From Hyphomonas sp. (GTDB lineage: Bacteria; Pseudomonadota; Alphaproteobacteria; Caulobacterales; Hyphomonadaceae): 64,000 nt of DNA. Numbering within the stretch: the first letter of the stretch is position 1; every line of letters begins with the position of its first letter. A program made the translations under genes and the position numbers. The DNA is taken from assembly GCA_016124495.1 (NCBI GenBank), contig WGNP01000002.1, forward strand, positions 1 to 64,000, read 5' to 3'. Below the pieces are notes generated by a model. That model was not told the DNA's origin and did no database searches. It was given only the letters and a program-made list of their open reading frames with translations. Positions 1 through 64,000 of the stretch are shown one piece after another.

Positions 1-710
1 CGCCCCGCCCCGTGTCGCCCCCTTCGCGGGGGCGTGGATCGAAACGATCTCGTCACGGATCATCCCGCGCTCACCGGCAGTCGCCCCCTTCGCGGGGGCG
101 TGGATCGAAACACCGACCCGATGCACATGATCGAACACATGTACGAGTCGCCCCCTTCGCGGGGGCGTGGATCGAAACGAGGCAGCCGGGCTTGATCCGC
201 AGACGGCAATGGGTCGCCCCCTTCGCGGGGGCGTGGATCGAAACTCCCCAAATCCAAGCCGACCCCTGCCATCGCTGGCAAGGTCGCCCCCTTCGCGGGG
301 GCGTGGATCGAAACGGCCTTCAATCCGCCAAGCTGGGCCTCGGCCACTTGTCGCCCCCTTCGCGGGGGCGTGGATCGAAACGGCGCGGGCTACTGGACCG
401 GATACGGGCACGGCGGTCGCCCCCTTCGCGGGGGCGTGGATCGAAACCAGAATGCCGCCACCTCCGATCCGCTCGGCTTTGTCGCCCCCTTCGCGGGGGC
501 GTGGATCGAAACATCGAGTGCAGTACCGCCTCGACCGACCACTCATGTCGCCCCCTTCGCGGGGGCGTGGATCGAAACGTTGAGGGGGTCAGAAGAGGCG
601 CGGCGGCGTCAGGTCGCCCCCTTCGCGGGGGCGTGGATCGAAACGATCTCCTCGGGAGCCCAGACGCTCACCGTGAGCGTCGCCCCCTTCGCGGGGGCGT
701 GCATCGAAAC
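1..710 (+). CRISPR. CRISPR array, type I-C-like, distal (trailer) end
   Basis: Eleven 32-base repeats start at 14, 80, 147, 213, 283, 350, 416, 481, 547, 613 and 679. They are separated by ten unique spacers of 33-38 bases; bases 1-13 are the end of another spacer, so the array continues to the left. Each repeat begins GTCGCCCCCTTCGCG, ends GGATCGAAAC, and contains an inverted repeat (CGCCCCC/GGGGGCG). This matches the well-known type I-C repeat family. The last repeat (679-710) carries a G-to-C change at 702 and is followed by unrelated sequence, which marks the leader-distal end; the leader and any cas genes would therefore lie left of the window. No cas gene is visible here. The subtype is inferred from the repeat alone. 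Confidence 0.97.
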
Positions 711-839
711 CGCTAGACGGCAAAGGCCAAGGCGAGCCCCGGGTCGCCCACGACCTTTGGCATTTGCGCGCACTAGGGGATTTTGATTCCGCATATTTCC
801 GGGACATGCATATTGCTCCACGAAAACATCTTCGCTCTG

Positions 840-1250
840 ATGCCTATGACCACGCCCATAAACGATCCCAACCAAATGCTCAGTACACAGGATGCGGCAG
901 CCCTGCTGGGTCTCCAGCCCTGCACGCTTGCTGCGTGGCGTGAAGACGGCTCTCAGCCCGGCCTCACCTTCTTTAAGTTGGGTAAGGCCGTTAGATATCG
1001 CTATGCCGACCTCCTGGCGTTTATTGATACTCGCAAGGCGTCCAGCACGTTGATAGCGCGCCAGATAAGCCCGCCCCCGGCATGCTCTTTGGCCCGGGAA
1101 CGCACTGGTTCACCTAAATCGGGCACCACCCCCGCCCCGATGCCTGCATCTGCAAAACCTCCACAGCAGACTTACCAGCGAACAGCTGAAAAGGTTCGTC
1201 CACGGAAGGCGGCAAAACATAGCGAGGATCGCCAGCAGTCCCTGTTTTAG
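840..1250 (+). CDS. Excisionase/AlpA-like helix-turn-helix protein
   Basis: A 136-residue protein. Residues about 14-66 form a small MerR/excisionase-type HTH: the stretch 'STQDAAALLGLQPCTLAAWR' places a turn between two helices, followed by 'FFKLGKAVRYRYADLLAFID', the usual wing and helix of DNA-binding proteins of mobile elements. The remainder is proline-, lysine- and arginine-rich and probably disordered, ending in QQSLF, which resembles a beta-clamp binding peptide. Several starts are possible. The ATG at 840 was chosen over an upstream TTG at 783, which would add 19 residues unlike the family; an ATG at 846 is also possible. None has a clear ribosome binding site. It is likely a regulator or directionality factor of the left island; the target is unknown. 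Confidence 0.65.
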   Translation: MPMTTPINDPNQMLSTQDAAALLGLQPCTLAAWREDGSQPGLTFFKLGKAVRYRYADLLAFIDTRKASSTLIARQISPPPACSLARERTGSPKSGTTPAPMPASAKPPQQTYQRTAEKVRPRKAAKHSEDRQQSLF

Positions 1251-1690
1251 AAGTCCACTTTTCGCTTGATACATGAAGATCAAACGGGTGGATCTGATGA
1301 TGAAAAACGAAGGGTAGCTTTGAGTCGTGTTCGAACGATCGGCCGCATCGGCTGTCACCGTCACGACAGACTCTCCGGTCAAATGCGGGACCAATGGCGT
1401 AATTGGTCGTTCGCCATAGTTATCTTGGTTTGCCTCGGTTTCTAACGCCCCGCGGAACGCCAACACTCTCAATGTGAGTGTTCCGCGAAGATGTTACCGA
1501 CCTGTACATCCAGATTTTCCGCCATTCCCCCAGAACGAACTCGACGCCTCCTGCACTAAATTGAGCCATCTCGAAAAGAGCTGACACTGCCCTTTGGGTC
1601 GGCGCCCATGCCATCGAATACGGCCTCCCACTGGTACGGGCAAAGATCAATCGATCTTTGAGTTCGGATTCAGCTGTACCATGGAGCAGA
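1251..1690. other. Intergenic stretch, no recognisable gene
   Basis: No convincing coding region was found. The only structure noted is an imperfect inverted repeat around 1454-1487: AACACTC at 1462-1468 pairs with GAGTGTT at 1476-1482, and flanking CGCGGAA/TTCCGCG arms extend it with a six-base bulge. No T-run follows, so it is not a clear terminator. It lies between the convergent HTH and kinase-fusion genes and could be a degraded element end. Confidence 0.4.
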
Positions 1691-3544
1691 CTAGTTGCCT
1701 GAGGCTGCTAGCGCCCTGCAGCGCTCTAAAACTAATCCCATAACCTTGTCCTTTGTCGCCCGAGCGGCTTCTGCCTCTATGGCAATTTCAGGCAGCTGAA
1801 TCGTTTGCGCTCGTTCGGGCACGCGCGCTGTAAGTTCTGCGATCGCCGCCTCAGCACCTTCGGCCGGCAGGCCGATTGTCCGCGCCAGAGCCAGGAAGTC
1901 CTCGCGCGTCAGTCGGTCATCCTTGCCGTTAAGTTTGAGCGCCATGCGATCGCCCCCCAAACCCGGGAAGACACGCGTCGTGACAGCGTCGTAGAGCGGC
2001 GCGAAGCGCACGCTCGTGAAAGTCTTGTCAGCCAAGTCGGCCACTTTTAGCAAGGCAAGATTTTTGAGGTGCATATCGCCATCGGCGATGAGCCAGGCGA
2101 ACACCGCGCGGCGGAACAGAATATCGAGATCGCTGGCCGGATCGGTCGACAGTGGTCGCAGCCCGCGAGCCATCCGCTCTATTGTTCCATCGTATTTGGC
2201 CGATGCGGGAAGGTCCAGAATGGAGCAGAAATCTTCCATCGCCAATCGCCGTTGATCTTCTGGTCCACGACGAATGTCGAACCGTTCGATGACCAGCGCT
2301 GGCGACATACCGTCGGGCATCTCAAGCAGCGCGGCACCCCGCACTTCAAATCCCGCCGAGCGGCCAAGCTCAAGACAAAGCCACTCAACAATTGGCAACG
2401 TCTCGAAGCCTGCCGTGCCGGCTGGCTTGAGGATATGCGTGAACGGCTGATCGATGGCCGGAACGAGTGCGCCATCGGGCATCAAACTCATTGGCGCCTT
2501 GATCTGGACGCCCGACAGGCGGGGGGTTTCTGAGCGCGCGAAAATTCGTGCCAGGTTTTGCTCGAACGTCTCCTCGATCTCGCCCCGCGCTGGACCGGCG
2601 TAGAGGCCAGTGAAACGACCGGCATCGATGTACTCCGCCAGTGATGTCGTGAGTATATCAGCGGGCAGCGCCGCCAGTTGGTGTCGGCCCTCGGCGATCG
2701 CGATATTGGACATGTACCGTCGTCCGTGGCGGAGCGCTTCGCGTTCATCGCGCTCTTGAAGAACCTGCGCCAGCCAACCCTCGGGCAGCAGCGATTCAAT
2801 GAACGCCGGCAGCTTGCCCGGCGTGGTCTCGCGAACCACGGCTGGTCCCGATGAGCGCGCCGGCTTCCAGCGCCATTCAAATCCGTCGTGGGTCAGCCGG
2901 CCCTGATCCTCGCCATGCCAGACGACGAGAAGATCAAGCGCCGCCTTGTTGACCGGCGCCTTCACAGCTCCCGGCTGGGCCAGCAGGAAGCGTTCAGCGC
3001 CCTCCCCTTCGCGGTACCATTCATTCTCGCGCGCCAGTTCCCAGACGGCGTCGGCAGCGGCTTGAGGGGCGCCGTACTCGTCCACCAGACGCGCTGCCAT
3101 CTGCGCGCGCATCTCCGTCGTAACAGCGCTCGCATGTTCGCTGCGCAATCGGAACGCTTCGAGAAAGCGCTGGCGCGGCGTGGAGGCACTGATACGCAGT
3201 TCGCCCAGTTCGTCGCCAATCACCGCGATTGCCGTCGATGGATACTTCGGCGCTTGGTTCTGGATGATCTCGAGCGTCCGCAGCCGCGTGCGCTGGTTGC
3301 GCCGGCCGCTGATGAACAGTCGGCCATCGGACGTTGGGGCAAGGAGCACCGCGCTCGCCGATGACAGAAAGGCGTTGGGATAGAGATAGTGCGCAATACG
3401 GACTGCATGGCCGAGGATCGTCGCCTCGATGTTCTCTTGGTCATCGACGTAAACCCCGCGCACGAGCTGTATCAACTCACCCGCCTGCGCGCGCTGATGC
3501 GCGCGTTTGGCGTCAATTGTTTCACCGACCAAATGAAGTGCCAT
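1691..3544 (-). CDS. AbiEi-like antitoxin domain fused to HipA-like kinase
   Basis: A 617-residue protein. Residues about 1-190 resemble the winged-helix and following domain of AbiEi/COG5340 antitoxins (GELIQLVRGVYV near residue 25, then a conserved PNAFLSSASA segment). The second half is a HipA-type Ser/Thr kinase: the core includes 'THILKPAG', 'EWLCLELGRSAGFEV', 'ALVIERFD', the catalytic loop DGDMHLKN (HipA D-x-H-x-K-N) and the metal-binding APLYDAV. HipA kinases phosphorylate translation factors and are normally neutralised by a separate HipB; here no HipB gene is adjacent. The fusion suggests one polypeptide that both binds its operator and carries the kinase. The ATG at 3544 was chosen over the ATG at 3559 because the earlier one lies inside operator A and has no useful ribosome site; GAGA lies 7 bases upstream of 3544. 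The HipA assignment is firm; the AbiEi assignment is from pattern recognition. Confidence 0.8.
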   Translation of the reverse strand: MALHLVGETIDAKRAHQRAQAGELIQLVRGVYVDDQENIEATILGHAVRIAHYLYPNAFLSSASAVLLAPTSDGRLFISGRRNQRTRLRTLEIIQNQAPKYPSTAIAVIGDELGELRISASTPRQRFLEAFRLRSEHASAVTTEMRAQMAARLVDEYGAPQAAADAVWELARENEWYREGEGAERFLLAQPGAVKAPVNKAALDLLVVWHGEDQGRLTHDGFEWRWKPARSSGPAVVRETTPGKLPAFIESLLPEGWLAQVLQERDEREALRHGRRYMSNIAIAEGRHQLAALPADILTTSLAEYIDAGRFTGLYAGPARGEIEETFEQNLARIFARSETPRLSGVQIKAPMSLMPDGALVPAIDQPFTHILKPAGTAGFETLPIVEWLCLELGRSAGFEVRGAALLEMPDGMSPALVIERFDIRRGPEDQRRLAMEDFCSILDLPASAKYDGTIERMARGLRPLSTDPASDLDILFRRAVFAWLIADGDMHLKNLALLKVADLADKTFTSVRFAPLYDAVTTRVFPGLGGDRMALKLNGKDDRLTREDFLALARTIGLPAEGAEAAIAELTARVPERAQTIQLPEIAIEAEAARATKDKVMGLVLERCRALAASGN

Positions 3545-3546
3545 AG

Positions 3547-3577
3547 AATTATCTCGCATCTCAGATGCGCGTTATTG
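3547..3577. promoter_or_regulatory. Palindromic operator A of the AbiEi-HipA gene
   Basis: The core CGCATCT-C-AGATGCG (centre 3562) is a perfect odd palindrome, with further partial symmetry outward (AATTAT on the left, GTTATT on the right). It lies immediately upstream of the chosen start codon and shares its core with operator B 55 bases away. Autoregulation by the wHTH domain of the downstream protein is inferred. Confidence 0.65.
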
Positions 3578-3601
3578 CCACGATTTGGGCTTTCACACAA
3601 G

Positions 3602-3632
3602 AATTATCGCGCATCTAAGATGCGAGATAATT
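3602..3632. promoter_or_regulatory. Palindromic operator B of the AbiEi-HipA gene
   Basis: A 31-base palindrome with 15-base arms, one mismatch and a single central base (A at 3617). It shares the CGCATCT-N-AGATGCG core with operator A. Two spaced operators upstream of a single regulatory toxin gene match the architecture known for AbiEi-regulated promoters. Confidence 0.7.
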
Positions 3633-3806
3633 TCGATGAAGCCGAGAGGCCTGCTCGTCGCAACGGTGTGAGGCAGGGCGTCAGAACTCCGAAGATTGGC
3701 GAGAATGGCCGTGCAAAGACTGCGCGGCTAGTCGCCTCGCAACTGATTTTCTACGCTGTCCCACTACCCAGCAGTACCGACTATTCCCGACCAAAGCCGA
3801 TCAAAG

Positions 3807-3825
3807 GTGCTGGGCGAGTGCTGGG
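3807..3825. repeat. Paired direct repeats downstream of tRNA-Val (possible integrase arm sites)
   Basis: GTGCTGGG occurs at 3807-3814 and again at 3818-3825, an 11-base period, about 70 bases beyond the tRNA-Val 3' end. Tandem short repeats at this distance from a tRNA 3' end are typical of arm-type sites for tyrosine integrases. No integrase gene is present, so this would be the integrase-distal or a decayed end. The rest of 3633-3893 holds no gene that I recognise. Confidence 0.4.
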
Positions 3826-3893
3826 TTCCATACAAATCGGCTCCAAAATAGTAGGGGTCAGACTTGCAAGTCATTGTTTTTATTGAGGAAAAA

Positions 3894-3968
<75 letters not shown>

Positions 3969-4068
3969 CTCCGGCATCGCCCGCAAAGGCCCTGCGTCAG
4001 GAAGCGTGGGTAATGAACAATCAGGCAGGCGGCGTCAAGCCGGCTTTCGCCGCAGATGCCCTGGAGCT

Positions 4069-4428
4069 TCAGGCCGCCATGACCTTGTCCACTTCCTCCA
4101 CGATTTCGCGAAGGTGGAAGGGCTTGGAGAGGACTTTCGCGCCTGCAGGCGTCGGCGCGCCCGAAGACAGTGCGACGGCAGCAAAACCGGTGATGAAGAC
4201 GATCTTCATGGCCGGGTCGAGTTCGGCGCCGCGGCGGGCGAGCTCGATCCCGTCAAGGCCCGGCATAACGATATCTGTGAGAAGAAGGTCGAACACTTCG
4301 CGCTCCAGTGCCTGGAGCGCGCCCTCACCGTCGGCATAGTCCTGCACGTCATGCCCGGCACGGCGCAGCGCCGCCGCCAGGAAGCCGCGCATCGAATCAT
4401 CGTCTTCCGCGAGCAGGATTTTGGTCAC
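4069..4428 (-). CDS. cpdR: CpdR-type single-domain response regulator
   Basis: A 119-residue receiver domain with no output domain. The acidic pocket is EDDDSM near residue 9, the phospho-acceptor is in 'LLLTDIVMPGLDGIELA' (Asp about 51), the conserved Thr is in 'IVFITGFAAVAL', and the Lys is in 'VLSKPFHLREIV'. The sequence matches the CpdR family closely. In Caulobacter, unphosphorylated CpdR localises and primes the ClpXP protease for cell-cycle proteolysis and is phosphorylated through CckA-ChpT. The GTG at 4428 was chosen because GAGGA lies just upstream and the protein then begins at the usual place; an upstream ATG (4491) would add 21 atypical residues. The gene is divergent from the amidohydrolase, and its presence supports a Caulobacter-like cell-cycle circuit in the host. 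Confidence 0.93.
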   Translation of the reverse strand: MTKILLAEDDDSMRGFLAAALRRAGHDVQDYADGEGALQALEREVFDLLLTDIVMPGLDGIELARRGAELDPAMKIVFITGFAAVALSSGAPTPAGAKVLSKPFHLREIVEEVDKVMAA

Positions 4429-4578
4429 GCTGTCCTCATGCCGGGTGAATCGGGACTTATTACCACATAAAGGCCAAGGAAGGTAAATCACTCATGAACA
4501 CAGCGCGGGCACAATTGTCTTCTTTACCCGTTCCAAAGGAAAGCTCTTGACCTGTCGCCCGGTTCCCAAGCCTTTAGA

Positions 4579-5484
4579 ATGATGCGTGAGACATCCCCCG
4601 CCCTGCGCCTCGATACTCCGGCAGATGCAGGTTCGGCTCTGGCCGAAGCCCCGTTCGATGTGACGCCCGCCATGGCGCCCGCCGCGCCGGTGCTGTTCGC
4701 CAGCCCGCATTCCGGATCGCACTATCCGGCCAGCATGCAGGAAGCACTCTGCGTTCCGCTGATCGACGTACGCCGAACCGAAGATGCCTTCATCGATGAG
4801 CTGTTCGCCGGCGCCCCGGCCCTCGGCGCCAGCCTCGTCGCCGCCCGCTATGGCCGCTCGGTCGTGGACCTCAACCGCGATCCCCACGAACTCGACGCCG
4901 CCATGTTCCATGACGGCCCGCCCCGTCCCTGTGCCCCGCCCACGGCGCGGGTCGAGGCCGGTCTCGGCTGCCTGCCCCGCGTCGGCGCCCGGGGCGAGGC
5001 GATCTATGGCCGCCTCCTGTCCCGCGCCGAAGGCGAGGAACGCCTCGTCCATATCCACGACGCCTACCACCTGCATCTGACCTCCGAGCTGGACGCGCTG
5101 CGCCGCGCGCACGGCCAGGCCCTGCTGATCGACTGCCACTCGATGCCCTCGCTGCAACCGGGGCGCCGCACACTGACCGATATCGTGCTCGGCGACCGGT
5201 TCGGCTCCAGCGCCGACCCCCGCCTGATGGCCCGGATCGAGCGCAGCTTCCGGGCGCAGGGCTTCACTGTCGCCCGCAACGCTCCCTATGCCGGCGGCTA
5301 TACCACCCGCCGCTACGGCCGCCCCCGCCGCGGCATCCACGCCTTGCAAGTCGAAATCAACCGCGGTCTCTACATGGACGAGCAGCGCATCACCCGTGCC
5401 AGCGGCTATTCCACCCTGAAGGACGCGCTCCAGCAGGTAATGGCCGAAATTATCGATGCTGCCCGGCTGCTACCCCGCGCCTGA
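4579..5484 (+). CDS. N-formylglutamate amidohydrolase family protein
   Basis: A 301-residue member of the HutG/N-formylglutamate amidohydrolase family, zinc-dependent enzymes that release formate from N-formylglutamate in histidine degradation or act on related N-acyl amino acids. Characteristic stretches: 'LFASPHSGSHYP' (His of the metal site, about residues 39-50), 'RRTEDAFIDELF', 'VVDLNRDPHELD', 'LLIDCHSMPS' (second metal-site His), 'GGYTTRRYG' and 'ALQVEINRGLYMDE'. Length and motif order fit a complete protein. A tandem ATG gives two possible starts, three bases apart, without a good ribosome site. The gene is divergent from cpdR, a neighbourhood I recall from other alphaproteobacteria. 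The physiological substrate cannot be told from sequence. Confidence 0.9.
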   Translation: MMRETSPALRLDTPADAGSALAEAPFDVTPAMAPAAPVLFASPHSGSHYPASMQEALCVPLIDVRRTEDAFIDELFAGAPALGASLVAARYGRSVVDLNRDPHELDAAMFHDGPPRPCAPPTARVEAGLGCLPRVGARGEAIYGRLLSRAEGEERLVHIHDAYHLHLTSELDALRRAHGQALLIDCHSMPSLQPGRRTLTDIVLGDRFGSSADPRLMARIERSFRAQGFTVARNAPYAGGYTTRRYGRPRRGIHALQVEINRGLYMDEQRITRASGYSTLKDALQQVMAEIIDAARLLPRA

Positions 5485-5558
5485 ACTGGCATGCAGACCA
5501 CAGACCCAGCCTGAACGGTTCGTTTCGTTTGGTAGCAGCGATCCCCCTAAAACAAAAA

Positions 5559-5582
5559 GGGGCCGCGCCCACAGGCGCGGCC
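5559..5582 (-). terminator. Rho-independent terminator on the minus strand
   Basis: GGCCGCGCC (5561-5569) and GGCGCGGCC (5574-5582) form a perfect nine-pair stem with a four-base loop. Read on the minus strand, the stem is followed by CC and then a T-rich run (complement of the A-run at 5549-5558). No protein gene that I accept runs leftward into it, so it points to a short minus-strand transcript. Confidence 0.7.
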
Positions 5583-5790
5583 GAAGTCAAAGGGAGGAAA
5601 CGCCAGAGGCAATGCACCTAAGCGCAAAGACAGCTTATGCTGCGATGCACCCGGCGCCAAAATCTTTTCTGCCATACTCCCACGTACACCTCTCCTTGCC
5701 CTCAAAACAGGCAGTTTCTGGCACGCGGCACGCCGTTTGCGTAGAATTTGCGCGGAAATCCTGTTTTGGGACTGAACCCGGTCCCGCGCC
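5559..5790 (-). ncRNA. Candidate small RNA ending at the 5559-5582 terminator
   Basis: The minus strand between the XRE gene and the terminator has no convincing reading frame but ends in a strong intrinsic terminator. Just before the terminator the transcript would contain TTTCCTCCCTTTG, a C-rich anti-ribosome-binding-site-like stretch of the kind exposed in several alphaproteobacterial regulatory RNAs. The 5' end cannot be located from sequence; I see no consensus promoter. The proposal rests on an orphan terminator plus that motif and stays low confidence. Confidence 0.3.
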
Positions 5791-5805
5791 AATTGGAGAC
5801 GGAAA

Positions 5806-6204
5806 ATGGCTGACGAAACTGACCTTCATGTAGGCAAGCGGCTGCGCCGCCGCCGCCGTCTTCTGGGCATGACCCAGCAGGAACTGGCCTCTCAGGTAGG
5901 TGTGCGCTTCCAGCAAATCCAGAAGTACGAGTGCGGCGCCAACCGCATCACGGCCTCGCGCCTGTTCGACCTGTCGCGCGCCATGAACGTCACCGTCCAG
6001 TACTTCTTCGACGGCATGCCGGTCGCCAACCCGATGCCGAACGCCGCCAATGACGCCGAGCAGATGGAAGGCGACATCCTCTCCCAGAAAGAAACCCTGG
6101 AACTGGTACGCGCCTACTACCGCCTCGGGGAACGCCCGCGCAAACGCCTGCTCGAGCTCGCAAAAGCCCTCGAAGGCGACAACACCAGCACCGGCGCTGC
6201 TTGA
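5806..6204 (+). CDS. XRE-family transcriptional regulator
   Basis: A 132-residue protein. Residues about 9-65 are a Cro/C1-type HTH ('GKRLRRRRRLLGMTQQELA', then 'GVRFQQIQKYECGANRI' as recognition helix and following loop). The 'QQIQKYE.G.NRI' signature is that of the alphaproteobacterial PhrR/y4dJ-like subfamily. The C-terminal half (METHNA-unlike, 'SQKETLELVRAYYRLGERPRKRLLELAKAL') is an all-helical segment common in this subfamily. GGAG lies 8 bases before the ATG. It is chromosomal and followed 33 bases later by the hisN-type gene on the same strand, so the two may be cotranscribed. The partial XRE gene at the right edge belongs to the same subfamily. Confidence 0.88.
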   Translation: MADETDLHVGKRLRRRRRLLGMTQQELASQVGVRFQQIQKYECGANRITASRLFDLSRAMNVTVQYFFDGMPVANPMPNAANDAEQMEGDILSQKETLELVRAYYRLGERPRKRLLELAKALEGDNTSTGAA

Positions 6205-6237
6205 CGCCCTTCAGCCGGCGGGGCATCGCCTCGCCGG

Positions 6238-7050
6238 ATGACCGCTCCCCGTTCTCCAGATGCTGATCTCGCATTCGCTGCCCGGCTGGCCGACGCCGCC
6301 TGGGCGGCGATCTCGATTCATTTCCGCAATCTCTCCGGCGTCGATGACAAGGGCCCGGTCCACCGCCCCGGCTTCGACCCCGTCACCGAAGCCGACCGTA
6401 CCGCCGAGCTCGCCATGCGCGCCCTCGTCACTGCCGAGCGGCCGGATGACGGCGTAACCGGCGAGGAGTTCCCGGAAACGCCCTCCAATTCCGGGTATCG
6501 CTGGTATTTCGATCCGATCGACGGTACCCGCGCTTTTGTCGCCGGCCTGCCGGTCTGGACAACGCTGATCGCCCTCGTCGGCCCGGACGGCGTGCCGGTC
6601 ATCGGCGTCATCGACCAGCCGGTCCTCGGCGAGCGCTATATCGGCTGGCCCGGCGGCGCCCGCGTCGATTCCGTGCACGGATCAACGCCGCTCCGCGTGT
6701 CAGCCTGCGCCGACCTGCGCGAGGCGACCATCGCGACCACCGATCCCTTCCTCTTCTCCCCGCCCGAACAGGGCGCCTGGAACCACCTGCGATCTGCCGC
6801 CCGCATCACCCGCTACGGCCTCGACGCTTACGCCTATGCCCGGCTTGCCGGCGGCACAATCGATCTCGTCGCCGAGTCCGGTCTCAAGAGCTGGGATGTG
6901 GCCGCCCTGATCCCGGTCGTCCGCGGCGCCGGCGGCCTAGCCACTGACTGGCGCGGGAGCGCGCCGAAGCTCGGCGGCCAGATCGTCTGCTGCTCCAGCC
7001 AGGCCGTGCTCGATCAGGCCCTGCTCGCCCTGAGGCGCGCTGCGGACTGA
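6238..7050 (+). CDS. hisN: Histidinol-phosphatase, inositol monophosphatase superfamily
   Basis: A 270-residue metal-dependent phosphatase. Motifs of the IMPase fold are visible: 'DPVTEADRTAE' (about 47-57), 'TGEEFPE' (GEE, about 74-80), 'YFDPIDGTRAFVAGLPVW' (DPIDGT metal site, about 91-108) and 'GLKSWDVAALIPVV' (WDxAA, about 215-230). The 'DGTRAFVAGLP' form is typical of the HisN branch, which dephosphorylates L-histidinol phosphate in histidine biosynthesis in alphaproteobacteria and actinobacteria, rather than SuhB or CysQ. It begins 33 bases after the XRE stop. The superfamily is certain; the histidinol substrate is inferred from motif similarity. Confidence 0.83.
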   Translation: MTAPRSPDADLAFAARLADAAWAAISIHFRNLSGVDDKGPVHRPGFDPVTEADRTAELAMRALVTAERPDDGVTGEEFPETPSNSGYRWYFDPIDGTRAFVAGLPVWTTLIALVGPDGVPVIGVIDQPVLGERYIGWPGGARVDSVHGSTPLRVSACADLREATIATTDPFLFSPPEQGAWNHLRSAARITRYGLDAYAYARLAGGTIDLVAESGLKSWDVAALIPVVRGAGGLATDWRGSAPKLGGQIVCCSSQAVLDQALLALRRAAD

Positions 7051-7127
7051 AGCAGGCCCGCCCCAAACCTCCCAGCAGTCCCGCGCCCGGTGTGGACGGT
7101 TTCTGGACGGTTCAGCGCCAGCCTGCG

Positions 7128-8156
7128 CTACGGGCCCGTCACTTCATACCCCTCGGCCTGCAGCATCGCGATGACGCTGTCCTGGCCGACGAGATGCCCC
7201 GCGCCGACAGCGATCAGCCGCGTGCCCGGCTCGTCCAGCATGCCGGCGATCAAAGGCGTCCAGCGGGCGTTGCGATTGGTCAGCAGCGCGGCATAGGCCG
7301 CCTCCGAGCCGAACGCTTCCGGCGACGACATCAGCGCGCCAAGGCCCACCGCGTCCCCGTCAGCCCATTCCGACACCAGCAGGTCCAGCACATCCGTGCC
7401 CTGCTTGAGCGCTTCGGCGCTCATAAGGAGAAAATCAACCTGCGCGCAGTTATCCAGCGCCGCAAACTCGCCGAGCTGCTGGTCCACAGTCTCAAGATAT
7501 TCGAAAGCCGCGCCGTTCGCTTTCGCGTCCGCCTCAATCTTCATCTCGACGCCGGCAGCCGGATCGAACCCCTCCTCGGTCATCTGCATGATTGAGAGAT
7601 TGAGCGCCGCATACCAGGGCCGCATTGGCTGGATCGCCTCGATCGGCAGGCTGAGTTCCGTCAGAGCAAGCTTCAGCTGGTCGGTCTCTTCCGGTGTGAG
7701 CAGGCTGGTGAGCTGCGTGCCATCAGTGAACATGCCCTGCGAGGTGAAGAACTTCATCAGGTCCCGGCCAGCCTGTTCGCTTGTCGTGTCGGCCTCGAAC
7801 ACGACCGTATCCGCCGACCGGATGGCCTGGTCGATCTCCGGAGTGCGCCAGTCAAGATCCGGTCGCAGCAGGTGCACCGTGCCCAGAATGTACAGCGTGG
7901 TGTCTTCGTCCTTCAGGGTCCACATAGCCGGCTGACCCGCCCCCCTGCTTGCCTCGGCGGCGGCAATGGCCTCAGCCTCGTACTGCGCCATCGCCGCCAT
8001 CGCGGCGGCGCTGTCTGCCGGGCGCCTGCAGGCCGCCGGCTCCGCTTCGGCCACTTCGGCCGCTGGCGCAGCTTTTTCCGACTGCTTCTGGCAACCGGCA
8101 AGCACCAGCAGGGCCGCTGCGGCCGCGGCTGCGGGGATCAATCGGGAAAAGCGCAT
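7128..8156 (-). CDS. TraB/GumN family lipoprotein
   Basis: A 342-residue exported protein. The N-terminus is a lipoprotein signal peptide with lipobox LVLAGC (about 17-22), followed by an Ala/Glu-rich linker. The TraB/GumN domain starts near residue 78: 'MWTLKDEDTTLYILGTVHLL' (conserved GT-H motif), later 'MRPWYAALNL', 'GVEMKIEADAKANG', 'FEYLETVDQQL' and the C-terminal 'TRLIAVGAGHLVGQDSV' (GxGHL-x-G). These motifs define a putative metal-dependent membrane-associated hydrolase whose substrate is unknown. A GGAGG lies 11 bases upstream of the ATG. It converges on hisN and is divergent from tRNA-Arg, so it is part of the core block. Confidence 0.9.
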   Translation of the reverse strand: MRFSRLIPAAAAAAALLVLAGCQKQSEKAAPAAEVAEAEPAACRRPADSAAAMAAMAQYEAEAIAAAEASRGAGQPAMWTLKDEDTTLYILGTVHLLRPDLDWRTPEIDQAIRSADTVVFEADTTSEQAGRDLMKFFTSQGMFTDGTQLTSLLTPEETDQLKLALTELSLPIEAIQPMRPWYAALNLSIMQMTEEGFDPAAGVEMKIEADAKANGAAFEYLETVDQQLGEFAALDNCAQVDFLLMSAEALKQGTDVLDLLVSEWADGDAVGLGALMSSPEAFGSEAAYAALLTNRNARWTPLIAGMLDEPGTRLIAVGAGHLVGQDSVIAMLQAEGYEVTGP

Positions 8157-8300
8157 CAGGCGTCAGGCCTCCGGAAGGGTCATCAGATTGCAGGGAGCCT
8201 AGCGGATCGCGCCGTCTCGTCCAATGCCCGGCACAGCGCGCTGGCAGGCAAACCTGGTTGCGCCCTCCCCCGCCTTCGCCTAAACACCGCCTTCGGCGAG

Positions 8301-8377
8301 GCACCCATAGCTCAGCTGGATAGAGTGTTGCCCTCCGAAGGCAAAGGTCAGAGGTTCGAATCCTCTTGGGTGCGCCA
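8301..8377 (+). tRNA. tRNA-Arg (CCG)
   Basis: 77 bases including encoded CCA. The acceptor stem GCACCCA (8301-8307) pairs with TGGGTGC (8367-8373); the anticodon stem TTGCC/GGCAA encloses CTCCGAA, anticodon CCG (Arg, CGG codons); the T arm is AGAGGTTCGAATCCTCT. Its 3' end borders the right-hand island and is the probable attachment site. Confidence 0.97.
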
Positions 8378-8432
8378 TAAAATCAAGGACTTAGCAGTTA
8401 CTTTCTGACCGACGAGCTCCTGATTTTAGCTT

Positions 8433-8454
8433 GGGGTTCCACCGGGGTTCCACC
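8433..8454. repeat. Tandem 11-base direct repeat downstream of tRNA-Arg
   Basis: GGGGTTCCACC occurs twice head-to-tail (8433-8443, 8444-8454), 56 bases past the tRNA 3' end. Like the pair beside tRNA-Val it has an 11-base period, one helical turn, as expected for integrase arm sites. No integrase gene follows; the stretch 8378-8751 otherwise holds only the two AbiE palindromes and their promoters. Confidence 0.45.
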
Positions 8455-8591
8455 GAAAAATCGTAAGACTTATCGTTTCGGCGTGTCTCAAACCGTTTCG
8501 ATGCGGTCAGCCTGGCCAATCCGGGGGCGGAATTGCGGTTCAGGGCGCGCTTTCCTCCGTGCTGTGGTCTAAGTTTGGGTGGAGCTGCAGC

Positions 8592-8648
8592 TTGACACTT
8601 TCTGTACCAGAGTATAAACGTCCTGAGGACGTTTATACTCTGGTACAG
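8592..8648 (+). promoter_or_regulatory. AbiE promoter-operator unit 1 (47-base palindrome)
   Basis: The 8602-8648 palindrome has perfect 23-base arms around one central G at 8625; its core is CGTCCT-G-AGGACG. A consensus -35 TTGACA (8592-8597) lies 15 bases upstream of TATAAA (8613-8618), which sits inside the left arm. A protein bound to the palindrome would cover the -10 region. No T-run follows, so it is not a terminator. Confidence 0.7.
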
Positions 8649-8710
8649 ATATTTTTCTACACTCGCTCTGAAACCACTCACCGCTTCACGACAACATACG
8701 ATCCGGTAAC

Positions 8711-8767
8711 TTGACTATCTCGGTTACCATGTACATACGTCCTCAGGACGTATGTACATGGTAACCG
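8711..8767 (+). promoter_or_regulatory. AbiE promoter-operator unit 2 (47-base palindrome over start codon)
   Basis: The 8721-8767 palindrome has perfect 23-base arms around C8744, with the same core CGTCCT-C-AGGACG and the same layout as unit 1: TTGACT (8711-8716), 15 bases, TACATA (8732-8737). The right arm contains the abiEi ATG (8752) and a second in-frame ATG (8758). AbiEi antitoxins are known to repress their own promoter by binding paired inverted repeats; this duplicated unit fits that role. Confidence 0.72.
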
Positions 8768-9690
8768 ATTTGGCGAAGAGCGTTAGCGACGACTTTCCAA
8801 GAGCCTTCCCTGAGAGGCTAACCCGGGCGGGCGCGTTCATCGCCGCGCAGTTACAGGCGCGCGGCGCACCCGTGATCGCCCCGTTCGAACTCTACGAACT
8901 CATCTGGCAGATGTATCGGGATGAGGACCGAAAGGCGCTATACCTGCGTGACCCCGACGCAAATGCCGAAGTCTATGTCCGCTTGCGAAACAACCTCAGG
9001 AAGTGCGGCGTCCTCATGCCGGACCCCGACTATGGGAGCCGTATCCTGAGGGTGGTTGCCTGCCCGGACCTGCCTGCTGACGAAATCGCCTGCCTTGTCG
9101 ATCCAACATGCCATATCTCACACCTTTCGGCGATGCAGCGCTGGGGCCTCACCAACCGCGTCCCCGACGCGCTGATGATGACCCGCCCCGATCGCGCGGC
9201 CACCACCCAGCTGCTGAGCCAGATCATGGCGGGACGCGCAGGCGGAGGAGACACCCCGCCCGTCCCTCTGAGGCGCATCACGCATCCTGAATTCGTCCGC
9301 CAGCGACATGTCATCATGCATGAGACAAAGGCAGCGGCGCTCTGGATCAGTATCCGGGGCACAAACGCCCGCATCTCCACGATCGGCCAGACCTTCCTTG
9401 ACATGCTGGTCCTGCCCGACGCGTGCGGAGGCATGGCGCACGTGCTCGAAACCTGGGAGACGCACGCACGCACCTACGCTGAGGAAATCCTTGCAGCAGT
9501 CGAAAGGTGCGACGTCAGTGTTGTGAAAAGCCGGGCCGGGTACATACTCGAGGAGCGCCTAGGCCTGAAGGATCCACGCTTGGATACGTGGGCGACGCTC
9601 AGCCAACGGGGATCCACCCGCAAGCTCGACCCGTCGGCGCCGTTTGCGCCTTCCTTTTCGGAGAAATGGATGATCTCCCTCAATGCCTGA
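8752..9690 (+). CDS. abiEi: AbiEi antitoxin of type IV toxin-antitoxin system
   Basis: A 312-residue protein directly upstream of, and overlapping, an AbiEii nucleotidyltransferase gene. It shows an N-terminal region of winged-helix character (about 15-100, 'FELYELIWQMYRDEDRKALY', 'VYVRLRNNLRKCGVL') and a middle domain with 'HISHLSAMQRWGLTNR', the conserved SAhxxWGLT-type segment of AbiEi proteins. AbiEi does two things in this family: it represses the operon through inverted repeats, and it neutralises AbiEii without forming a stable complex (type IV). The ATG at 8752 lies in the right arm of palindrome 2; 8758 is an alternative. No ribosome site precedes either, so the mRNA may be nearly leaderless. 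Assignment rests on motif plus partner. Confidence 0.82.
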   Translation: MYMVTDLAKSVSDDFPRAFPERLTRAGAFIAAQLQARGAPVIAPFELYELIWQMYRDEDRKALYLRDPDANAEVYVRLRNNLRKCGVLMPDPDYGSRILRVVACPDLPADEIACLVDPTCHISHLSAMQRWGLTNRVPDALMMTRPDRAATTQLLSQIMAGRAGGGDTPPVPLRRITHPEFVRQRHVIMHETKAAALWISIRGTNARISTIGQTFLDMLVLPDACGGMAHVLETWETHARTYAEEILAAVERCDVSVVKSRAGYILEERLGLKDPRLDTWATLSQRGSTRKLDPSAPFAPSFSEKWMISLNA

Positions 9691-10567
9691 ACCACGGATG
9701 GAGATCGATGTCCCGGCCTGGGTCGAGCAGGCCCGAAATGATCCTGTCGCCTACAGAAGCAGGCAGGCGACGGAAATCATCCTGTCCGCCATTGCTGCGT
9801 CCGCCCCGCTCAGTGAGAACCTCTGCCTCAAGGGCGGGGTGCTGATGGGCCTCGCCTATGGCAGCCCTCGCCAGACAACCGATATCGACCTGTCGACCTG
9901 GTTCGAGCCGACACAGGAAAATGCAGACACAATCGAAAAGACGCTCAATCGGGCCTTTCCGGCGATTGCCGCCAAGCTCGGATATGCAGGCCTCACCGTA
10001 CAGGTCTACTCCGTGCAGGTGGAGCCGAAACGGTACGGGTTTGGCGCCGAGTTCCCCGCGCTCAAGCTCAAGATAGCCTACGCGATGGCAGGGACCCCCT
10101 CCCATGCCGCGATGCTTGAGAGGCGGGCCGCTGACATCATCGAGGTGGATATCTCGTTCAATGAGCCACTGACCTCATTACAGGTGCTCGAAATGACGGG
10201 AGGCAATGAACTCTGTGCGTATAGCCTGACCGACCTCATGGCCGAGAAATACCGCGCGATGCTTCAGCAGGTAATCCGCAACCGGAGCAGACGCCAGGAC
10301 GTTTATGACCTCGACCGGCTTATCCGTAGCCACGTTTTTGATGCCGAAGGACGGGCCGCAATCCACACAGCTTTCATCGAAAAGTGTGAAGCCCGGCATA
10401 TCTCGCCTACGCGCGAGTCCCTTGATGACCCCGACGTCAGACGCCGGTCCGGGGCCGACTGGAGCAGCCTTGCCCTGGAAGTCGATGCTCTGCCGGAGTT
10501 CGGGGAGTGCTTTGACCGTGTACGCACATTCTATCTGAGTCTTCCATGGGAAGGTCTACCAGACTGA
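9683..10567 (+). CDS. abiEii: AbiEii nucleotidyltransferase toxin
   Basis: A 294-residue protein of the DUF1814/AbiEii nucleotidyltransferase family. The polymerase-beta-type motif is 'LKGGVLMGLAYGSPRQTTDIDLS' split as GS-x-R-x-T-x-D-x-D (about residues 54-72); further family motifs are 'AYSLTDLMAEKYRAMLQQ' (Lys near 189) and 'RRQDVYDLDRL' (about 203-213). AbiEii/MenT enzymes block growth by adding nucleotides to RNA, including tRNA acceptor ends. The start ATG overlaps the abiEi stop by 8 bases, giving translational coupling. The pair can act as an abortive infection system or stabilise the island. The gene converges with the nuclease-helicase gene 12 bases away. Confidence 0.88.
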   Translation: MPEPRMEIDVPAWVEQARNDPVAYRSRQATEIILSAIAASAPLSENLCLKGGVLMGLAYGSPRQTTDIDLSTWFEPTQENADTIEKTLNRAFPAIAAKLGYAGLTVQVYSVQVEPKRYGFGAEFPALKLKIAYAMAGTPSHAAMLERRAADIIEVDISFNEPLTSLQVLEMTGGNELCAYSLTDLMAEKYRAMLQQVIRNRSRRQDVYDLDRLIRSHVFDAEGRAAIHTAFIEKCEARHISPTRESLDDPDVRRRSGADWSSLALEVDALPEFGECFDRVRTFYLSLPWEGLPD

Positions 10568-10578
10568 CCAATTTCCGG

Positions 10579-13500
10579 TCATCGTAGTATTGATCCCGCT
10601 GACACGAGTTCCGCAAAGAAATTGATCTGCTGCATCTGCTCGAGGCTCGTGACAGCCGTGTTGGCGAGCTTCGGATTGGCAACGATAATCGCCAGCGCCT
10701 GCGCCCGGGAGATTGCCACATTCAGACGGTTCTTCGAGAACAGGAACTCGATGCCTCTCGGACTTTCGGTCGCGTCTGAGGTGCACATCGAGAGGATGAC
10801 GACCGGGGCTTCCTGTCCCTGGAACTTGTCCACACTACCGACTCGGGCTCCGGGACCGAGCGCCGCCTTCAGCTTGTTCACCTGAAAATTATACGGCGCA
10901 ACGAACAGGATATCGCGCAGCGTAATCGTCCGTGGGCGGCCGTCTTCATCCGGCCAGACAGGCGTACCGATGAGTTCACTTGTGATCTGCCTGATCATCT
11001 CCACTTCTTCATCGCTGCCTTGCATATTGCCGTCATGCTGGACCGGCACGAAACAGATGCCCGATGCCTTACGGATGATCGGGCCTTTCGGCTGGACAAC
11101 GTGTTCTGACGTCGCCTCGTCGGATCCAAGCCGGCCATCATAGACCTGCTCGGAGATCACGCGGCAGACATCCGGATGCATCCGGTAGGTTTTGGGAAGG
11201 AAGACACCCAGATCCGACGGGATCGTTGCCTTGCCTTGCAGCAGGTAATCGAGGATCGACAGGCCGCTCTCTCCCGGGTGCGAGCCCTGGATTGGTTGCG
11301 AGAGCTGCATCTGGTCGCCCATCAGGACGATGTTCGTCGTCGCAGCGCTCATGCCGATGAGGTTTGCGATCGAAACCTGGCCTGCTTCATCGACGAAAAG
11401 ATAGTCAAACTCGCCCCTGACTTCCGGGTTGGCAAAGGCCCAGGCGGTGCCACCAAAGCAAAGCGAACGCGTAAGGACGAGATCCTTCACACTGCCAATC
11501 TGTTCGATGTCGCCGCGACGAGCGAGCTCTTCATCCTTTTCCTGTTGTGCCTTGACGAGGCGCGCTGGAATGCGGTCCGCAGCTATCTGACCGGCTACGC
11601 CTGAGAGAAGGTTGTTGATCGCCTTGTGGCTGTTCGAGGCGATCCCGACCTTCTTCCCGTCGCGCAGAAGCCGAGCGATGATGTGCTTTGCGGTATAGGT
11701 CTTGCCGGCACCGGGCGGGCCCTGGATACAAAGATAGCTGGCGTCGAGATTGCGGACGGCTTCGATGACCGACGTCAGCAATGGCTGACTGGGATCGAGA
11801 ATACTGCCTTCCGCATTCCCCCGGATGCGAGGGCGCGAGCGCAAGAGAAAGTCCATGATCGCAGAGGGCGCATACCCTGACTGTACCGTGTCTTCGACCA
11901 CAGCGAATATGGCGGCAGGAATAGGCTTCGGCGAAACATACTCGTCCGGCACAAGGTTCATGCGGGCGGGCAGGTCCCGCTTCGAGGCGAAGCTGATGAT
12001 CCCTGTGTCGGGATCATAGTCCTTCACGCTGATCTTGAGCTTCTCCTGGTCCAGAACGTGGAAGGCTTTGGCGGTCCCTTTGTACGGCTGGTCGATATCG
12101 AACTGGTACTCGTGAACAGGGTTTCCCTTGGCAGGCTTCACGGATGGTCTTGCCGTGCGCGTTACCTCTGCAAGGCAATCCATGTCCTCAAACAGTTCAG
12201 GCTCGGACCATCCGAGGCGGTCGAAATACTTCCACCACATGGGCTTTGCTTCGCGCCGGTGAAACTCGAGCGACCAGGCAAGCACTTCCTGCACGGCACC
12301 GAGGGGCGTGGCTGAGTTCTTTTCGGCCTCTGCGAGCAGCGCGTCGCGAAGGTCCGTATGCTCACTCGCTTCGGGAATGATCTCGGGTTCGCCCTCCCCT
12401 ACCGGGCCCAGAAAAGGGATCTTGTGCGCCGCCTGTTCGCGCCGCAGCCATTCGGCGAGTTCCAGGGTGCTGTCGCAATCATCAATATTGTAATCGCGGA
12501 TACTCTTGAGGACCGCCGAGTTCTCCCAGGTCTTGCCGTCAGGGTTCTCGCGCCAGGCTTCATAGACGATGATACTGTCCGATCCGCTGGCAACATCGGT
12601 AGCGCGTTTGCCGCGGTAGATGTGCTCGACATTCTTGATCGAGTATTTCGGCTCACCAATCAGCACGCCGTGCCGAACAACCGTGTAGAGATCAACGAAC
12701 ACATGATTGCGCAGCAGATTGTCGACCATGTCTTCGCAGACACCGTGCTGCCCCATCAGCTTGCGGATCGCCGTCACCTCATAGGCCGAATAATGGTAGA
12801 TGTGCATGGAAGGATCTGCCTTCCAGCGCGCATAGACCCACTCGATGAACCCGATGAACGCCTGCTTCTCAGCCGCCTTGTCATGCGCCCAGAAATCCTT
12901 GAACGCGCGGCTTCCGTCAGGATTTAGGCAAGTGCTGCCCCAGAGGTATTCGAGTCCACCCTCCTCCCCGGGAAATCCCTCGATGTCGAAGTAAACATCT
13001 CCGGGGCTTGCCGGCGGAAGGAGTGCGAGCCCGCGGGCTGCTCCCGGGCCATGATTGATGATCTCGTAGACCGGCTTGTCTTTGCCTTTTGAAGCGATCT
13101 GCAACCGCGCCTGCGCCTTTGCCCGCTGGAAGCTCTCGGCCTTCATGCCGGAGATCTCATCAAGCGTGGATTTGGCGAGCGCGGTCATTGTTTCGATGCC
13201 CGCCGCTTCGAGTTTGAGGACCTGGCTGCGGCGGAGATTTGCGACCTGGGATAGGTGATCCCGTTCGGCGAGCAGGCGCTTCGCGAGATCGCTCCAGTCG
13301 CCGTGCGAGCTGCTTTCGGCAGGATCGGGTGTCGGAGCGTCGTCGTCTTCGTGGAAGGCAAGGAAGTTCTCCTTGAGCGCACGGTAATAGGCAAAGTGGC
13401 TGGCAACGGCGAGCTCGCGTTTCTCATTATTGCCGAGAACGACAGCCATTCGGTCTGGCCGCCGGCCCTGCACGCCTTCAAGCATCTCCGCATAGCAGCA

Positions 13501-13947
13501 GAGCTGGATCGCGAAGTAAGGCTTGAGCTTGCGGGAGAGCTTGGTGTCCCAGACTTCGTAGTGGAAGCCGCCGAGCGAAGACGGCCCCGGAACCTTCACT
13601 AGGAAGTCCGCCTTGCCGGCAAAGCGGTCCATCGTCAGATAAGCCTGCGTGATAATCCCGCGGCCCGCTTTCATGGCCTCGACCGTCTGCTCGCGCATCA
13701 CATTGGGACGGTCGTCCTTGATGGCGCAGATATCCGCGCCAGTCGCTGCGAGCTCGCGGACGAAGGCATCCTCGTGGGCGAACCCCTTCTTGCGCAGGTG
13801 CACCAGCAGCGGATCTTCCTTGTCCATCTGTTCGGCGAGGATCGGATCGTGCAGCCGCTTGCGGTTCATTGCGGAGGCAAACGGCGACTCCATGAACGTG
13901 ATCAAATCCGAGGGGGAGAACAGGATGCCCTGGTCAGTCAGCTTCAA
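10579..13947 (-). CDS. TM0106-type RecB-like nuclease with SF1 helicase
   Basis: A 1122-residue multidomain enzyme. Residues about 90-180 are a RecB/Cas4-type PD-(D/E)XK nuclease: 'YEVWDTKLSRKLKP' (D-T-K) and 'IQLCCYAEML' (Q-x-x-x-Y). A helix-hairpin-helix follows ('LEAAGIETMTALAKSTLDEI'), then an RNase H-like exonuclease-type domain with 'VYFDIEGFPGEEGGLEY' (about 320) and 'YNIDDCDSTLELAEWL'. The C-terminal half is a UPF1/DNA2-type SF1 helicase: Walker A 'IQGPPGAGKTYTAKH' (about 737), Walker B 'YLFVDEAGQVSIANL' (about 850) and the terminal 'KNRLNVAISRAQALAIIVAN'. Standalone proteins of this type are common in defence islands and probably degrade foreign nucleic acid. It is not obviously part of an operon, and the cellular role is unknown. 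Confidence 0.85.
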   Translation of the reverse strand: MKLTDQGILFSPSDLITFMESPFASAMNRKRLHDPILAEQMDKEDPLLVHLRKKGFAHEDAFVRELAATGADICAIKDDRPNVMREQTVEAMKAGRGIITQAYLTMDRFAGKADFLVKVPGPSSLGGFHYEVWDTKLSRKLKPYFAIQLCCYAEMLEGVQGRRPDRMAVVLGNNEKRELAVASHFAYYRALKENFLAFHEDDDAPTPDPAESSSHGDWSDLAKRLLAERDHLSQVANLRRSQVLKLEAAGIETMTALAKSTLDEISGMKAESFQRAKAQARLQIASKGKDKPVYEIINHGPGAARGLALLPPASPGDVYFDIEGFPGEEGGLEYLWGSTCLNPDGSRAFKDFWAHDKAAEKQAFIGFIEWVYARWKADPSMHIYHYSAYEVTAIRKLMGQHGVCEDMVDNLLRNHVFVDLYTVVRHGVLIGEPKYSIKNVEHIYRGKRATDVASGSDSIIVYEAWRENPDGKTWENSAVLKSIRDYNIDDCDSTLELAEWLRREQAAHKIPFLGPVGEGEPEIIPEASEHTDLRDALLAEAEKNSATPLGAVQEVLAWSLEFHRREAKPMWWKYFDRLGWSEPELFEDMDCLAEVTRTARPSVKPAKGNPVHEYQFDIDQPYKGTAKAFHVLDQEKLKISVKDYDPDTGIISFASKRDLPARMNLVPDEYVSPKPIPAAIFAVVEDTVQSGYAPSAIMDFLLRSRPRIRGNAEGSILDPSQPLLTSVIEAVRNLDASYLCIQGPPGAGKTYTAKHIIARLLRDGKKVGIASNSHKAINNLLSGVAGQIAADRIPARLVKAQQEKDEELARRGDIEQIGSVKDLVLTRSLCFGGTAWAFANPEVRGEFDYLFVDEAGQVSIANLIGMSAATTNIVLMGDQMQLSQPIQGSHPGESGLSILDYLLQGKATIPSDLGVFLPKTYRMHPDVCRVISEQVYDGRLGSDEATSEHVVQPKGPIIRKASGICFVPVQHDGNMQGSDEEVEMIRQITSELIGTPVWPDEDGRPRTITLRDILFVAPYNFQVNKLKAALGPGARVGSVDKFQGQEAPVVILSMCTSDATESPRGIEFLFSKNRLNVAISRAQALAIIVANPKLANTAVTSLEQMQQINFFAELVSAGSILR

Positions 13948-14058
13948 ATGAACTCTCCACTCGTATTTTTCGTCGCATCTGTCTTGCAGGTCTGCCTACA
14001 AGCGCAATGATTTTCTGCCATTTGGAGCGCCGCGGCAGTCGAATCGGAGTTGGCTCAA

Positions 14059-14784
14059 TCAAATCAGCCTACTGAGCTCATCAGTAAGGATTTTCTCGAC
14101 ATCCGCAAAGTTCACTTCGATCGCAGGTTTGTTCAACTGAACTCCCTTCGTATTGCATGACGGTGAGTAGCGCACGATTAAGGCGGTCTCAGCGCTTAAG
14201 ATGCTTCTTCTCAGATCTCGCGGATCCAGCGTCTCATATTTCGGATCAATCCGGCAGTAGACGAACTTAAAGCGCCCCAGAATCTCGACAGCATCGGCGG
14301 CTGCGTCGAGGAAAACGTTGCTGTGACAGTCGGCGAAACGCATACGTCTGAGCGGAGATAGATTGCCTTCGTCCTCATGCAGAAGATCGCTGTCAGAAGC
14401 GCCCAGGAGGCCGGAGAGGAGAACACCAGCGGGAGAGTTGCTTGCCTGCAGGGCCTTCAAGCTTTTCGGGGCAACGTGAACGCGAGAGCCTCGCATCGTG
14501 ATTGCGCCGATGTGTGTCCACCACCTCAGTTGGACAACGTCTCCCGAAAAGAGACTAGGCTTTTTTCCCAGATAGCTACCGATGTAGATGAGCTTGTCAT
14601 CGAAACACAACGCATAGAGGCCGGGGCCTTGAAACGACGCATCCGGAACAGATGCGAGCCGATCGACCTGGCGCTTGCCTTTTATATCCCAGTCAAGGAA
14701 TCCAACACCGGCGCGGCCTGCCGGCAGAACAGTTACTGTAAGGACATCAGAAGCACGGCAGGAGAACGGTCGAAGGAACATCAA
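14059..14784 (-). CDS. GIY-YIG-like domain protein
   Basis: A 241-residue protein. Residues about 52-95 read 'GPGLYALCFDDKLIYIGSYLG', then 'VVQLRWWTHIGAI', which fits the order of a GIY-YIG nuclease core (GLY, YIG, then Arg and His). The rest ('LRRMRFADCHSNVFLDAAADAVEILGRFKFVY') is unfamiliar. GIY-YIG domains cut DNA in homing, repair and restriction enzymes. The catalytic glutamate expected later cannot be fixed with confidence. The gene is upstream of and in the same direction as the nuclease-helicase gene but separated by 111 bases, so cotranscription is possible. The start could lie further in; the first methionines lack a good ribosome site. Confidence 0.55.
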   Translation of the reverse strand: MMFLRPFSCRASDVLTVTVLPAGRAGVGFLDWDIKGKRQVDRLASVPDASFQGPGLYALCFDDKLIYIGSYLGKKPSLFSGDVVQLRWWTHIGAITMRGSRVHVAPKSLKALQASNSPAGVLLSGLLGASDSDLLHEDEGNLSPLRRMRFADCHSNVFLDAAADAVEILGRFKFVYCRIDPKYETLDPRDLRRSILSAETALIVRYSPSCNTKGVQLNKPAIEVNFADVEKILTDELSRLI

Positions 14785-15244
14785 GCAACGCGCTTTGCAT
14801 ACAAATTTTGAGTCAGACTGAAACGGGGCCTCTGTTGGCCAGGTTTCGGCATTTATCCAGCCACCGAAAGTTGCCGCCTAATAAATTATTGGTTAGAATT
14901 AAGTCGATTGGTTATTAAAGGTATCGATATCGAACCCGCAGATCCATGATGAAGCTACGGACCAGCTTCCTTCCGACCGCCAGCGGCTTTCAAGCTGCGC
15001 GAGGAGAACCGCGGCCTTCTGCTTGTGAAAGTGGAAGTCGCGATCTGCACTCCTGCTCACGAAGTTATTTGGAGCGTTCAGCTGGGCACGATCGGTGCTG
15101 TCGACAACCGCATCCAGATATCTGCTTTCAGCTATTGAATTGGAGTATTCAATCCCCAATTTATCTGTGCAACTACGGCATCCGGGCCGCCAAACCCAAA
15201 AGGAGAACAGCATGAGGAGATAACCTTCAAAGGAATTTCACCTC
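14785..15244. other. Divergent intergenic region with a possible small minus-strand gene
   Basis: This AT-richer stretch separates the leftward GIY-YIG-like gene from the rightward 15245 gene and must contain both promoters. A 104-codon minus-strand frame (14899-15213, starting MLFSFWVWRPGCRSC) is the only candidate gene. It matches nothing I know and could be chance. Nothing else was recognised. Confidence 0.3.
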
Positions 15245-16399
15245 ATGCAAGATTCTAATCAGCATCCCGGTTTCGGCGAGTCCGTTGCGCGTGACGCACG
15301 CCGTAAAATCGCAAACTTTGTGGCAGGCGGGCAGACAGAGCCTCTGCTGCCTCTTAAAAACCCCCTTCTTCAGCAAGCGGCCACGCTCGGCGAGGCTGGC
15401 CTCGCGACTGTGATCCAGTTTCGTGCGTTGTCGCGCGCCGTATTCAGCTTTGTGCAGGCTACCGGTCTTCTGGAAAAGCCGCAGGTCCAGGAAGCGCTGA
15501 AAGCCAAGGCGAAGACGAATGACATTGTCAGCGCGTTCCGCGTCCTTTCTCCCTACCGTGTTCTCGAAGCCGCATACGATGGCCGTGTGCCCAAAGGCCT
15601 GATGCACGTGCTCAAATACGTCAGCCCAACGAATGGGCTCAATCAATACGATGCAACACGCGTGATGTGGTGGACGAACCCTGTCGCCGAAGCCAACAAA
15701 CAACGCGGCCGCCTGATGCTCGAAGCGCTCCAAACACTTCATCAAAACGCCGCAGTAGCACGCCACTTCGATTTCAGCCTGCTGATCGCCAATATTCGCG
15801 ATCTTCCCGAACACAGCCTCAATCTGCTGCGCCTGCGCGAACTGCATACTGTCCGCGAACTGACGCAGAAACCTGGCGGGGCAGATGCGTTCGAAATCAC
15901 GATCAACCACATTGCCCGCGTCTGTAGCACGTTCGAACAGCGCAAGGAGCAAATTGCCAAAGATCTGCGCGCAGGCAAGCCTCTTGGCCCGGTGCTGCGC
16001 CAGATCCTCGAAGATCATGCCGACGATCTTCCCAAACCCTGGTTGCCGATCCATGCCGATCTGGAAGTTCTGAAACCCGACCAGGCACGCCAGCTCTCGA
16101 TAGACTGGCAAAACTGCATTCGCGACGTCTGGATGGACGACATGCTGGCCGGTGACATCACGTTTGTTCGCAGCAAGGCCTATCTGCTCGTCGCGCGGCT
16201 ACGGCGCGTGAAGGGGCAGAATGGCCATGAGATGTGGCTGCTTGAAGAGATCGCAGCGCCCGGCAACGAGCCGGTGGATCCTGTGGAGAGCAGCCCGTTC
16301 GTCCTTGAACTCCAACGCGGCAATGTTGTGGTCATTCCGGAGCAGGAGCGCATCTGCGGTTTCATGAAGTCCGTCATCGGACGCTACCGCCTTCTCTAG
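15245..16399 (+). CDS. Hypothetical protein, PcfJ-like features possible
   Basis: A 384-residue soluble protein that I do not firmly recognise. It is helical at the N-terminus; the C-terminal third has the order 'DLEVLKPDQARQLSIDWQNCIRD' (a Cys after a conserved helix), 'SKAYLLVARLRR' and 'EMWLLEEIAAPGN'. This vaguely recalls PcfJ-like proteins, where a conserved CV-x-Y is followed by a strand-rich segment, but the match is weak. AAGGA lies 10 bases upstream of the ATG, which supports the start. It is a single gene between unknown genes in the defence-rich part of the island. No function is proposed. Confidence 0.7.
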   Translation: MQDSNQHPGFGESVARDARRKIANFVAGGQTEPLLPLKNPLLQQAATLGEAGLATVIQFRALSRAVFSFVQATGLLEKPQVQEALKAKAKTNDIVSAFRVLSPYRVLEAAYDGRVPKGLMHVLKYVSPTNGLNQYDATRVMWWTNPVAEANKQRGRLMLEALQTLHQNAAVARHFDFSLLIANIRDLPEHSLNLLRLRELHTVRELTQKPGGADAFEITINHIARVCSTFEQRKEQIAKDLRAGKPLGPVLRQILEDHADDLPKPWLPIHADLEVLKPDQARQLSIDWQNCIRDVWMDDMLAGDITFVRSKAYLLVARLRRVKGQNGHEMWLLEEIAAPGNEPVDPVESSPFVLELQRGNVVVIPEQERICGFMKSVIGRYRLL

Positions 16400-16818
16400 T
16401 TCGATCCGTCAAGCCAGATTTTCTGAAACTGTGGGCGCTGGGGGCTGGCTCACATGTTCAGCCAATTCTTACCGGTTTATCGGCGCACTCCATTTCGAAT
16501 GGTCTTCTGCAATTGCGAATAGTCCGTAGAAAGATCCGACAGCGAAAGCGTAGCAACGGCAATCTGCCGGTCCGACGAAACGTTCGGTACCGATTGAGCA
16601 CTCTTCGCTCAGCTGCAGCCTCCGGAGCGCACGGATAGACGAGAACAACGCCGATCTCCCTGTAGATTTCCGCCTATGCCATCATCTGCTAGATGTCGGG
16701 CATTGCAGAAAGTACCTGCTAGCCAAGTTCACCCCTTGGCCTTCTAATTCCTCGCGATTTCGATCCGCTTGGTTTCGTGCTTGTCACGTCTCGCAGCTTT
16801 AGCCCGTCGGCGCATGCC
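16400..16818. other. Intergenic region, nothing recognised
   Basis: No coding frame, RNA gene or clear hairpin terminator was found between the convergent genes ending at 16399 and 16819. Composition is mixed and short frames show no protein-like character. It could be a junction between separately acquired cassettes. Confidence 0.4.
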
Positions 16819-17739
16819 TCAAGGGGCTGGACGGAGAAGATACCTGAAAGGGGTCCTATAAAACTCCTCCATATCAACAGCCACCGCTGCATTTATGATC
16901 GGGTCGGTTTCCTTGCCGAACGTCATTTTTGGAGGGGTCGTACGCTGCACAGCTCCTGATATCCCGGCGAGCATAATGCCGTCCTTCAAAGTCAGGTAAA
17001 TCCTCATTTGCCAATTTGCAGTCGTAAGGGCTTTTCCGACAAGATCTCCGAATGTCAGCACGTTGATGTTATTTAGTCCGGCCGGCTGTCTCCCATATCG
17101 CTTGATGAAGCTGCAGTTCAGCTCATGCTCAACGCCTACATCGGCAACAAGACGGACTGCTTCGCGCAGCCATCCTCGCTCGGCAGGCGAGGCGGCGCGC
17201 CACCACTTAATCAGTTTAAGGCCACCAGCGGGACGGCCATTCGTCAGAAAGAAGCAAAGCTCGTCGCAACCTCTGACACAGACCCGCAAAATGGGTGGGC
17301 CTGCAGCTGACTGCGGCGGCAAGACGCTTTCGAGCTTAGCCCGATGGCCGAGCCATGCCTGGCGCCAGCTATTGAGAAAGTCCGGAATCTTATCTGCAGG
17401 CGGGACCACATAAAACAGGATCCTTTGGGTACGCGGACAACGCTTAAGGTACTCGATCACATGAAAGAAGACGGAAGTTATCCACGTTGCCCGGTTTTCG
17501 GCAGCCAGTGCCGCGCGACCATCGACCAGCACGAGGAGGCTATCGTAACATCCGCCGGATCCGCTGTGCGGGAATACGCCCCAGCCCTCCGGTAGGCAGG
17601 ACGGCCATTCGTCGTTGTCGGTTTCATTGAGGCGCTCCACAATTTCGTCACCATCATTATCGAGAAAGTCAAAGTCATCAGGTGCGACCCGCTTTGCATC
17701 AAAATCACGATTCCGTTCAGGCTCGTCGGCGTTTTCCAT
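16819..17739 (-). CDS. Hypothetical protein beside the TerY-P set
   Basis: A 306-residue protein of unknown family. The N-terminus is very acidic ('PDDFDFLDNDGDEIVERLNE'); the middle contains 'CYDSLLVLVDGRAALAAENR' and 'WITSVFFHVIEYLKRCPRTQ', 'ILFYVVPPADKIPDF', which has the strand-helix rhythm of a Rossmann or VWA-like fold with an Asp near the end of a strand (LVLVDG). The VWA idea is only a suggestion. The ATG at 17739 was chosen because GGAGG lies 7 bases before it; an upstream ATG at 17760 lacks one. It runs in the same direction as the kinase gene, with a 93-base gap, so it may be the last gene of the TerY-P transcript. Confidence 0.7.
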   Translation of the reverse strand: MENADEPERNRDFDAKRVAPDDFDFLDNDGDEIVERLNETDNDEWPSCLPEGWGVFPHSGSGGCYDSLLVLVDGRAALAAENRATWITSVFFHVIEYLKRCPRTQRILFYVVPPADKIPDFLNSWRQAWLGHRAKLESVLPPQSAAGPPILRVCVRGCDELCFFLTNGRPAGGLKLIKWWRAASPAERGWLREAVRLVADVGVEHELNCSFIKRYGRQPAGLNNINVLTFGDLVGKALTTANWQMRIYLTLKDGIMLAGISGAVQRTTPPKMTFGKETDPIINAAVAVDMEEFYRTPFRYLLRPAP

Positions 17740-17832
17740 AAATTTCCTCCAGCGTCTCAACGAACTTTTGCCCTTGTGAGGAAAATAGCCCGGTTTTTGG
17801 GTTTAATCGAGTGTCCCGCCTGGACACCTCGC

Positions 17833-19746
17833 TCATTTCAAACTTCGAAGCTCTTCATGCAGCAGTTCAAGCTCTTCCGATGTGGCTGCGATCTTCGGCT
17901 CAAGCGCTGCGCGCTGAACTTCCAGCTGGTCGTTCAAAGAAATCAGCCGTCGCAATTGCACATCGAGCGAGGAGATCGCCATGAAGTAGCGGCCCTCTTC
18001 CGCATTTAGCCCTGCCCTTCTCCGGCCTCGTCGATTGTCCGTGTCGACGGATTTCGGGTTGAACCTGAACCGGCGCTCAAGATCACGGCGCCACTTGAAC
18101 AGCCGCTCAGTGAGCTGATCGCCGAACCCGGGGATCTGTGACACGATCGTCAGATTGAGATCCGCCGCTGTCTCGATCCCGAACGAGACAAGCTGCGCAA
18201 TCCGGCCCGCCCCAATACCGTGGACGCATCCGGGGCCGATCCGGAACGAGTCGAGATAAGCACGTAACTGCACCTCGCGCGGCGTGGCCAACTGGAGCGA
18301 GACCGAGGCTTGCGCCTGCTTCAGCAATTGGCTTACACCTAACCGCGCCCGCTCAATATGCGCCGCCACACTGACAGCTTCTGCATAGGCTCCATTGCGG
18401 AGTTCGCTGGTCAAGGCCTTCACTTCGCCGGTGAGCTTCGCAACGCGGCGGCGGCGCCGATAGAAAATCAACTCGTTTGCGCTGAGCACAGCCACCACGA
18501 CCAACAGAGATCCAAGGAGTGCCGAGGCTATGCCGCTAGATGCAAAAGTCAGGACAGCCGACACACCGCCGATGCCGAGAAAAGTGGGCAGTTTCGCGAG
18601 GATCTTCAATCGCCAGGCCCGGCCGGCGAGAAGAGTTACCGAGGGCGTTTTCCACGTACCCAGACGTTTTGTGCGCGCAGTCTCCGCCACCAGACGCTGC
18701 GAGATCCGAAGCAATGCGGCCGGGTCAAACTTTCCGGCGCTGAGCGAAGCGGGGACCCCGTCAAGGAAGGCCACAATGCCGGCCTGCTCGAACGCGCACC
18801 AGGGGCAAGATGCGAGGCCCTTGCGATACACATGCGACCGCCTGTGGCTGCATGTCGTAAGCCCGCCCGCCAGCTCTGTCAGCGCCGCCGCCCACTCCCG
18901 CGGGGTCGGGCGGGATGAGGGCGCGTATCCCGTTCCTGGCTGAAACGCTCTCAGGAACAACGCCCGGATGTCTTCGCTGACCAGCGACAGCGGCGGCGCG
19001 GCCGGCGGCGGCTTCAGCAAAACAGGCGGATCGAGATAGGCATAGCCATGCTGCGCAATTGCGCCCGCAATCTCTGTCGGAGCCCCCGCTTTCACCGGCA
19101 CGCCAGAAAAAGGATGACGCCCCAGGAACAGGAGTTGGAAGATCAGCACCGCAAGCCCGAACGCATCATGGTCCGGCGTACGGTCCACATCAGCGAGCCG
19201 CTGCGACTGCAGCTCAGGCGGCGTATAGGTGTCCATGCCAACCTGGCAGCGGTAGATTCGGTCTCCGGCGGCAAACTGCATGCTGTCGCAGTCGATCAGC
19301 CGGACCTTGCCGTCTTTTCCGACCCTGACCGAGCCGTGATTGACATCACCTATGACAATGCCCGCCGCATGCGCCGCTGCAAAGGCGATCGCCGTGTTGG
19401 CCGCCACCCGGACAAGAAAGCCCCAGTCGCTATCGGGCAGATGACGCGCCCTGTCGCGGGGCGAGTAGATCTCGTGAATATCAAACGGCTCTGGCGCCCG
19501 GGCCATGATGAACCCTTCGATGCGCCCGTCTTTTCCCCGCAGCAGCGCGCGCGGCCAGGCGGCATGGATCGCGAGCGCGCCGGGGCCTGCGCTCACCATC
19601 GCTTCAAGCTTGGCGGCCGCCTCATCCTGCAGTGGCTCGCGGTAGATCTTGGCGACCTCTTCCGCATTGGAGACAAGCGCGAAGACGGCCCCTTCCCCGC
19701 CTTCGCCAAGTTTCTCGCCAAGGGCCGGTCTAGTCTGAAGCCGCAT
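17833..19746 (-). CDS. TerY-P protein kinase with zinc ribbon, TM and HHH domains
   Basis: A 637-residue Ser/Thr kinase. Gly-rich loop 'LGEGGEGAVFAL' (about 13-24), Lys in 'EVAKIYRE', catalytic loop 'GIVIGDVNHGSVRV', metal-binding 'RLIDCDSMQF' (DCD for DFG) and 'TYTPPELQ' mark residues 8-260. Then come a small Cys/His cluster ('TCSHRRSHVYRKGLASCPWC'), about two hydrophobic segments ('IASALLGSLLVVVAVLSANE') and a C-terminal helix-hairpin-helix ('IGAGRIAQLVSFGIETAADL', 'ISQIPGFGD'-like). This layout is the kinase of the TerY-P triad. The ATG at 19746 has GGTGAG upstream and overlaps the phosphatase stop by 17 bases. With the PP2C and VWA proteins it should form a phosphorylation switch; its target is unknown. 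Confidence 0.88.
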   Translation of the reverse strand: MRLQTRPALGEKLGEGGEGAVFALVSNAEEVAKIYREPLQDEAAAKLEAMVSAGPGALAIHAAWPRALLRGKDGRIEGFIMARAPEPFDIHEIYSPRDRARHLPDSDWGFLVRVAANTAIAFAAAHAAGIVIGDVNHGSVRVGKDGKVRLIDCDSMQFAAGDRIYRCQVGMDTYTPPELQSQRLADVDRTPDHDAFGLAVLIFQLLFLGRHPFSGVPVKAGAPTEIAGAIAQHGYAYLDPPVLLKPPPAAPPLSLVSEDIRALFLRAFQPGTGYAPSSRPTPREWAAALTELAGGLTTCSHRRSHVYRKGLASCPWCAFEQAGIVAFLDGVPASLSAGKFDPAALLRISQRLVAETARTKRLGTWKTPSVTLLAGRAWRLKILAKLPTFLGIGGVSAVLTFASSGIASALLGSLLVVVAVLSANELIFYRRRRRVAKLTGEVKALTSELRNGAYAEAVSVAAHIERARLGVSQLLKQAQASVSLQLATPREVQLRAYLDSFRIGPGCVHGIGAGRIAQLVSFGIETAADLNLTIVSQIPGFGDQLTERLFKWRRDLERRFRFNPKSVDTDNRRGRRRAGLNAEEGRYFMAISSLDVQLRRLISLNDQLEVQRAALEPKIAATSEELELLHEELRSLK

Positions 19747-20566
19747 GCTGGTGCTCACCGGCCGCAGCCGCATCGCCTGCAGTGCGTTGGATCGGCGCAA
19801 GCCGGGAGGCAAGGATCAGCGACTTGTCATCATCCGTACGCGCATTGATGGCCTCGCTCGAAAGATAGGCGGCCAGGGCATTGGCAAGGACGAGGTCTTC
19901 GCCTGCCGCGCTCGATTCCCTCACCGCTGGCAGCATCTCGTTGAAAAAGGCGTCAGCAACCGGGCTGCCCGCCGCCTCGCGGATGAGCAGTCTCTCAAGA
20001 CCATCACTGAAGAGCGAGACTTCCGCCACGCCGTAAGGCCGCAAGCCCACATGCGCCCGCTGGCGCGCATCCTCGTCGGTCAGGAAATAGGTCTCGTTGG
20101 CATAGGTTCCCCGCTGCGGCTCAAACACCAGCTCCCACCGCCCCTCAGCCGACGGCACGACAATCGCGCCGTCGCCGATCTGCACAAAGGCCGACCATGT
20201 ATCGGCCACCAACGCAGCAACCAGCGTCGAGGCATAGTCCCGCGCGGGTTGTTTCTCGGTGAACGCCCTCAGTGTCACCGCCAGCGCGGCAAAGGACAGG
20301 AAGTCCCCGAGATCAGTTTCGGTGAGCAGACCGCCCGAGTCGCGCAGACGGTCACCGGCAACGTTGAGGAAGGCTTCCGCCGCAACCTTCGCGCCGGTGG
20401 CGGCCTGAAGGGATGAACCTGCCCCGTCACAGACGCAGGCCGCCAGTACATTGCCGCGCACGGTCCCAATGAGACGCGCGGCCGCGAAATCCTCGCACCC
20501 CCGCCCCTGCGCCGCGTGACTTGTCCCCGTCACCGCCGCCTTTGCATATCGCCATCCTGACCTCAT
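19730..20566 (-). CDS. PP2C-type protein phosphatase of the TerY-P set
   Basis: A 278-residue PP2C (PPM) phosphatase. Metal-binding signatures: 'GRGCEDFAAARL' (D in motif 1), 'AACVCDGAGSSLQAATGAKVA' split around DGAGSS (motif 2), 'FVQIGDGAIVV' (GDG), 'VSLFSDGLERLL' (SDG) and 'NARTDDDKSLIL' (DD near the C-terminus). It should reverse phosphorylation by the kinase encoded immediately downstream. GGAGG lies 8 bases before the ATG, within 4 bases of the terY stop, so translation is coupled in the order VWA, phosphatase, kinase. The last 20 residues are His/Ala-rich and nonconserved. Confidence 0.9.
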   Translation of the reverse strand: MRSGWRYAKAAVTGTSHAAQGRGCEDFAAARLIGTVRGNVLAACVCDGAGSSLQAATGAKVAAEAFLNVAGDRLRDSGGLLTETDLGDFLSFAALAVTLRAFTEKQPARDYASTLVAALVADTWSAFVQIGDGAIVVPSAEGRWELVFEPQRGTYANETYFLTDEDARQRAHVGLRPYGVAEVSLFSDGLERLLIREAAGSPVADAFFNEMLPAVRESSAAGEDLVLANALAAYLSSEAINARTDDDKSLILASRLAPIQRTAGDAAAAGEHQHAASD

Positions 20567-20569
20567 GCG

Positions 20570-21247
20570 TCAGACCTCCGCCCAGCCGTCCGGCGCAGGC
20601 AGCGCGACGCGGTCGCCCGGCGAGGAACGAGATACCGCCTTCAGAGAATTAGACAGCCAGCGGAAGAGTTCGGCGAACTTGAGGCCATCAAGTTTCATCG
20701 GCGGGCGCACGGAGATCTTCGACAGCGTCTCCATGTCTGCGCCCTCGACGCCGACAGCAAAGAGCGCAAAGGCATTCGCCTCCTCGCCCTCGCGAATGCG
20801 CTTGGCCGCCTTCGTCCAGGAATCGGTCGGCGCGCCGTCCGTGATCAGGAAGATCCAGGGCCGGTAGTACGAAATCCCCGCCTCGCGGTAGGCACGCTTG
20901 CGGCCCTCAAGCTCGTCGAGCGCAAACTGGATCGCCGCACCCATCGGCGTGTCACCCGTTGTCTCGAAGGCTTCGGGATAGATCGCTTCCGGATTGGCAA
21001 AGTCCTGCCGGACCTCAACAGGGCCGAAGGTGACCACGCACAGCTCCACGCGCTTGGCCGCCAGCTTGTCCTGGCAGAGTTCGGCAATCAGCGCGTCATA
21101 GCCCTTGTTGAGCGCCTTGATTGGCGCGCCCATCATTGAGCCAGAGGTGTCCAGGAGCAGCACACACGGACACCGAGGCTCGGGGTTCTCGGCAAAGGCG
21201 GTTGAGCGGAACGGGATTTGTTCCAGTTCGAATGGTTCATCTGACAT
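20570..21247 (-). CDS. terY: TerY-like von Willebrand factor A domain protein
   Basis: A 225-residue VWA protein. The MIDAS metal-site motif DTSGSM ('[15 protein letters not shown]', about 29-43), Thr in '[12 protein letters not shown]' and Asp in '[13 protein letters not shown]' are all present, so divalent-metal-dependent protein binding is expected. The sequence fits the TerY branch, found beside tellurite-resistance-type and phage-defence gene sets and proposed as scaffold or substrate of the linked kinase and phosphatase. AAGGAG lies 9 bases upstream of the ATG. It is 27 bases downstream of the ARPP-1-type gene and 3 bases upstream of the phosphatase start, an operon of at least four genes. 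Confidence 0.92.
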
Positions 21248-21274
21248 GGCGGCGATCTCCTTCGCGTTGAGTCA

Positions 21275-22300
21275 TCAGGCAGGTTCGAATGCAGCCTTCG
21301 AAAAGGCCGAGAGGTGGACCACGTGGTCATCGGCGATAAGCGCGGACCCGCAAGCCGACGGACCGTCCAGCCGGACGTCCTCGCCGAGCCCGACCGACGG
21401 CGAGACCATCTGGTCGAGACCGATGACCGCCGCGATGAAGGCCCGGGCCGTCTCCGGCTCAGGCATCGCAAACGGCGGTGTCTCGCCAAGTGCGTTCAGG
21501 CAATAGCTGCGCACCAGCTTGCCGAAGATCGCGCCGAACGCGCGGGGGCTGCCCGCAACCTCAATCCCGACCGCGCGGCCATCGATGTAAAACACCGCGC
21601 CGACCTGGCCCTCAGCCGGCACAAAGGCTGATGACAGGCGCGCAATCTCTGCCCGGCGCAGGACATAGCTATCGTTCATCGCGGACGATGCACTGCGCGT
21701 TCCGGTTTCCTGCAGGGCTTCCTGCACGTCGTCCCAGATCGCGCGTTGGTCCGCATCGAAGTCACCCAGCGTTTCTGCGCGGCGGGCATAACCTCTGATC
21801 GGACCAACATCATCGGGCAAATCCGCGGCCCAGTCGGCGTTCACCTGGCGGGCGGTTTTCATCCGCCGCGCGCTGGCCATCCGCTCAGCCTTGCGCAGCC
21901 GGGCCTTGGCAAACAGCGCTTCGCCGCTCGAGGAAAAACCTGCCGCCTCGTACCGCCACCTGCCCTGCTCCACACAGGACACCGGAAGGGTCAGCTTCGC
22001 GCCAGCAGGAACGAGGATCGTCGCGTTGACGATCCGGTTCTGCTTGGCACCCTTGAGCTCCTCGCCGTCGAACAGAAGGACGGGCTTGTCCGAACTGTTG
22101 GTCGCCAGAAGATTGGCGACGATGCCGGCATCGGAGACTTCCGACACTTCAAGCTGCCCGGCGGCGATTGCTTCGTCGAGCAGCAGGTAGGGGCTCTCGC
22201 GGGAACTTCCCTCGGCGGTGAGCGGCAGCATGGTCAGGCGACCGGCATGGACCGGGGCGCCAGGACGCAAAGACTCAAGACAGTTCTGGATAGCACGCAT
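21275..22300 (-). CDS. ARPP-1 (DUF6569) domain protein
   Basis: A 341-residue protein matching the ARPP-1/DUF6569 family, named for its association with ADP-ribosylglycohydrolases and rhodanese-phosphatases. Typical stretches: 'LLATNSSDKPVLLFDGEELK' (about 65-84), 'GAKQNRIVNATILVPAG', 'LPVSCVEQGRWRYE' and 'AVFYIDGRAVGIEVAG'. The biochemical role is unknown; the family sits in predicted NAD-related and TerY-type conflict systems. The ATG has AGGAG upstream. It is the first gene of the leftward TerY-P operon and is divergent from the WYL regulator, so promoter control by that regulator is likely. Confidence 0.78.
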   Translation of the reverse strand: MRAIQNCLESLRPGAPVHAGRLTMLPLTAEGSSRESPYLLLDEAIAAGQLEVSEVSDAGIVANLLATNSSDKPVLLFDGEELKGAKQNRIVNATILVPAGAKLTLPVSCVEQGRWRYEAAGFSSSGEALFAKARLRKAERMASARRMKTARQVNADWAADLPDDVGPIRGYARRAETLGDFDADQRAIWDDVQEALQETGTRSASSAMNDSYVLRRAEIARLSSAFVPAEGQVGAVFYIDGRAVGIEVAGSPRAFGAIFGKLVRSYCLNALGETPPFAMPEPETARAFIAAVIGLDQMVSPSVGLGEDVRLDGPSACGSALIADDHVVHLSAFSKAAFEPA

Positions 22301-22464
22301 GGCAGGTCTCCTCTTGCTGAAACCCAGGCAAGCCGAAGGCGCTCGCTCCCGTGACGAAAAAACGGGACCGCTGAAGCCAATTGCAGGCGCTGGGATGACC
22401 GAATCACCTTATGTGCTAGAATGATCCGGTTAGTAGATGGTTCTACTTTTTTGATGCATCGTAT
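22301..22464. promoter_or_regulatory. Divergent promoter region with inverted repeat
   Basis: This carries the promoters of the ARPP-1/TerY operon (leftward) and the WYL regulator (rightward). AGTAGA (22432-22437) and TCTACT (22442-22447) form a perfect six-base inverted repeat with a four-base spacer, 18 bases before the regulator's ATG. WYL regulators of the BrxR/CapW type bind inverted repeats in their own promoter, so this is the best candidate operator. The site is short; binding is inferred. Confidence 0.45.
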
Positions 22465-23343
22465 ATGTTGAGGAACCTTAAGGTGTCAAGGACCCCCGTC
22501 GAAACTTCGCCGGAATCGCTCGGCTGGTCGGTCACCGCGCGCCTCCGCTTCCTGGAAGAACAGGCCTGGTGGACCGGCGGCGTAAACCGGCGCGACATCG
22601 TCGAACGTTATGGAATATCCGAGCAGCAGGCGTCCGGAGACTTTACCCGCTACCAGGAACTCGCCCCCGCAAACCTTGCCTATGACAAGAGCGGCAAGAC
22701 CTATCGTCCGACCGCAGAGTTCAAGCCCCTCTTCTTCGAGCCCGACTCGGCAGAGACACTCGGCCAGTTCCGCCTCATCGCAGAAAATGTCATCCCGCCG
22801 GACGCGCTCACCGACGGCGTGACCGCCGCCATCGCCGGCGCCATAGCCCGGCCTGTGGATCCGGAGCTCCTGCGCATTGTCCTGCAGGCGATCCGCGAGC
22901 GCCGGCGCATGTCGGCCTTCTATGTCTCGCTGACCTCGCCCGATGGAAAGATGCGCACGATCGAGCCGCACGCCATCGTGTTCGACGGGTTCCGGTGGCA
23001 CGCCCGCGCGTTCGACGTCGAAGCCAGCGGCTGGCGCGACTTCGTTCTCGGCCGCCTTTCGCGCGCTTCCTTGCTCGAGACCCCGAGCGAGATGACCGCA
23101 GACGATGACGCCGACTGGCAGGACATGGTGCAGCTCACCATCGCCGCCAATCCGGGCCTCAGCCCGGCCCAGCGCCGGCTCATAGAACGCGATTACGGCA
23201 TGCACCGGGGCAAGCTGGTCATCACGGTTCGCAGGGCGCTGCAGTTCTACACCAAGCTCAGGCTGGGGCTGGATCTCGACGGCAAGGCACGCTCGCCAGA
23301 GGATCAGCATATCGTGCTCGTCGAGGAGCGGTCTTCCAGATAG
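22465..23343 (+). CDS. WYL-domain transcriptional regulator (BrxR/CapW-like)
   Basis: A 292-residue regulator. An N-terminal winged helix ('ARLRFLEEQAWWTGGVNRRD', 'ERYGISEQQASGDFTRYQEL', about 25-72) is followed by a WYL domain with 'RMSAFYVSLTSPDGKMRTIE', 'PHAIVFDGFRWHARAFDVEA' and 'WRDFVLGRLSRASLLETP' (about 145-210), then a WCX-like C-terminal domain. The order and the 'GISxQQAS.D..RYQELAP' signature match BrxR/CapW repressors, which keep phage-defence operons off until a signal, probably a nucleic acid or nucleotide, binds the WYL domain. The gene is divergent from the ARPP-1/TerY-P operon, which it probably controls. Confidence 0.9.
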   Translation: MLRNLKVSRTPVETSPESLGWSVTARLRFLEEQAWWTGGVNRRDIVERYGISEQQASGDFTRYQELAPANLAYDKSGKTYRPTAEFKPLFFEPDSAETLGQFRLIAENVIPPDALTDGVTAAIAGAIARPVDPELLRIVLQAIRERRRMSAFYVSLTSPDGKMRTIEPHAIVFDGFRWHARAFDVEASGWRDFVLGRLSRASLLETPSEMTADDDADWQDMVQLTIAANPGLSPAQRRLIERDYGMHRGKLVITVRRALQFYTKLRLGLDLDGKARSPEDQHIVLVEERSSR

Positions 23344-23403
23344 TCCCTGATACATCGTCGTACCTGTTGCTCCGCAAAGGCGGTGATGGGTCACCCGGCT
23401 TGG

Positions 23404-23904
23404 CTATGCTGCCGATCTTGAGCCCATCCATCGCCAGACAGCGCGGGCGGCTTTAGCATCCGCAAGCGCGCGGTGCGCCTGCCCTTCCCAACGGTAACCG
23501 ATATGCGCGGCAGCGTGCGTCAGCTTCTGCCAGCGATACGAGTTGTACCGGGGCGACCGTTCGCCGTAGATCCGCGCAAACTGAAGCATCGCGCAGCTCA
23601 CCTGCGCTGAGCAGCGCAGCTGGTCTGGAAAGAATGCACAGTCGAAGGCGGCATTGTAGATGACCACATGCTGCCCGGAGAGCAGCCCTTGGACACGAGG
23701 CCATACAGTATCGAGTGACGGCGCGCCCGACACCATGTCATCCGAAATGCCGTGAATGCTTGTCGCAAATCCGATGGGGCGGCCAGGATCGATGAGCGTA
23801 TTGAGTACAGAGTTTCCGGCCTCGTCGATGATCGCGATTTCGACCAGCTTGTCTTCCGGCGGCCGCAGGCCCGTTGTTTCGGTATCGAGGAAATAGGTTC
23901 GCAT
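23404..23904 (-). CDS. DnaQ-like DEDDh 3'-5' exonuclease
   Basis: A 166-residue exonuclease domain. Exo I is 'YFLDTETTGLRPPEDKLVEI' (D-x-E near residues 7-9), Exo II is 'VVIYNAAFDCAFF' (N..FD, about 80-92) and Exo III is 'GQAHRALADAKAA' (H....D, about 141-153), so all DEDDh residues are present. Such proteins proofread DNA or trim nucleic acids; standalone copies also occur in defence islands. It starts 5 bases after the stop of the upstream 140-residue gene, so the two are probably cotranscribed. No ribosome site is evident beyond that coupling. The partner protein and substrate are unknown. Confidence 0.87.
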   Translation of the reverse strand: MRTYFLDTETTGLRPPEDKLVEIAIIDEAGNSVLNTLIDPGRPIGFATSIHGISDDMVSGAPSLDTVWPRVQGLLSGQHVVIYNAAFDCAFFPDQLRCSAQVSCAMLQFARIYGERSPRYNSYRWQKLTHAAAHIGYRWEGQAHRALADAKAARAVWRWMGSRSAA

Positions 23905-23909
23905 GGCGA

Positions 23910-24332
23910 CTAGTCCGGATTGCGAGTCGACACAGGCAGCAAACGCAGGCCTCGCGACCAGGCCTGCGAGTCCGTGATACTGTCTGCCCGGCTTTCGATG
24001 AAGCGGACGGCGCGTTCGATCATGCTGATGGCGCGCTGTCTCAGCTGCGGATCCCCCGACAACCAGTCCCGCTCGGCGACAATCATCTGCGCGACCGCTC
24101 CTTGAAGGCTTTCCGGTTCGGTCCCGGCCAACGCATCGCGCAGCCTCTCGGACTGCTCGATCAGCGCCTCGTCACAACGGTCAAATCCTTCCGGCAAGGT
24201 CGCAGGAAGCCCCACGGCAATGCGCTGAAGTACGCGGCTCGCGACAGGCAGCGCGTCTCGCAATCTTTCAATTCCAGAGAGCTTCGAAGCCATTGCTTCG
24301 GCCGGGCATTCCACTGCATTGTGAGTTTCCAT
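23910..24332 (-). CDS. Hypothetical protein coupled to the exonuclease
   Basis: A 140-residue, mostly helical soluble protein, unknown family. Visible features are several amphipathic helices ('GIERLRDALPVASRVLQRIA', 'LIEQSERLRDALAG', 'LRQRAISMIERAVRFIESRA') and no catalytic motif, Cys cluster or membrane segment. The ATG at 24332 was chosen because AGGAGAGG lies 5-12 bases upstream; an earlier ATG at 24356 lacks one. It is the gene directly before the DEDDh exonuclease, and helical bundles of this kind often serve as adaptors, but that is speculation. Confidence 0.65.
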   Translation of the reverse strand: METHNAVECPAEAMASKLSGIERLRDALPVASRVLQRIAVGLPATLPEGFDRCDEALIEQSERLRDALAGTEPESLQGAVAQMIVAERDWLSGDPQLRQRAISMIERAVRFIESRADSITDSQAWSRGLRLLPVSTRNPD

Positions 24333-24568
24333 TGGCCTCTCCTGGATCAAGAACATTATTCGCGGCTGCTATTGGCTGCTGTCAGGTTCGCTTCGCATCC
24401 CGCGGCTACTCATGGATCGGAATTGGTTAAGAGCTCGTTAACGACAGCGAACGATCCCGAGCACCGGGATCGGCGGCTTACGGCCGCGCAGTGTTGAAAA
24501 TGACAGGGAGGCGCGCCGCAGTCAGGCCTGCAGTAAAGGTCGAGCTTCGGGGCGAATGGGTTCGGGCT

Positions 24569-25264
24569 TCAGCCTCGAAGGGCTCGAGCAGACATGACAA
24601 AGGGTCGATTTGGATCCGGGGCGGGCGGGAGTGGTTCTGCCGGCGGCAGGGGCCAGCCTCCGATGAAGGCGTGTCGCGACAGGTTTCGGCCGGAGCCTCT
24701 TACCATACGCGCTTCGAATGCACGAAGACCTGGCCCTGGATCCAGCGGCCTTTCTATCCCCGCGCGCGCCATGAGGCTCTCCCTGACGCACGCGAGCGCG
24801 CCTGCGACTTCTTCATCTGACCGCACGAGTGGGTCGCACAACAGGCGCATGACGAGCCATTCGGTGAAGTCTGCCTTTCCGCGCATCTGCTCCGTCTGCG
24901 GATCGTCGGCCCAGCGGCTCAGGAACGAACAGGCATTTGCAGAGAGCGGCTTCAGCCTTTCCGGAACTGCGCTGTCCCGCCGGAGCTCCCGGAACATCGC
25001 AAGAAGCTGGCAGATTGCGCCATCAAGGCAGACAGGATGCTGAACCGCAAGAACGGTGCGCGCGGACTCCACGTTCTGGTCTGCCAGTTTCTCGCGCCGC
25101 ATTTGCTCGCGATCAATCTCCGGGAAGTCATATGGCGGATAAATCTCGGGAACTACGAGCTTCTCGCCGATGGCAATCCAGGTTGCCTCGCGTTCCAGCT
25201 GGATCACCTTGCCCGCATGAGCAAGCGCCAGACAGGCAATAGGCTGATCGGCAACAGACGACAT
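24569..25264 (-). CDS. Hypothetical protein
   Basis: A 231-residue soluble protein that I do not recognise. The middle is helical with 'LDGAICQLLAMFRELRRD' and 'ACSFLSRWADDPQTEQMRGK', 'FTEWLVMRLLCDPLVR'; the C-terminus is Pro-rich ('GGWPLPPAEPLPPAPDPNRP') and likely disordered. The ATG at 25264 was preferred to 25315 because AAAGGA sits 6 bases upstream. It lies in a run of four leftward genes (25880 to 23404) with gaps of about 125 and 236 bases, so a shared transcript is possible but not tight. Confidence 0.6.
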   Translation of the reverse strand: MSSVADQPIACLALAHAGKVIQLEREATWIAIGEKLVVPEIYPPYDFPEIDREQMRREKLADQNVESARTVLAVQHPVCLDGAICQLLAMFRELRRDSAVPERLKPLSANACSFLSRWADDPQTEQMRGKADFTEWLVMRLLCDPLVRSDEEVAGALACVRESLMARAGIERPLDPGPGLRAFEARMVRGSGRNLSRHAFIGGWPLPPAEPLPPAPDPNRPFVMSARALRG

Positions 25265-25388
25265 CGGGTCCTTTGGGCGCTGGCGCAGCGCAGGCCGGTC
25301 CAGTTTTTGGGCCAAGGGTGCCGGAATATGAGCCGCGACGTGAACAAAGGATCGGCGACGAAGGTCAAGAAATCCTTGCTAACCGCTC

Positions 25389-25880
25389 TCAGCGGCGCGC
25401 GAAATCCTCTACATCGCGGATCGCCTGCTGGTGACGCGCCTGATAAGCAGACACCGTCCTGAGCTCGATACGGTCTTCCACGGCCCGAACGGTCACTGCC
25501 GTTTCTCGCTCGAGGTCGGGAACGGGACCACCGAACAAGTGCAGCGCCGCCCGGTCGTGAAGGCGTAGCGAATTGAGCACGAAACTGCCGGACGCAAAGA
25601 CCAGCCTGAAACTGTCAGCCCGGTCCGGATCAGCCTTGATCGCCGCCTCGATGCGGAGGCGGAGCGGCTTGTCAGGGTGAACAAGTATGACGCCCGGCTG
25701 CGCCATCTCGCACACGATGTCTTGCCGGGCACTGCCCTCTTCCAGCCAGCCGGACAGCGCCGCAATGACAGGCTTCGGAACGCTGACACGGTGATCGGGC
25801 GAATAGACCACCACGACGGGAGGCGAAACACCGTCACCGGGGCTCCGGGCATCGATTGAAGAGTCCGGCCACCGCGCCAT
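25389..25880 (-). CDS. Hypothetical protein
   Basis: A 163-residue protein of unknown family. It has a strand-rich segment ('PPVVVVYSPDHRVSVPKPVI', 'PGVILVHPDKPLRLRIEAAI', 'FRLVFASGSFVLNSLRLHD'), which suggests a small alpha/beta or beta-sandwich fold, and ends in a charged helix. No metal site or nucleotide-binding motif is evident. It is the first gene of a leftward series and divergent from the small RHH-like gene at 25993, leaving an AT-rich promoter region (25881-25992) between them. Confidence 0.55.
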   Translation of the reverse strand: MARWPDSSIDARSPGDGVSPPVVVVYSPDHRVSVPKPVIAALSGWLEEGSARQDIVCEMAQPGVILVHPDKPLRLRIEAAIKADPDRADSFRLVFASGSFVLNSLRLHDRAALHLFGGPVPDLERETAVTVRAVEDRIELRTVSAYQARHQQAIRDVEDFARR

Positions 25881-25992
25881 TCCGCGTCCTGTACCTTTAT
25901 TTATCGATTAATTTTCCTTTAATAACAGTCTTATTGACTTCTTCATACCGGAATCTCATAACCGACCTCAGAGCAGCGAATGGAGTCTCCGA

Positions 25993-26211
25993 GTGTCCAA
26001 GAGCAATAATCGCGTCCCTTTGACCGTCCGGCTTGATCCCGACGACAAGGACTTTTTCGCTGAACACGCAGAACGCTGCGGGATTGAACCCAGCGTGGCT
26101 GCCCGCCAAATCCTCGAGCTCTACGTCCAGCGCTTACGCGATGGTGGCGACTGGATCGATGCGCTGCATGAGCTAAAGTCGGCGTGGAATGTTCCTAAAC
26201 GGGCGGCGTGA
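25993..26211 (+). CDS. Small ribbon-helix-helix-like protein
   Basis: 72 residues: 'RVPLTVRLDPDDKDFFAEHA' gives a strand followed by a helix, then 'GIEPSVAARQILELYVQRLR' a second helix, the Arc/MetJ ribbon-helix-helix order. The first six residues (MSKSNN) precede a basic strand as in DNA-binding RHH dimers. The start is GTG with GGAG 7 bases upstream. Such proteins usually repress nearby promoters or act as antitoxins; no toxin-like gene follows directly. It is divergent from the 163-residue gene, which it may regulate. Confidence 0.62.
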   Translation: MSKSNNRVPLTVRLDPDDKDFFAEHAERCGIEPSVAARQILELYVQRLRDGGDWIDALHELKSAWNVPKRAA

Positions 26212-26348
26212 CATCCCAGAAGCGCGCCCCCCTGAAACTTCCCAAGCTCGACCGGGGCATTTTGGCGATCGCAACACAATCGATAACGAAATCAATTGAG
26301 AGAGTTTCAGTCGGTAACGCTTCAAGCCACACCCTTTGAGGTGAGAGA

Positions 26349-27071
26349 CTATTGCCTAGCCCCTGCAACTCGAAGTCTTTCGAAAGTCGAGCGCACAGCC
26401 TGTGGAGCCAAAACTTCCCCGCTCTCGATGACACTTAGGCTTCGGGCTTCAGAGCGATCAGATCCCCTATACTCAACCCGCGACCGCGCGACGACTCCCG
26501 ACCCCGACTGATCGAGAATTGCAGTAACTCCCTTCGCCCGAAGGTAAAACTCGCGGTCGAATACATCAGGGGGTGTTTCGGCCTCTATCCAGGTGATGTT
26601 TACGGCAATCGGGCGTCCAGCATCGTCGAGGTACCACCAGGAAGATAAGTCACGGTCTCTGAGCTCATCTATGAGTTTGCCGCATTCAAACCACCCGTGG
26701 TCTTGTGCGGTCCTGACCTTAGCAAGAATGTACTCTTCTACGACATGAACCGCAGCCGCTTGATGCACGCGTGTGCTTAGGCGGCTGATCCTGAGCGATA
26801 CATTCTGATCGCCTTTTCGCCGCGCCTCTGTCTCGAATTCCGAAAGATACTCGCAGACTTTCAAGCGGTTACTCTCGGTGTCGACAAACCTCTCGAGAGC
26901 AACTTGCTGCGCCTTTTCGTCTCTTTGTACTTCCTCCTGACGTGCTGCGCTTTTCTGTTTGTGCTCTGCCCAAGCCGACAAGAGGTGCAGCACCAGCGCA
27001 AGCGCCAGACTCCATCCACCTGTTAGCGGCGCGGTGAATACAGCCGTCAGCCAGACAAAATACCAGACCAA
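26349..27071 (-). CDS. Hypothetical membrane-anchored protein
   Basis: A 240-residue protein with an N-terminal hydrophobic region (about 2-33, 'FVWLTAVFTAPLTGGWSLAL' onward) able to form one or two membrane helices, then a charged helical segment rich in Glu, Gln, Arg and Lys ('EHKQKSAARQEEVQRDEKAQ', coiled-coil-like) and a soluble C-terminal domain with Trp-rich 'DRDLSSWWYLDDAGRP' and 'VNITWIEAE'. I do not recognise the family. It is isolated between the RHH-like gene and the DISARM-like operon; its promoter region points away from that operon. Confidence 0.6.
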   Translation of the reverse strand: MVWYFVWLTAVFTAPLTGGWSLALALVLHLLSAWAEHKQKSAARQEEVQRDEKAQQVALERFVDTESNRLKVCEYLSEFETEARRKGDQNVSLRISRLSTRVHQAAAVHVVEEYILAKVRTAQDHGWFECGKLIDELRDRDLSSWWYLDDAGRPIAVNITWIEAETPPDVFDREFYLRAKGVTAILDQSGSGVVARSRVEYRGSDRSEARSLSVIESGEVLAPQAVRSTFERLRVAGARQ

Positions 27072-27636
27072 ACTTGATCACCCTTCTCAGCACACCAGAC
27101 GGAGCGCTCTCGTTCCACCCTGTGAGAAAACTCTGCGAACCCACCAGCGTCGTCATCACGACCAATCTAGTGAGTTGGCCAGCGTATTCGGCCGTCTAAA
27201 AATGACAACCGAGCTGCTCAATCGGATCGCCGACGACTATGCTCGCCATTGTCCTGGATCTGATGGGAAACCAGGGCTTGCGCTCCACGCCGGCAATAGC
27301 ACCTTTCAGTTCAAACAGGGGCCCGGGTCAGTCCTCAGCAGCTAGAAACACTTTAGCCAAAATCCGTGGTCGTGCTGGTCATTTAAGCGCTGTAGAAGCG
27401 CGCATACAGCGGCAACTCCACATGTATGCGCTGCAATGCGCGCAATCTCTGGTTCCGCCGTTCCGAATCCTCGTCTACTGATATCGGGGTGATGCAGTTG
27501 AGAAAGTGCTGGAACTACCCGGATGGAGAAGCGAAGGCTGGGCGGCAGATATGGAGGTCATGAGTTTTAGCGCGGCTTAACGCGACCGATCGACGACGCC
27601 TTGCTTTGCACCCTCATGCTCTAAGAAAATTCCACA
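27072..27636. other. Upstream region of the DISARM-like operon, possible gene remnant
   Basis: This has no convincing complete gene. Plus-strand bases about 27490-27580 would encode a protein-like tail (ELPGWRSEGWAADMEV, then stop) that opens only after an in-frame stop, so it may be the end of a decayed gene. A short inverted repeat (CGCATACA/TGTATGCG) lies near 27400-27430. The operon promoter must lie here, but I could not pick -35 and -10 boxes with confidence. Confidence 0.35.
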
Positions 27637-30573
27637 ATGACGTTTGAACTGAAATTCGCCCCTGTCAGCAATCGCCGCCCCTCCCCGGGCGCCCGCGCAA
27701 AGATCCGGGGCTCGGTTTGGAAAATTCAGAGGGTGGAGCCAGACGGGGCAGCGAACTTCCTGCACTGCGTCGGACTGACCGGTATCGCCAAAGGCAAGTC
27801 GTCGATCTTCATCGACCGCCTCGAGCCCGACCTTGAGCTTCTGGACCCTGCGAACCTGATACTGGTGCCGGACGACAGCAGCAATTTCCGGGACACCAAA
27901 CTCTTTCTGGAAGCGGCGTTCCGGAGCGCGCCTCCAACAGCTCCGTCTCCATTGGTACTAGGCAAGGCTGCGATCGATGATTTGGCCTTCCAGCATGTAC
28001 CCGTCCGCAAAGCGCTGGCGCAGCCGCGCATACGGCTCCTGATAGCCGACGATGTCGGCCTCGGCAAAACGCTTGAGGCAGGTCTCATTGCGTCTGAGTT
28101 GATTCTGCGCCACCGCGCGGAGCGGATCCTGGTCGTATCCACCCGCGCGATGCTGACACAGTTTCAGCGCGAGTTCTGGTCTAGGTTTTCGATTCCCCTC
28201 GCGCGGCTCGACAGCTCTGCGATCAAGCGAATGCGCAATTCTATCCCGGCGAGCTACAATGTGTTCGACCAGTTCGACCGTGCAATCGTGTCGATTGATA
28301 CACTCAAGAAGGATCTCCAGTACCGCGTCGCCCTGGAGACGTCCCGGTGGGACCTAATCATCATCGATGAAGCACACAATGTGGCTGCCCGCAAATCCGC
28401 GACGGGCTCGAAGAGCCAAAGAGCGCGGCTCGCGGAGTTGCTCGCAGCGCAAACCGACGCACTGCTGCTCCTGACAGCGACGCCCCATGATGGCTCGGCA
28501 AGCTCATTTGCGAGCCTTATCGAGATGCTCGACCCAACGCGCGTCCCTGACCCCGACAAGCTGCAGCGCGAGGACATCGAAGACCTGGTTGTGCGCCGGT
28601 TCCGTTCCTCGCCGGAGGTGATGGCCGACATTCGTCAGCATGTTGAGCCGCGGATCCTCTATCCGCGGCATTTCCCGCTCGGGTCGGCGGAAGACGCGGC
28701 TTACGATTATGTTGCCAACCTGAAACTCGATGAGGACATCGAAGCAGGCGAACGCCGGCGGGCGATCGACCTCTTTCGGACCACACTGGCCAAAGCTCTG
28801 TTCTCGAGCCCTGCGGCTTGTCTGGAAACCGTCCAGGGCCGTTTGCGCCGGATCAAGGCGGGGACGGCCAAGGGGTCAGAAGCAGACCGGGCAAAGCTCG
28901 AAGCGCTGGCAGCGTTGCTCTCGCAGATCGAGCCAAAGGATTTCAGCAAGTACCAGGACCTGCTGCAGCTTCTGAAAGAGCAGAAATGGACGGGCCGCGC
29001 AGCGCGCGACCGTCTGGTCATTTTCTCCGAACGGATTGCTACCTTGAACTGGCTCCAGTCGCGTCTGACCGAGGACTTGGGTCTTGCTCCCGAAACGATC
29101 GGCAAAGTAGACGGTTCTTCTGTCGAAGCCGATGAGACCACGCAGAAAGTGCTGCAGGATTTTGGTCAGGAGGGCTCGAAGCTCCGCATCCTCCTTGCGT
29201 CAGACATGGCCTCTGAAGGGCTCAACCTTCACTTTCAGTGCCACCGTCTCATTCATTTTGACTTGCCCTGGTCGCTGCTGAGATTTCAGCAGCGCAATGG
29301 ACGTATCGACCGGTACGGACAGGATCGCCGACCAGAGATCTACTACTTCATTGGCGAGAGCAGCCACCCCCGCGTGCGTGACATGTGGGTACTCGATAAG
29401 CTCGTGGCCAAAGATGAAGCCGCGCAGGACGGGATCGGCGATCCGGCCGTTTTCCTCGGATGCGGCGACATCGAAGGGGAAGAGGCAAAAGTCGCAGAGG
29501 CGATTGCAAAGGGGATCGGCGCTGAGGCCTTCGAAGCCCAGATGGACGCGGTCGCCGCATCACGCGCACCGGAGCAAGTGACCGACGAATGGGAGCTGTT
29601 GTTCAGCGAATATCAGGAGACCGCGCCCGCCCCCGCGCAGCCCCTTCGGAAGCCACCGCAACTTTATGAGGACACATTCAGTTTTGTCGCGGCGATGCTG
29701 CAGCAACTCTCAAGTGGCAATGGCCGAGATTTTGCCGTTGATCCCGTGGAGCGGGTGATCCGTCTTACCTTGCCTGACGAACTCAAGGCCAATGATGCGT
29801 TCGGTTACAATCTGGCAGGTCAGGTGGATGACCGGTACATGCCGCCTGAAGCCGTCGGGCCGGGCGACCGTATCGAACTGACGGACCGAGCAAGCAATGT
29901 CAGTCAGGCGATTCAGCAAGCGCGAGCGGAAGAACGCGCCTGGCCGACTTTGCAATATCTTTGGGGCGTGCATCCTTTGGTCAAATGGCTCGGGGAGCGC
30001 GCCGAGTCTCTGTTTTCTCATGGGCAAGCACCTCTTTGCGAAGTGCAGCAGGGATTGGAGCCCGGTGAGACAGCCATTCTGGTTCATGGCGCCGTGCCGG
30101 ATGGTGCGGGGCGTCCAGCGGTCGAGCTTTGGAGTGTCGTATTCCTGACGCAGGGCGCGGTGTCGCGCATTGAGGCGGATGTCGATGCGTTTCTCACGCG
30201 GATCGGATTCAAGGGAGACACGCCGAACCCTGCGCGTGAGCAGGCACCGGTATCCGCCACCATGTTAGAACTCGCGGTGGAAGCCTTCCAATCCGAACTT
30301 TCCAAAGCGCGGCGCGTCCGCCAAACTGAACTCAACGAAGTGGCAACCAGTGTTCGCGCCCGCCTAGCAGGCTTCAAAGGCCGCTTTGACGTCCAGCTCT
30401 CTCTTCAGCTTGAAGCCGGCCAAGCAAATGCGAAGGACCGTATGCAGCGCAAAGTCGAGGGCATGTTCCGAAGTTGGGAGCAGTGGATCACGAACGCCTG
30501 CGTGCTGATCGATGAGCCCAATCCACATGTGGATATCAAGGCTGTGTTCCGGAGGTCAGAGCATGGCGTTTGA
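27637..30573 (+). CDS. SNF2-type helicase, DrmD-like
   Basis: A 978-residue SF2 ATPase. A short N-terminal beta domain ('GARAKIRGSVWKIQRVEPDG', about 18-60) precedes the two RecA-like lobes: motif I 'IADDVGLGKTLEAGLI' (about 137), motif II 'IIIDEAHNVA' (about 243), motif III 'LLLLTATPHDGS', then lobe 2 with 'LLASDMASEGLNLHFQCHRL' and motif VI 'QQRNGRIDRYGQ' (about 550). The C-terminal 400 residues are helical. The closest family that I know is DrmD of class 1 DISARM, always next to a large adenine methylase as here. The start ATG has no clear ribosome site. Its stop overlaps the next start by 11 bases. Probable role: translocation on invading DNA. Confidence 0.85.
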   Translation: MTFELKFAPVSNRRPSPGARAKIRGSVWKIQRVEPDGAANFLHCVGLTGIAKGKSSIFIDRLEPDLELLDPANLILVPDDSSNFRDTKLFLEAAFRSAPPTAPSPLVLGKAAIDDLAFQHVPVRKALAQPRIRLLIADDVGLGKTLEAGLIASELILRHRAERILVVSTRAMLTQFQREFWSRFSIPLARLDSSAIKRMRNSIPASYNVFDQFDRAIVSIDTLKKDLQYRVALETSRWDLIIIDEAHNVAARKSATGSKSQRARLAELLAAQTDALLLLTATPHDGSASSFASLIEMLDPTRVPDPDKLQREDIEDLVVRRFRSSPEVMADIRQHVEPRILYPRHFPLGSAEDAAYDYVANLKLDEDIEAGERRRAIDLFRTTLAKALFSSPAACLETVQGRLRRIKAGTAKGSEADRAKLEALAALLSQIEPKDFSKYQDLLQLLKEQKWTGRAARDRLVIFSERIATLNWLQSRLTEDLGLAPETIGKVDGSSVEADETTQKVLQDFGQEGSKLRILLASDMASEGLNLHFQCHRLIHFDLPWSLLRFQQRNGRIDRYGQDRRPEIYYFIGESSHPRVRDMWVLDKLVAKDEAAQDGIGDPAVFLGCGDIEGEEAKVAEAIAKGIGAEAFEAQMDAVAASRAPEQVTDEWELLFSEYQETAPAPAQPLRKPPQLYEDTFSFVAAMLQQLSSGNGRDFAVDPVERVIRLTLPDELKANDAFGYNLAGQVDDRYMPPEAVGPGDRIELTDRASNVSQAIQQARAEERAWPTLQYLWGVHPLVKWLGERAESLFSHGQAPLCEVQQGLEPGETAILVHGAVPDGAGRPAVELWSVVFLTQGAVSRIEADVDAFLTRIGFKGDTPNPAREQAPVSATMLELAVEAFQSELSKARRVRQTELNEVATSVRARLAGFKGRFDVQLSLQLEAGQANAKDRMQRKVEGMFRSWEQWITNACVLIDEPNPHVDIKAVFRRSEHGV

Positions 30574-33500
30574 ACTGATTGGCATTGAGAACGAGAACGA
30601 TTTCTATCCCGCTGCTTTTCTGTCTTCGGCGCTGGAAGCAGAGATCGCGGATGCGATTTCGCGCTGGGCGTCGGGCGAACCCTCAATTTCGCCCGACAAG
30701 CGGCTCGAGCCGATTGCTGAAGAATACCTTAGGCTGCTGAGCCGTATTCGCTTGTCAGGAACACGGGAGATTTCGCTTGAGAACGCAAAAGCCGCATCCT
30801 CCCTGATCATCCCTGCGCTCGGCTATGAATATAGACGCGCCTTCGCGTCTCTCGATAGCGGCGTCCAAGTGCCTCTGCTTGCGCGAGTTGCCGATGCGGA
30901 CGGACGGGACCGCCTTTGGATGATTGAATCGCCGCTCCCCGGCAAAGAGGACGAGGCGGCTGATCCTCTGTCGCTTTCTTTCTCAAAAGATCAGTTCCCT
31001 GACAGCCTCGTGGCTTCTGCGGATACAGAATCCACGATCCAGGATGTGATCTCGAGCGGCATCTTTGATCAGACTGACCCTCCACGCTTTGTCATTGTGG
31101 CGTCACCATCCCAGCTGGTTCTGGTCGACCGAAACAAATGGACGAGCCGCTCCGTTCTTCGCTTCGACCTCGCTGAAATCTTCACGCGAAGCGATCGCCC
31201 TACCCTTCAGGCGATGGCCTGCTTCCTGTCGCGGGAGGCCCGCGTCCCCCAGACGGGTATTCCGCTGGCAGAACGACTAGAAGAGGAAGCCCAGCGCCAC
31301 GCAAACGCGGTCACCGGCTCGCTCAAGAAAACGGTTCGCGAAGCAATCGAGATTCTCGGTAACGAAGTCTTGGCAGCCTGCGAGAACAAATATCCGAAAG
31401 GGCATCCGCGCGCGGGGGTCTGGATCGAGAGCCAGGATCTCTCGATCGAGTGTCTGCGTTACATGTACCGGCTACTCTTCCTCTTCTATACTGAAGCCAA
31501 TCCCCGTCTCGGCATCGTCCGCATGGACGATCCTGCCTATCGCACGGGTTATAGTCTCGAAGCCTTGAGAGCACTTGAATCCGTGCGACTGCGGACGGTG
31601 GAGGACCGTGAAGGCACATTCATCTGGGATAGCCTGCAGAGGCTGCTTGGATTGATGTTCGAGGGTCTGACGCCTCGCCAGATTGGCGCGAGCAAGTCTT
31701 TCTCCCTGCCGCGTGTGCGTGTTTCGTTGCTCGACCCCCAGAGCACGCCAATCCTCTCGCGGGTGAAGCTTCGCAACGAAGCTCTGCAGAAGATCATTCG
31801 CCTGTTGTCGCTGAAGCAAGACAAAGCAGGCACGGGTCGCATCTCGTACGCCCAGCTCGGCATTGGCCAACTCGGCGCAGTCTATGAAACGCTGATCTCG
31901 TTCACTGGCTTTGTCGCCAAGACAGATCTGATCGAGCTGATCCCTGGCAAAGCGGCGTCCAACGACGCAGACGATGAGGATGCGAACGACGAAGAAGACG
32001 AAACCGATGCAGAGGACACAGATGAAGAAGAAGTCGGAGCCTATTCGGCAACGAACAAGATCGACCCCCTTGCTCCGAGTTACTTTGTAGAGCGTAGCCG
32101 TGCTGACGAGTTTAAACCCGAACAGATCGTCTATGACGGCCCCCAGCCACGGATCTATCGAAAAGGCAGTTTCATCTACCGCCTTGCCGGCAGGGACCGC
32201 CAGAAGTCCGCATCCTACTACACACCGGAGCCTCTCGCGCGACTTCTCGTCAAGCATGCGCTGATAGAGCGCTGTAAGGATCTCAAAGCGGATGACATCC
32301 TTGATCTCAAAATCTTAGAGCCGGCGATGGGATCGGCCGCGTTCCTTGTCGAGACAACTAATCAGCTTGCGGATCTCTATCTGGAGCGCAAGCAGACAGA
32401 GACCGACCAGCGGATCCCTCAGGAAAACTACTTCGAGGAACGCCAACGCGTCCGAGCGTATATTGCGGACCGAAACTGTTTCGGCGTCGACCTCAACCCG
32501 ATCGCTGTTGAACTGGGTCAGATATCTCTCTGGCTCAACAGCCTGCACAATGGTGAGTTCTCGCCCTGGTTTGGCGACCAACTGCACGCGGGCAATTCGT
32601 TGATCGGCGCAAGGCGCGCGAGCTATCCTAAACGCCTGCTGACGACAAGGAATGCGAAGGATCTCTGGCTACAACAAAAGCCGGAGGAAATCGGCTGGCG
32701 CGGCGCGCGCCCTGCCGATCATGTCTGGCAATTCCTGCTCCCCGCCAAGGACATGGCCAAGTTCGATACCGAGAAATCGATCGCGGAGTTTGCAAAGCCG
32801 GCGCAGGACGCGATTAAGGCGTGGCGCAGGGGCGGATTCTTCGCCCCCTTCGAGGATCATGAGGTGAAGATCCTCGTCCAGCTGTCTGTAGCTGCAGACG
32901 CACTTTTCGAGTCCGTTGCTGACGACCTCAAGAAAATTCGCGCCAGCTGCAATGACGAGATAACGCTCTGGCCCGGCAAGACCATGCCCGGCGTCAAAGG
33001 TCAGGACTATAACACAAAGCTCGAACGCCTCCGGGTGTTGCAAGGCGTGGAGCACGTGTCAAACTCGCTCCCCTACCAGCGCCTAAAGACCGCAATGGAC
33101 GCCTGGTGCGCGCTTTGGCTATGGCCGCTGGATCAAGCGGACAAGCTCCCAAGCCGGCAGCAGTTCCTCTTCGGTCTGACGTCTATACTCAAAGGTGGCA
33201 TCACTTCGAGCGGAGACCTTGAGGTCCCGGCACGAGAAGACATGAGCCCAAGACAAGGCGACCTGCTTACAAGACAGGAAGCAGCCGACGCGCTCGCCGC
33301 CGAACTTCCCTCCGCCAACTCACAAAGCGCGCTGTTTCAGCAAACAGATATCGATGCTCTGGTCGAAGCCTCCCCCTGGCTCAAGGTCGCCCAACAAGTC
33401 GCTGCCCGCGAGCGATTCACTCACTACGATCTCATCTTTGCAGACGTGCTCCGCGACCGCGGCGGCTTCGACCTCATCGTCGGAAACCCGCCTTGGGCCA

Positions 33501-35401
33501 AGCCCAGCTGGAACGAAGGCCTGGTGCTCGCAGACTTCGACCCTATCCACCTCGGACTATCAGCTACGCAAGCAAAAGCAGTTCTGGCAGAAGCGCTCGC
33601 CAAAATTGGGAAGCAGAAAGAATTTCTCTCGGAGTTCGTGTCCACTCGCGGTGCAATGGCAGTCACAAGCTCTGAACAAATGAATCCATTTGCAGGAGGC
33701 GGCGCCAATAACCTTTATCGCTGCTTCCTTGATTTAGCATTTCGGGCATCGCAACCCTCAGGTGTATCGGCACTCATTCATCAAGATGGACACCTCACCG
33801 ATCCAAAGTCGGGCATATTCCGTTCTAAAGTATACCGTCGACTGGTGAAGCGCTTTCAGTTTCGGAATGAGATTAGATCCAAGAACTTCTCAGAAGTAGC
33901 CAACAATAAGTACTTCTCGCTTAATATTTACTTTGGCTCAGAACGATCTGTTTCTTTCGATAATTTTGCTGCAGCATTCCTCGCCTCTCAAGTCGAGGAA
34001 TCTTACGCTCACGACGGAAAAGGAAGCGTTCCCCTCGAGCGAACCCACGACAATAAATGGGACACGAGAGGCCATAGACAGCGTATTGTTCATATAAACG
34101 AATTCACAATGAGCGCTATCCATGCACTCTCAGAAGCTGAAATCATCCCGATCGAACAAACTCGATTCTTGCAGCCTTTTCACGCTGGCATGCTCGATAT
34201 TTTTAGGAAACTAGCTGACAAGAGCACGATCGCCGCCGCAATTTCAAAATGGCAAATGGACAGAATTTGGGATGAAACGAATTCCCAAAAGGTGCTGCAA
34301 GTACTTCGCAAAAGAATCGATTTTGCGGCTTCATCCTCGGAGACAATTCTCACCGGTTCTATGATTCATGTCGGGAACCCCCTGTACAAATCTCCGAACC
34401 GCGGCTGCAAATCGAACAAGGACTATGAAGTAATTCAGCTGGATCAAATCGGCGAAGAGTATCTGCCTCGATGCTTGTATGTGCCAACCGATGATACTGA
34501 CCGCTACAGACAACATTTGCCAAAAACTGGATGGGATCCAACCAAATCGCACACGGACCATTTTAGGTTGGCTTGTCGCCGAATGATTGACCCAAAAGGT
34601 GAAAGGAGCCTGATCACAGCCCTTGTGCCACCCGGTATGGCCCATGTTCACACCATTGAAAGTATTGCGTTTAAAGAGATCGATGATCTTCTTTGCGTCA
34701 GCGCTTTGTCATTTTCCATCGTCTACGATTTTCTGACACGCGTGTCGGGTCGAACAGATCTTTATGACTCTGCGGTTGGTGGATGGCCGCATGTTGATCT
34801 AGCTGATGCTTGCAAGCTGCATGTACTACGGCTTTCCTGCCTTACGCGTCCCTACGCACCGCTTTGGAGCGAGGCTTTGAAGCATGTCAGATCGTCCAGG
34901 TGGCATACTGAGGATGAGCGGCTTCGAACTCTAGATTTCGAGGGAAACATAGTCGAATGGACCTCCGAACATGCTCTTAAAACGCATTTCAGTAGGCGGA
35001 TGGCGCTTGTAGAGATTGATGTCTTGGTAGCGCAGGCTCTAGGCTTAAGCCTGCAGGATCTGATCGATATTTATCAGATATATTTCCCAGTAATGCAGAA
35101 GTACGAGGATGGCACGTGGTACGATGCTAACGGGAGTATTGCTTGGACAAATTCGAGGGGATTGATCGGAACAGGATACGTTGATGCGAACAATAAATCA
35201 CCGCCTGAGGCAAGTTGGTTGCGCACAGTCGAGACGAACCCGACCGAACTAACATGTGTCGTGAAGCTTGATGCCTATTCAACGGGCCCACGTGAAGTCA
35301 CCCGGCGCTTCGTCGGCCCCTTCACCAAGTGTGATCGCGTCGAAGACTACAAGCGTGCTTGGGCCTTCTTTGAGGCGCACAAGGATGGGAAGAGCGCGTA
35401 A
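30563..35401 (+). CDS. Large N6-adenine DNA methylase, DrmMI-like
   Basis: 1612 residues, far longer than a simple methylase. The N-terminal 540 residues resemble the helical region of type IIG/Eco57I-like enzymes; an acidic linker (about 466-492, nearly all D and E) follows. The methylase core: 'SASYYTPEPLARLLVKHALI' (about 546), SAM motif I 'LEPAMGSAAFLVE' (about 585), 'FGVDLNPIAVELGQISLWL', and catalytic NPPW in 'FDLIVGNPPWAKPSW' (about 974). The remainder is a target-recognition region. The ATG at 30563 has GGAGG 7 bases upstream. In class 1 DISARM, the DrmMI methylase marks host DNA; here it is third to none in size and its recognition part is markedly AT-richer than its neighbours. Confidence 0.87.
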   Translation: MAFELIGIENENDFYPAAFLSSALEAEIADAISRWASGEPSISPDKRLEPIAEEYLRLLSRIRLSGTREISLENAKAASSLIIPALGYEYRRAFASLDSGVQVPLLARVADADGRDRLWMIESPLPGKEDEAADPLSLSFSKDQFPDSLVASADTESTIQDVISSGIFDQTDPPRFVIVASPSQLVLVDRNKWTSRSVLRFDLAEIFTRSDRPTLQAMACFLSREARVPQTGIPLAERLEEEAQRHANAVTGSLKKTVREAIEILGNEVLAACENKYPKGHPRAGVWIESQDLSIECLRYMYRLLFLFYTEANPRLGIVRMDDPAYRTGYSLEALRALESVRLRTVEDREGTFIWDSLQRLLGLMFEGLTPRQIGASKSFSLPRVRVSLLDPQSTPILSRVKLRNEALQKIIRLLSLKQDKAGTGRISYAQLGIGQLGAVYETLISFTGFVAKTDLIELIPGKAASNDADDEDANDEEDETDAEDTDEEEVGAYSATNKIDPLAPSYFVERSRADEFKPEQIVYDGPQPRIYRKGSFIYRLAGRDRQKSASYYTPEPLARLLVKHALIERCKDLKADDILDLKILEPAMGSAAFLVETTNQLADLYLERKQTETDQRIPQENYFEERQRVRAYIADRNCFGVDLNPIAVELGQISLWLNSLHNGEFSPWFGDQLHAGNSLIGARRASYPKRLLTTRNAKDLWLQQKPEEIGWRGARPADHVWQFLLPAKDMAKFDTEKSIAEFAKPAQDAIKAWRRGGFFAPFEDHEVKILVQLSVAADALFESVADDLKKIRASCNDEITLWPGKTMPGVKGQDYNTKLERLRVLQGVEHVSNSLPYQRLKTAMDAWCALWLWPLDQADKLPSRQQFLFGLTSILKGGITSSGDLEVPAREDMSPRQGDLLTRQEAADALAAELPSANSQSALFQQTDIDALVEASPWLKVAQQVAARERFTHYDLIFADVLRDRGGFDLIVGNPPWAKPSWNEGLVLADFDPIHLGLSATQAKAVLAEALAKIGKQKEFLSEFVSTRGAMAVTSSEQMNPFAGGGANNLYRCFLDLAFRASQPSGVSALIHQDGHLTDPKSGIFRSKVYRRLVKRFQFRNEIRSKNFSEVANNKYFSLNIYFGSERSVSFDNFAAAFLASQVEESYAHDGKGSVPLERTHDNKWDTRGHRQRIVHINEFTMSAIHALSEAEIIPIEQTRFLQPFHAGMLDIFRKLADKSTIAAAISKWQMDRIWDETNSQKVLQVLRKRIDFAASSSETILTGSMIHVGNPLYKSPNRGCKSNKDYEVIQLDQIGEEYLPRCLYVPTDDTDRYRQHLPKTGWDPTKSHTDHFRLACRRMIDPKGERSLITALVPPGMAHVHTIESIAFKEIDDLLCVSALSFSIVYDFLTRVSGRTDLYDSAVGGWPHVDLADACKLHVLRLSCLTRPYAPLWSEALKHVRSSRWHTEDERLRTLDFEGNIVEWTSEHALKTHFSRRMALVEIDVLVAQALGLSLQDLIDIYQIYFPVMQKYEDGTWYDANGSIAWTNSRGLIGTGYVDANNKSPPEASWLRTVETNPTELTCVVKLDAYSTGPREVTRRFVGPFTKCDRVEDYKRAWAFFEAHKDGKSA

Positions 35402-38400
35402 TGAACCCCACCCTTCTTGGCAAACAAGTTGAACACGGTCTCAAAGACCTTATCCGGTCGAGCTTCGAGACTTCTTCTCCAGCGTTTGAAGGCATGATCG
35501 AGACCTTTCTCGACACGCCTGGTAACTTCCTCAAAGGCCCGTGGCTGTCGGTTGACTTGCCCTTCAGATCGTCGAGCGCTTCGACTGAGCCCTTTCCTGA
35601 GGTCCCGCTGGGATTCCGGCCTCACAAGCACCAGGAGCTTGCGTTTGAACGCCTACGCGCGCCTGACGCTAAATCCACACTGGTGGCGACCGGCACCGGA
35701 TCGGGCAAAACGGAATGCTATCTCTGGCCCATTCTCGATGCCTGCCGTGCGGCCAAAGATGAACCCGGCATCAAGGCGATCATAATTTACCCCATGAACG
35801 CGCTGGCAACCGACCAGGCGCGCCGGATAGCCAAAGCGATCCACCGTATTCCATCGCTCAAGGGCGTTCGTTGCGGGATATATGCTGACGCAGAACCGAA
35901 GCCTGCAACAGACATGATGACGGAAGCGGACGTCATCACCAGTCGGGAGCAGATGCGACGGGATCCACCGGATATTCTGCTCACGAACTACAAGATGCTC
36001 GACTACCTCCTCCTCCGAGGAAGCGACAAGCGGCTCTGGGCGAAAAATAGCCCCGAGACGCTTCGCTATCTGGTCGTCGACGAGCTCCACACGTTTGATG
36101 GCGCGCAGGGCGCTGACTTGGCGCTGCTCATCCGGCGTCTAAAAGCACGCCTCAAAACTCCCGCTGGTCACCTTGCTTGCGTCGGATCTTCCGCAACGCT
36201 CGGCAGCGGCGATGAAGCCGCCGAAAAACTTGTCAAATATGCAGAGGATCTCTTCGGGGAGCGGTTCGAAGCAAAGGGCGTAGTCCGCGAGGACCGCCTA
36301 CTCACGCACGAGTATCTCGAGAGCATCGACTTCACGGATCTGCCTTCGCCGCAAAGTGTTCTTGAAGCTGTCGAAGCCGGTCTCGGGCAAACCCAGGCAC
36401 AGGCGGCCGTCAGTCTCGCCAAGCTCTTCTTCGACGATTTTGATCCCGGAAGCGCTTACTTTGACAAGTCGATCCCTAGCGATCCTTCTGATCCGGCTTG
36501 GCGCGTTGCGTTGGGAACGAAGCTTCGGGCTCATGTCGCGTTCCACAGGGCGCTCGAAGCAATCCAAGCCAGCGGCCGCGCGGCGTCTCTAGAATCCACT
36601 GTCGATGCGCTGGCCAGTGCGCGGCTATTCCGGGCGGGATGGACGAGGGCAGAGCTGACCGCGCTCGTTGAAGCGATCGTGATCTTGACGGCTTGGGCAC
36701 GGCGAGACCTCGACGGACGCGTGCAACCACTCCTGAACGTCAGGATCCAAACCTGGGCGCGGGAACTTGGACGCATGGTCGCCACCATTCCCCTGCCCGA
36801 TGAAGGCGCAGGTCGCGCGCCAGGAATCCTGCACCATTCCGATGACCTTGAAGAGGTCGAGCTTCAGAAATCCCTTCCGGTCGTCTTGTGCCGTCACTGT
36901 GGCACGAGTGGACAGCTTTGCAGGGTTAATGAAGGTGGCGGCTCGATCTGGGCGCCGCTGGATACGTTGTACTCTGACTTCTTCGATGGCGGAGACCGCA
37001 TTCGAATTGTCTACTATGAGCCCGTCCAGAGAATTTCGAAGAGTGCCGGATATGGCGCAGTCGTCCCGGGCAGACTTCACCCGGAGAGCCTGAATTTCAA
37101 ATGGGAAGAGGCATCGGAAAAATCGGACGGAACTTTGCCTGCGTGGTTATTCAATCCGGTCGATGATCGCAGCAACGTGAATACAACCTGCCCCTCCTGC
37201 GGAACGTCCCATAGCTTGCAGATCCTGGGACTGCGCTCTGCGCGCCTCACTGCCGCGCTCTCCACGACCTTGTTCAATTCCGATCATCACGAAGAGCTTG
37301 ATGATCAGAAACCTCGTGTGTTGATCTTCTCCGACTCTGTTCAGGACGCAGCCCAGCGCGCTGCCGTCACAGAGATTCGTAATGTTCAGACGGTGGTGCG
37401 CAAAGCGCTCTACCGCGCAGTTCAGGATGAGCCAGGCAGCGGGCTGCCTCTCAGCGAGCTCTGGAGCAGTTCGATCGCCGAGATGCGCCACGCACTCGGA
37501 GAAACGACTTTTATCTCACGGTTCGTGTCGCGCGATCAGACCTGGCGTCAACCCTATGTCGATCTGAGCCTTGAAGGCAGAGAGCCTACGAATGGTCAGT
37601 TTGCGGATGACGTCGCCTTGCGTCTCGGCTGGGAGTTCTTTTCGGACCTGACCTACCGCTCGCGCACCTCGCAAACGCTTGAAACGGCCCGAATCTGCGT
37701 CGCCGACGTGCCCACAACAAGCATTGCGGCCGCAGCTGAAGATTTTCAGATCGCGTTGCACGCCGGACTGGGTGCTGACTTTGCTCTGAGCAAAGAGGAA
37801 GCATTCTCGTTTCTCGAGGGGCTTGCCATTCATATGCGCCGATCCGGCGCCGTCTCTCATCCCTATGTAAAAGCAGCTGTCGAACGCGGCAGCGCTGTGA
37901 AGGGACCCAACTATTTTGCCGGTCAGAAGGCGCTAGGACTTGGCAATCGAGGAGTGCTGCCCGCACCTAACCAACGGACGTCTGCTGCGCCTCGGCTCCC
38001 TACCCTGCGGTCTCGCGCGGAAGGTTTTCAGTATGTCGGCCGGGACAATGGTGCGAACTGGTACCGTGCCTGGAGCAATCGCTTCTTCGGCAAAGCGTCG
38101 GGCGGACTTGGAACCCGGCATACGGACATCTTCCAGCATGCGTTTGACACGCTTGCCCGGCATAAGATTGCCGAGGCAATCGCGACGAGCGGCACGGATT
38201 CAGTTGATGCCTGGGCTCTCCGACCCGAGGCGATCATCGTCACCAGTCAACTTACACACGTCAGTTGCAATCGATGTGGGCGAAGGGAAAGCCTTCCGGC
38301 TCATGAAGCGGCAGATTTCAGTCACGCCTGTCTTCGCATAGGATGTAGCGGTGACCTCCTGGCAGAAGAGACAGCAGAGGGGCAGACACACGGGTCTGCC

Positions 38401-41400
38401 TATCTCAAATCGGTGATGGACACAGCGCGAAATCACCGGGTCGTGGCCCGGGAGCACACCGGAATTCTTGAGACGGATGATCGACGTAAGCTGGAGACCC
38501 TGTTCATCGAAGGCGAGGCGCCCTGGCATCCAAATTTGATCTCGGCGACCCCTACCCTCGAAATGGGTATAGATATCGGGGATCTCTCGACGCTTATCCT
38601 GGCATCGATGCCGCCGGAAGAAGCTAACTATGTCCAGCGCATCGGCCGCACAGGCCGGCGGGATGGAAATTCTCTGAACCTGACGCTGATATCGGCGCGG
38701 CCGCATGATCTTCAGTTTTGGGAGGATCCAGGGTCGATGCTCGCGGGTCAGGTGACGCCTCCAGGCGTCCACCTGCAAGCTATTGCGGTGCTGCGTCGCC
38801 AGGCGGCGGCCTTTGCGCTTGATCGCTTTGTTGCCGAGAGTGACAAAGAGATCGAGTACGGCACGGTCAACTCGTCGATCTCGGCAATCGAGCGCAACCT
38901 CAAGACAGAATTTCCCTGTAACTGGTTTGACCATCTGTCTCAGAACGCAGAATCAATTGCGGAGACGTTCCTCGCGATCCTGCCCGACGCAGTTCGCGAA
39001 CGCGACGTGCTTGCCAATCAGCTCAAAGACTTTCTGGTAAGCGACGGAGAAGAAAGCCTCCGCTACAAGATCAGCGCTGCATTTGGATCGGCGGCTGAAG
39101 AACGCGCAGAATTGCTCGAACTTCAAAAGCGCCTCGACAATGAACGACGCCGCATGAAAGAGCAGTCGCCTCCGCCTACTGATCTTGAAGATCAACTGAA
39201 CAAGCTCAAGGAGCGCCGCACAGAGATTTCACGGACAATCCGTGAGACGATCAACCAGGTCAAAGTTCTGCGATTCCTGACAGATCGCGGACTCTTGCCC
39301 AACTACGCTTTCCCCGAAGAGGGCGTTAAACTCAAATCGATCATCGTCAAAGCGCGGGAAGCAGGCACCACGCAGAAGGACCAGGATGCGGACCTGATCA
39401 TCCGTGAGTACCAACGCCCGGCGTCCTCGGCGTTGAGTGAGTTTGCACCCAATCAGACTTTCTATGCCGAAGGGCGTCAAGTCACCATTGACCGGATCGA
39501 TCTGCGATCGAAGGACATGGCGGTCTGGCGTTTCTGTCCGAACTGCACGCATGGCGAACTGGAAGCCACCGCCGCATCGAAGCCAACCTGTCCGAGGTGT
39601 ACCAGCCCCATGTGGGCGGATTCTGGGTCACGAGCCGATGCGGTTGAGCTGCGTTCGGTTGTGGCGACCTCCAGTGAGCAGAAAGCTGCAATACGCGATC
39701 TCGATGATCGCACGTCCAAACAATACGACCGAGAAGTTTTCCCCAACTATGCCGACGATGCGATTGAAGTCGCTTATGCAGTCAAGGATGGCAAGGCGCA
39801 GGTTCCGTTTGGATTTGAGTTCGTTCCGCTGTGTGAGTTCCGGGATATCAATTTTGGCCAGAAGACCGCCATGCGGATGGGCCAGAACATCGCTGGGGAG
39901 CAACGCCAGTCGCGGCCATTCCTGATCTGCAAAAAATGCGGAATGCTGCAGACAGACGGCTTTGACAAAGACCGTGACCAAAAGCCAGGCGAGCATCAAT
40001 CGAGATGCTCGGCCGACCATATGGCTGAGCCGCGCGCGTCTTGGGAAACGGCAGTCTACTTGATGCGCCGGTTCACAACCGAAGCCCTTCGCCTGATCGT
40101 GCCGGTCGCGGGTCGTGCCGGCGCGGATGACATCAAGAGCTTTGTTGCGGCTATCGAGCTCGGACTGAAGAAGCACTTCTCCGGCCGCGTTGATCACATC
40201 CGCAGCGTAGTTGTTGATGAACGTCTGCGCAGCGGTGCCAGCGTCAAGAATCTCTACCTCTATGACGCTATCCCGGGTGGGTCGGGCTATTTGCGCCAAC
40301 TTGCAAGCAATCCGCAGACGCTGTTGAGGGTCTTCCGGCTGTCTGCGGCAGCCCTGCGCGATTGCCGCTGCGTCGGCCAAGAGGGCAAGAACGGCTGCTT
40401 TCGCTGTGTGAAGCCCTACCGGTCGCAGTTCGGCCCAGGTGAGCCGAAGCGGGATCTCGCGCTGCAGATGGTCGAATCTGTGCTGGCCGATTGGGACGGC
40501 CTGGTCCGTGTCGAGAAAGCGATCAACGAGGTTCTTGGCGCTGAGCTCATCGAAAGCGAGCTCGAAGCGAGATTCTTGGACCGGCTTCAGAAAGCCTTTG
40601 GGTCGAAGGCATTGAAGCCCATCGTGCTCGAGGGTGGCAAGCGGGGCTTTCAGCTTCGCATCGAAGCGCAGGGACAGGAAATATTCTGGCAGATCGAGCC
40701 ACAGGTCCAGATCGACAAGCGGTTCCCGGGACTACCGGTCCGCAGAGTGGATTTCCTAATGAGCATGACCGGGGAAAGACCGGACAAGCCGATGGTCGTG
40801 GAGCTCGATGGCTGGGAATATCACGCGCCAACAATCGAAGAGGATGTTGAGACCCGCCTTCGCATGATCCGCAGCGGCAAAGTTGAAGTCTGGACGCTGA
40901 CCTGGGAGGACTTCGAGGACAACGCGGGACGCCTGGCAAATCCCTTCGGCCCAGGCGTTTTGGATCCATCATCTGAGGGCACACTGACAAAACTGCTGAC
41001 CCAACCTCAGTTTGAGACGCTGCATGCCCTCTCCGCGCCGATTGACACGCTCCGAGCTGGTCGCTCGATGGACGCGCTACTCAAGCAGCTGAAGTTGGAA
41101 GGCGAAGGACGCGAGAAGGCGGCCGCTCTATTTGGACGCATCGCGATTGGGCCAAAGGGGAATGTCATATCCGCTCTGGATACCTCGAAGCTCAATGAAG
41201 ACGCCCGCCTCTTCCTGGAGGAAGCGAGTCTGTTTGGAAGTCTTGAGAATGGCGGCCTGTCCGCTTTCCTCGGCTTACCAAATGGCTCGCCCCTGGAAAT
41301 CGCCGAGAACACGGCTGCCGCAAGGTTTGTGATGTATGCCGAATTCTCAGGCGCGCCGCAGGACCGACTGGGCGACGAGCCGGCGAGAGCTTTGTGGAAA

Positions 41401-41817
41401 GGTCTTTGGCGGTGCGTGAACCTGCTACAGGATTTACGCGGCCTGCATGTCAGCATGCCCGGCCTTGAGACACTGGACGCAAACGCCTCGGACAAAGACG
41501 TCGCTCCCGATAGTGTATTGTCTGATGTCGCATGGAACGACGTGCGGTCTCTGGTCGATGAAGACATGGTTGAAATTGTAACCGCGCTCTATCAGGCTGG
41601 CCTGCCTCCGCCCGACATGATCGGGGAAGACCTTATGGACGGCGACAAGGTTATCGGGACCGTGGACATCGGCTGGCGCGAGCAACGCTTTGGCTTTGCG
41701 CAGGAGCCTCCAGCTATCCCCAATTGGGAGATTGCCCAGTTGGTTTCTTTCGGTTCACCTGACTTTTCCGAATTTCTTCGCCGCGTTGCGACCAAAGTGT
41801 CAGGAGGCAAGGCATGA
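35401..41817 (+). CDS. Giant helicase-DUF1998-nuclease fusion (DrmA/DrmB-like)
   Basis: 2138 residues. Lobe 1 of an YprA/Lhr-type SF2 helicase: 'VATGTGSGKTECYLWP' (about 98) and 'YLVVDELHTFDGAQGAD' (about 226). Lobe 2: 'SATPTLEMGIDIGDLSTLIL' and 'QRIGRTGRRDGNS' (about 1056-1090). Several CxxC pairs are scattered between (near 496, 596, 954, 1377, 1509). A DUF1998 region has 'YLYDAIPGGSGYLRQL' and the Cys cluster 'CRCVGQEGKNGCFRC' (about 1655-1670). Near 1781-1810 'RRVDFLM' and 'MVVELDGWEYH' form a Vsr/DUF559-like PD-(D/E)XK nuclease site. DISARM encodes DrmA (helicase) and DrmB (DUF1998) separately; here they are one chain with an added nuclease. The ATG overlaps the methylase stop by one base (TAATG). 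Confidence 0.85.
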   Translation: MNPTLLGKQVEHGLKDLIRSSFETSSPAFEGMIETFLDTPGNFLKGPWLSVDLPFRSSSASTEPFPEVPLGFRPHKHQELAFERLRAPDAKSTLVATGTGSGKTECYLWPILDACRAAKDEPGIKAIIIYPMNALATDQARRIAKAIHRIPSLKGVRCGIYADAEPKPATDMMTEADVITSREQMRRDPPDILLTNYKMLDYLLLRGSDKRLWAKNSPETLRYLVVDELHTFDGAQGADLALLIRRLKARLKTPAGHLACVGSSATLGSGDEAAEKLVKYAEDLFGERFEAKGVVREDRLLTHEYLESIDFTDLPSPQSVLEAVEAGLGQTQAQAAVSLAKLFFDDFDPGSAYFDKSIPSDPSDPAWRVALGTKLRAHVAFHRALEAIQASGRAASLESTVDALASARLFRAGWTRAELTALVEAIVILTAWARRDLDGRVQPLLNVRIQTWARELGRMVATIPLPDEGAGRAPGILHHSDDLEEVELQKSLPVVLCRHCGTSGQLCRVNEGGGSIWAPLDTLYSDFFDGGDRIRIVYYEPVQRISKSAGYGAVVPGRLHPESLNFKWEEASEKSDGTLPAWLFNPVDDRSNVNTTCPSCGTSHSLQILGLRSARLTAALSTTLFNSDHHEELDDQKPRVLIFSDSVQDAAQRAAVTEIRNVQTVVRKALYRAVQDEPGSGLPLSELWSSSIAEMRHALGETTFISRFVSRDQTWRQPYVDLSLEGREPTNGQFADDVALRLGWEFFSDLTYRSRTSQTLETARICVADVPTTSIAAAAEDFQIALHAGLGADFALSKEEAFSFLEGLAIHMRRSGAVSHPYVKAAVERGSAVKGPNYFAGQKALGLGNRGVLPAPNQRTSAAPRLPTLRSRAEGFQYVGRDNGANWYRAWSNRFFGKASGGLGTRHTDIFQHAFDTLARHKIAEAIATSGTDSVDAWALRPEAIIVTSQLTHVSCNRCGRRESLPAHEAADFSHACLRIGCSGDLLAEETAEGQTHGSAYLKSVMDTARNHRVVAREHTGILETDDRRKLETLFIEGEAPWHPNLISATPTLEMGIDIGDLSTLILASMPPEEANYVQRIGRTGRRDGNSLNLTLISARPHDLQFWEDPGSMLAGQVTPPGVHLQAIAVLRRQAAAFALDRFVAESDKEIEYGTVNSSISAIERNLKTEFPCNWFDHLSQNAESIAETFLAILPDAVRERDVLANQLKDFLVSDGEESLRYKISAAFGSAAEERAELLELQKRLDNERRRMKEQSPPPTDLEDQLNKLKERRTEISRTIRETINQVKVLRFLTDRGLLPNYAFPEEGVKLKSIIVKAREAGTTQKDQDADLIIREYQRPASSALSEFAPNQTFYAEGRQVTIDRIDLRSKDMAVWRFCPNCTHGELEATAASKPTCPRCTSPMWADSGSRADAVELRSVVATSSEQKAAIRDLDDRTSKQYDREVFPNYADDAIEVAYAVKDGKAQVPFGFEFVPLCEFRDINFGQKTAMRMGQNIAGEQRQSRPFLICKKCGMLQTDGFDKDRDQKPGEHQSRCSADHMAEPRASWETAVYLMRRFTTEALRLIVPVAGRAGADDIKSFVAAIELGLKKHFSGRVDHIRSVVVDERLRSGASVKNLYLYDAIPGGSGYLRQLASNPQTLLRVFRLSAAALRDCRCVGQEGKNGCFRCVKPYRSQFGPGEPKRDLALQMVESVLADWDGLVRVEKAINEVLGAELIESELEARFLDRLQKAFGSKALKPIVLEGGKRGFQLRIEAQGQEIFWQIEPQVQIDKRFPGLPVRRVDFLMSMTGERPDKPMVVELDGWEYHAPTIEEDVETRLRMIRSGKVEVWTLTWEDFEDNAGRLANPFGPGVLDPSSEGTLTKLLTQPQFETLHALSAPIDTLRAGRSMDALLKQLKLEGEGREKAAALFGRIAIGPKGNVISALDTSKLNEDARLFLEEASLFGSLENGGLSAFLGLPNGSPLEIAENTAAARFVMYAEFSGAPQDRLGDEPARALWKGLWRCVNLLQDLRGLHVSMPGLETLDANASDKDVAPDSVLSDVAWNDVRSLVDEDMVEIVTALYQAGLPPPDMIGEDLMDGDKVIGTVDIGWREQRFGFAQEPPAIPNWEIAQLVSFGSPDFSEFLRRVATKVSGGKA

Positions 41818-43991
41818 CCGATACTCAATACCGAGTCTCTTTTGACATCGCCTGCATGAAAGCCCTGCGCAAGGTGCCATCAAAGGTGATGGAGCGCTTT
41901 CATGACATGGTTTTGAAGTTGATGGTCGATCCATCTCGCAGTGGTCTCAACATTGAATCGATCCAGGGCGCGCGCGATCCGGCGATGCGCTCATTCAGAA
42001 TTGATCAGGGATACCGCGCGATCGGGTACCTGCAGGGTGGTGACTTGCTGCTGCTGCATGTCGATGAGCACGACAAGGCCTACCGATGGGCGACCAACCG
42101 AACCGTTCAGTTCAATCCGAAACTCAACAGGATCCAGGTCCTTGAAAGCCTCCCGGTCGAGATTGCAGAGTCGCCGGCGCAAGAGCCACAACCGGGACCA
42201 GAAGCCGCGCGCTCCCAGACACTGTTCGCCGCTTATCCCGACTCTGATCTTCTGAGCGTCGGCATTCCGGCGGAAGAGCTTCCGCGTATCCGGCAGTATC
42301 AGACAGAACGCGATCTCGAAGCTGACCAGGGCGCGCTTGACGGAGCCGTGTACGATATTCTGTTTTCGCTCGCGGCGGGATTTGCACTTAGCGACATTCC
42401 TTCCCTGATTGTCGCAGCTGATGCCCCGCCCACACAGACCCTCGATTTTGCTGATGCGCTGCGCACAGACGAAAGCCGGCAAGAGATTTTCGTGCCGGAG
42501 GATGAAAAAGAGCTTCGACGGTTCCTGAACGGAGACCTGGAAGGCTGGCGGGTCTTCCTGCATCCGGAGCAACGCCGCATCGCATATCACAAAGGGTATA
42601 ACGGTCCGGCGCTTGTGCGCGGCGGCGCCGGTACCGGCAAAACAGTTGTCGCGATGCACCGTGCGAAACACTTAGCAGATGAGATCGCCCGCGACCCTGG
42701 ACGCAGGGGCGACAAGGTGCTGTTCACAACCTTCACTTCGACACTGGCCCGAGATGTAGAAGGCAATCTCAAAACGCTGTGCCCCGAACACATCTCTGGC
42801 GGCGACCCCACGATTGAAGTCATCAACCTTGATCGCTGGGTTGGAGAGTTTTTGAAGCGTCGAGGGTTTGAGCGGAGCGTCGTCTACTTTGGCGAAGAGC
42901 GTGATCGTCTCGACGACATCTGGGATGAGGTTCTGGCGGGTGCCGATCTGCCGGAAGGCCTGACGAATGACTTCATCAAGGACGAATGGAGCCAGGTCGT
43001 CCAAGCCAAGGGCGTAGGCTCAGAACGCGAATACTTCGCAGCTAAACGCGTCGGCCGAGGCACTCCCTTGGACCGCCGGAAGCGCCGGGATCTATGGTCG
43101 GTGTTTGAAGCCTACCGCGCCAAAATGATTGATGAGGGACTGGCGGAGCCGGATGACGCTTACCGCGAAGCAATTGCTATCCTTGAACGCGATGGAACTC
43201 GCCTTCCCTACACATCAGCAGTCGTGGATGAGGCTCAAGATATGGGCGAACCTGCGCTGAAGCTGCTTAGGGCCATTGTGCCGAAGTCGGTAGCTGATGA
43301 TCGCAATTCGCTCTTTATCGTCGGCGACGCCCACCAGCGCATCTACGCGCGCAAAGCATCAATGGGCACGTGTGGTATCGATGTGCGCGGCCGGTCTCGC
43401 AGACTACGCCTGAACTATCGCACAACAGAGATGATCCGCCGTTACGCGGTTGCCATACTTGAAGGCATCGACGTTGATGATCTCGATGAGAGCGCCGACA
43501 CGCTTTCTGGATATAGAAGCCTTGTGAAGGGCGGCGAGCCTGAACGTCACGGATACAAGACCAAATCAGAAGAGCTCAAGGCGTTGACCCAATGGCTCAG
43601 CGCATCACACGGCCGGTCAACCGACACTTCCTCCGTGGCCGTCCTTGTGCGGACCAACGCGCAGCTTGTGGAAGTGGAAGCAGCATTGAAAGCTGCAAAG
43701 CTGTCGACCTTCGTGCTGAAGAACAACATGTTCGACGACCCTTCAAAAACAGGCATTCGCATTGCCACAATGCACCGGGCAAAAGGTTTGGAGTTTGACC
43801 GTGTCGCATTGGCATTGCTCGCAGAAAACATGTTGCCACCCCGGCACGCATTGCAGCGGGCAGTCGACGATGCAGGGCGAAGAGAAATCATTGAGCGAGA
43901 AAAGTCGCTCTTGCACGTCGCCAGTACCAGAGCCCGCTCGCATCTACGGATCAGCTGGCATGGCTCCCGCCCCACTCTACTACTCGAATAG
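41814..43991 (+). CDS. UvrD-type helicase with RelE-like N-terminal domain
   Basis: 725 residues. Residues 1-105 resemble a RelE/ParE toxin fold: 'VPSKVMERFHDMVLKLMVDP', 'MRSFRIDQGYRAIGYLQGG', 'LLLLHVDEHDKAYRWATNR'. A linker domain of about 150 residues follows. The SF1A helicase begins near 265: 'LVRGGAGTGKTVVAMHRAKH' (motif I), 'AVVDEAQDMGEPAL' (motif II, about 470), 'IVGDAHQRIYARKASM' (III), 'RLRLNYRTTEMIR' (IV), 'ATMHRAKGLEFDRVAL' (V, about 652) and 'LLHVASTRARSHLRI' (VI). RelE-UvrD fusions occur near restriction-like systems; whether the RelE part is catalytic or only binds DNA or RNA is unknown. It overlaps the preceding stop by four bases (ATGA), so it belongs to the operon. Confidence 0.87.
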   Translation: MTDTQYRVSFDIACMKALRKVPSKVMERFHDMVLKLMVDPSRSGLNIESIQGARDPAMRSFRIDQGYRAIGYLQGGDLLLLHVDEHDKAYRWATNRTVQFNPKLNRIQVLESLPVEIAESPAQEPQPGPEAARSQTLFAAYPDSDLLSVGIPAEELPRIRQYQTERDLEADQGALDGAVYDILFSLAAGFALSDIPSLIVAADAPPTQTLDFADALRTDESRQEIFVPEDEKELRRFLNGDLEGWRVFLHPEQRRIAYHKGYNGPALVRGGAGTGKTVVAMHRAKHLADEIARDPGRRGDKVLFTTFTSTLARDVEGNLKTLCPEHISGGDPTIEVINLDRWVGEFLKRRGFERSVVYFGEERDRLDDIWDEVLAGADLPEGLTNDFIKDEWSQVVQAKGVGSEREYFAAKRVGRGTPLDRRKRRDLWSVFEAYRAKMIDEGLAEPDDAYREAIAILERDGTRLPYTSAVVDEAQDMGEPALKLLRAIVPKSVADDRNSLFIVGDAHQRIYARKASMGTCGIDVRGRSRRLRLNYRTTEMIRRYAVAILEGIDVDDLDESADTLSGYRSLVKGGEPERHGYKTKSEELKALTQWLSASHGRSTDTSSVAVLVRTNAQLVEVEAALKAAKLSTFVLKNNMFDDPSKTGIRIATMHRAKGLEFDRVALALLAENMLPPRHALQRAVDDAGRREIIEREKSLLHVASTRARSHLRISWHGSRPTLLLE

Positions 43992-44100
43992 GACCACGCA
44001 GAGCTGTATGACCTCTTTCGAGACTAGCCTTGCGCACAGTGCGCAATGACCAAAAGCGATTGGAACTTGATCTTATTGGGTCCGCAATCGCTAGCAACCA

Positions 44101-45741
44101 TCAGCATTGGTCCTTTGAAGGCATCTGAGCTTTGAGAACCGAGTTTACGGGCAACAGGTCCTCGATCTCGTTCGGCGGCTTTATCGCTGGCAGATAGACT
44201 TCTTCTTGTGACAAGCCCCAAGCCAGTAGCAGGCGTGCGAAATCCGTCTCCCGATTGTAGATTAGGTTCTTAGAGGGCACGGGTGTACGGGAGGGCGCGC
44301 CCAGAGCAGGCTCATAGGGCGTGAAGACTTGCCCATACAGAGGCGCCAGGCGCCCTCCCCCAGTTATGATGAGCGTTTTTGGCGTTCCGTTGTTTGGTCT
44401 GAATTTGGGGTCACGGCGAGTATGCGTTACGTAGATCACGCGGTTTGTCTGGCCTCGGCAGGCCGACTCGAACTGAGACTCCGAAATGCCAAGTCTCCGT
44501 GCAACGGACAAAGAGTCTGCACCGAGCAACTCGACGGAAGAGTAAAACACCGGGACATGTTCGTCCGGACCCAGAATGTTGAACGTTGCGATATCCAACG
44601 TGGACGCCCCGATATCCGCAATGATGTGAGGTCCCGGACGATGATCCGGCGATGCGCTATAGCCAGCGACCACAGCGGCCAACTCCTCGAACAGGATGCA
44701 CGGTGTATTCGCAGTGACTGTGTGCGGCTTTGAAGCGAGGCTCAGAGCAGCCCTAACGTGGCGAAGCGTAATCGATCTTGCATTGGCTGATAGGCCCATC
44801 GCAGCAATGCAGCATGTCTTGAAGTCGGCCTCACACGATGCCCCTTGAAGACTTGAGACCGGGACGCCAAAGTGAAACCGAGAAAAGTGCTTGGTTCGAT
44901 CAAATCCATCTGGCGCAGCAAGACGGTAATGGCCGACAACATACGCAAACAGCATTGCCAAATACGCAGTCGCTGCCTCCAAGCCAGTTACGCTGTCCAC
45001 AAGAGGCTGAGAATCCCCCTGTAGCATACGGGTCTTGAAACCTTCTATCGGAGAAGCGTTCGCCTGCGGTGTCAGGCAAAAGTGGTCCGAGTCCGGATTA
45101 TACCAGACGACGGTGCGCCAGAGATGGTCTTGACGCCTCCCGTTCTCTTCTACCTGGAATTCTTGCGGCACGGGAAGTGCGAAAGCGAGATCTCTGGCAC
45201 CTGGCTGATGGACCACGATCTTTGACGAACTGGTCCCGAAATCGAAACCTACCAGATAGCCGCTCTCATCAGGGCCGGGACAAGCTCGCAGGATCGAGCT
45301 GCCAAGTTCGATCCTGCTCCAAACGTCTTCTACGGTTTGCTGCGCCATCTTCTGAACTGGAGCCGTTTCTCCGCGGAACACAACTTGACCGAGCCGTTCA
45401 CGGACAAAATTGAGATCGGCGTCTCCCCGGATTGCTGCGATGGCGGGGTCCCGCTCCAGTCTGGCTCCTACCGGGAATTTATAGTTTACCCGAGACGGCT
45501 TCGAGCTGCTTTCTATAGGTCCGGGTTCGGATGGTTTCGTCCGATCGCGCCCAGACACCGACGCCCCCGAATTAGGTTTTCCAGCGGGCGGAAGTTCAAC
45601 TTGTTTGGCAGTCTTCGGTGCACTCGGCAGTCGCTTCTGATCCGTGGAACTCTTAGGCTTGGATCCTTGCCACCCCGCGTCTGGACTGCCCAGAAGGGCT
45701 TCCAACTGCTCTCGGATGCTTTTCCGTCGATCCGACGTCAT
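44101..45741 (-). CDS. Hsp70/actin-fold ATPase lacking a substrate-binding domain
   Basis: 546 residues. The first ~100 are low-complexity, Pro/Ser/Lys-rich and probably disordered. Then come hallmarks of the Hsp70-actin ATPase fold: phosphate-1 'YLVGFDFGTSSSKIVVHQPG' (about 167), a connect region 'FEELAAVVAGYSASP', phosphate-2 'HIIADIGASTLDIATFNI' (about 370) and adenosine motif 'LIITGGGRLAPLY' (about 455). The chain ends about 80 residues later, so the peptide-binding domain and lid of DnaK are absent. It starts one base into the stop of the helicase gene (TGATG), so the two proteins are made together; an upstream TTG is possible but less likely. Inferred role: ATP-driven switch or sensor for the helicase. 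Confidence 0.82.
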   Translation of the reverse strand: MTSDRRKSIREQLEALLGSPDAGWQGSKPKSSTDQKRLPSAPKTAKQVELPPAGKPNSGASVSGRDRTKPSEPGPIESSSKPSRVNYKFPVGARLERDPAIAAIRGDADLNFVRERLGQVVFRGETAPVQKMAQQTVEDVWSRIELGSSILRACPGPDESGYLVGFDFGTSSSKIVVHQPGARDLAFALPVPQEFQVEENGRRQDHLWRTVVWYNPDSDHFCLTPQANASPIEGFKTRMLQGDSQPLVDSVTGLEAATAYLAMLFAYVVGHYRLAAPDGFDRTKHFSRFHFGVPVSSLQGASCEADFKTCCIAAMGLSANARSITLRHVRAALSLASKPHTVTANTPCILFEELAAVVAGYSASPDHRPGPHIIADIGASTLDIATFNILGPDEHVPVFYSSVELLGADSLSVARRLGISESQFESACRGQTNRVIYVTHTRRDPKFRPNNGTPKTLIITGGGRLAPLYGQVFTPYEPALGAPSRTPVPSKNLIYNRETDFARLLLAWGLSQEEVYLPAIKPPNEIEDLLPVNSVLKAQMPSKDQC

Positions 45742-48700
45742 CAATTCACCTCGACAACCATAACCGCCAGGGTTTCGGCTTGCTGAAAGTCGAACTGACC
45801 GGACTCAAGCGCCCTCACTATCTTTGCTTCCATGCCAGCTTTGAATTTCTCGAGCTTTGCGCGTTCGGCCAGCATCAAATTGTTCACCTTCCCATCGGCG
45901 CGCGCTTTCCATTTTGCCAACCGGTCGGCCACCCGCTCTTCCTGCTGGGAGAGCTTTCGCCGAAGGACCGCGAGATTTGTTTCCAACTTATCTTGGTGCG
46001 CCGCCTCCATCTCTGCCAAATAGGCGTCATATGACTTTAGAAGATCGTGATCGATGATACGTTCTCGGATCTTCTCACCCACAAGACTAGCCTCGTCCTT
46101 GGCAGGAAGCACGGGCTTAAGCCCCTCGAACGACGCCAACACGAGCTCCTCGGCCCTTTCAGCGGGAATAGTTTGGCCATCCGCTAGATCGATCCCCGCG
46201 AAGACTAACCGATCTTGAGGCGTCGTGCCTTTCACGGACCATCGCTGAACGGCGAGGCCATACTTACCTTCCGGGCAGACAACAAATAAGTTCGCTCGAT
46301 CAAGTCGGCCCCAGACTGCCGGCCGTCCTTCCGACAGCGAGAGATCTTCCTGCTGGCACCTTCCAACAAAGCGCACGAGAGGATGGCCGGTGTGTACGAC
46401 TTCTACTGCGTCAGGCTTGTCCACTGGTCGACTCCGGCCGAAAGCTACCCTCAGGCTATTCTGTCGTCTCAACTGCGTCGGAAAAGTTTTGGCCTCCCGC
46501 TCAAGGAATATCCGGAAGTCGTGATGAGCCACGGCGCAAAGCTTCACGTCGTGCTGCCAATCGGTGACTGCGGCTCGGTCAACAGACGAGTTGGGATACT
46601 TCCCCATCAAACCGCTGCGGACGTAGCGATAGAGCTCCTCTGGCCCGATCCACCTCTTCTGATCGTGCGAACTCCGGATTCGGTTGAGGATCATATCACC
46701 GTGCGCGATCAACCCCGGAGCCTCTTCTTCTAGCGCATCTTCCTGAACCTTTCGGTTCTGCGCACTTACCGCAGCGCGTTCGATTTCGCGGTCGATGTCT
46801 TCCGGAGACAGCCTCGGATCGAGAACCCGCCTCTGCAATTCAATGACAATTTCGCCAAGTATCGGTTCGAACCCACCTAGCGTCCGCTCGATGAGGTCGA
46901 GCCGCTCATAGAGTCTTCGGTAGATAGACTCTTCGATCGTCCGCTCACAGACGAGACTGAAAATCTCCACGGAAGGAGAAGCCTGACCGATCCGGTCGAT
47001 CCGGCCGATCCGCTGCTCGACTCGCATAGGATTCCACGGCAAATCGTAGTTGACCAAGACCCTGCAGAACTGCAGATCTAGGCCCTCGCTTCCCACTTCT
47101 GTCACTAAAAGAACGCAGCGGCCGATTGCCTTGCGGAAGCGCTCGAGGACCTCTCCCCTATCTTCTTTGACATTACCGTGCAGCTTTATGCAGGGTACGC
47201 CATCCGATACCAACCGTTCTTCGAGATAGTCGACGGTCCCACGGAAACTCGAAAAGACAATTATTTTTTCATCCGGGTTCGCGGCCCAGGATTCGACGAA
47301 TGCTTGGCGCAGAAGTTTGTATTTGCTATCGCCTGCCCTTAGCTCATCGAACAGGCGGCTATCCCGGCAGGCCGCACTCAATGCAGCGACAAGCGGGCCG
47401 ACAGACGCCGGTCTATCCAGCTCCTCGTCCCCGATGTCTTCATCAATGTCGTCAACGACCTCGGTTTGCCGCCACCTCTTCCAGGCGGCCGGAAGACAAG
47501 ACGCGAGTACCCGCTGAGTGTTTGCAAGAAGGAATGCATCGCTGAGGTCTTTCTGCAATGCGTACGAACGAATGATCTGCGTCGCGGCACCATAAAAGGC
47601 ACGCTCGGTTTCATTCATGGCCCAAAGTCGCGACACGGCTCGGCGCTTGATTTGGATCTCAGCGACATCACGCCGCCGCGTCCGGTTCACAATGCCTCCT
47701 AGAAGCGACATCTCTTCCAGACTAGCTGCAATGTGAGCGCGCCGCTCAGGCGTATCTGTCACCGGATCATCCAAGATCTGCTTTTGCAGATTTGCCAGGC
47801 GCCTGTCGGTCTTCAATATCCGCCCCGGCTCAATGGCCGCGATCGCCTCCCGCAATGCTGTCAAAGACTTGGAAGAATTGAGTGCCATTTCTCTGGCATG
47901 CACAATAGGCTCATTCTCAGCCTGCATTTCTTCGAAGATCCAGTTGCTTTCAAACAGGTCAGGCTCGAGAAGTCGGAGCAGAGACCGTAGATCTTCACTG
48001 CCAAGATTGATCGGCGTCGCCGACAACATTAGTTTGTGATCGGCGACCGGGACGAGGTGCCGCGCCAAGCGATGCTGTGATGTCTCTGGATTTCGAAGAT
48101 GATGCGCCTCATCAAATACCAGCAGATCAATCAATGGATCAGTTGCATCATTCTCCTCCAGAAATCTGGCAAGACCTGCGCTTGCTCGCTGGCTTGTTGC
48201 GCCCCCTTCCCGCCAATCGCGAGGCGCACGAAGTGCCGAATAGGTCGCAATCAACGCAAATTCCGCGCTGGATTCTTGGGCATCCTTGAGGGCCAGATGC
48301 ACTTCCCTTGCATCAGCGACCCGCGCTTTGACCGCGAACCGCTTCAACAACTCGAGGCGCCATTTTTCTTGAAGGGACTTGGGACAAACCACAAGCAGGC
48401 GGCCTGCCTGGTACCGCGCCGAGATCTCAGTCCAGATAAGCCCCGCTTCGATCGTTTTACCAAGACCCACTTCATCCGCGATGAGCAGGCCGCGCGCAGC
48501 AGAATTCAGAAGTTTGATTATCGGCTTGAACTGATAGGCATGGAAATCGGTATTTGTGGACTCCATCGAATAGATCATATCCGAAAGACTTCCGGTAAGA
48601 CGGATATGCGTCAGGAGGCGCGCCAAATCATCCGGCGCAGCAAGCTTCCCTGCGATCAAATCTGATAATGCATCGGGACGTTCGTGAGCGACCATCAGAT

Positions 48701-48881
48701 TGGACTCGAGAGACTGGATCAGCTTTCCACCTCCCAAATCTACTGTCCGATATCGCCGTCCATTGATGTCACGGACATGGCCCGTTGCCACGCCAACCTT
48801 CGAGGGGTCGTTCGATAGCCGAACCCTAGTCCCCTCAGATATCGACATAACCTGCTCCGCGCTCATTCCCGGAGCAACCAT
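45741..48881 (-). CDS. SNF2/HepA-type helicase coupled to the Hsp70-like ATPase
   Basis: 1046 residues. A short N-terminal beta domain ('GTRVRLSNDPSKVGVATGHV', 'YRTVDLGGGKLIQSLESNLM') is followed by an SF2 Snf2-like core: motif I 'LLIADEVGLGKTIEAGLIWT' (about 130), motif II 'LLVFDEAHHLRNPETS' (about 260), motif III 'KLMLSATPINLGSE', lobe 2 'LLVTEVGSEGLDLQFCRVLV' and motif VI 'VEQRIGRIDRIGQ' (about 650). The last ~150 residues are coiled-coil-like and Lys/Glu-rich. The layout is that of RapA/HepA and of DrmD-like proteins. The start is uncertain: ATG 48881 was chosen; TTG 48917 and ATG 48866 are alternatives, none with a good ribosome site. First gene of a two-gene leftward operon convergent with the DISARM-like operon. 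Confidence 0.85.
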   Translation of the reverse strand: MVAPGMSAEQVMSISEGTRVRLSNDPSKVGVATGHVRDINGRRYRTVDLGGGKLIQSLESNLMVAHERPDALSDLIAGKLAAPDDLARLLTHIRLTGSLSDMIYSMESTNTDFHAYQFKPIIKLLNSAARGLLIADEVGLGKTIEAGLIWTEISARYQAGRLLVVCPKSLQEKWRLELLKRFAVKARVADAREVHLALKDAQESSAEFALIATYSALRAPRDWREGGATSQRASAGLARFLEENDATDPLIDLLVFDEAHHLRNPETSQHRLARHLVPVADHKLMLSATPINLGSEDLRSLLRLLEPDLFESNWIFEEMQAENEPIVHAREMALNSSKSLTALREAIAAIEPGRILKTDRRLANLQKQILDDPVTDTPERRAHIAASLEEMSLLGGIVNRTRRRDVAEIQIKRRAVSRLWAMNETERAFYGAATQIIRSYALQKDLSDAFLLANTQRVLASCLPAAWKRWRQTEVVDDIDEDIGDEELDRPASVGPLVAALSAACRDSRLFDELRAGDSKYKLLRQAFVESWAANPDEKIIVFSSFRGTVDYLEERLVSDGVPCIKLHGNVKEDRGEVLERFRKAIGRCVLLVTEVGSEGLDLQFCRVLVNYDLPWNPMRVEQRIGRIDRIGQASPSVEIFSLVCERTIEESIYRRLYERLDLIERTLGGFEPILGEIVIELQRRVLDPRLSPEDIDREIERAAVSAQNRKVQEDALEEEAPGLIAHGDMILNRIRSSHDQKRWIGPEELYRYVRSGLMGKYPNSSVDRAAVTDWQHDVKLCAVAHHDFRIFLEREAKTFPTQLRRQNSLRVAFGRSRPVDKPDAVEVVHTGHPLVRFVGRCQQEDLSLSEGRPAVWGRLDRANLFVVCPEGKYGLAVQRWSVKGTTPQDRLVFAGIDLADGQTIPAERAEELVLASFEGLKPVLPAKDEASLVGEKIRERIIDHDLLKSYDAYLAEMEAAHQDKLETNLAVLRRKLSQQEERVADRLAKWKARADGKVNNLMLAERAKLEKFKAGMEAKIVRALESGQFDFQQAETLAVMVVEVN

Positions 48882-49045
48882 AACGCACTGATTCGCCCAA
48901 TTCACCCATCTAAACAAACTAAGGTTGCAGCGCTCCCCTCCAGCAATACGCGCTTCTTAAGAACGGAGTTCAGCGACTTGTGGCATTTCGAGTCGGCGCT
49001 GGAGCGACCAATATGGCGAGAGCCTCCAGAGCTCCTGCATCTGCA

Positions 49046-49417
49046 CTAGCTTTCAGATGCGCCAGAAACATTGGCCATCGATTCCGCCCACCCTCGAACG
49101 GCTGAAGCACGATAGAGATTCCGGGATCCACCGAGATGGACAGGCTGCGGAAAATCCAGATCTGGATCGCGGCGGCGTTCCCATAGTGTCTTGCGGCTAA
49201 TCTTGAGGAACGCGCAGGTCATGCGGGTGGTCCACCATTCGTCCGGCGCAAGAGGCTGTTGGGCTGTTGCGGGCTGTGGACTGCGGCGCACCTGAGCCAC
49301 CGGTCTGTCATTGGCTGGCTTGGGCGGTGTTGGCATATTCTGTGGACGCGCCGGTGCCGGTGGCGGGGCGGCGAACAGGTCGAACTGCGAAATGTTTGTG
49401 GGTTTGCGGACGGGCAT
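49046..49417 (-). CDS. AlpA-like helix-turn-helix protein at the end of the trb operon
   Basis: 123 residues. The N-terminal half is Pro/Ala-rich and disordered and contains QFDLF near residue 11, which resembles a beta-clamp binding peptide. The C-terminal half is a MerR/AlpA-type winged HTH: 'WWTTRMTCAFLKISRKTLWE', 'DFPQPVHLGGSRNLYRASAV'. Genes of this type are common at the 3' end of alphaproteobacterial trb clusters. The ATG lies 3 bases after the trbI stop, and the gene is the last of the conjugation transcript. It probably regulates excision or transfer of the element; direct targets are unknown. Confidence 0.8.
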   Translation of the reverse strand: MPVRKPTNISQFDLFAAPPPAPARPQNMPTPPKPANDRPVAQVRRSPQPATAQQPLAPDEWWTTRMTCAFLKISRKTLWERRRDPDLDFPQPVHLGGSRNLYRASAVRGWAESMANVSGASES

Positions 49418-49420
49418 GAG

Positions 49421-50584
49421 TTACTCCGTGTACGGGTCGAGCAGGATATCATCGGTGACGAGGACGCGCACGGGCGCGCCGGCGGGGACTCGAAGTGTAG
49501 GTCTGAGATTCAGTTCGCGGTCGACAATCCGGCTTCCCGTGCGCGCCGCCTCCTGCGCCGCTGCGTCGCCGAGGCTTCGCGTGAACCCCTGATCGCCTTT
49601 GTCCTCCGCCTCATTGGCCAAGATGCTGAGGACCGCCGAGACCGCAATCGCGCCGCCGACACGGCCAAGATGATTGTCGACCTTTGCGGCGAGGCCGGCC
49701 GAGCCCGCTGCGTCGGTCGCGGCCAATTGGGGCAGATCGAGCGACGCGCCACTCGGCATGAGTAACCTGTCCCAGCTCAGGAACATACGTGTGTCGCCAT
49801 AGCTGTTCTCGCTCTCATAGGTGCCGATCAGACGCGCGCCTTGCGGGATGAGCAGGTGGTCTCCGGTTCGACTGTCATAGACCGGCGCCGAGACCTGCGC
49901 GATGACGCGGCCCGGCAGGTCAGAGTTGACCGCCGTCAGCAGCGCCGCCGGAATGAGACTGCCCGACTGGATGAGATAGGGAGGTCCCGGCGGCGGGCCG
50001 GGCGTGGCAGTGAGATAGGATGTCTCGGAGACCTTGGTGCTTAAGGCCCCTCCCCCGATTACCGGCTGCACACTTGTGGCGACCGATACTGTTGGTTCAC
50101 GGCGTTTGAAAAAGAGCTCAGCTTGTCTCGGCTCGCGTGCTGGAACTACGTCTGACGTGTAAGTTGACCCTTTCGGCTCGGAACTATCCCAAGCGCTGCC
50201 TTCTGGCAGGCTGAGGTCTTCCTCATAGCCTTCCGCATAGAGATCAAGGTGCTCCGGCGGGCCGTCAGGCCCCCAGAGCCTGTCATAGGGTTCTTCCTGC
50301 GGTGCAGAAGCCTGCGTCAGCGCGCCTGTCTCATAGCGTGCCGGCAGCTGGCTCAGGCCTTCGGGCAGCGCCGCGGCGGCCGGCGGCGCAGTCTCCGAGC
50401 TCAGTGACGCCGCCTCTGACCGGGGCGAGAGACCCGTGACGAGCGCAAAGGCGATTACAGCGCCGATGCCGCCAGCGCCCGCGAGCAGCACTTTGCGCGA
50501 CAGGCGCTTCGGCGAGGGCGGATGCGCGCGCAGGCGCACTGCCGCTTCCGCTGGAGAGATATGGGGATCTGGCCGCACCTGCAT
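49421..50584 (-). CDS. trbI: TrbI/VirB10 type IV secretion core protein
   Basis: A 387-residue VirB10-family protein spanning inner and outer membranes. One N-terminal membrane helix ('KVLLAGAGGIGAVIAFALVT', about 30-50) is followed by a Pro/Glu-rich periplasmic linker and the C-terminal beta-barrel domain: 'PYLIQSGSLIPAALLTAVNS', 'PGRVIAQVSAPVYDSRTGDH', 'LLIPQGARLIGTYE', 'RMFLSWDRLLMPSGASLDL', 'GAPVRVLVTDDILLDPY'. These are standard TrbI signatures. Together with TrbG it forms the outer part of the transfer channel. It overlaps trbG by one base (TAATG-like junction), as do most genes of this cluster. Confidence 0.95.
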   Translation of the reverse strand: MQVRPDPHISPAEAAVRLRAHPPSPKRLSRKVLLAGAGGIGAVIAFALVTGLSPRSEAASLSSETAPPAAAALPEGLSQLPARYETGALTQASAPQEEPYDRLWGPDGPPEHLDLYAEGYEEDLSLPEGSAWDSSEPKGSTYTSDVVPAREPRQAELFFKRREPTVSVATSVQPVIGGGALSTKVSETSYLTATPGPPPGPPYLIQSGSLIPAALLTAVNSDLPGRVIAQVSAPVYDSRTGDHLLIPQGARLIGTYESENSYGDTRMFLSWDRLLMPSGASLDLPQLAATDAAGSAGLAAKVDNHLGRVGGAIAVSAVLSILANEAEDKGDQGFTRSLGDAAAQEAARTGSRIVDRELNLRPTLRVPAGAPVRVLVTDDILLDPYTE

Positions 50585-51582
50585 TAGCTGGCCTCCCCTT
50601 GAGGCTTTGGCGCCTTACGCAGGATGCTCACGACGACTGGCCTCTTCCGGCCGAGCCGGAGCTCTGCCGCATCGAAGATGCGGTCGATCTCGTAGAGGGT
50701 TCCCTGGGTGCGGTAGTTGACGAGCTCCAGTCCTTCCGCCGTCCGGATGAACAGCGGGGGCATCTCTGAAGCCGCGATATCGTCCGGGAACTGGACATAG
50801 GTCTTGAGCCCATCATCCCACACTTTTTGCGGCATCCAGGCAGGCGGCCCCTTGCGCGGCGCCTTGAGGACATAGTCCTCGTGGACCGGGCGCAGCTCGG
50901 GTTCAGGTTCCGGCTCGGGAGTAGGTGGTTCGGGCGGCGCCGGATAAGTCCAGGCGGCCTGCGCGGTATAGACATCACCCGCTGCCGAGACCGCCTCGAT
51001 CAGATAGGCGCGCCGGTCGGTGACGAGCACGATGTTGGTCTTGAGCCTTGGGGCTGAGGGTTTCACGATGAGGATGGTGCGATTTGCCGAGAGTGTGTTC
51101 GACACGCTCCAGCGCGCGGTGTCGGCCGCCGCGATATCGATCAGCACCTCCCCCGGCTCGAGCATCAGCGTCGAGACGAAGTCCGGCGATGTCTGGAGCT
51201 CGTAGATCGCGCCCGGCTCATAGGCATAGAGCAGCGTTGCGTCTTCGAACGTCCCGGGAGCGGCGCGCTGGCGCGCGCCGCTGTTGGCATCGGCAAGCGT
51301 CCTGGCGGCCGTACGCGGGCTGACGGGTACTGCCGGGCGTTCGGGCTTTGCACTGGCAGGCTCCGGCGAGGCTGCGAGTTCCGGAGCGGGTTCTTCCGGC
51401 TCAGGACCTGGAATGATTTCGGCAGCGGGCTCTGGTTCAACAAGCGGCTCCGGCGTGATCTCGGCCGTCAGGGTGAAGGGCGGTTCAGAGGGGGCGGCCA
51501 CGAGCGGCGGCGCGCTGGCGCAGGCGACGAGGAGGCTTGCGGCGATAGTCGCTGAGATGAATTTTGACATGACGGCACGCAT
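50584..51582 (-). CDS. trbG: TrbG/VirB9 type IV secretion outer-membrane core protein
   Basis: 332 residues. The N-terminus has a lipoprotein-like signal ('ATIAASLLVACASAPPLVA', possible lipobox LVAC). A long Pro/Glu-rich linker follows (about 45-100), then the VirB9 domain: 'ATLLYAYEPGAIYELQTSPD', 'STLMLEPGEVLIDIAAADTA', 'RWSVSNTLSANRTILIVKPS' and, near the C-terminus, 'WDDGLKTYVQFPDDIAASEM', 'LELVNYRTQGTLYEIDRIFD'. In many trb systems a separate TrbH lipoprotein supports TrbG; no trbH is present, and the apparent lipobox here may make up for it. The start at 51582 abuts the trbF stop; an in-frame ATG at 51570 is an alternative. Confidence 0.94.
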   Translation of the reverse strand: MRAVMSKFISATIAASLLVACASAPPLVAAPSEPPFTLTAEITPEPLVEPEPAAEIIPGPEPEEPAPELAASPEPASAKPERPAVPVSPRTAARTLADANSGARQRAAPGTFEDATLLYAYEPGAIYELQTSPDFVSTLMLEPGEVLIDIAAADTARWSVSNTLSANRTILIVKPSAPRLKTNIVLVTDRRAYLIEAVSAAGDVYTAQAAWTYPAPPEPPTPEPEPEPELRPVHEDYVLKAPRKGPPAWMPQKVWDDGLKTYVQFPDDIAASEMPPLFIRTAEGLELVNYRTQGTLYEIDRIFDAAELRLGRKRPVVVSILRKAPKPQGEAS

Positions 51583-52262
51583 TACTGGTCGCGGCTCCAG
51601 CTGAAGTCTGTGATGTAGAGGCCGAGCGGATTGACAGCGACGTCATCGGCGCGCTTCGGCGGCACATGAGACACCGAGAAGAGGCCCGTATAGGTACCCT
51701 TTGCCTGGGGCACGGGGCCGGTCTCCTCCTCTGTCCAGCTCACCTGCCAGCTCGTGTCCGTACGCTGAACGATAGACCGGATGTGTACGGTACGGGCAGC
51801 GGCGCCGACGGCCTTGAACGGGTCATCGGCCCGCGCCACGGCGCTGAGCTTCGTCGCGGCCTCCGGGGTCACGAACTTGTACGCCGTCAGCCAGTTCTCG
51901 CGCAGCACGACGGCATCCGTGGGACGGGCGCGGACCTGGCGAACGAATGCGCCGATGAAATACGCCGTCTGGGCCGTGTCCGGTGTCCAGGCGCCCGCAT
52001 TGGTGCGCACTGACAGGACCTGGCCCTCAGGCGCAACCTCGACCACATGCACAAACGTGCGCTGCTGAAGCGCGACCACCGTCAGCGCCACTGCGAGCCC
52101 GGCCGCGAGGACCAGCGCGGCGAAGGCGACGCGCCGCCAGCTGGCCGCTGACAGGACCGCCGATCCCATCCGCGCATCCCACTCAGCCTGCGCACGCCGA
52201 TAGGGCGTATCGGCCGGCGGCGGCGCATAGGACATGGCGGGCGCCCTGAATGGAAAACGCAT
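51582..52262 (-). CDS. trbF: TrbF/VirB8 type IV secretion protein
   Basis: 226 residues. The N-terminal cytoplasmic tail has the conserved 'PPADTPYRRAQAEWDARMGS' segment of TrbF, then one membrane helix ('VAFAALVLAAGLAVALTVVA', about 45-65) and a VirB8-type periplasmic domain ('TAQTAYFIGAFVRQVRARPT', 'LRENWLTAYKFVTPEAATKL', 'WQVSWTEEETGPVPQAKGTY', 'NPLGLYITDFSWSRD'). It is an inner-membrane assembly factor of the transfer machine. It shares one base with the trbL stop and with trbG, showing the compact overlapping layout. Confidence 0.95.
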   Translation of the reverse strand: MRFPFRAPAMSYAPPPADTPYRRAQAEWDARMGSAVLSAASWRRVAFAALVLAAGLAVALTVVALQQRTFVHVVEVAPEGQVLSVRTNAGAWTPDTAQTAYFIGAFVRQVRARPTDAVVLRENWLTAYKFVTPEAATKLSAVARADDPFKAVGAAARTVHIRSIVQRTDTSWQVSWTEEETGPVPQAKGTYTGLFSVSHVPPKRADDVAVNPLGLYITDFSWSRDQ

Positions 52263-53251
52263 TATTGCCTCCTCGGTCTCGGTTTGTGTCTGGGCTGCAG
52301 TCTGGAGTGATCAACGCTGGCGCTCGCGGCCGCGGGCCTGCCCGCCGCGGCGGAGCGAACACTGCCGCCCCTGCCCGCGCTGACGCCGCTCGCCATGATA
52401 CGCGCACTGACGGCCGTGCCGACCGCAGTCGCAGCTGCGCCTTGTGCCGCGCGGTAGCCATCGGCGCCCGACAGATGCGGCTGGCCCATCACCACTTCGC
52501 TCGCAAGCTGCGGCCCGAACCAGGTGAGCGACAGGACCGTCAGTCCAAAGAGCAGGATGTTGAGCGCGCCGCCCGCGTCCAGCGTCAGCGCCGGCGGCAG
52601 ACGGTCAACGAACGCGATCGAGACAGATGCAATCAGCGCCAGCACGAACAGGCGCACGGCGCTCCCCACCACCCAGCCCAGCGGGCGCTCTGCAATCCAG
52701 GCCGTGCCAGAAAATACGCCCCAGGGCAGCGCCACGAACGCGGCCAGCGTGCCGAGCTTGAATGCGATCAGCGCCGTGAACAGTTGCAGGGCGAGAACGA
52801 AGAAGCCGAGCATCACGACAATCGCCGCGATCAGGATGATGCTGAGCGTCACGAAGTCGGTGAGGATGTTCATCCCCTCCCCGAGCGCCGCTGTCCGGCC
52901 AAAGAGTTCGGTACCGATCCCGGCAATCCGGCCGGGATTGTGGAGATCCTCCAGCGTCAGGCTGCTGCCACCCGCCTTGAGACCAAGCATTGCACCGGAG
53001 CCGTTGATCGCGCCGGCGAGCGCATTCCAGTTATTGATCAGGAAGGCGAAGAAGCCGACGAACAGCACCTTGCGGAAGAAGGGCCCGAGCGGCGCCTCCT
53101 GGGCGAGCACCCACTGGACACCGGCCAGCGTCACCGAAATCACGATCAGTGCGTTCAGCACATACGCGACGTCCCCGGCGATGAACCCGAACCCGGAATC
53201 CAGCACGCCGAGAAAGGCGTCGAGAAAGCCATTGATGATGCTGCTATCCAT
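52262..53251 (-). CDS. trbL: TrbL/VirB6 polytopic membrane protein
   Basis: 329 residues with about six hydrophobic segments, for example 'VAYVLNALIVISVTLAGVQW', 'KVLFVGFFAFLINNWNALAG', 'LSIILIAAIVVMLGFFVLAL', 'AVRLFVLALIASVSIAFVD' and 'NILLFGLTVLSLTWFGPQLA'. This, with the 'GFFAFLINNWN' signature, defines TrbL, the inner-membrane channel component of P-type transfer systems. The C-terminal 60 residues are Ala/Gly/Arg-rich and disordered. It lies 9 bases after the trbJ stop. A high-GC coding sequence here makes the opposite strand look open over a long distance, but nothing there reads like a protein. Confidence 0.93.
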   Translation of the reverse strand: MDSSIINGFLDAFLGVLDSGFGFIAGDVAYVLNALIVISVTLAGVQWVLAQEAPLGPFFRKVLFVGFFAFLINNWNALAGAINGSGAMLGLKAGGSSLTLEDLHNPGRIAGIGTELFGRTAALGEGMNILTDFVTLSIILIAAIVVMLGFFVLALQLFTALIAFKLGTLAAFVALPWGVFSGTAWIAERPLGWVVGSAVRLFVLALIASVSIAFVDRLPPALTLDAGGALNILLFGLTVLSLTWFGPQLASEVVMGQPHLSGADGYRAAQGAAATAVGTAVSARIMASGVSAGRGGSVRSAAAGRPAAASASVDHSRLQPRHKPRPRRQ

Positions 53252-53260
53252 GGACCCGCC

Positions 53261-53986
53261 TCAGAACGCGCGCCGCGCGGGCGGCGTCGCCTCGGGTCGC
53301 GCCTCCGGGAACGCCCGTGCCCGGATCTCCTCGGCGCGGGCCTCGCGGGCGAGCCGCTCCATCCGCTCGGCTTGCAACGCGCGGCCTTCCGCAATCATCA
53401 GCGCCTCGATCCCGGCAAGCTGCGCCGCCGTAAGGCCAAGGAGCTGGTTGCCTGCCTGCACAGCCGAAGTCTGGCCTTCGGCGCCTTGCGAGGCGGCAAG
53501 CGCGCTCTCGACCCGCGTACGTGTCTCTCCGAGCCTCGCGGCCGCCTGTGCCTCAGCCGCCATCGCCCGCGACAGGCTACGCCGGCTCTCTTCGGCCCAG
53601 CGGCCCGATTGGCTGAGCACGTCGCTGAGTGCGTAGGCCTCCCATGTCTCCGGATAGAGCGCTTCGATCTCGCCGCCGATGCGGGTGATGTCATGGCTGA
53701 GCCCCTCCCCGCGCCGGAACAGGGCTTCGGCTTCATCGATCGTGCGTGACAGGTCCGGCGAAAGCTGCAGGCGGCCGCGCGCCAGCATTTGCGCCTGCTG
53801 CTCGAGCGCCGCGATCTGATGCTCGATCTGCTCCAGCATCCGCGCCGCCGCGAGCAGGTTTTCGGCATGGTTCGAAGGATCGTGTACGACAATTTGCGCG
53901 GTTGCCGGAGGCGCTGCGAGGACAGTCATGGCAGGCGCGGACAGGCTGAGGAGGAGTACGTTCAGGATCGCGCTTCGGGTCTTCAT
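53261..53986 (-). CDS. trbJ: TrbJ/VirB5 conjugal transfer protein
   Basis: 241 residues. A cleavable signal peptide ('VLLLSLSAPAMTVLAAPPAT', predicted cut near ATA-Q) is followed by a long helical periplasmic protein: 'DPSNHAENLLAAARMLEQIE', 'HQIAALEQQAQMLARGRLQL', 'YPETWEAYALSDVLSQSGRW', 'GNQLLGLTAAQLAGIEALMI'. The 'NxAENxxxA...L.QIxxQI..L..QA' opening is typical of TrbJ. Members are minor pilus or mating-pair components. The start codon overlaps the trbE stop by four bases. Confidence 0.93.
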   Translation of the reverse strand: MKTRSAILNVLLLSLSAPAMTVLAAPPATAQIVVHDPSNHAENLLAAARMLEQIEHQIAALEQQAQMLARGRLQLSPDLSRTIDEAEALFRRGEGLSHDITRIGGEIEALYPETWEAYALSDVLSQSGRWAEESRRSLSRAMAAEAQAAARLGETRTRVESALAASQGAEGQTSAVQAGNQLLGLTAAQLAGIEALMIAEGRALQAERMERLAREARAEEIRARAFPEARPEATPPARRAF

Positions 53987-56526
53987 GCGGCGGCCTCCTT
54001 TGGGCGATCTGCGCTCTTGGACGATTGATCCGCAGGCGCATGGTCGTTCTGCGCGATAGATGTCAGGGCATCCTGCGCGGGTTGGTCTTCAGCGCCAGCA
54101 AGCGCTTCGAACCGGCCGATCGCATTTGCGGCTTCGGTGAGGCCCTTCGCGTTCAGCCAATGCCGCGCGAAGTTATCCGTCCCGTGCAGCGCGAGGACGC
54201 GGTCAATCAGGGCCTGGTCTTCGGGTTTGCCAGCGGCGGCAAAGGCGAGCGTCGCCGGGCCGAGCTCGAGTTCAATCCGGCGGCATCCGGCGCGCCCGGC
54301 CACGTAATAGTCGCGCTTCGGAATGGCGCCCGCGATCAGATTGATCTGGCGCTCATTGAGACCTGCCGCCTCGTAGAAGGTCCGCGTACCCGCCTCGCGC
54401 GCCCGGTCATTCGGCAGGAAGATCCGGGTCGGGCAGTTCTCCAGCACGGATGCTGCGATCGGAGATCGCGTGACGTCCGCCAGCGCCTGGCTTGCAAACA
54501 CGACGGCCACATTGCGCTTGCGCAGTGTCTTCAGCCAGGTCTCGATTTCGGAAGCAAAGGCCGTGTCCTTGAGATAGAGCCAAGCCTCGTCCAGCACGAG
54601 CAGGCTCGGGCGGCCGTCAAACCTCGCCTCAAGGCTTCGGAAGATCACCGGCAGCACGCTGCGCGCTGCGCGCGGCTGGCGCAGCAAGGCGCCAACCTCG
54701 AACGCCATTACATCCGCGTTGCTCCGGGGCTCGTGGTCCTGATCGAGCAGACCGCCGAGGCTGCCGGAATGCGTGAACGGCTGCAGCGCGCCGCGAAGGC
54801 CGGCGTCCTGCACGAACGCCGCCAGCAGCGACAGTGTCCGCTCACGCAGGGGACGAGCGGCCAGCAGCGTCAGCACCCGGCCAAGCTCAAGGCGCAGCTC
54901 CGGTGTCAGCGTCACGCCTTCGCCCGTGATCAGGTCGCAGAGCCAGCTCTCAGCCCAGGCACGCTCCGGTGGCTGATCAATGTCTGCGAGCGGCTGGAAC
55001 CCGGGCATGGATCCCACATCGTCCGCTTCCGGATCAAGTAAGACGCCGCCAAGCCCGAGCACCATCGCGCGGCAAGACCGGCCTGTATCAAATACGAAGA
55101 CCTGCGCAGTCTCATAGCGCATCCACTGCGCAATGAGCGCGGCGATCAGGACAGACTTGCCCGCGCCAGTCGGGCCGATCACCAGCGTATGCCCGGTGTC
55201 GCCAACATGCAGGTTGAGGCGGAACGGCGTCGCCCCGTCCGTCGCCGCCAGCATCAGCGGCGGCCCGCCAAGATGGGCGTTGCGGGCCTCGCCCGGCCAG
55301 ACCGCGCTAGTGGGAAGGAGATGGGCGAGGTTCGGCGCGAGCATCATCGGACGCCTCGCATCGGCATAGGCCTGCCCAGGCAGGCTGCCGAGCCAGGCGT
55401 CGACCGCATTGACGCTCTCAAGCTCCGTCACGAACCCGAGGGCGTCCGTCGTCTGACGGATCAGCCGGACTGCTTCATCCGCCGCCGCTTCGCTGTCCTC
55501 TGCAACGGTGATCGTCAGCGTGACATAACCCGCGCCGCACCCCTGACCCAGAAGGGTCTGCAGGGCCGCATCGGCATCGCTCGCCTGGGCGGCGGCATCA
55601 TTGTCCTGCAAGGCCGATTCTTCGCGGAAGAGCGCTTCTCTTAGAAGCGTCATCAGCCCCTTACGCTTCGAGAACCAGCGCCTGCGCGTGCGCTCGATCT
55701 CGCGGCGCGCCTCTTCCGGGGACAGCGCGAGGTAGCGCGTCACCCAGCGATAGGTGAGCGGCAGGCGGTTCAGCGCATCAAGGAGGCCAGGCTCGCTCGT
55801 ACTGCCGAAACTCCGAACCGAAAGGATCCGCAGATGATGCGATCCGAGTTTTGGCGCGAGGCCGCCGGTGAGCGGCGTGTCGATCAGCAGTTCAGCGAGG
55901 TGGAACGGTTTATCGGGAACCGCGACGCGGGGCAGCCTGCGATCAGAAATGCCATCATGCAGGAACCCCAGCGTTTCCGCATCGTCCAGCCAGCGCGCTT
56001 CCGGCATCAGCGGCTCCAGCGCCATCCGGAACTGATCGGTCTCCTCAGTGAACCGGGCAAGCATCGCCTGGTAGTCCGCTTTGGACGCTCCCGAGGCGCC
56101 GCCTTCGAACAGGAGGGATTCAAGGCGGGACTGTTTTTCTGGAGGCGGCAGGAAAGTCAGTGTCAGGAAATAATCCGTCTCAAACCGAGCACCCGCCGTC
56201 TCGAACAGGACGCGCCGCTCCTCATCGATTAGCCAGGCAAGCCCCTGCCCGAACACCGAGTCCGGATAGCCAGGCGCAGGGCGCCGGCGCGCCTCGGCAT
56301 GCAGGCACCAGCCGGAGCTGAACCGGCGCAGCGCGTTCGCGAGCCGCGCAGACGTGCCCATCAATTCGGTGAGCGAGGCCGAGTCGAGGTCAGGCCCGCG
56401 AAACGCCAGTGTGCGCTGGAACGCGCCGTCCTTGTTGAGCACGATCCCAGGCGCCACGAGCCCGGCCCAGAGCAGGTAGTCGCTGAGCCTGTGGCCGCGG
56501 CGGCGATAGGGGCTGAGGTCGAACAT
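53983..56526 (-). CDS. trbE: TrbE/VirB4 type IV secretion ATPase
   Basis: 847 residues, normal for the family. N-terminal 'HRLSDYLLWAGLVAPGIVLN' and 'GAFQRTLAFRGPDLDSASLT' match TrbE. The ATPase half holds Walker A 'LVIGPTGAGKSVLIAALIAQ' (about 440), 'VFVFDTGRSCRAMVLGLGGV' and Walker B 'SLLVLDEAWLYLKDTAFASE' (about 640), then 'RKRNVAVVFASQALADVTRS' and 'RIFLPNDRA'. It energises pilus assembly and substrate transfer at the inner membrane. The gene begins 6 bases after the trbD stop. Confidence 0.96.
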   Translation of the reverse strand: MFDLSPYRRRGHRLSDYLLWAGLVAPGIVLNKDGAFQRTLAFRGPDLDSASLTELMGTSARLANALRRFSSGWCLHAEARRRPAPGYPDSVFGQGLAWLIDEERRVLFETAGARFETDYFLTLTFLPPPEKQSRLESLLFEGGASGASKADYQAMLARFTEETDQFRMALEPLMPEARWLDDAETLGFLHDGISDRRLPRVAVPDKPFHLAELLIDTPLTGGLAPKLGSHHLRILSVRSFGSTSEPGLLDALNRLPLTYRWVTRYLALSPEEARREIERTRRRWFSKRKGLMTLLREALFREESALQDNDAAAQASDADAALQTLLGQGCGAGYVTLTITVAEDSEAAADEAVRLIRQTTDALGFVTELESVNAVDAWLGSLPGQAYADARRPMMLAPNLAHLLPTSAVWPGEARNAHLGGPPLMLAATDGATPFRLNLHVGDTGHTLVIGPTGAGKSVLIAALIAQWMRYETAQVFVFDTGRSCRAMVLGLGGVLLDPEADDVGSMPGFQPLADIDQPPERAWAESWLCDLITGEGVTLTPELRLELGRVLTLLAARPLRERTLSLLAAFVQDAGLRGALQPFTHSGSLGGLLDQDHEPRSNADVMAFEVGALLRQPRAARSVLPVIFRSLEARFDGRPSLLVLDEAWLYLKDTAFASEIETWLKTLRKRNVAVVFASQALADVTRSPIAASVLENCPTRIFLPNDRAREAGTRTFYEAAGLNERQINLIAGAIPKRDYYVAGRAGCRRIELELGPATLAFAAAGKPEDQALIDRVLALHGTDNFARHWLNAKGLTEAANAIGRFEALAGAEDQPAQDALTSIAQNDHAPADQSSKSADRPKEAAA

Positions 56527-56532
56527 CGTCTG

Positions 56533-56799
56533 TCAGGTCCCGAAATAAGTCGGCTTGGAAAGGTGACGCGGCCAGGTCTCGAGGAACCAGGGGTCCCGCG
56601 CCGCCGCCCAGGCCGCAGCCCCTTGGGCAATCGCCCAGAGCGGCAGGCCGATCATGGGCTGCTGGAGGCCGAATGCGATCGCCGCAGCGAGCGTTGCATT
56701 GAGGATTGCAAACTCTCGCGGCACGCCGCCGAGGAGGACGGGCCGCGTCAGCGATGTGTGAAGCGGGATCACATAACCCTCGGGCAGCGGCTCGGTCAT
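56533..56799 (-). CDS. trbD: TrbD/VirB3 small membrane protein
   Basis: 88 residues. The opening 'GYVIPLHTSLTRPVLLGGVP' is the TrbD signature; a hydrophobic region ('FAILNATLAAAIAFGLQQPM', then 'LPLWAIAQGAAAWAA') gives one hairpin of membrane helices, and the end 'DPWFLETWPRHLSKPTYF' is also typical. It is an inner-membrane partner of TrbE. It overlaps the trbC stop by one base. Confidence 0.94.
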   Translation of the reverse strand: MTEPLPEGYVIPLHTSLTRPVLLGGVPREFAILNATLAAAIAFGLQQPMIGLPLWAIAQGAAAWAAARDPWFLETWPRHLSKPTYFGT

Positions 56800-57131
56800 C
56801 AGAGCACCGCGCCGCCGGCAAAGCCAAAGAAGTCGAGGAAGAAGGACACGGCGGCGAACATGATCGCGATGCCGAGGCCAACGAACGCGAGCTTGCGCAC
56901 ACCGCCGCCACCTTCCGAGAACATGATCGCAATGCCCGCGAGCACGATACCGATCACCGCCGCCGCGCGCGCAACCGGACCTGTCACCGAATCGACGACC
57001 TGTTCGAGCGGCCCCTCCCAGGGCATGCCAGAGCCGGCTGCCAGTGCCGGCAAGGCAGGCAGAGCAGCGAACGCGGCAAGCGCGGCCACCTTCAGGGCGA
57101 GACGTCTCGCTGTATACGGATTAAAAGTCAT
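56799..57131 (-). CDS. trbC: TrbC/VirB2 pilin
   Basis: 110 residues. A long signal sequence ('LALKVAALAAFAALPALPAL') is followed by the mature pilin with two hydrophobic helices ('GPVARAAAVIGIVLAGIAIM' and 'KLAFVGLGIAIMFAAVSFFL') joined by a short glycine-rich loop (FSEGGGG). This is the standard VirB2/TrbC layout; the mature pilin may be cyclised as in other P-type systems. The ATG lies within the end of trbB with AAGGAG 6 bases upstream, an excellent ribosome site for a protein needed in many copies. Confidence 0.94.
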   Translation of the reverse strand: MTFNPYTARRLALKVAALAAFAALPALPALAAGSGMPWEGPLEQVVDSVTGPVARAAAVIGIVLAGIAIMFSEGGGGVRKLAFVGLGIAIMFAAVSFFLDFFGFAGGAVL

Positions 57132-58083
57132 GCCGGTCTCCTTTGGCTGGGCAGTCAGGGGTTTTGAGATCGAGGATTTGCGTGAGGCGCCGGCCAGACG
57201 GCGTACGCGCGATAAATGCGATGAGCGGAGCTGACGCCGCGATGAGGCGCTCAGGGCTCGCCGTTTGCGCCTCGAGGCAGAGATCCTCGAGCCGGCCCAG
57301 CGCGTCGCGCGCAGAGTTTGCGTGCAGTGTCAGCAGCCCGCCCGGATGACCGGTGTTCCACGCCTTCAGCACGTCAAGCGCGGCGCCGTCGCGGACTTCA
57401 CCGACAACAATACGGTCCGGCCTCAGACGCAGTGCGACCTGAACGAGGTCGCGCAGTGTGACTTTCGGCTCTGCGCGGTGGGTCAGGAGCTGGACAAAGT
57501 TATGACCCGAGACCTGAAGCTCGGGCGTGTCCTCCAGCACGACGAGACGGGAGGCCTTGAGGCACGGCTCTGCAAGGAGCGCGTTGAGGAGCGTCGTCTT
57601 GCCCGACCCTGCCCCGCCGGCGACGATGATGTTGCGCCGGGCAAGGAGCGCTTCGCGCAGGACGCGCACCTGGCCGCCATCGGCGATGCCCGCCTCGACA
57701 TAGTCCTCCAGCGTGTGGATGCGCGCCGGGCGCTGGCGGATCGCGAGGACCGGAGCGGGTGCGAGCGGCGGGAGCACGGCCTGCACGCGCGCGGCGCTCC
57801 CCGGCAGGCTTGCCGAGAGCAGCGGACGCTCGGGGCCGACCGTCTCGCCGACGGCATGGGCGAGGAGCCGGATCGCGGCGTCGCGGTCATGAACGGCCAT
57901 GTGCGCGCCCGTGGGTTTGAGCCCCTCCCCGGCCCTGTCGATCCAGACCGCGCCATCGGCATTGATCAGGATCTCGGCGACGGTTGGATCAGAGAGCGCC
58001 GCCGCGAGAACAGGCCCGAGCGCGCCGTCCAGGACGGACAGCCGCCGGAGCGCGGGGAGGGTCCGATCGGTCGTAGCGCTCAT
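57121..58083 (-). CDS. trbB: TrbB/VirB11 hexameric ATPase
   Basis: 320 residues. N-terminal domain ('LGPVLAAALSDPTVAEILIN', 'GAVWIDRAGEGLKPTG'), Walker A 'IIVAGGAGSGKTTLLNALLA' (about 155), Asp box 'LVVLEDTPELQVSGHNFVQL', Walker B 'RPDRIVVGEVRDGAALDVLK' and His box 'GHPGGLLTLHANSARDALGR'. All motifs of the GspE/VirB11 family are intact. It switches the machine between pilus assembly and DNA transfer. Its start overlaps the copG-like stop by four bases and its end overlaps trbC by 11. Confidence 0.96.
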   Translation of the reverse strand: MSATTDRTLPALRRLSVLDGALGPVLAAALSDPTVAEILINADGAVWIDRAGEGLKPTGAHMAVHDRDAAIRLLAHAVGETVGPERPLLSASLPGSAARVQAVLPPLAPAPVLAIRQRPARIHTLEDYVEAGIADGGQVRVLREALLARRNIIVAGGAGSGKTTLLNALLAEPCLKASRLVVLEDTPELQVSGHNFVQLLTHRAEPKVTLRDLVQVALRLRPDRIVVGEVRDGAALDVLKAWNTGHPGGLLTLHANSARDALGRLEDLCLEAQTASPERLIAASAPLIAFIARTPSGRRLTQILDLKTPDCPAKGDRHDF

Positions 58084-58538
58084 GACAACGGCGCCTCCGC
58101 ATCTGCGCCCGTCAGTGCGGGCTCGTCATCTTCGCCTTCAAGTCCGCGCAGGTGGACCGCACCGCCGCGCGAATAGGTCATCGCGGCGAGGTCAAGGAAC
58201 CGGTCGAGCCTTGCGTCCGCGCTAGCTGCAAGGCTTTCCGCAATCGCGTCATCGAGCGGCGGATTATGCTCAAGCCAGACCTGCACGAACGTCAGGATGA
58301 GTTCGCGCTGCAGCGCCTGCTCGCCGGACACCCTGAGAAGCTCCGCCTCGATCCGTCCAAGCTGGCGCTTGATGCTGTCATTGGCGGCGCGCGCCGGCCC
58401 GTCGTCGCCAGTCGCCAGCATTGCGCGCACGGCAGACGCGATGAAGGCTGATTCCGAGCGGCCCTGGCGTTCGGCAAGCTTCGAGACTTTGCGGGCAAGG
58501 TCCGGTTCAAGATAAGTACGAAGGCAAATCGATCCCAT
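58080..58538 (-). CDS. CopG-like ribbon-helix-helix protein between traG and trbB
   Basis: 152 residues. Residues 1-45 ('ICLRTYLEPDLARKVSKLAE', 'RQGRSESAFIASAVRAMLA') form a ribbon-helix-helix of the CopG type; the rest is helical ('IKRQLGRIEAELLRVSGEQA', 'LQRELILTFVQVWLEHNPPL') with an acidic tail. A gene of this kind is regularly found between traG and trbB in Tn4371-like and alphaproteobacterial trb modules and is thought to regulate transfer or assist the coupling protein. It starts 5 bases after the traG stop and overlaps trbB. Confidence 0.88.
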   Translation of the reverse strand: MGSICLRTYLEPDLARKVSKLAERQGRSESAFIASAVRAMLATGDDGPARAANDSIKRQLGRIEAELLRVSGEQALQRELILTFVQVWLEHNPPLDDAIAESLAASADARLDRFLDLAAMTYSRGGAVHLRGLEGEDDEPALTGADAEAPLS

Positions 58539-58543
58539 GATGG

Positions 58544-60514
58544 TTAGATCCCTGTTCGGCGGCGAGGACGCGGGCCCGCGAGCTCGGAGGCGGCTTTGGG
58601 CGGCGCGGGCCAGCCCGGCGGCGGTTTGAGACCGGCGAGTGCCTGCTCGGACACGCTCGGGCGCGCCGGCGAAAAGAGGTCGCCCTGCGGCGATGCAGGG
58701 GGCTCCGGCGCGCGCGCCCGGGCCGGCGCAGCCTGCCGGTTTGGCGTCGGCGCGGGCTGGACCCGGCCGACGGGCAGAACGCTCGCCCAGTCGTGACCTG
58801 TCGTCAGGCGTGTGCGCAGGTTTGAAGAGGAGCGCAGGCGCGCCGCAAATACAGGCTCTTCATCGAACCGGATCTTCTGGGTACGGAGCGGCTTTGCGCC
58901 CGTCACGAAAGTCAGCTGCTCTCCAGAGGCCAGTTGGCGCACATCGGCGGCGAGTAGCAGAGGCCGACTTTCTTCGCGCCAGGTGATGCTGCCCTTGCGG
59001 GCACCCAGGATAGGCCGCGGACGCTGCTCGCTATGCTGCGCGCGCACCTCGCGCGCCTCGCCGGCCATCTCGGCGATCTTCTTGGCCGTATCCATGTCGG
59101 CCGCTGCAAAGGCCGTCACGATCTGGCAGTTGTCGAGGATGACATTGTCCCGGCCATAGGCGCGCAGGATATGGTTCAGCGACTGGCAGACGAGATAGGC
59201 CTTGAGACCATAGCCCGCGAATGCGCCCATCGCTGTCTCGAAGAAGGGCATCTTTCCAAGCTGCGGGAACTCGTCGAGACAGAGGAGGAGCGTATGGCGT
59301 TTGCGCCGCCCATCGCTGCCATGAGCGAGATCCTCCATCTGGCTGCGCGCGAGCTGGTTGAGGAAAAGGCGCATCAGCGGCATCAGGCGCGCCGCATCAG
59401 ACGGCGGCGGCTGAAGGTAGAGCGTGACAGGCGCCTCGCCGCACATGAGGTCAGAGAGACGATAGTCAGACGTGGCGGTTTTTTCTGCGACCAGCGGATC
59501 GGCGAACAAGCCAAAGAAGCTTTCAGCCGTCGCCTTGAGGCCCGCCTGCAATCTCTCTTCGCCGGCGAGAAAGCTCACCGCGCCGTGCAGGACTTCCGGG
59601 TGCACTTCCGGCTCGCCGGTCACCGGGCTCACGCGGTGAAGCGTCGTGCGCATCTCCTCGGCCGTTGCCTTCAGATCACGAAGCTTCTCGCGCACGACGC
59701 CCAGCGACTTGCGGTGCAGGGGCTCGGTATAGAGAACGTGCAGGACTACGCCGGTCATGACCTGGCGCGCCGCCTTGTCCCAGAAATCCGAATGGCGCGC
59801 GTCGCCGGCCGGATCGGTGATGATCTCGACGATGTTCTGGACGTCGCGCACTTCGTTGACGCCCCGGCGCACCTCGAGGAGCGGGTTGAACGCAGCCGAT
59901 CCCGGCAAGGTCGGCGCAAAGCGGACGACCGGCCCGAGCGTTTCGCGGAAGCCCGCCGTGCCCGGAAACCCGTGGCGCGGGTCTCCGTCTGCAAGTTCGC
60001 CCTTTACATCAAGGACCAGAGCTGACCCGCCCCAGGCCAGCAGCGTCGGCACGATATGCCCCCTGCCTTTGCCCGAGCGCGAGGCCCCAATCAGCAGTTG
60101 ATGGCCCGGCCCGTCATGGCAAAGGATCTCGCCGTCCAGTTTGCCGAGGACGGTGCCACTCGGCGCAAGAAGGCCGGCTTCCTTCGCATCAGCAAATGTG
60201 CCCCAGGCGGCAGCGCCGAAGGGCTTGGTCTTGTTGCCGCGCCGCATGAGCAGCGCCGCAGGCAAGAGCGCGGCCATCAGTCCAGCGAAGAGGATGGCAT
60301 GGGCCAGTTCGAAGGGGTGCGGGAAATCCTCCGCAAAGGACGATGTCCAGCCGAGCACCGCCCACGGAGGATAGAGGATGACGTTGTCGGAGAGAGTAAG
60401 GCGGCTGCCGAGCGCCGGATGATGGTCGAATACGCCGGCGAGGAACTGCGTCGCCGCGCTCATGCCGATCATGAGGATCACGATGCAAGCTGTCGCAGCA
60501 ATGACGAAACGCAA
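58544..60514 (-). CDS. traG: TraG/VirD4 type IV coupling protein
   Basis: 656 residues. Two N-terminal membrane helices ('VIAATACIVILMIGMSAATQ' and 'LAHAILFAGLMAALLPAALL') are followed by the ATPase domain: Walker A 'LLIGASRSGKGRGHIVPTLL' (about 135), 'ALVLDVKGELADGDPRHGFP', Walker B 'TLLLCLDEFPQLGKMPFFET' (about 410) and 'GLKAYLVCQSLNHILRAYGR'. It recruits the relaxase-DNA complex to the channel. The C-terminal 90 residues are Pro/Ala-rich. The only usable start is a TTG at 60514. It is the first gene of the transfer operon. The cognate relaxase is not in the window. Confidence 0.95.
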   Translation of the reverse strand: MRFVIAATACIVILMIGMSAATQFLAGVFDHHPALGSRLTLSDNVILYPPWAVLGWTSSFAEDFPHPFELAHAILFAGLMAALLPAALLMRRGNKTKPFGAAAWGTFADAKEAGLLAPSGTVLGKLDGEILCHDGPGHQLLIGASRSGKGRGHIVPTLLAWGGSALVLDVKGELADGDPRHGFPGTAGFRETLGPVVRFAPTLPGSAAFNPLLEVRRGVNEVRDVQNIVEIITDPAGDARHSDFWDKAARQVMTGVVLHVLYTEPLHRKSLGVVREKLRDLKATAEEMRTTLHRVSPVTGEPEVHPEVLHGAVSFLAGEERLQAGLKATAESFFGLFADPLVAEKTATSDYRLSDLMCGEAPVTLYLQPPPSDAARLMPLMRLFLNQLARSQMEDLAHGSDGRRKRHTLLLCLDEFPQLGKMPFFETAMGAFAGYGLKAYLVCQSLNHILRAYGRDNVILDNCQIVTAFAAADMDTAKKIAEMAGEAREVRAQHSEQRPRPILGARKGSITWREESRPLLLAADVRQLASGEQLTFVTGAKPLRTQKIRFDEEPVFAARLRSSSNLRTRLTTGHDWASVLPVGRVQPAPTPNRQAAPARARAPEPPASPQGDLFSPARPSVSEQALAGLKPPPGWPAPPKAASELAGPRPRRRTGI

Positions 60515-60835
60515 GACCAGCCCCGGCTCAAACCATCCGGAAAAATGTCCGGACGCCCGGGTGCATCACCGCCGAGGAAACGGCTTGAAACCAGTCGCTA
60601 CACTTGGCGGGCGAGCAGCCGCAGAATGCACCAAGGAGGTCTGGTTCGCGAAAATCGCGATAATCCGATATCGGATTGGCGAAATAGTTGATCCGCTGAC
60701 GGATCTTTTGAGAAATACGCTGGACCCGCGCCGTCCGGTCGCAGGCTCAATGTGGCCCGCGTTAACCGTGAGGGATTCGCGTGACTGTGGAATTAGGCAT
60801 CCTGCCTTGTCTGCGCAAGTCGTGTAGGCCGCAGC
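60515..60835. promoter_or_regulatory. Promoter region of the transfer operon with palindromes
   Basis: No gene is present. A perfect 16-base palindrome, AATCCGATATCGGATT, occupies 60662-60677, directly preceded by two copies of TCGCGA spaced by three A's. A second inverted repeat, GATCCG-CTGA-CGGATC, lies at 60690-60705 and is followed on the plus strand by TTTT. These are the best candidates for control of traG transcription, about 150 bases upstream of its start; the second could also be a weak plus-strand terminator. Confidence 0.5.
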
Positions 60836-61378
60836 TCACGCGCCGCAGCTGGAGAGAAGTGGATGCGGGATGGCGCGCTTGACGACACGCGCCACAGGCC
60901 GAAGCTGCGCGCGCTCGATGAACTCGGCGTCCGGATCAAGCGATACCTTTAGCGCTGGCCAGTCGCCGGGGCTGCGCAGCGCGGCCTTGAGGGAAAGGTC
61001 AAACTCGCCAACGAATTCGACGGCTTCCATGACGACAGGCGTATCCGCAATGACGCGCTCAAATCTGTTTCGGGCGTCGCTCCGGTGCCGGGTCAGCGCG
61101 ATATCGATCCAGTAGACAGGCCAGGTCTGGAAAATCGACTCATCGAGTTCCGCCATGTATCGCAGGACCGCGCCGGACTCCTCGAGACGCCTCAGCCGAT
61201 GCAGCGTCCCGCTGTGCGAAAGCCGAATGCGCTGGGCAATGTCCTGTATCGAGTCGCGTGCGCCGGTCTGCAGAAGATGGAGGATCTTGAGATCTGTCAT
61301 GTCCAGACGTGCGCCCGACGGCGTGTAGAGAGGCTGCCCCTCAATCAAGACAACAGATTTTGGTCTATGGGCGGGCAT
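60836..61378 (-). CDS. Lrp/AsnC-family transcriptional regulator
   Basis: 180 residues. HTH 'MTDLKILHLLQTGARDSIQD', 'IAQRIRLSHSGTLHRLRRLE', 'ESGAVLRYMAELDE' is followed by a ligand-binding RAM-like domain ('YWIDIALTRHRSDARNRFER', 'PVVMEAVEFVGEFDLSLKAA'). Typical members begin at about the internal 'MTDLKILHLLQ'; this one has a 26-residue N-terminal extension from the ATG at 61378, so the real start could be 61300. It lies upstream of traG in the same direction and divergent from the mobile mystery pair. In this position it may control transfer, although it could be an ordinary metabolic regulator carried as cargo. Confidence 0.85.
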   Translation of the reverse strand: MPAHRPKSVVLIEGQPLYTPSGARLDMTDLKILHLLQTGARDSIQDIAQRIRLSHSGTLHRLRRLEESGAVLRYMAELDESIFQTWPVYWIDIALTRHRSDARNRFERVIADTPVVMEAVEFVGEFDLSLKAALRSPGDWPALKVSLDPDAEFIERAQLRPVARVVKRAIPHPLLSSCGA

Positions 61379-61477
61379 ACAGGCAACAATTGGCAGAATT
61401 CAGGAAGTTCCGATTTCCTATCGTAAACAGCTTAAGTAACACCTAAGCGGGAAAATTCTCTTTTCGAACGGCTATCG

Positions 61478-61537
61478 TCGATCAATAGTGATTTATATTA
61501 TCCGCTATAATCGATCAATTTATGGACTTTTGATCGA
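61478..61537. promoter_or_regulatory. Triple TCGATCAA operator before the mobile mystery pair
   Basis: TCGATCAA occurs at 61478-61485 and 61511-61518 and inverted (TTGATCGA) at 61530-61537. The last two form an inverted repeat with an 11-base spacer, and TATAAT at 61506-61511 abuts the second copy. The placement over a promoter 36 bases before the HTH gene suggests autoregulation by that protein. Confidence 0.55.
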
Positions 61538-61572
61538 CTTTGGTGTATCAAAACGCTTGAAAAGGACTGATC

Positions 61573-62046
61573 ATGCCCGCTCGCTCATCTCCTCAAGCCC
61601 TCGCCCGGAAACACCTCGACAAGGCGTTGATCCCATACCGTATGGCGGCCGATCAGGCACGCCCGCCGAAAGGCTGGGTGCGGGCAATCCGTGACGCGCT
61701 CGGCATGACCAGCCGGCAGCTCGCCGCCCGTATGGAACTCTCACAGTCAACCATCACGGCGATGGAACAAGGAGAGGCTGCCGGAACCGTCACGCTCAAC
61801 ACGCTTCGTCAGGCCGCCGAGGCGCTCGATTGCCAGTTGGTCTACGCGCTGGTGCCCCGGTCCACGCTCGAGGAGACCGTACGACAGCGTGCCGACCTTG
61901 TGGCGAGGAGCCAACTGGCGCGCGTCCATCACACCATGCGCCTCGAAGACCAGGCGCTTCGCAGCGACGATCTCACCGCGGAGCTCGAACGCTTGACCGA
62001 CGCGGTTCTGATGGCAAAGGCAAGCCGCCTCTGGGAGCCCCTGTGA
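61573..62046 (+). CDS. Mobile mystery protein A (HTH antitoxin-like)
   Basis: 157 residues. 'PPKGWVRAIRDALGMTSRQL', 'AARMELSQSTITAMEQGEAA', 'GTVTLNTLRQAAEALDCQLV', 'YALVPRSTLEETVRQRA' is the XRE-type HTH and C-terminus of 'mobile mystery protein A', a family defined by constant pairing with a Fic-domain protein B on mobile elements. It probably represses its own operon and restrains the partner. The stop codon overlaps the next gene's GTG start (GTGA). AAAGGA lies about 8 bases before the ATG. Confidence 0.9.
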   Translation: MPARSSPQALARKHLDKALIPYRMAADQARPPKGWVRAIRDALGMTSRQLAARMELSQSTITAMEQGEAAGTVTLNTLRQAAEALDCQLVYALVPRSTLEETVRQRADLVARSQLARVHHTMRLEDQALRSDDLTAELERLTDAVLMAKASRLWEPL

Positions 62047-62633
62047 GCGATCCCCTCTTTGACTCACGCGACGAGGCAGCCACCCCTCTGGAACCGGATG
62101 AGCGCCGGCAGCTGATTCCGACTTACATCACGACGCGCGCCCAGCTGAACGAGGCCGAGCAGATCGGCATCTCCGAAGCCGACCTGTGGGCCTTCTCGCG
62201 CAAACGCGATGTGCTGAACGAGCCATTCCTGCTGAACCTGCACAAGCGCATGTTCGGCAAAGTCTGGACCTGGGCAGGCGCGCTCCGCACGACCGAACGC
62301 AATATCGGCGTCGCGGCCTACAGGATCAGCACCGAGCTGCGCACAACACTAGACGACGTGCGCTACTGGATCGAACATGAGACCTTTTCGCCAGACGAGA
62401 TTGCAGTCAGGTTTCATCATCGCCTCGTATGGGTCCACCCGTTTCCGAACGGCAACGGCCGGCATGCGCGCCTTGCAGCAGATCTCCTGGCCGTGGCGCT
62501 CGGCCGCCCGCGCTTCTCATGGGGACGCACAAGCCTTGTCGAAGCCGCCTCGACGCGGGCGGAGTATGTCGCCGCCCTCAAAGCAGCAGACCGGCATGAC
62601 ATCGAGCCGCTGATGAGCTTTGCACGGTCATGA
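62043..62633 (+). CDS. Mobile mystery protein B (Fic domain)
   Basis: 196 residues with a complete Fic motif HPFPNGNGRHAR (about residues 136-147) preceded by 'FHHRLVWV' and by 'LHKRMFGKVWTWAGALRTTE' and 'NIGVAAYRISTELRTTLDDV'. Fic proteins transfer AMP or similar groups to target proteins. The family is always encoded directly after protein A. The GTG at 62043 was chosen: it overlaps the A stop by four bases and gives the usual N-terminus (SDPLFDSRDEATP-like); a longer frame extending upstream inside gene A is not protein-like. No inhibitory S/T-x-x-x-E-(G/N) motif is obvious, so the partner may supply inhibition. Confidence 0.92.
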   Translation: MSDPLFDSRDEAATPLEPDERRQLIPTYITTRAQLNEAEQIGISEADLWAFSRKRDVLNEPFLLNLHKRMFGKVWTWAGALRTTERNIGVAAYRISTELRTTLDDVRYWIEHETFSPDEIAVRFHHRLVWVHPFPNGNGRHARLAADLLAVALGRPRFSWGRTSLVEAASTRAEYVAALKAADRHDIEPLMSFARS

Positions 62634-62741
62634 ATGCGCCTTTGAAGAAGATGCGCCCGCGATGATCTTACGACAGACAAATCGCCGTCGGACGATCGGC
62701 GTATTCAGCCTGGAAGCTGGCGCCCTCTCTGGTCCTGGGAC

Positions 62742-63659
62742 TTAGACGTCCGTGTCGAAGAAGTCTTCGTCCAGCTTCTTGAGATGAAGGATCTCTTCGT
62801 CCCGGCACCCGACATTATACCGGATCATCAGGCGGGCCAGCTGAGGGCCGTCGATCAGAACAATGCGGCTGCCAAGCCCGCGTGCTGTTTCGACCGCCGA
62901 TGCGGAAAAGCTCGAAGTCGTGACAAAGATGCCTTTGGAGGCCCGCTTCAGGCTGAGCCCGCCAAAGAAGTCCCGGATGGCCCCTGCCCCGACAGTATTG
63001 CCTTCCGCGTAGCGCTTCGCCTGGATGTAGATCTGGTCGACACCAAGCGGGTCCTGGTCGATCACGCCGTCGATGCCATCATCTCCGGCACGCCCGAGCG
63101 CGCGGCCCGCCTCCTCACTCGAGCCTCCATAGCCCATCGCCAGCAGCAGGTTGACGATCAGGGTTTCGAAGAAGGCAGGCGAAGCGTTCCGTACCCGGTC
63201 GATCAGATCGGCCGCGAGGCTCGCCTCGATCCGCCGGTGGGCGACGCGGAGCGCTTCATCTGGCGTGATCGCAGGCGGATCAATTGAAGGAGAAGAATCC
63301 GCTTCGTCAGCACGCTCCGCGCTTCGAGCCTGAAATGCCTGGAACTCTTCGAATTTCTTGAGAAGCTGGTTGTCGATCCGCACGCCCGTGTTAGCGAGTG
63401 CCGCCCGGCCCCTGTCTGTGATCACAAAGTGCCCGCGCCGGGTCGCCGCAACTAAGCCCGCCTGTTTGAGATAGGTCTTTGCCCAATGGATGCGATTGGC
63501 AATGACAGTCTGCTTGCCGCTCGGCAGGAGCTCAGTGCGCTCAGCATCGCTGAGCCCGAGTTCAACGCTGAGCGCTGCAATCAGGTCTGAGATGCGAACC
63601 TCGCCCTTTGCCGCATGCTCGAGCACTGGGCGCATCAGAGACTGATAATCAGGAATCAT
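62742..63659 (-). CDS. mrr: Mrr-family type IV restriction endonuclease
   Basis: 305 residues. The Mrr N-terminal winged domain begins 'MIPDYQSLMRPVLEHAAKGE' and includes 'VIANRIHWAKTYLKQAGLV', 'TDRGRAAL'. The catalytic domain has 'FFETLIVNLLLAMGYGGSSE', then 'GRAGDDGIDGVIDQDPLGVD' (catalytic Asp), 'IYIQAKRYAEG' (Q-x-K), a complete PD-(D/E)XK site, and 'KGIFVTTSSFSASAVETARG'. Mrr-type enzymes cut modified foreign DNA. The ATG at 63659 was preferred to an upstream GTG (63668) because it gives the standard 'MIPDYQ' start. It stands alone between the Fic and XRE genes and is convergent with the former. Confidence 0.92.
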   Translation of the reverse strand: MIPDYQSLMRPVLEHAAKGEVRISDLIAALSVELGLSDAERTELLPSGKQTVIANRIHWAKTYLKQAGLVAATRRGHFVITDRGRAALANTGVRIDNQLLKKFEEFQAFQARSAERADEADSSPSIDPPAITPDEALRVAHRRIEASLAADLIDRVRNASPAFFETLIVNLLLAMGYGGSSEEAGRALGRAGDDGIDGVIDQDPLGVDQIYIQAKRYAEGNTVGAGAIRDFFGGLSLKRASKGIFVTTSSFSASAVETARGLGSRIVLIDGPQLARLMIRYNVGCRDEEILHLKKLDEDFFDTDV

Positions 63660-63687
63660 GGGCGACACCGGTTGCAGCGATCAAGCA

Positions 63688-64000
63688 CTAATGGGTTAGC
63701 GCCTTGAGCACATTGAGCATACGCTTCAAGGCTTCCTCGGACTTCGTCCTTCGAAGTACGAACTCGCATTCGCGGCGTAGCTGATCGGCTTTGCTCTTCT
63801 TTTCGGGCGGCGCGCTGGCCGAGTCTTCGAAGAACTCCATGAGATCGACGCCAAGCGCATCCGCAACGCCGGGGAGCATGCCGACGCTGAGACGGTTGGT
63901 CCCGGTCTCGTATTTCTGGAGTTGCTGATGACTGACGCCGATCTGTCCTGCGAGATCTTGCAGCGTCAGTCTCTGATCCACTCTCAGCTTCCGGAGTCTT
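63688..64000 (-). CDS. XRE-family regulator, 5' end outside the window
   Basis: At least 104 residues. The frame stays open to the window edge with 'RLRKLRVDQRLTLQDLAGQI', 'GVSHQQLQKYETGTNRLSVG', a Cro/C1 HTH of the same 'QQ.QKYE.G.NR' subfamily as the chromosomal regulator at 5806. An internal GTG at 63981 would give a protein missing the first HTH residues, so the true start is probably just beyond the right end. The C-terminal part is helical and charged ('KADQLRRECEFVLRRTKSEE'). It ends 29 bases before mrr in the same direction and may regulate it. Confidence 0.82.
   Translation of the reverse strand, partial: RLRKLRVDQRLTLQDLAGQIGVSHQQLQKYETGTNRLSVGMLPGVADALGVDLMEFFEDSASAPPEKKSKADQLRRECEFVLRRTKSEEALKRMLNVLKALTH

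Follow-up and report, generated by a model that had tools for sequence, protein, structure and literature searches.

A Hyphomonas operon of the ARMADA Type II defence system adjoins conjugation genes

Gene content of the locus

The window analyzed here is a stretch of 64,000 nucleotides from Hyphomonas sp. (contig WGNP01000002.1). Reading of its open reading frames identified four intact rightward genes at 27637-43991, all on the plus strand and free of internal stops, which we call armA, armB, armC and armD (Table 1). The overlaps are exact at the armB/armC (1 base) and armC/armD (4 bases) junctions, and that of armA and armB depends on the start of armB. The longest armB frame (30512-35401, 1629 aa from the first ATG) would overlap armA by 62 bases, the frame starting at 30563 by 11. 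Alignment placed the latter start within two residues of the annotated starts in five homologues, and a GGAGG lies just upstream. We therefore chose 30563, for which the reading frames confirm the overlaps of 11, 1 and 4 bases given in the original prediction.

Table 1. Genes and domains of the arm operon, with positions in the window
Feature	Position	Strand	Basis
armA, BrxHII/RapA-like SNF2 helicase, 978 aa	27637..30573	+	SNF2-rel_dom and Helicase_C (Pfam)
armB, PglX/YeeA-like adenine methyltransferase, 1612 aa (conserved start)	30563..35401	+	Eco57I and N6_Mtase (Pfam)
armC, YprA-family helicase with nuclease motif, 2138 aa	35401..41817	+	DEAD, Helicase_C, MZB (Pfam)
armC RecA1 (DEAD), residues 76-268	35626..36204	+	PF00270
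armC RecA2 (Helicase_C) part, residues 1013-1087	38437..38661	+	PF00271
armC MZB/DUF1998 zinc domain, residues 1583-1670	40147..40410	+	PF09369, 32.8 bits vs cut-off 24.2
armC Vsr/DUF559-like PD-(D/E)xK nuclease motif region, residues 1719-1837	40555..40911	+	conserved residues
armC C-terminal tail, residues 1850-2138	40948..41814	+	structure model of residues 1690-2138
armD, RelE-like domain and GajB/UvrD-like SF1 helicase, 725 aa	41814..43991	+	UvrD-helicase and UvrD_C (Pfam)
armD RelE-like domain, residues 1-110	41814..42143	+	predicted structure

Assignment to ARMADA Type II

Bell et al. introduced ARMADA Type II, with which bacteria defend themselves against phage, in a preprint (September 2025, bioRxiv 2025.09.15.676423, PMC12458937), which is cited throughout from the part of its text available to us. 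The gene order is strict: a BrxHII-like helicase comes first, followed by a PglX-like methylase, a YprA-like helicase and a RelE-GajB helicase (PMC12458937). The order and fusions found in the window agree with this account, including the helicase-DUF1998 fusion with a Vsr-like motif in ArmC and the RelE-GajB fusion in ArmD. All eight residues mutated by Bell et al. (PMC12458937) were found at their published numbers in ArmA-D of E. coli 730V1, and alignment showed the same eight to be conserved in ArmA-D of the window and in four further references. By these residues, the ATPase motifs of ArmA, ArmC and ArmD and the GxG and NPPW motifs of ArmB are all kept, although the window proteins are just 33-40% identical to those of E. 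coli. Chance can be excluded, because homologous operons occur across many bacterial groups. PADLOC v2.0.0 had no ARMADA model among the matches listed (best 25 per protein). We regard it as virtually certain that 27637-43991 holds a complete ARMADA Type II system, armA-armB-armC-armD.

Motifs and domains of the four proteins

In ArmA (39% identical to E. coli ArmA), the Walker A lysine K144 and Walker B aspartate D244 align with K136 and D236 of the E. coli protein. The GxG glycine G590 and NPPW asparagine N975 of ArmB align with G605 and N971 of E. coli ArmB; a search of ArmB against the PDB gave no match. We considered ArmB as a plain type IIG restriction enzyme and rejected this assignment, since in 6 of 6 sequences aligned the N-terminal region keeps a W..E but lacks a lysine two positions further along, and since the partner genes are kept in most loci. 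Type IIG models are nonetheless the best-scoring PADLOC models for this protein.

The third gene encodes, as originally predicted, one chain with both helicase parts, the zinc domain and a nuclease motif, RRVDF...VVELDG, within residues 1781-1804. Over 2011 aligned residues, ArmC shares 33% identity with its E. coli counterpart, and K103 and D227 are conserved. ArmC of ARMADA Type II is described as having BrxA-like, MarR-like and beta-barrel zinc inserts (PMC12458937). In the 9 sequences aligned, the cysteines of the MZB/DUF1998 domain (C1655, C1657, C1666 and C1669) are invariant, as are the pairs C497/C500, C597/C600, C956/C959 and C977/C982. This domain provides the DUF1998 part of the OB-CON-DUF1998 helicase fusion of ARMADA Type II. 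Sequence relatives in the PDB include 9tu7 (a 2108-aa helicase), 9wae (a 1970-aa helicase) and YprA/MrfA 6znp. A FastTree phylogeny of 95 proteins separated the ArmC set with support 1.0 from six other YprA proteins, four of them fragments (805-1227 aa) and none bearing the name of BRIGADE, TALON, DISARM or Dpd. The 89 ArmC sequences, the window and E. coli included, came from 84 of the 86 surveyed loci described below (ArmC >1900 aa) and five references; any X was deleted from the sequences, and reference proteins were given M as their first residue.

ArmC of ARMADA Type II is reported to end in a predicted active Vsr-type nuclease, and inactivated EEP/Vsr domains are placed at its C-terminal tail (PMC12458937). 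Of 87 homologues, 86 share S1719, E1722, Q1768, D1784, D1803 and G1804, the remaining row being a gap, and 85 share H1808 and R1819. Position 1801, a glutamate in the window, is F in 64 of the 87 and E in just 13, so the catalytic set is not the textbook one. The predicted structure of residues 1690-2138 (pLDDT 86.9) had no Foldseek match in the PDB at E <= 0.001, the best being BsmI at E 0.067.

ArmD is 40% identical to E. coli ArmD, and its motor, with Walker A K276 and Walker B D472, matches GajB models in PADLOC (87 bits). It differs from Gabija GajB in being fused to RelE and in standing without a GajA partner. The original assignment of this gene as RelE plus an SF1 helicase holds, with UvrD matches in Pfam and RelE recognized by structure. 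No Pfam match was obtained for the N-terminal part at E 0.1. Its structure model (pLDDT 87.3, pTM 0.82) matched 28 chains in the PDB at E <= 0.001, and every one of the 28 is named in its title as RelE, YoeB, YafQ, HigB, ParE or another toxin or toxin-antitoxin complex; the best was T. thermophilus RelE 2khe (TM 0.65/0.78, E 3e-5). The model thus supports a RelE fold for this domain. Of 70 homologues (69 loci with ArmD >600 bits, and E. coli), 67-68 retain E48, R62, R68, H86 and Y90, and we take these residues to be compatible with known RelE/YoeB active sites. RelE-UvrD proteins were also found without a full ArmC, so this fusion alone does not define ARMADA II.

Recurrence of the operon and inserts between armB and armC

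Related loci were found by searching genome contigs with a 9-row ArmC alignment; the same search with a single ArmC sequence gave no match. From 88 loci, 86 were kept after removal of two (L123 and L124) with ArmC scores below 300 bits. The 80 genome loci are the best 80 of 491 relatives and lean toward close relatives of the query alignment. The co-occurrence survey proposed with the original prediction showed that the four genes recur. Among the loci kept, and counting those with enough flanking DNA, the order A-B-C-D recurs with armB in 65 of 68, armA in 44 of 55 and armD in 73 of 75. Of the 11 loci without armA, 8 carry 4.9-8.4 kb of inserted DNA at the armB-armC junction, which places armA beyond the DNA retrieved; the other three (L066, L105 and L108) are also without armB. 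Two loci (L086 and L091) have room for armD and do not carry it.

Among the loci surveyed, the gap between armB and armC exceeds 400 bases in 33 of the 69 ARMADA II loci outside the window. Extra reading frames, sought on the plus strand only, were found in 31 of these 33 gaps, and some match Gabija or Zorya genes: a GajA-like gene paired with GajB in L091, ZorA2 in L071 and GajA in L059. Schlafen, Sacsin-like and OLD-like ATPase genes were further junction contents. The available part of Bell et al. (PMC12458937) holds no description of such inserts that we could find. We lean towards the view that the junction is a dedicated slot for same-strand defence genes, perhaps whole systems, across bacteria, with ARMADA as a chassis whose partners are co-regulated with it and the copy in the window as the empty-slot form.

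Genomic setting

A scan of neighbouring reading frames showed that the operon adjoins a conjugation (VirB) gene cluster. A genome of the same genus shares the operon and differs in the flanks. PADLOC identified no Zorya or Druantia gene among 10 neighbouring reading frames, apart from weak helicase cross-matches. In this respect the window copy differs from ARMADA Type II of E. coli: in strain 730V1, annotated ZorA2/ZorB2 are followed by an STY4851-family protein and a DEAD helicase, and then by armA-D. The latter two genes occupy the Druantia III place of the island of Bell et al., from which we infer the Druantia label.

Relation to DISARM and other known systems

The original prediction offered two readings, a DISARM variant and a separate system that has the methylase-helicase theme in common with it. 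The latter stands, as ARMADA Type II; the former, in which DrmA, DrmB and the nuclease would be fused and DrmC replaced, found no support. The operon does resemble Class 1 DISARM in its SNF2 helicase, methylase, YprA-like helicase and DUF1998 region. DrmD models are the top PADLOC match of ArmA (339 bits), and to this extent gene 1 is DrmD-like as proposed, but it misses the cut-off of the NCBIfam DISARM DrmD model (348 vs 610). ArmB matches DrmMI models at 194 bits and type IIG models at 670, which argues against its identification as DrmMI. The ArmC helicase matches DruE models far better than DrmA models, with 340 bits for the former, at most 44 for the latter and 22.5 for the NCBIfam DrmAL model (cut-off 999). 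DISARM encodes DrmA and DrmB separately and has a PLD nuclease as its DrmC (PMC12458937), whereas here helicase and DUF1998 are fused and no PLD domain was found in Pfam matches of the four genes or of 20 neighbouring reading frames; the absence of separate DrmA, DrmB and DrmC had been correctly noted. In addition, the same fused four-gene set recurs and is published as ARMADA (PMC12458937), and its ArmC proteins form one clade in a tree without a DISARM protein. On model scores, cut-offs, the missing DrmC and the published match, we rejected the DISARM variant, which retains hardly any probability. The operon is real and well built, and it is not a new or rearranged DISARM, because its four overlapping genes are a complete copy of ARMADA Type II. 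The claim of novelty falls with this, the order with the same fusion being already catalogued, under ARMADA rather than among the DISARM subtypes (PMC12458937).

Druantia Type III is similar in that DruE models are the best PADLOC matches of ArmC. It differs in that an E. coli helicase taken as DruE III lies outside the ArmC clade, and in that DruE has C-terminal PLD domains or a PLD-like nuclease (PMC12458937). No DruH-like partner was among the PADLOC matches listed for the four genes (best 25 per protein). ARMADA Type I shares YprA-like, BrxHII-like and PglX-like genes, but its YprA gene is usually first (PMC12458937). A Mesorhizobium plasmid locus (L036) with YprA-first order and no adjacent UvrD gene lies outside the ArmC clade and is taken as ARMADA Type I.

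Proposed mode of action

ARMADA Type II of E. coli NCTC 12900 gives direct, non-abortive protection against phage, for which all four genes and the tested motifs are needed; six of eight point mutants abolished protection, and ArmB G605A and ArmD D454N caused partial loss (PMC12458937). A 2026 review counts ARMADA with the systems whose mechanism of restriction is unknown (PMC12904381, available part). We consider direct, methylation-guided restriction by a helicase-nuclease quite probable as the whole explanation, and give its detailed mechanism a little better than an even chance. ArmB would methylate adenines at its own recognition sites in host DNA as a self mark. On unmarked incoming DNA, the SNF2/RapA-type ArmA and YprA-type ArmC would load and then translocate, driven by ATP hydrolysis; a preference of ArmC for 3' single-stranded tails is probable by analogy to its relative DruE, which loads on 3'-tailed DNA (PMC13192584, available part). 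The C-terminal Vsr-like nuclease of ArmC may then cut or degrade phage DNA, while the UvrD/GajB-like motor and RelE domain of ArmD may aid DNA processing, the RelE part recognizing or cutting RNA (transcripts, R-loops) or serving as a binding module. Protection would be direct and the cell would not be killed. We infer self-marking, Vsr-domain cutting, the role of RelE and activity of the window copy.

Alternatively, the motors might block replication of unmethylated phage DNA in a BREX-like manner, with no degradation by ArmC and with Vsr dispensable or regulatory. Relatives of ArmA and ArmB do occur in BREX and DISARM, F predominates at position 1801, the nuclease region has no significant structural match in the PDB, and we found neither a Vsr-domain nor a RelE-domain mutant reported in the available part of Bell et al. 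(PMC12458937). Against such a block, the near-invariance of D1784, D1803, G1804 and H1808 suggests an active site in use, and DruE, a relative of ArmC, has been called a helicase-nuclease (PMC13192584); we regard such a block as rather unlikely. A still smaller probability goes to ArmD RelE as a genuine mRNase toxin, which would arrest translation in the host, as an abortive defence, once the helicase senses phage DNA. The modelled RelE-like fold and the kept residues would suit a toxin, but protection in E. coli was direct, membrane integrity was largely preserved and the host gave no indication of shutting down (PMC12458937). The preferred reading remains restriction by a helicase-nuclease.

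Implications

The fused operon is now placed as an instance of the published ARMADA Type II system adjoining conjugation genes, and not as a new DISARM subtype. The conservation evidence added here suggests that the RelE and Vsr parts are under strong constraint, and their roles would therefore be directly testable. Mining of the likely armB-armC cargo slot could yield new defence genes.

Identity of the operon

The four genes of the operon, armA to armD, lie head to tail on the forward strand and have the published arrangement of ARMADA Type II, which the main text of a recent preprint (Bell et al., bioRxiv, 15 Sept 2025, PMC12458937) defines as ArmA-ArmB-ArmC-ArmD in strict order. There, ArmA is a BrxHII-like helicase, ArmB a PglX-like methylase, ArmC a YprA-like helicase with DUF1998 and a C-terminal Vsr nuclease, and ArmD a RelE-GajB protein. 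Among the literature matches listed, ARMADA as a defence system was found only in this preprint, with mentions in the indexed text of PMC12904381 and PMC13192584. Of the two readings originally offered, that of a DISARM variant is not supported: NCBIfam DISARM models did match, but far under their cut-offs, and since system, order, fusion and activity are already in print in the main text of PMC12458937, the window holds a further member of a known system.

According to that main text, the mutated residues were ArmA K136 and D236, ArmB G605 and N971, ArmC K110 and D234, and ArmD K266 and D454. All eight have the same letters at the same positions in the translated genes of E. coli 730V1, our reference locus. 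Their equivalents in the window are ArmA K144 and D244, ArmB G590 and N975, ArmC K103 and D227, and ArmD K276 and D472, and the same eight residues are also kept in Martelella, Gemmobacter, Microvirga and Nostoc. From A to D, the window proteins are 39, 38, 33 and 40% identical to those of E. coli and 58, 57, 46 and 55% to those of Martelella. In a FastTree phylogeny of 95 proteins (89 ArmC and 6 outgroup proteins), ArmC sequences including those of the window and E. coli were separated from all other members with support 1.0. The outgroup comprised few sequences, some of them fragments: the presumed DruE III helicase of E. coli, the YprA protein of a Mesorhizobium YprA-first locus presumed to be ARMADA I, and four YprA fragments found in genomes of the same genus. 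In E. coli 730V1, ZorA2/ZorB2, a STY4851-family protein with a DEAD helicase, and the ARMADA operon adjoin one another. The STY4851-family pair has the position that Druantia III occupies in the preprint's island, and is presumably Druantia.

Features of the window, and armB-armC junctions of loci fetched from other genomes, plasmids or viral contigs (L numbers)
Feature	Coordinates	Strand	Content or best match
armA (gene 1)	27637-30573	+	no internal stop; Pfam SNF2, Helicase_C; PADLOC DrmD
armB (gene 2)	30512-35401 (longest ORF)	+	no internal stop; Pfam Eco57I, N6_Mtase; PADLOC type IIG enzyme-methylase
armC (gene 3)	35401-41817	+	no internal stop; Pfam DEAD, Helicase_C, MZB (DUF1998); PADLOC Druantia DruE
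armD (gene 4)	41814-43991	+	no internal stop; Pfam UvrD domains; PADLOC GajB
tRNA-Arg(ccg), then AbiEi/AbiEii pair	8301-10567	+	312 and 294 aa
1122-aa protein	10579-13947	-	RNase_H_2 and AAA_12 helicase domains; MkoA models, 147 bits
Four-gene run	17833-22300	-	kinase-like, 659 aa (weak PD-T4-6 matches); two further proteins; ARPP-1 protein
Second SNF2 helicase (1058 aa) and 547-aa protein, overlapping	44101-48917	-	
VirB/VirD4-type conjugation gene cluster beside the operon	49421-60514	-	TrbI/VirB10, CagX/VirB9, VirB8, TrbL/VirB6, VirB4, VirB11-like, VirD4-like
Junction	L059:5339-9953		PADLOC GajA, 311 bits
Junction	L071:3675-9998		PADLOC ZorA2, 681 bits
Junction	L091:7263-9980		PADLOC GajB
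Junction	L088:2770-9959		
Junction	L094:1519-10001		
L083 gap protein			PADLOC PDC-S05
L076 gap protein			PADLOC pAgo, weak

The overlaps of 1 base (B/C) and 4 bases (C/D) are exact, and that of 11 bases (A/B) holds given an armB start at 30563. This start has GGAGG a little upstream and aligns within two residues of annotated starts in five homologues. Near the ArmB N-terminus (about 30914-30928), all six ArmB sequences compared have a conserved W[IVMF][IV]E without a lysine two residues past the E. This region may be a degenerate remnant of a nuclease domain derived from type IIG enzymes.

Predicted activities of ArmC and ArmD

ArmC is predicted to be a nuclease. Of 87 homologues, 86 share D1784, D1803 and G1804, and 85 share H1808; at E1801, the glutamate of VVELDG in the originally proposed motif (RRVDFLM ... 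VVELDG), only 13 have E and 64 have F. Residues 1690-2138 gave a confident structure model (pLDDT 86.9), for which a PDB search returned no significant match.

The RelE domain of ArmD had no Pfam match. A model of residues 1-110 (46 sequences, pLDDT 87.3) matched 28 RelE-superfamily toxin chains in the PDB at E <= 0.001, with Thermus RelE (2khe) on top. Of 70 homologues, 67 or 68 retain each of E48, R62, R68, H86 and Y90, and 69 retain D87, a constraint which suggests a site in use rather than a mere scaffold.

The RelE-UvrD module is also used outside ARMADA. ArmD relatives (E <= 1e-60) were present in 19 of 385 genomes of the host's class, 17 of them without full ArmC (G214, G316, G250, G294 and G289, with loci L128-L132, and 12 more). 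Among these 17, the match extends into the RelE part in 15, and three have partial YprA matches. The one large neighbour scanned at each of L128-L132 was a SNF2 helicase (two loci), an N6_N4 methylase (two) or an opposite-strand ResIII protein (one).

Recurrence and apparent mobility

The four genes, originally proposed to act as one unit, do recur together. Scans with an ArmC alignment yielded 86 loci with strong ArmC, drawn from the best 80 of 491 relatives on genome contigs and 8 viral-contig matches. Where enough flanking DNA was present in this set, 65 of 68 loci (3 kb or more upstream) contain armB, 44 of 55 (9.5 kb or more upstream) armA, and 73 of 75 (1 kb or more downstream) armD. Of 664 matching plasmid records, eight were inspected. 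In seven the genes run A-B-C-D; two of these seven carry an additional gene at the B/C junction, and in one ArmC is divided into two parts. The eighth record has a YprA gene first. Among E. coli genomes, 518 of 5426 have a DNA match to a short armC stretch (about 12% of a 4-kb query), and both of the two inspected contain all four genes.

A search of 385 genomes of the class for full ArmC (E <= 1e-150) gave two, the genome of the window itself and G007; of 36 same-genus relatives, G007 alone has the protein. A blastn comparison with 36 kb of G007 around its operon aligned three segments, all inside 27698-43522 and at 69-70% identity; the window flanks had no match. Because the match is confined to the operon, the operon seems, from this comparison, to move as a unit. 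The host is probably an alphaproteobacterium, judging from an mmgR RNA match in the window and from the nearest ArmC relatives.

A likely variable slot between armB and armC

Gaps above 400 bases separate armB and armC in 33 of 69 ARMADA II loci. The armA-armB junction has a gap of this size in 3 of 53 loci, the armC-armD junction in 0 of 77 (genome loci from the best 80 of 491; Fisher p 4e-15 for armB-armC versus the other two junctions pooled, with loci treated as independent, which they are not). On the operon's own strand (+), the one considered, 31 of the 33 gaps contain ORFs of at least 100 aa. The encoded proteins are varied: 63 gap proteins of at least 120 aa and two from plasmids fell into 45 clusters (blastp, 1e-4). 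Families among the 63 were AAA_21 (7), AAA_15 (7), Schlafen AlbA_2 (5), Sacsin (3) and OLD TOPRIM (3). Ten chosen gap proteins were searched with PADLOC at 1e-10; five matched and the other five had no match. In L091, the gene preceding GajB shares a blastp cluster with the GajA of L059. The window's own junction has no insert. Payne et al. 2024 reportedly deals, per its title, with defences embedded in immune systems. The slot is not mentioned in the main text of PMC12458937.

Other defence-like genes in the window

The 1058-aa SNF2 helicase matched the PADLOC DrmD model PDLC02623 near full length (736 bits) and scored 410 against a cut-off of 610 with NCBIfam DrmD. Its 547-aa partner had no match in Pfam, PADLOC or NCBIfam and carries GFDFGTSSSK and IADIGASTLD, which we take to resemble actin/Hsp70-like phosphate motifs. 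In the two plasmids inspected of three with relatives, the 547-aa protein again follows a SNF2-related or helicase-related gene, in one case near Hachiman; within the host's family it occurs in the window's own genome only (1 of 105). The two proteins are a possible candidate two-gene defence system. In the four-gene run, the ARPP-1 protein has 341 aa (280 bits), and the two further proteins had no PADLOC or NCBIfam match.

Proposed mechanism

In E. coli, ARMADA II gives direct protection without cell death and requires all four genes; of eight point mutants, six abolished protection, and ArmB G605A and ArmD D454N reduced it partially (PMC12458937, main text). In the indexed text of PMC13192584, DruE, which is related to ArmC, is termed a helicase-nuclease and reported to load onto 3' single-stranded DNA. 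The main rival explanation is a BREX-like block, which would stop the invader without cutting. Because of the E. coli phenotypes and the behaviour of DruE, we favour a mechanism in which methylation by ArmB would mark self DNA, unmarked DNA would be attacked by the ArmA, ArmC and ArmD motors, and cutting would be done by the Vsr domain of ArmC.
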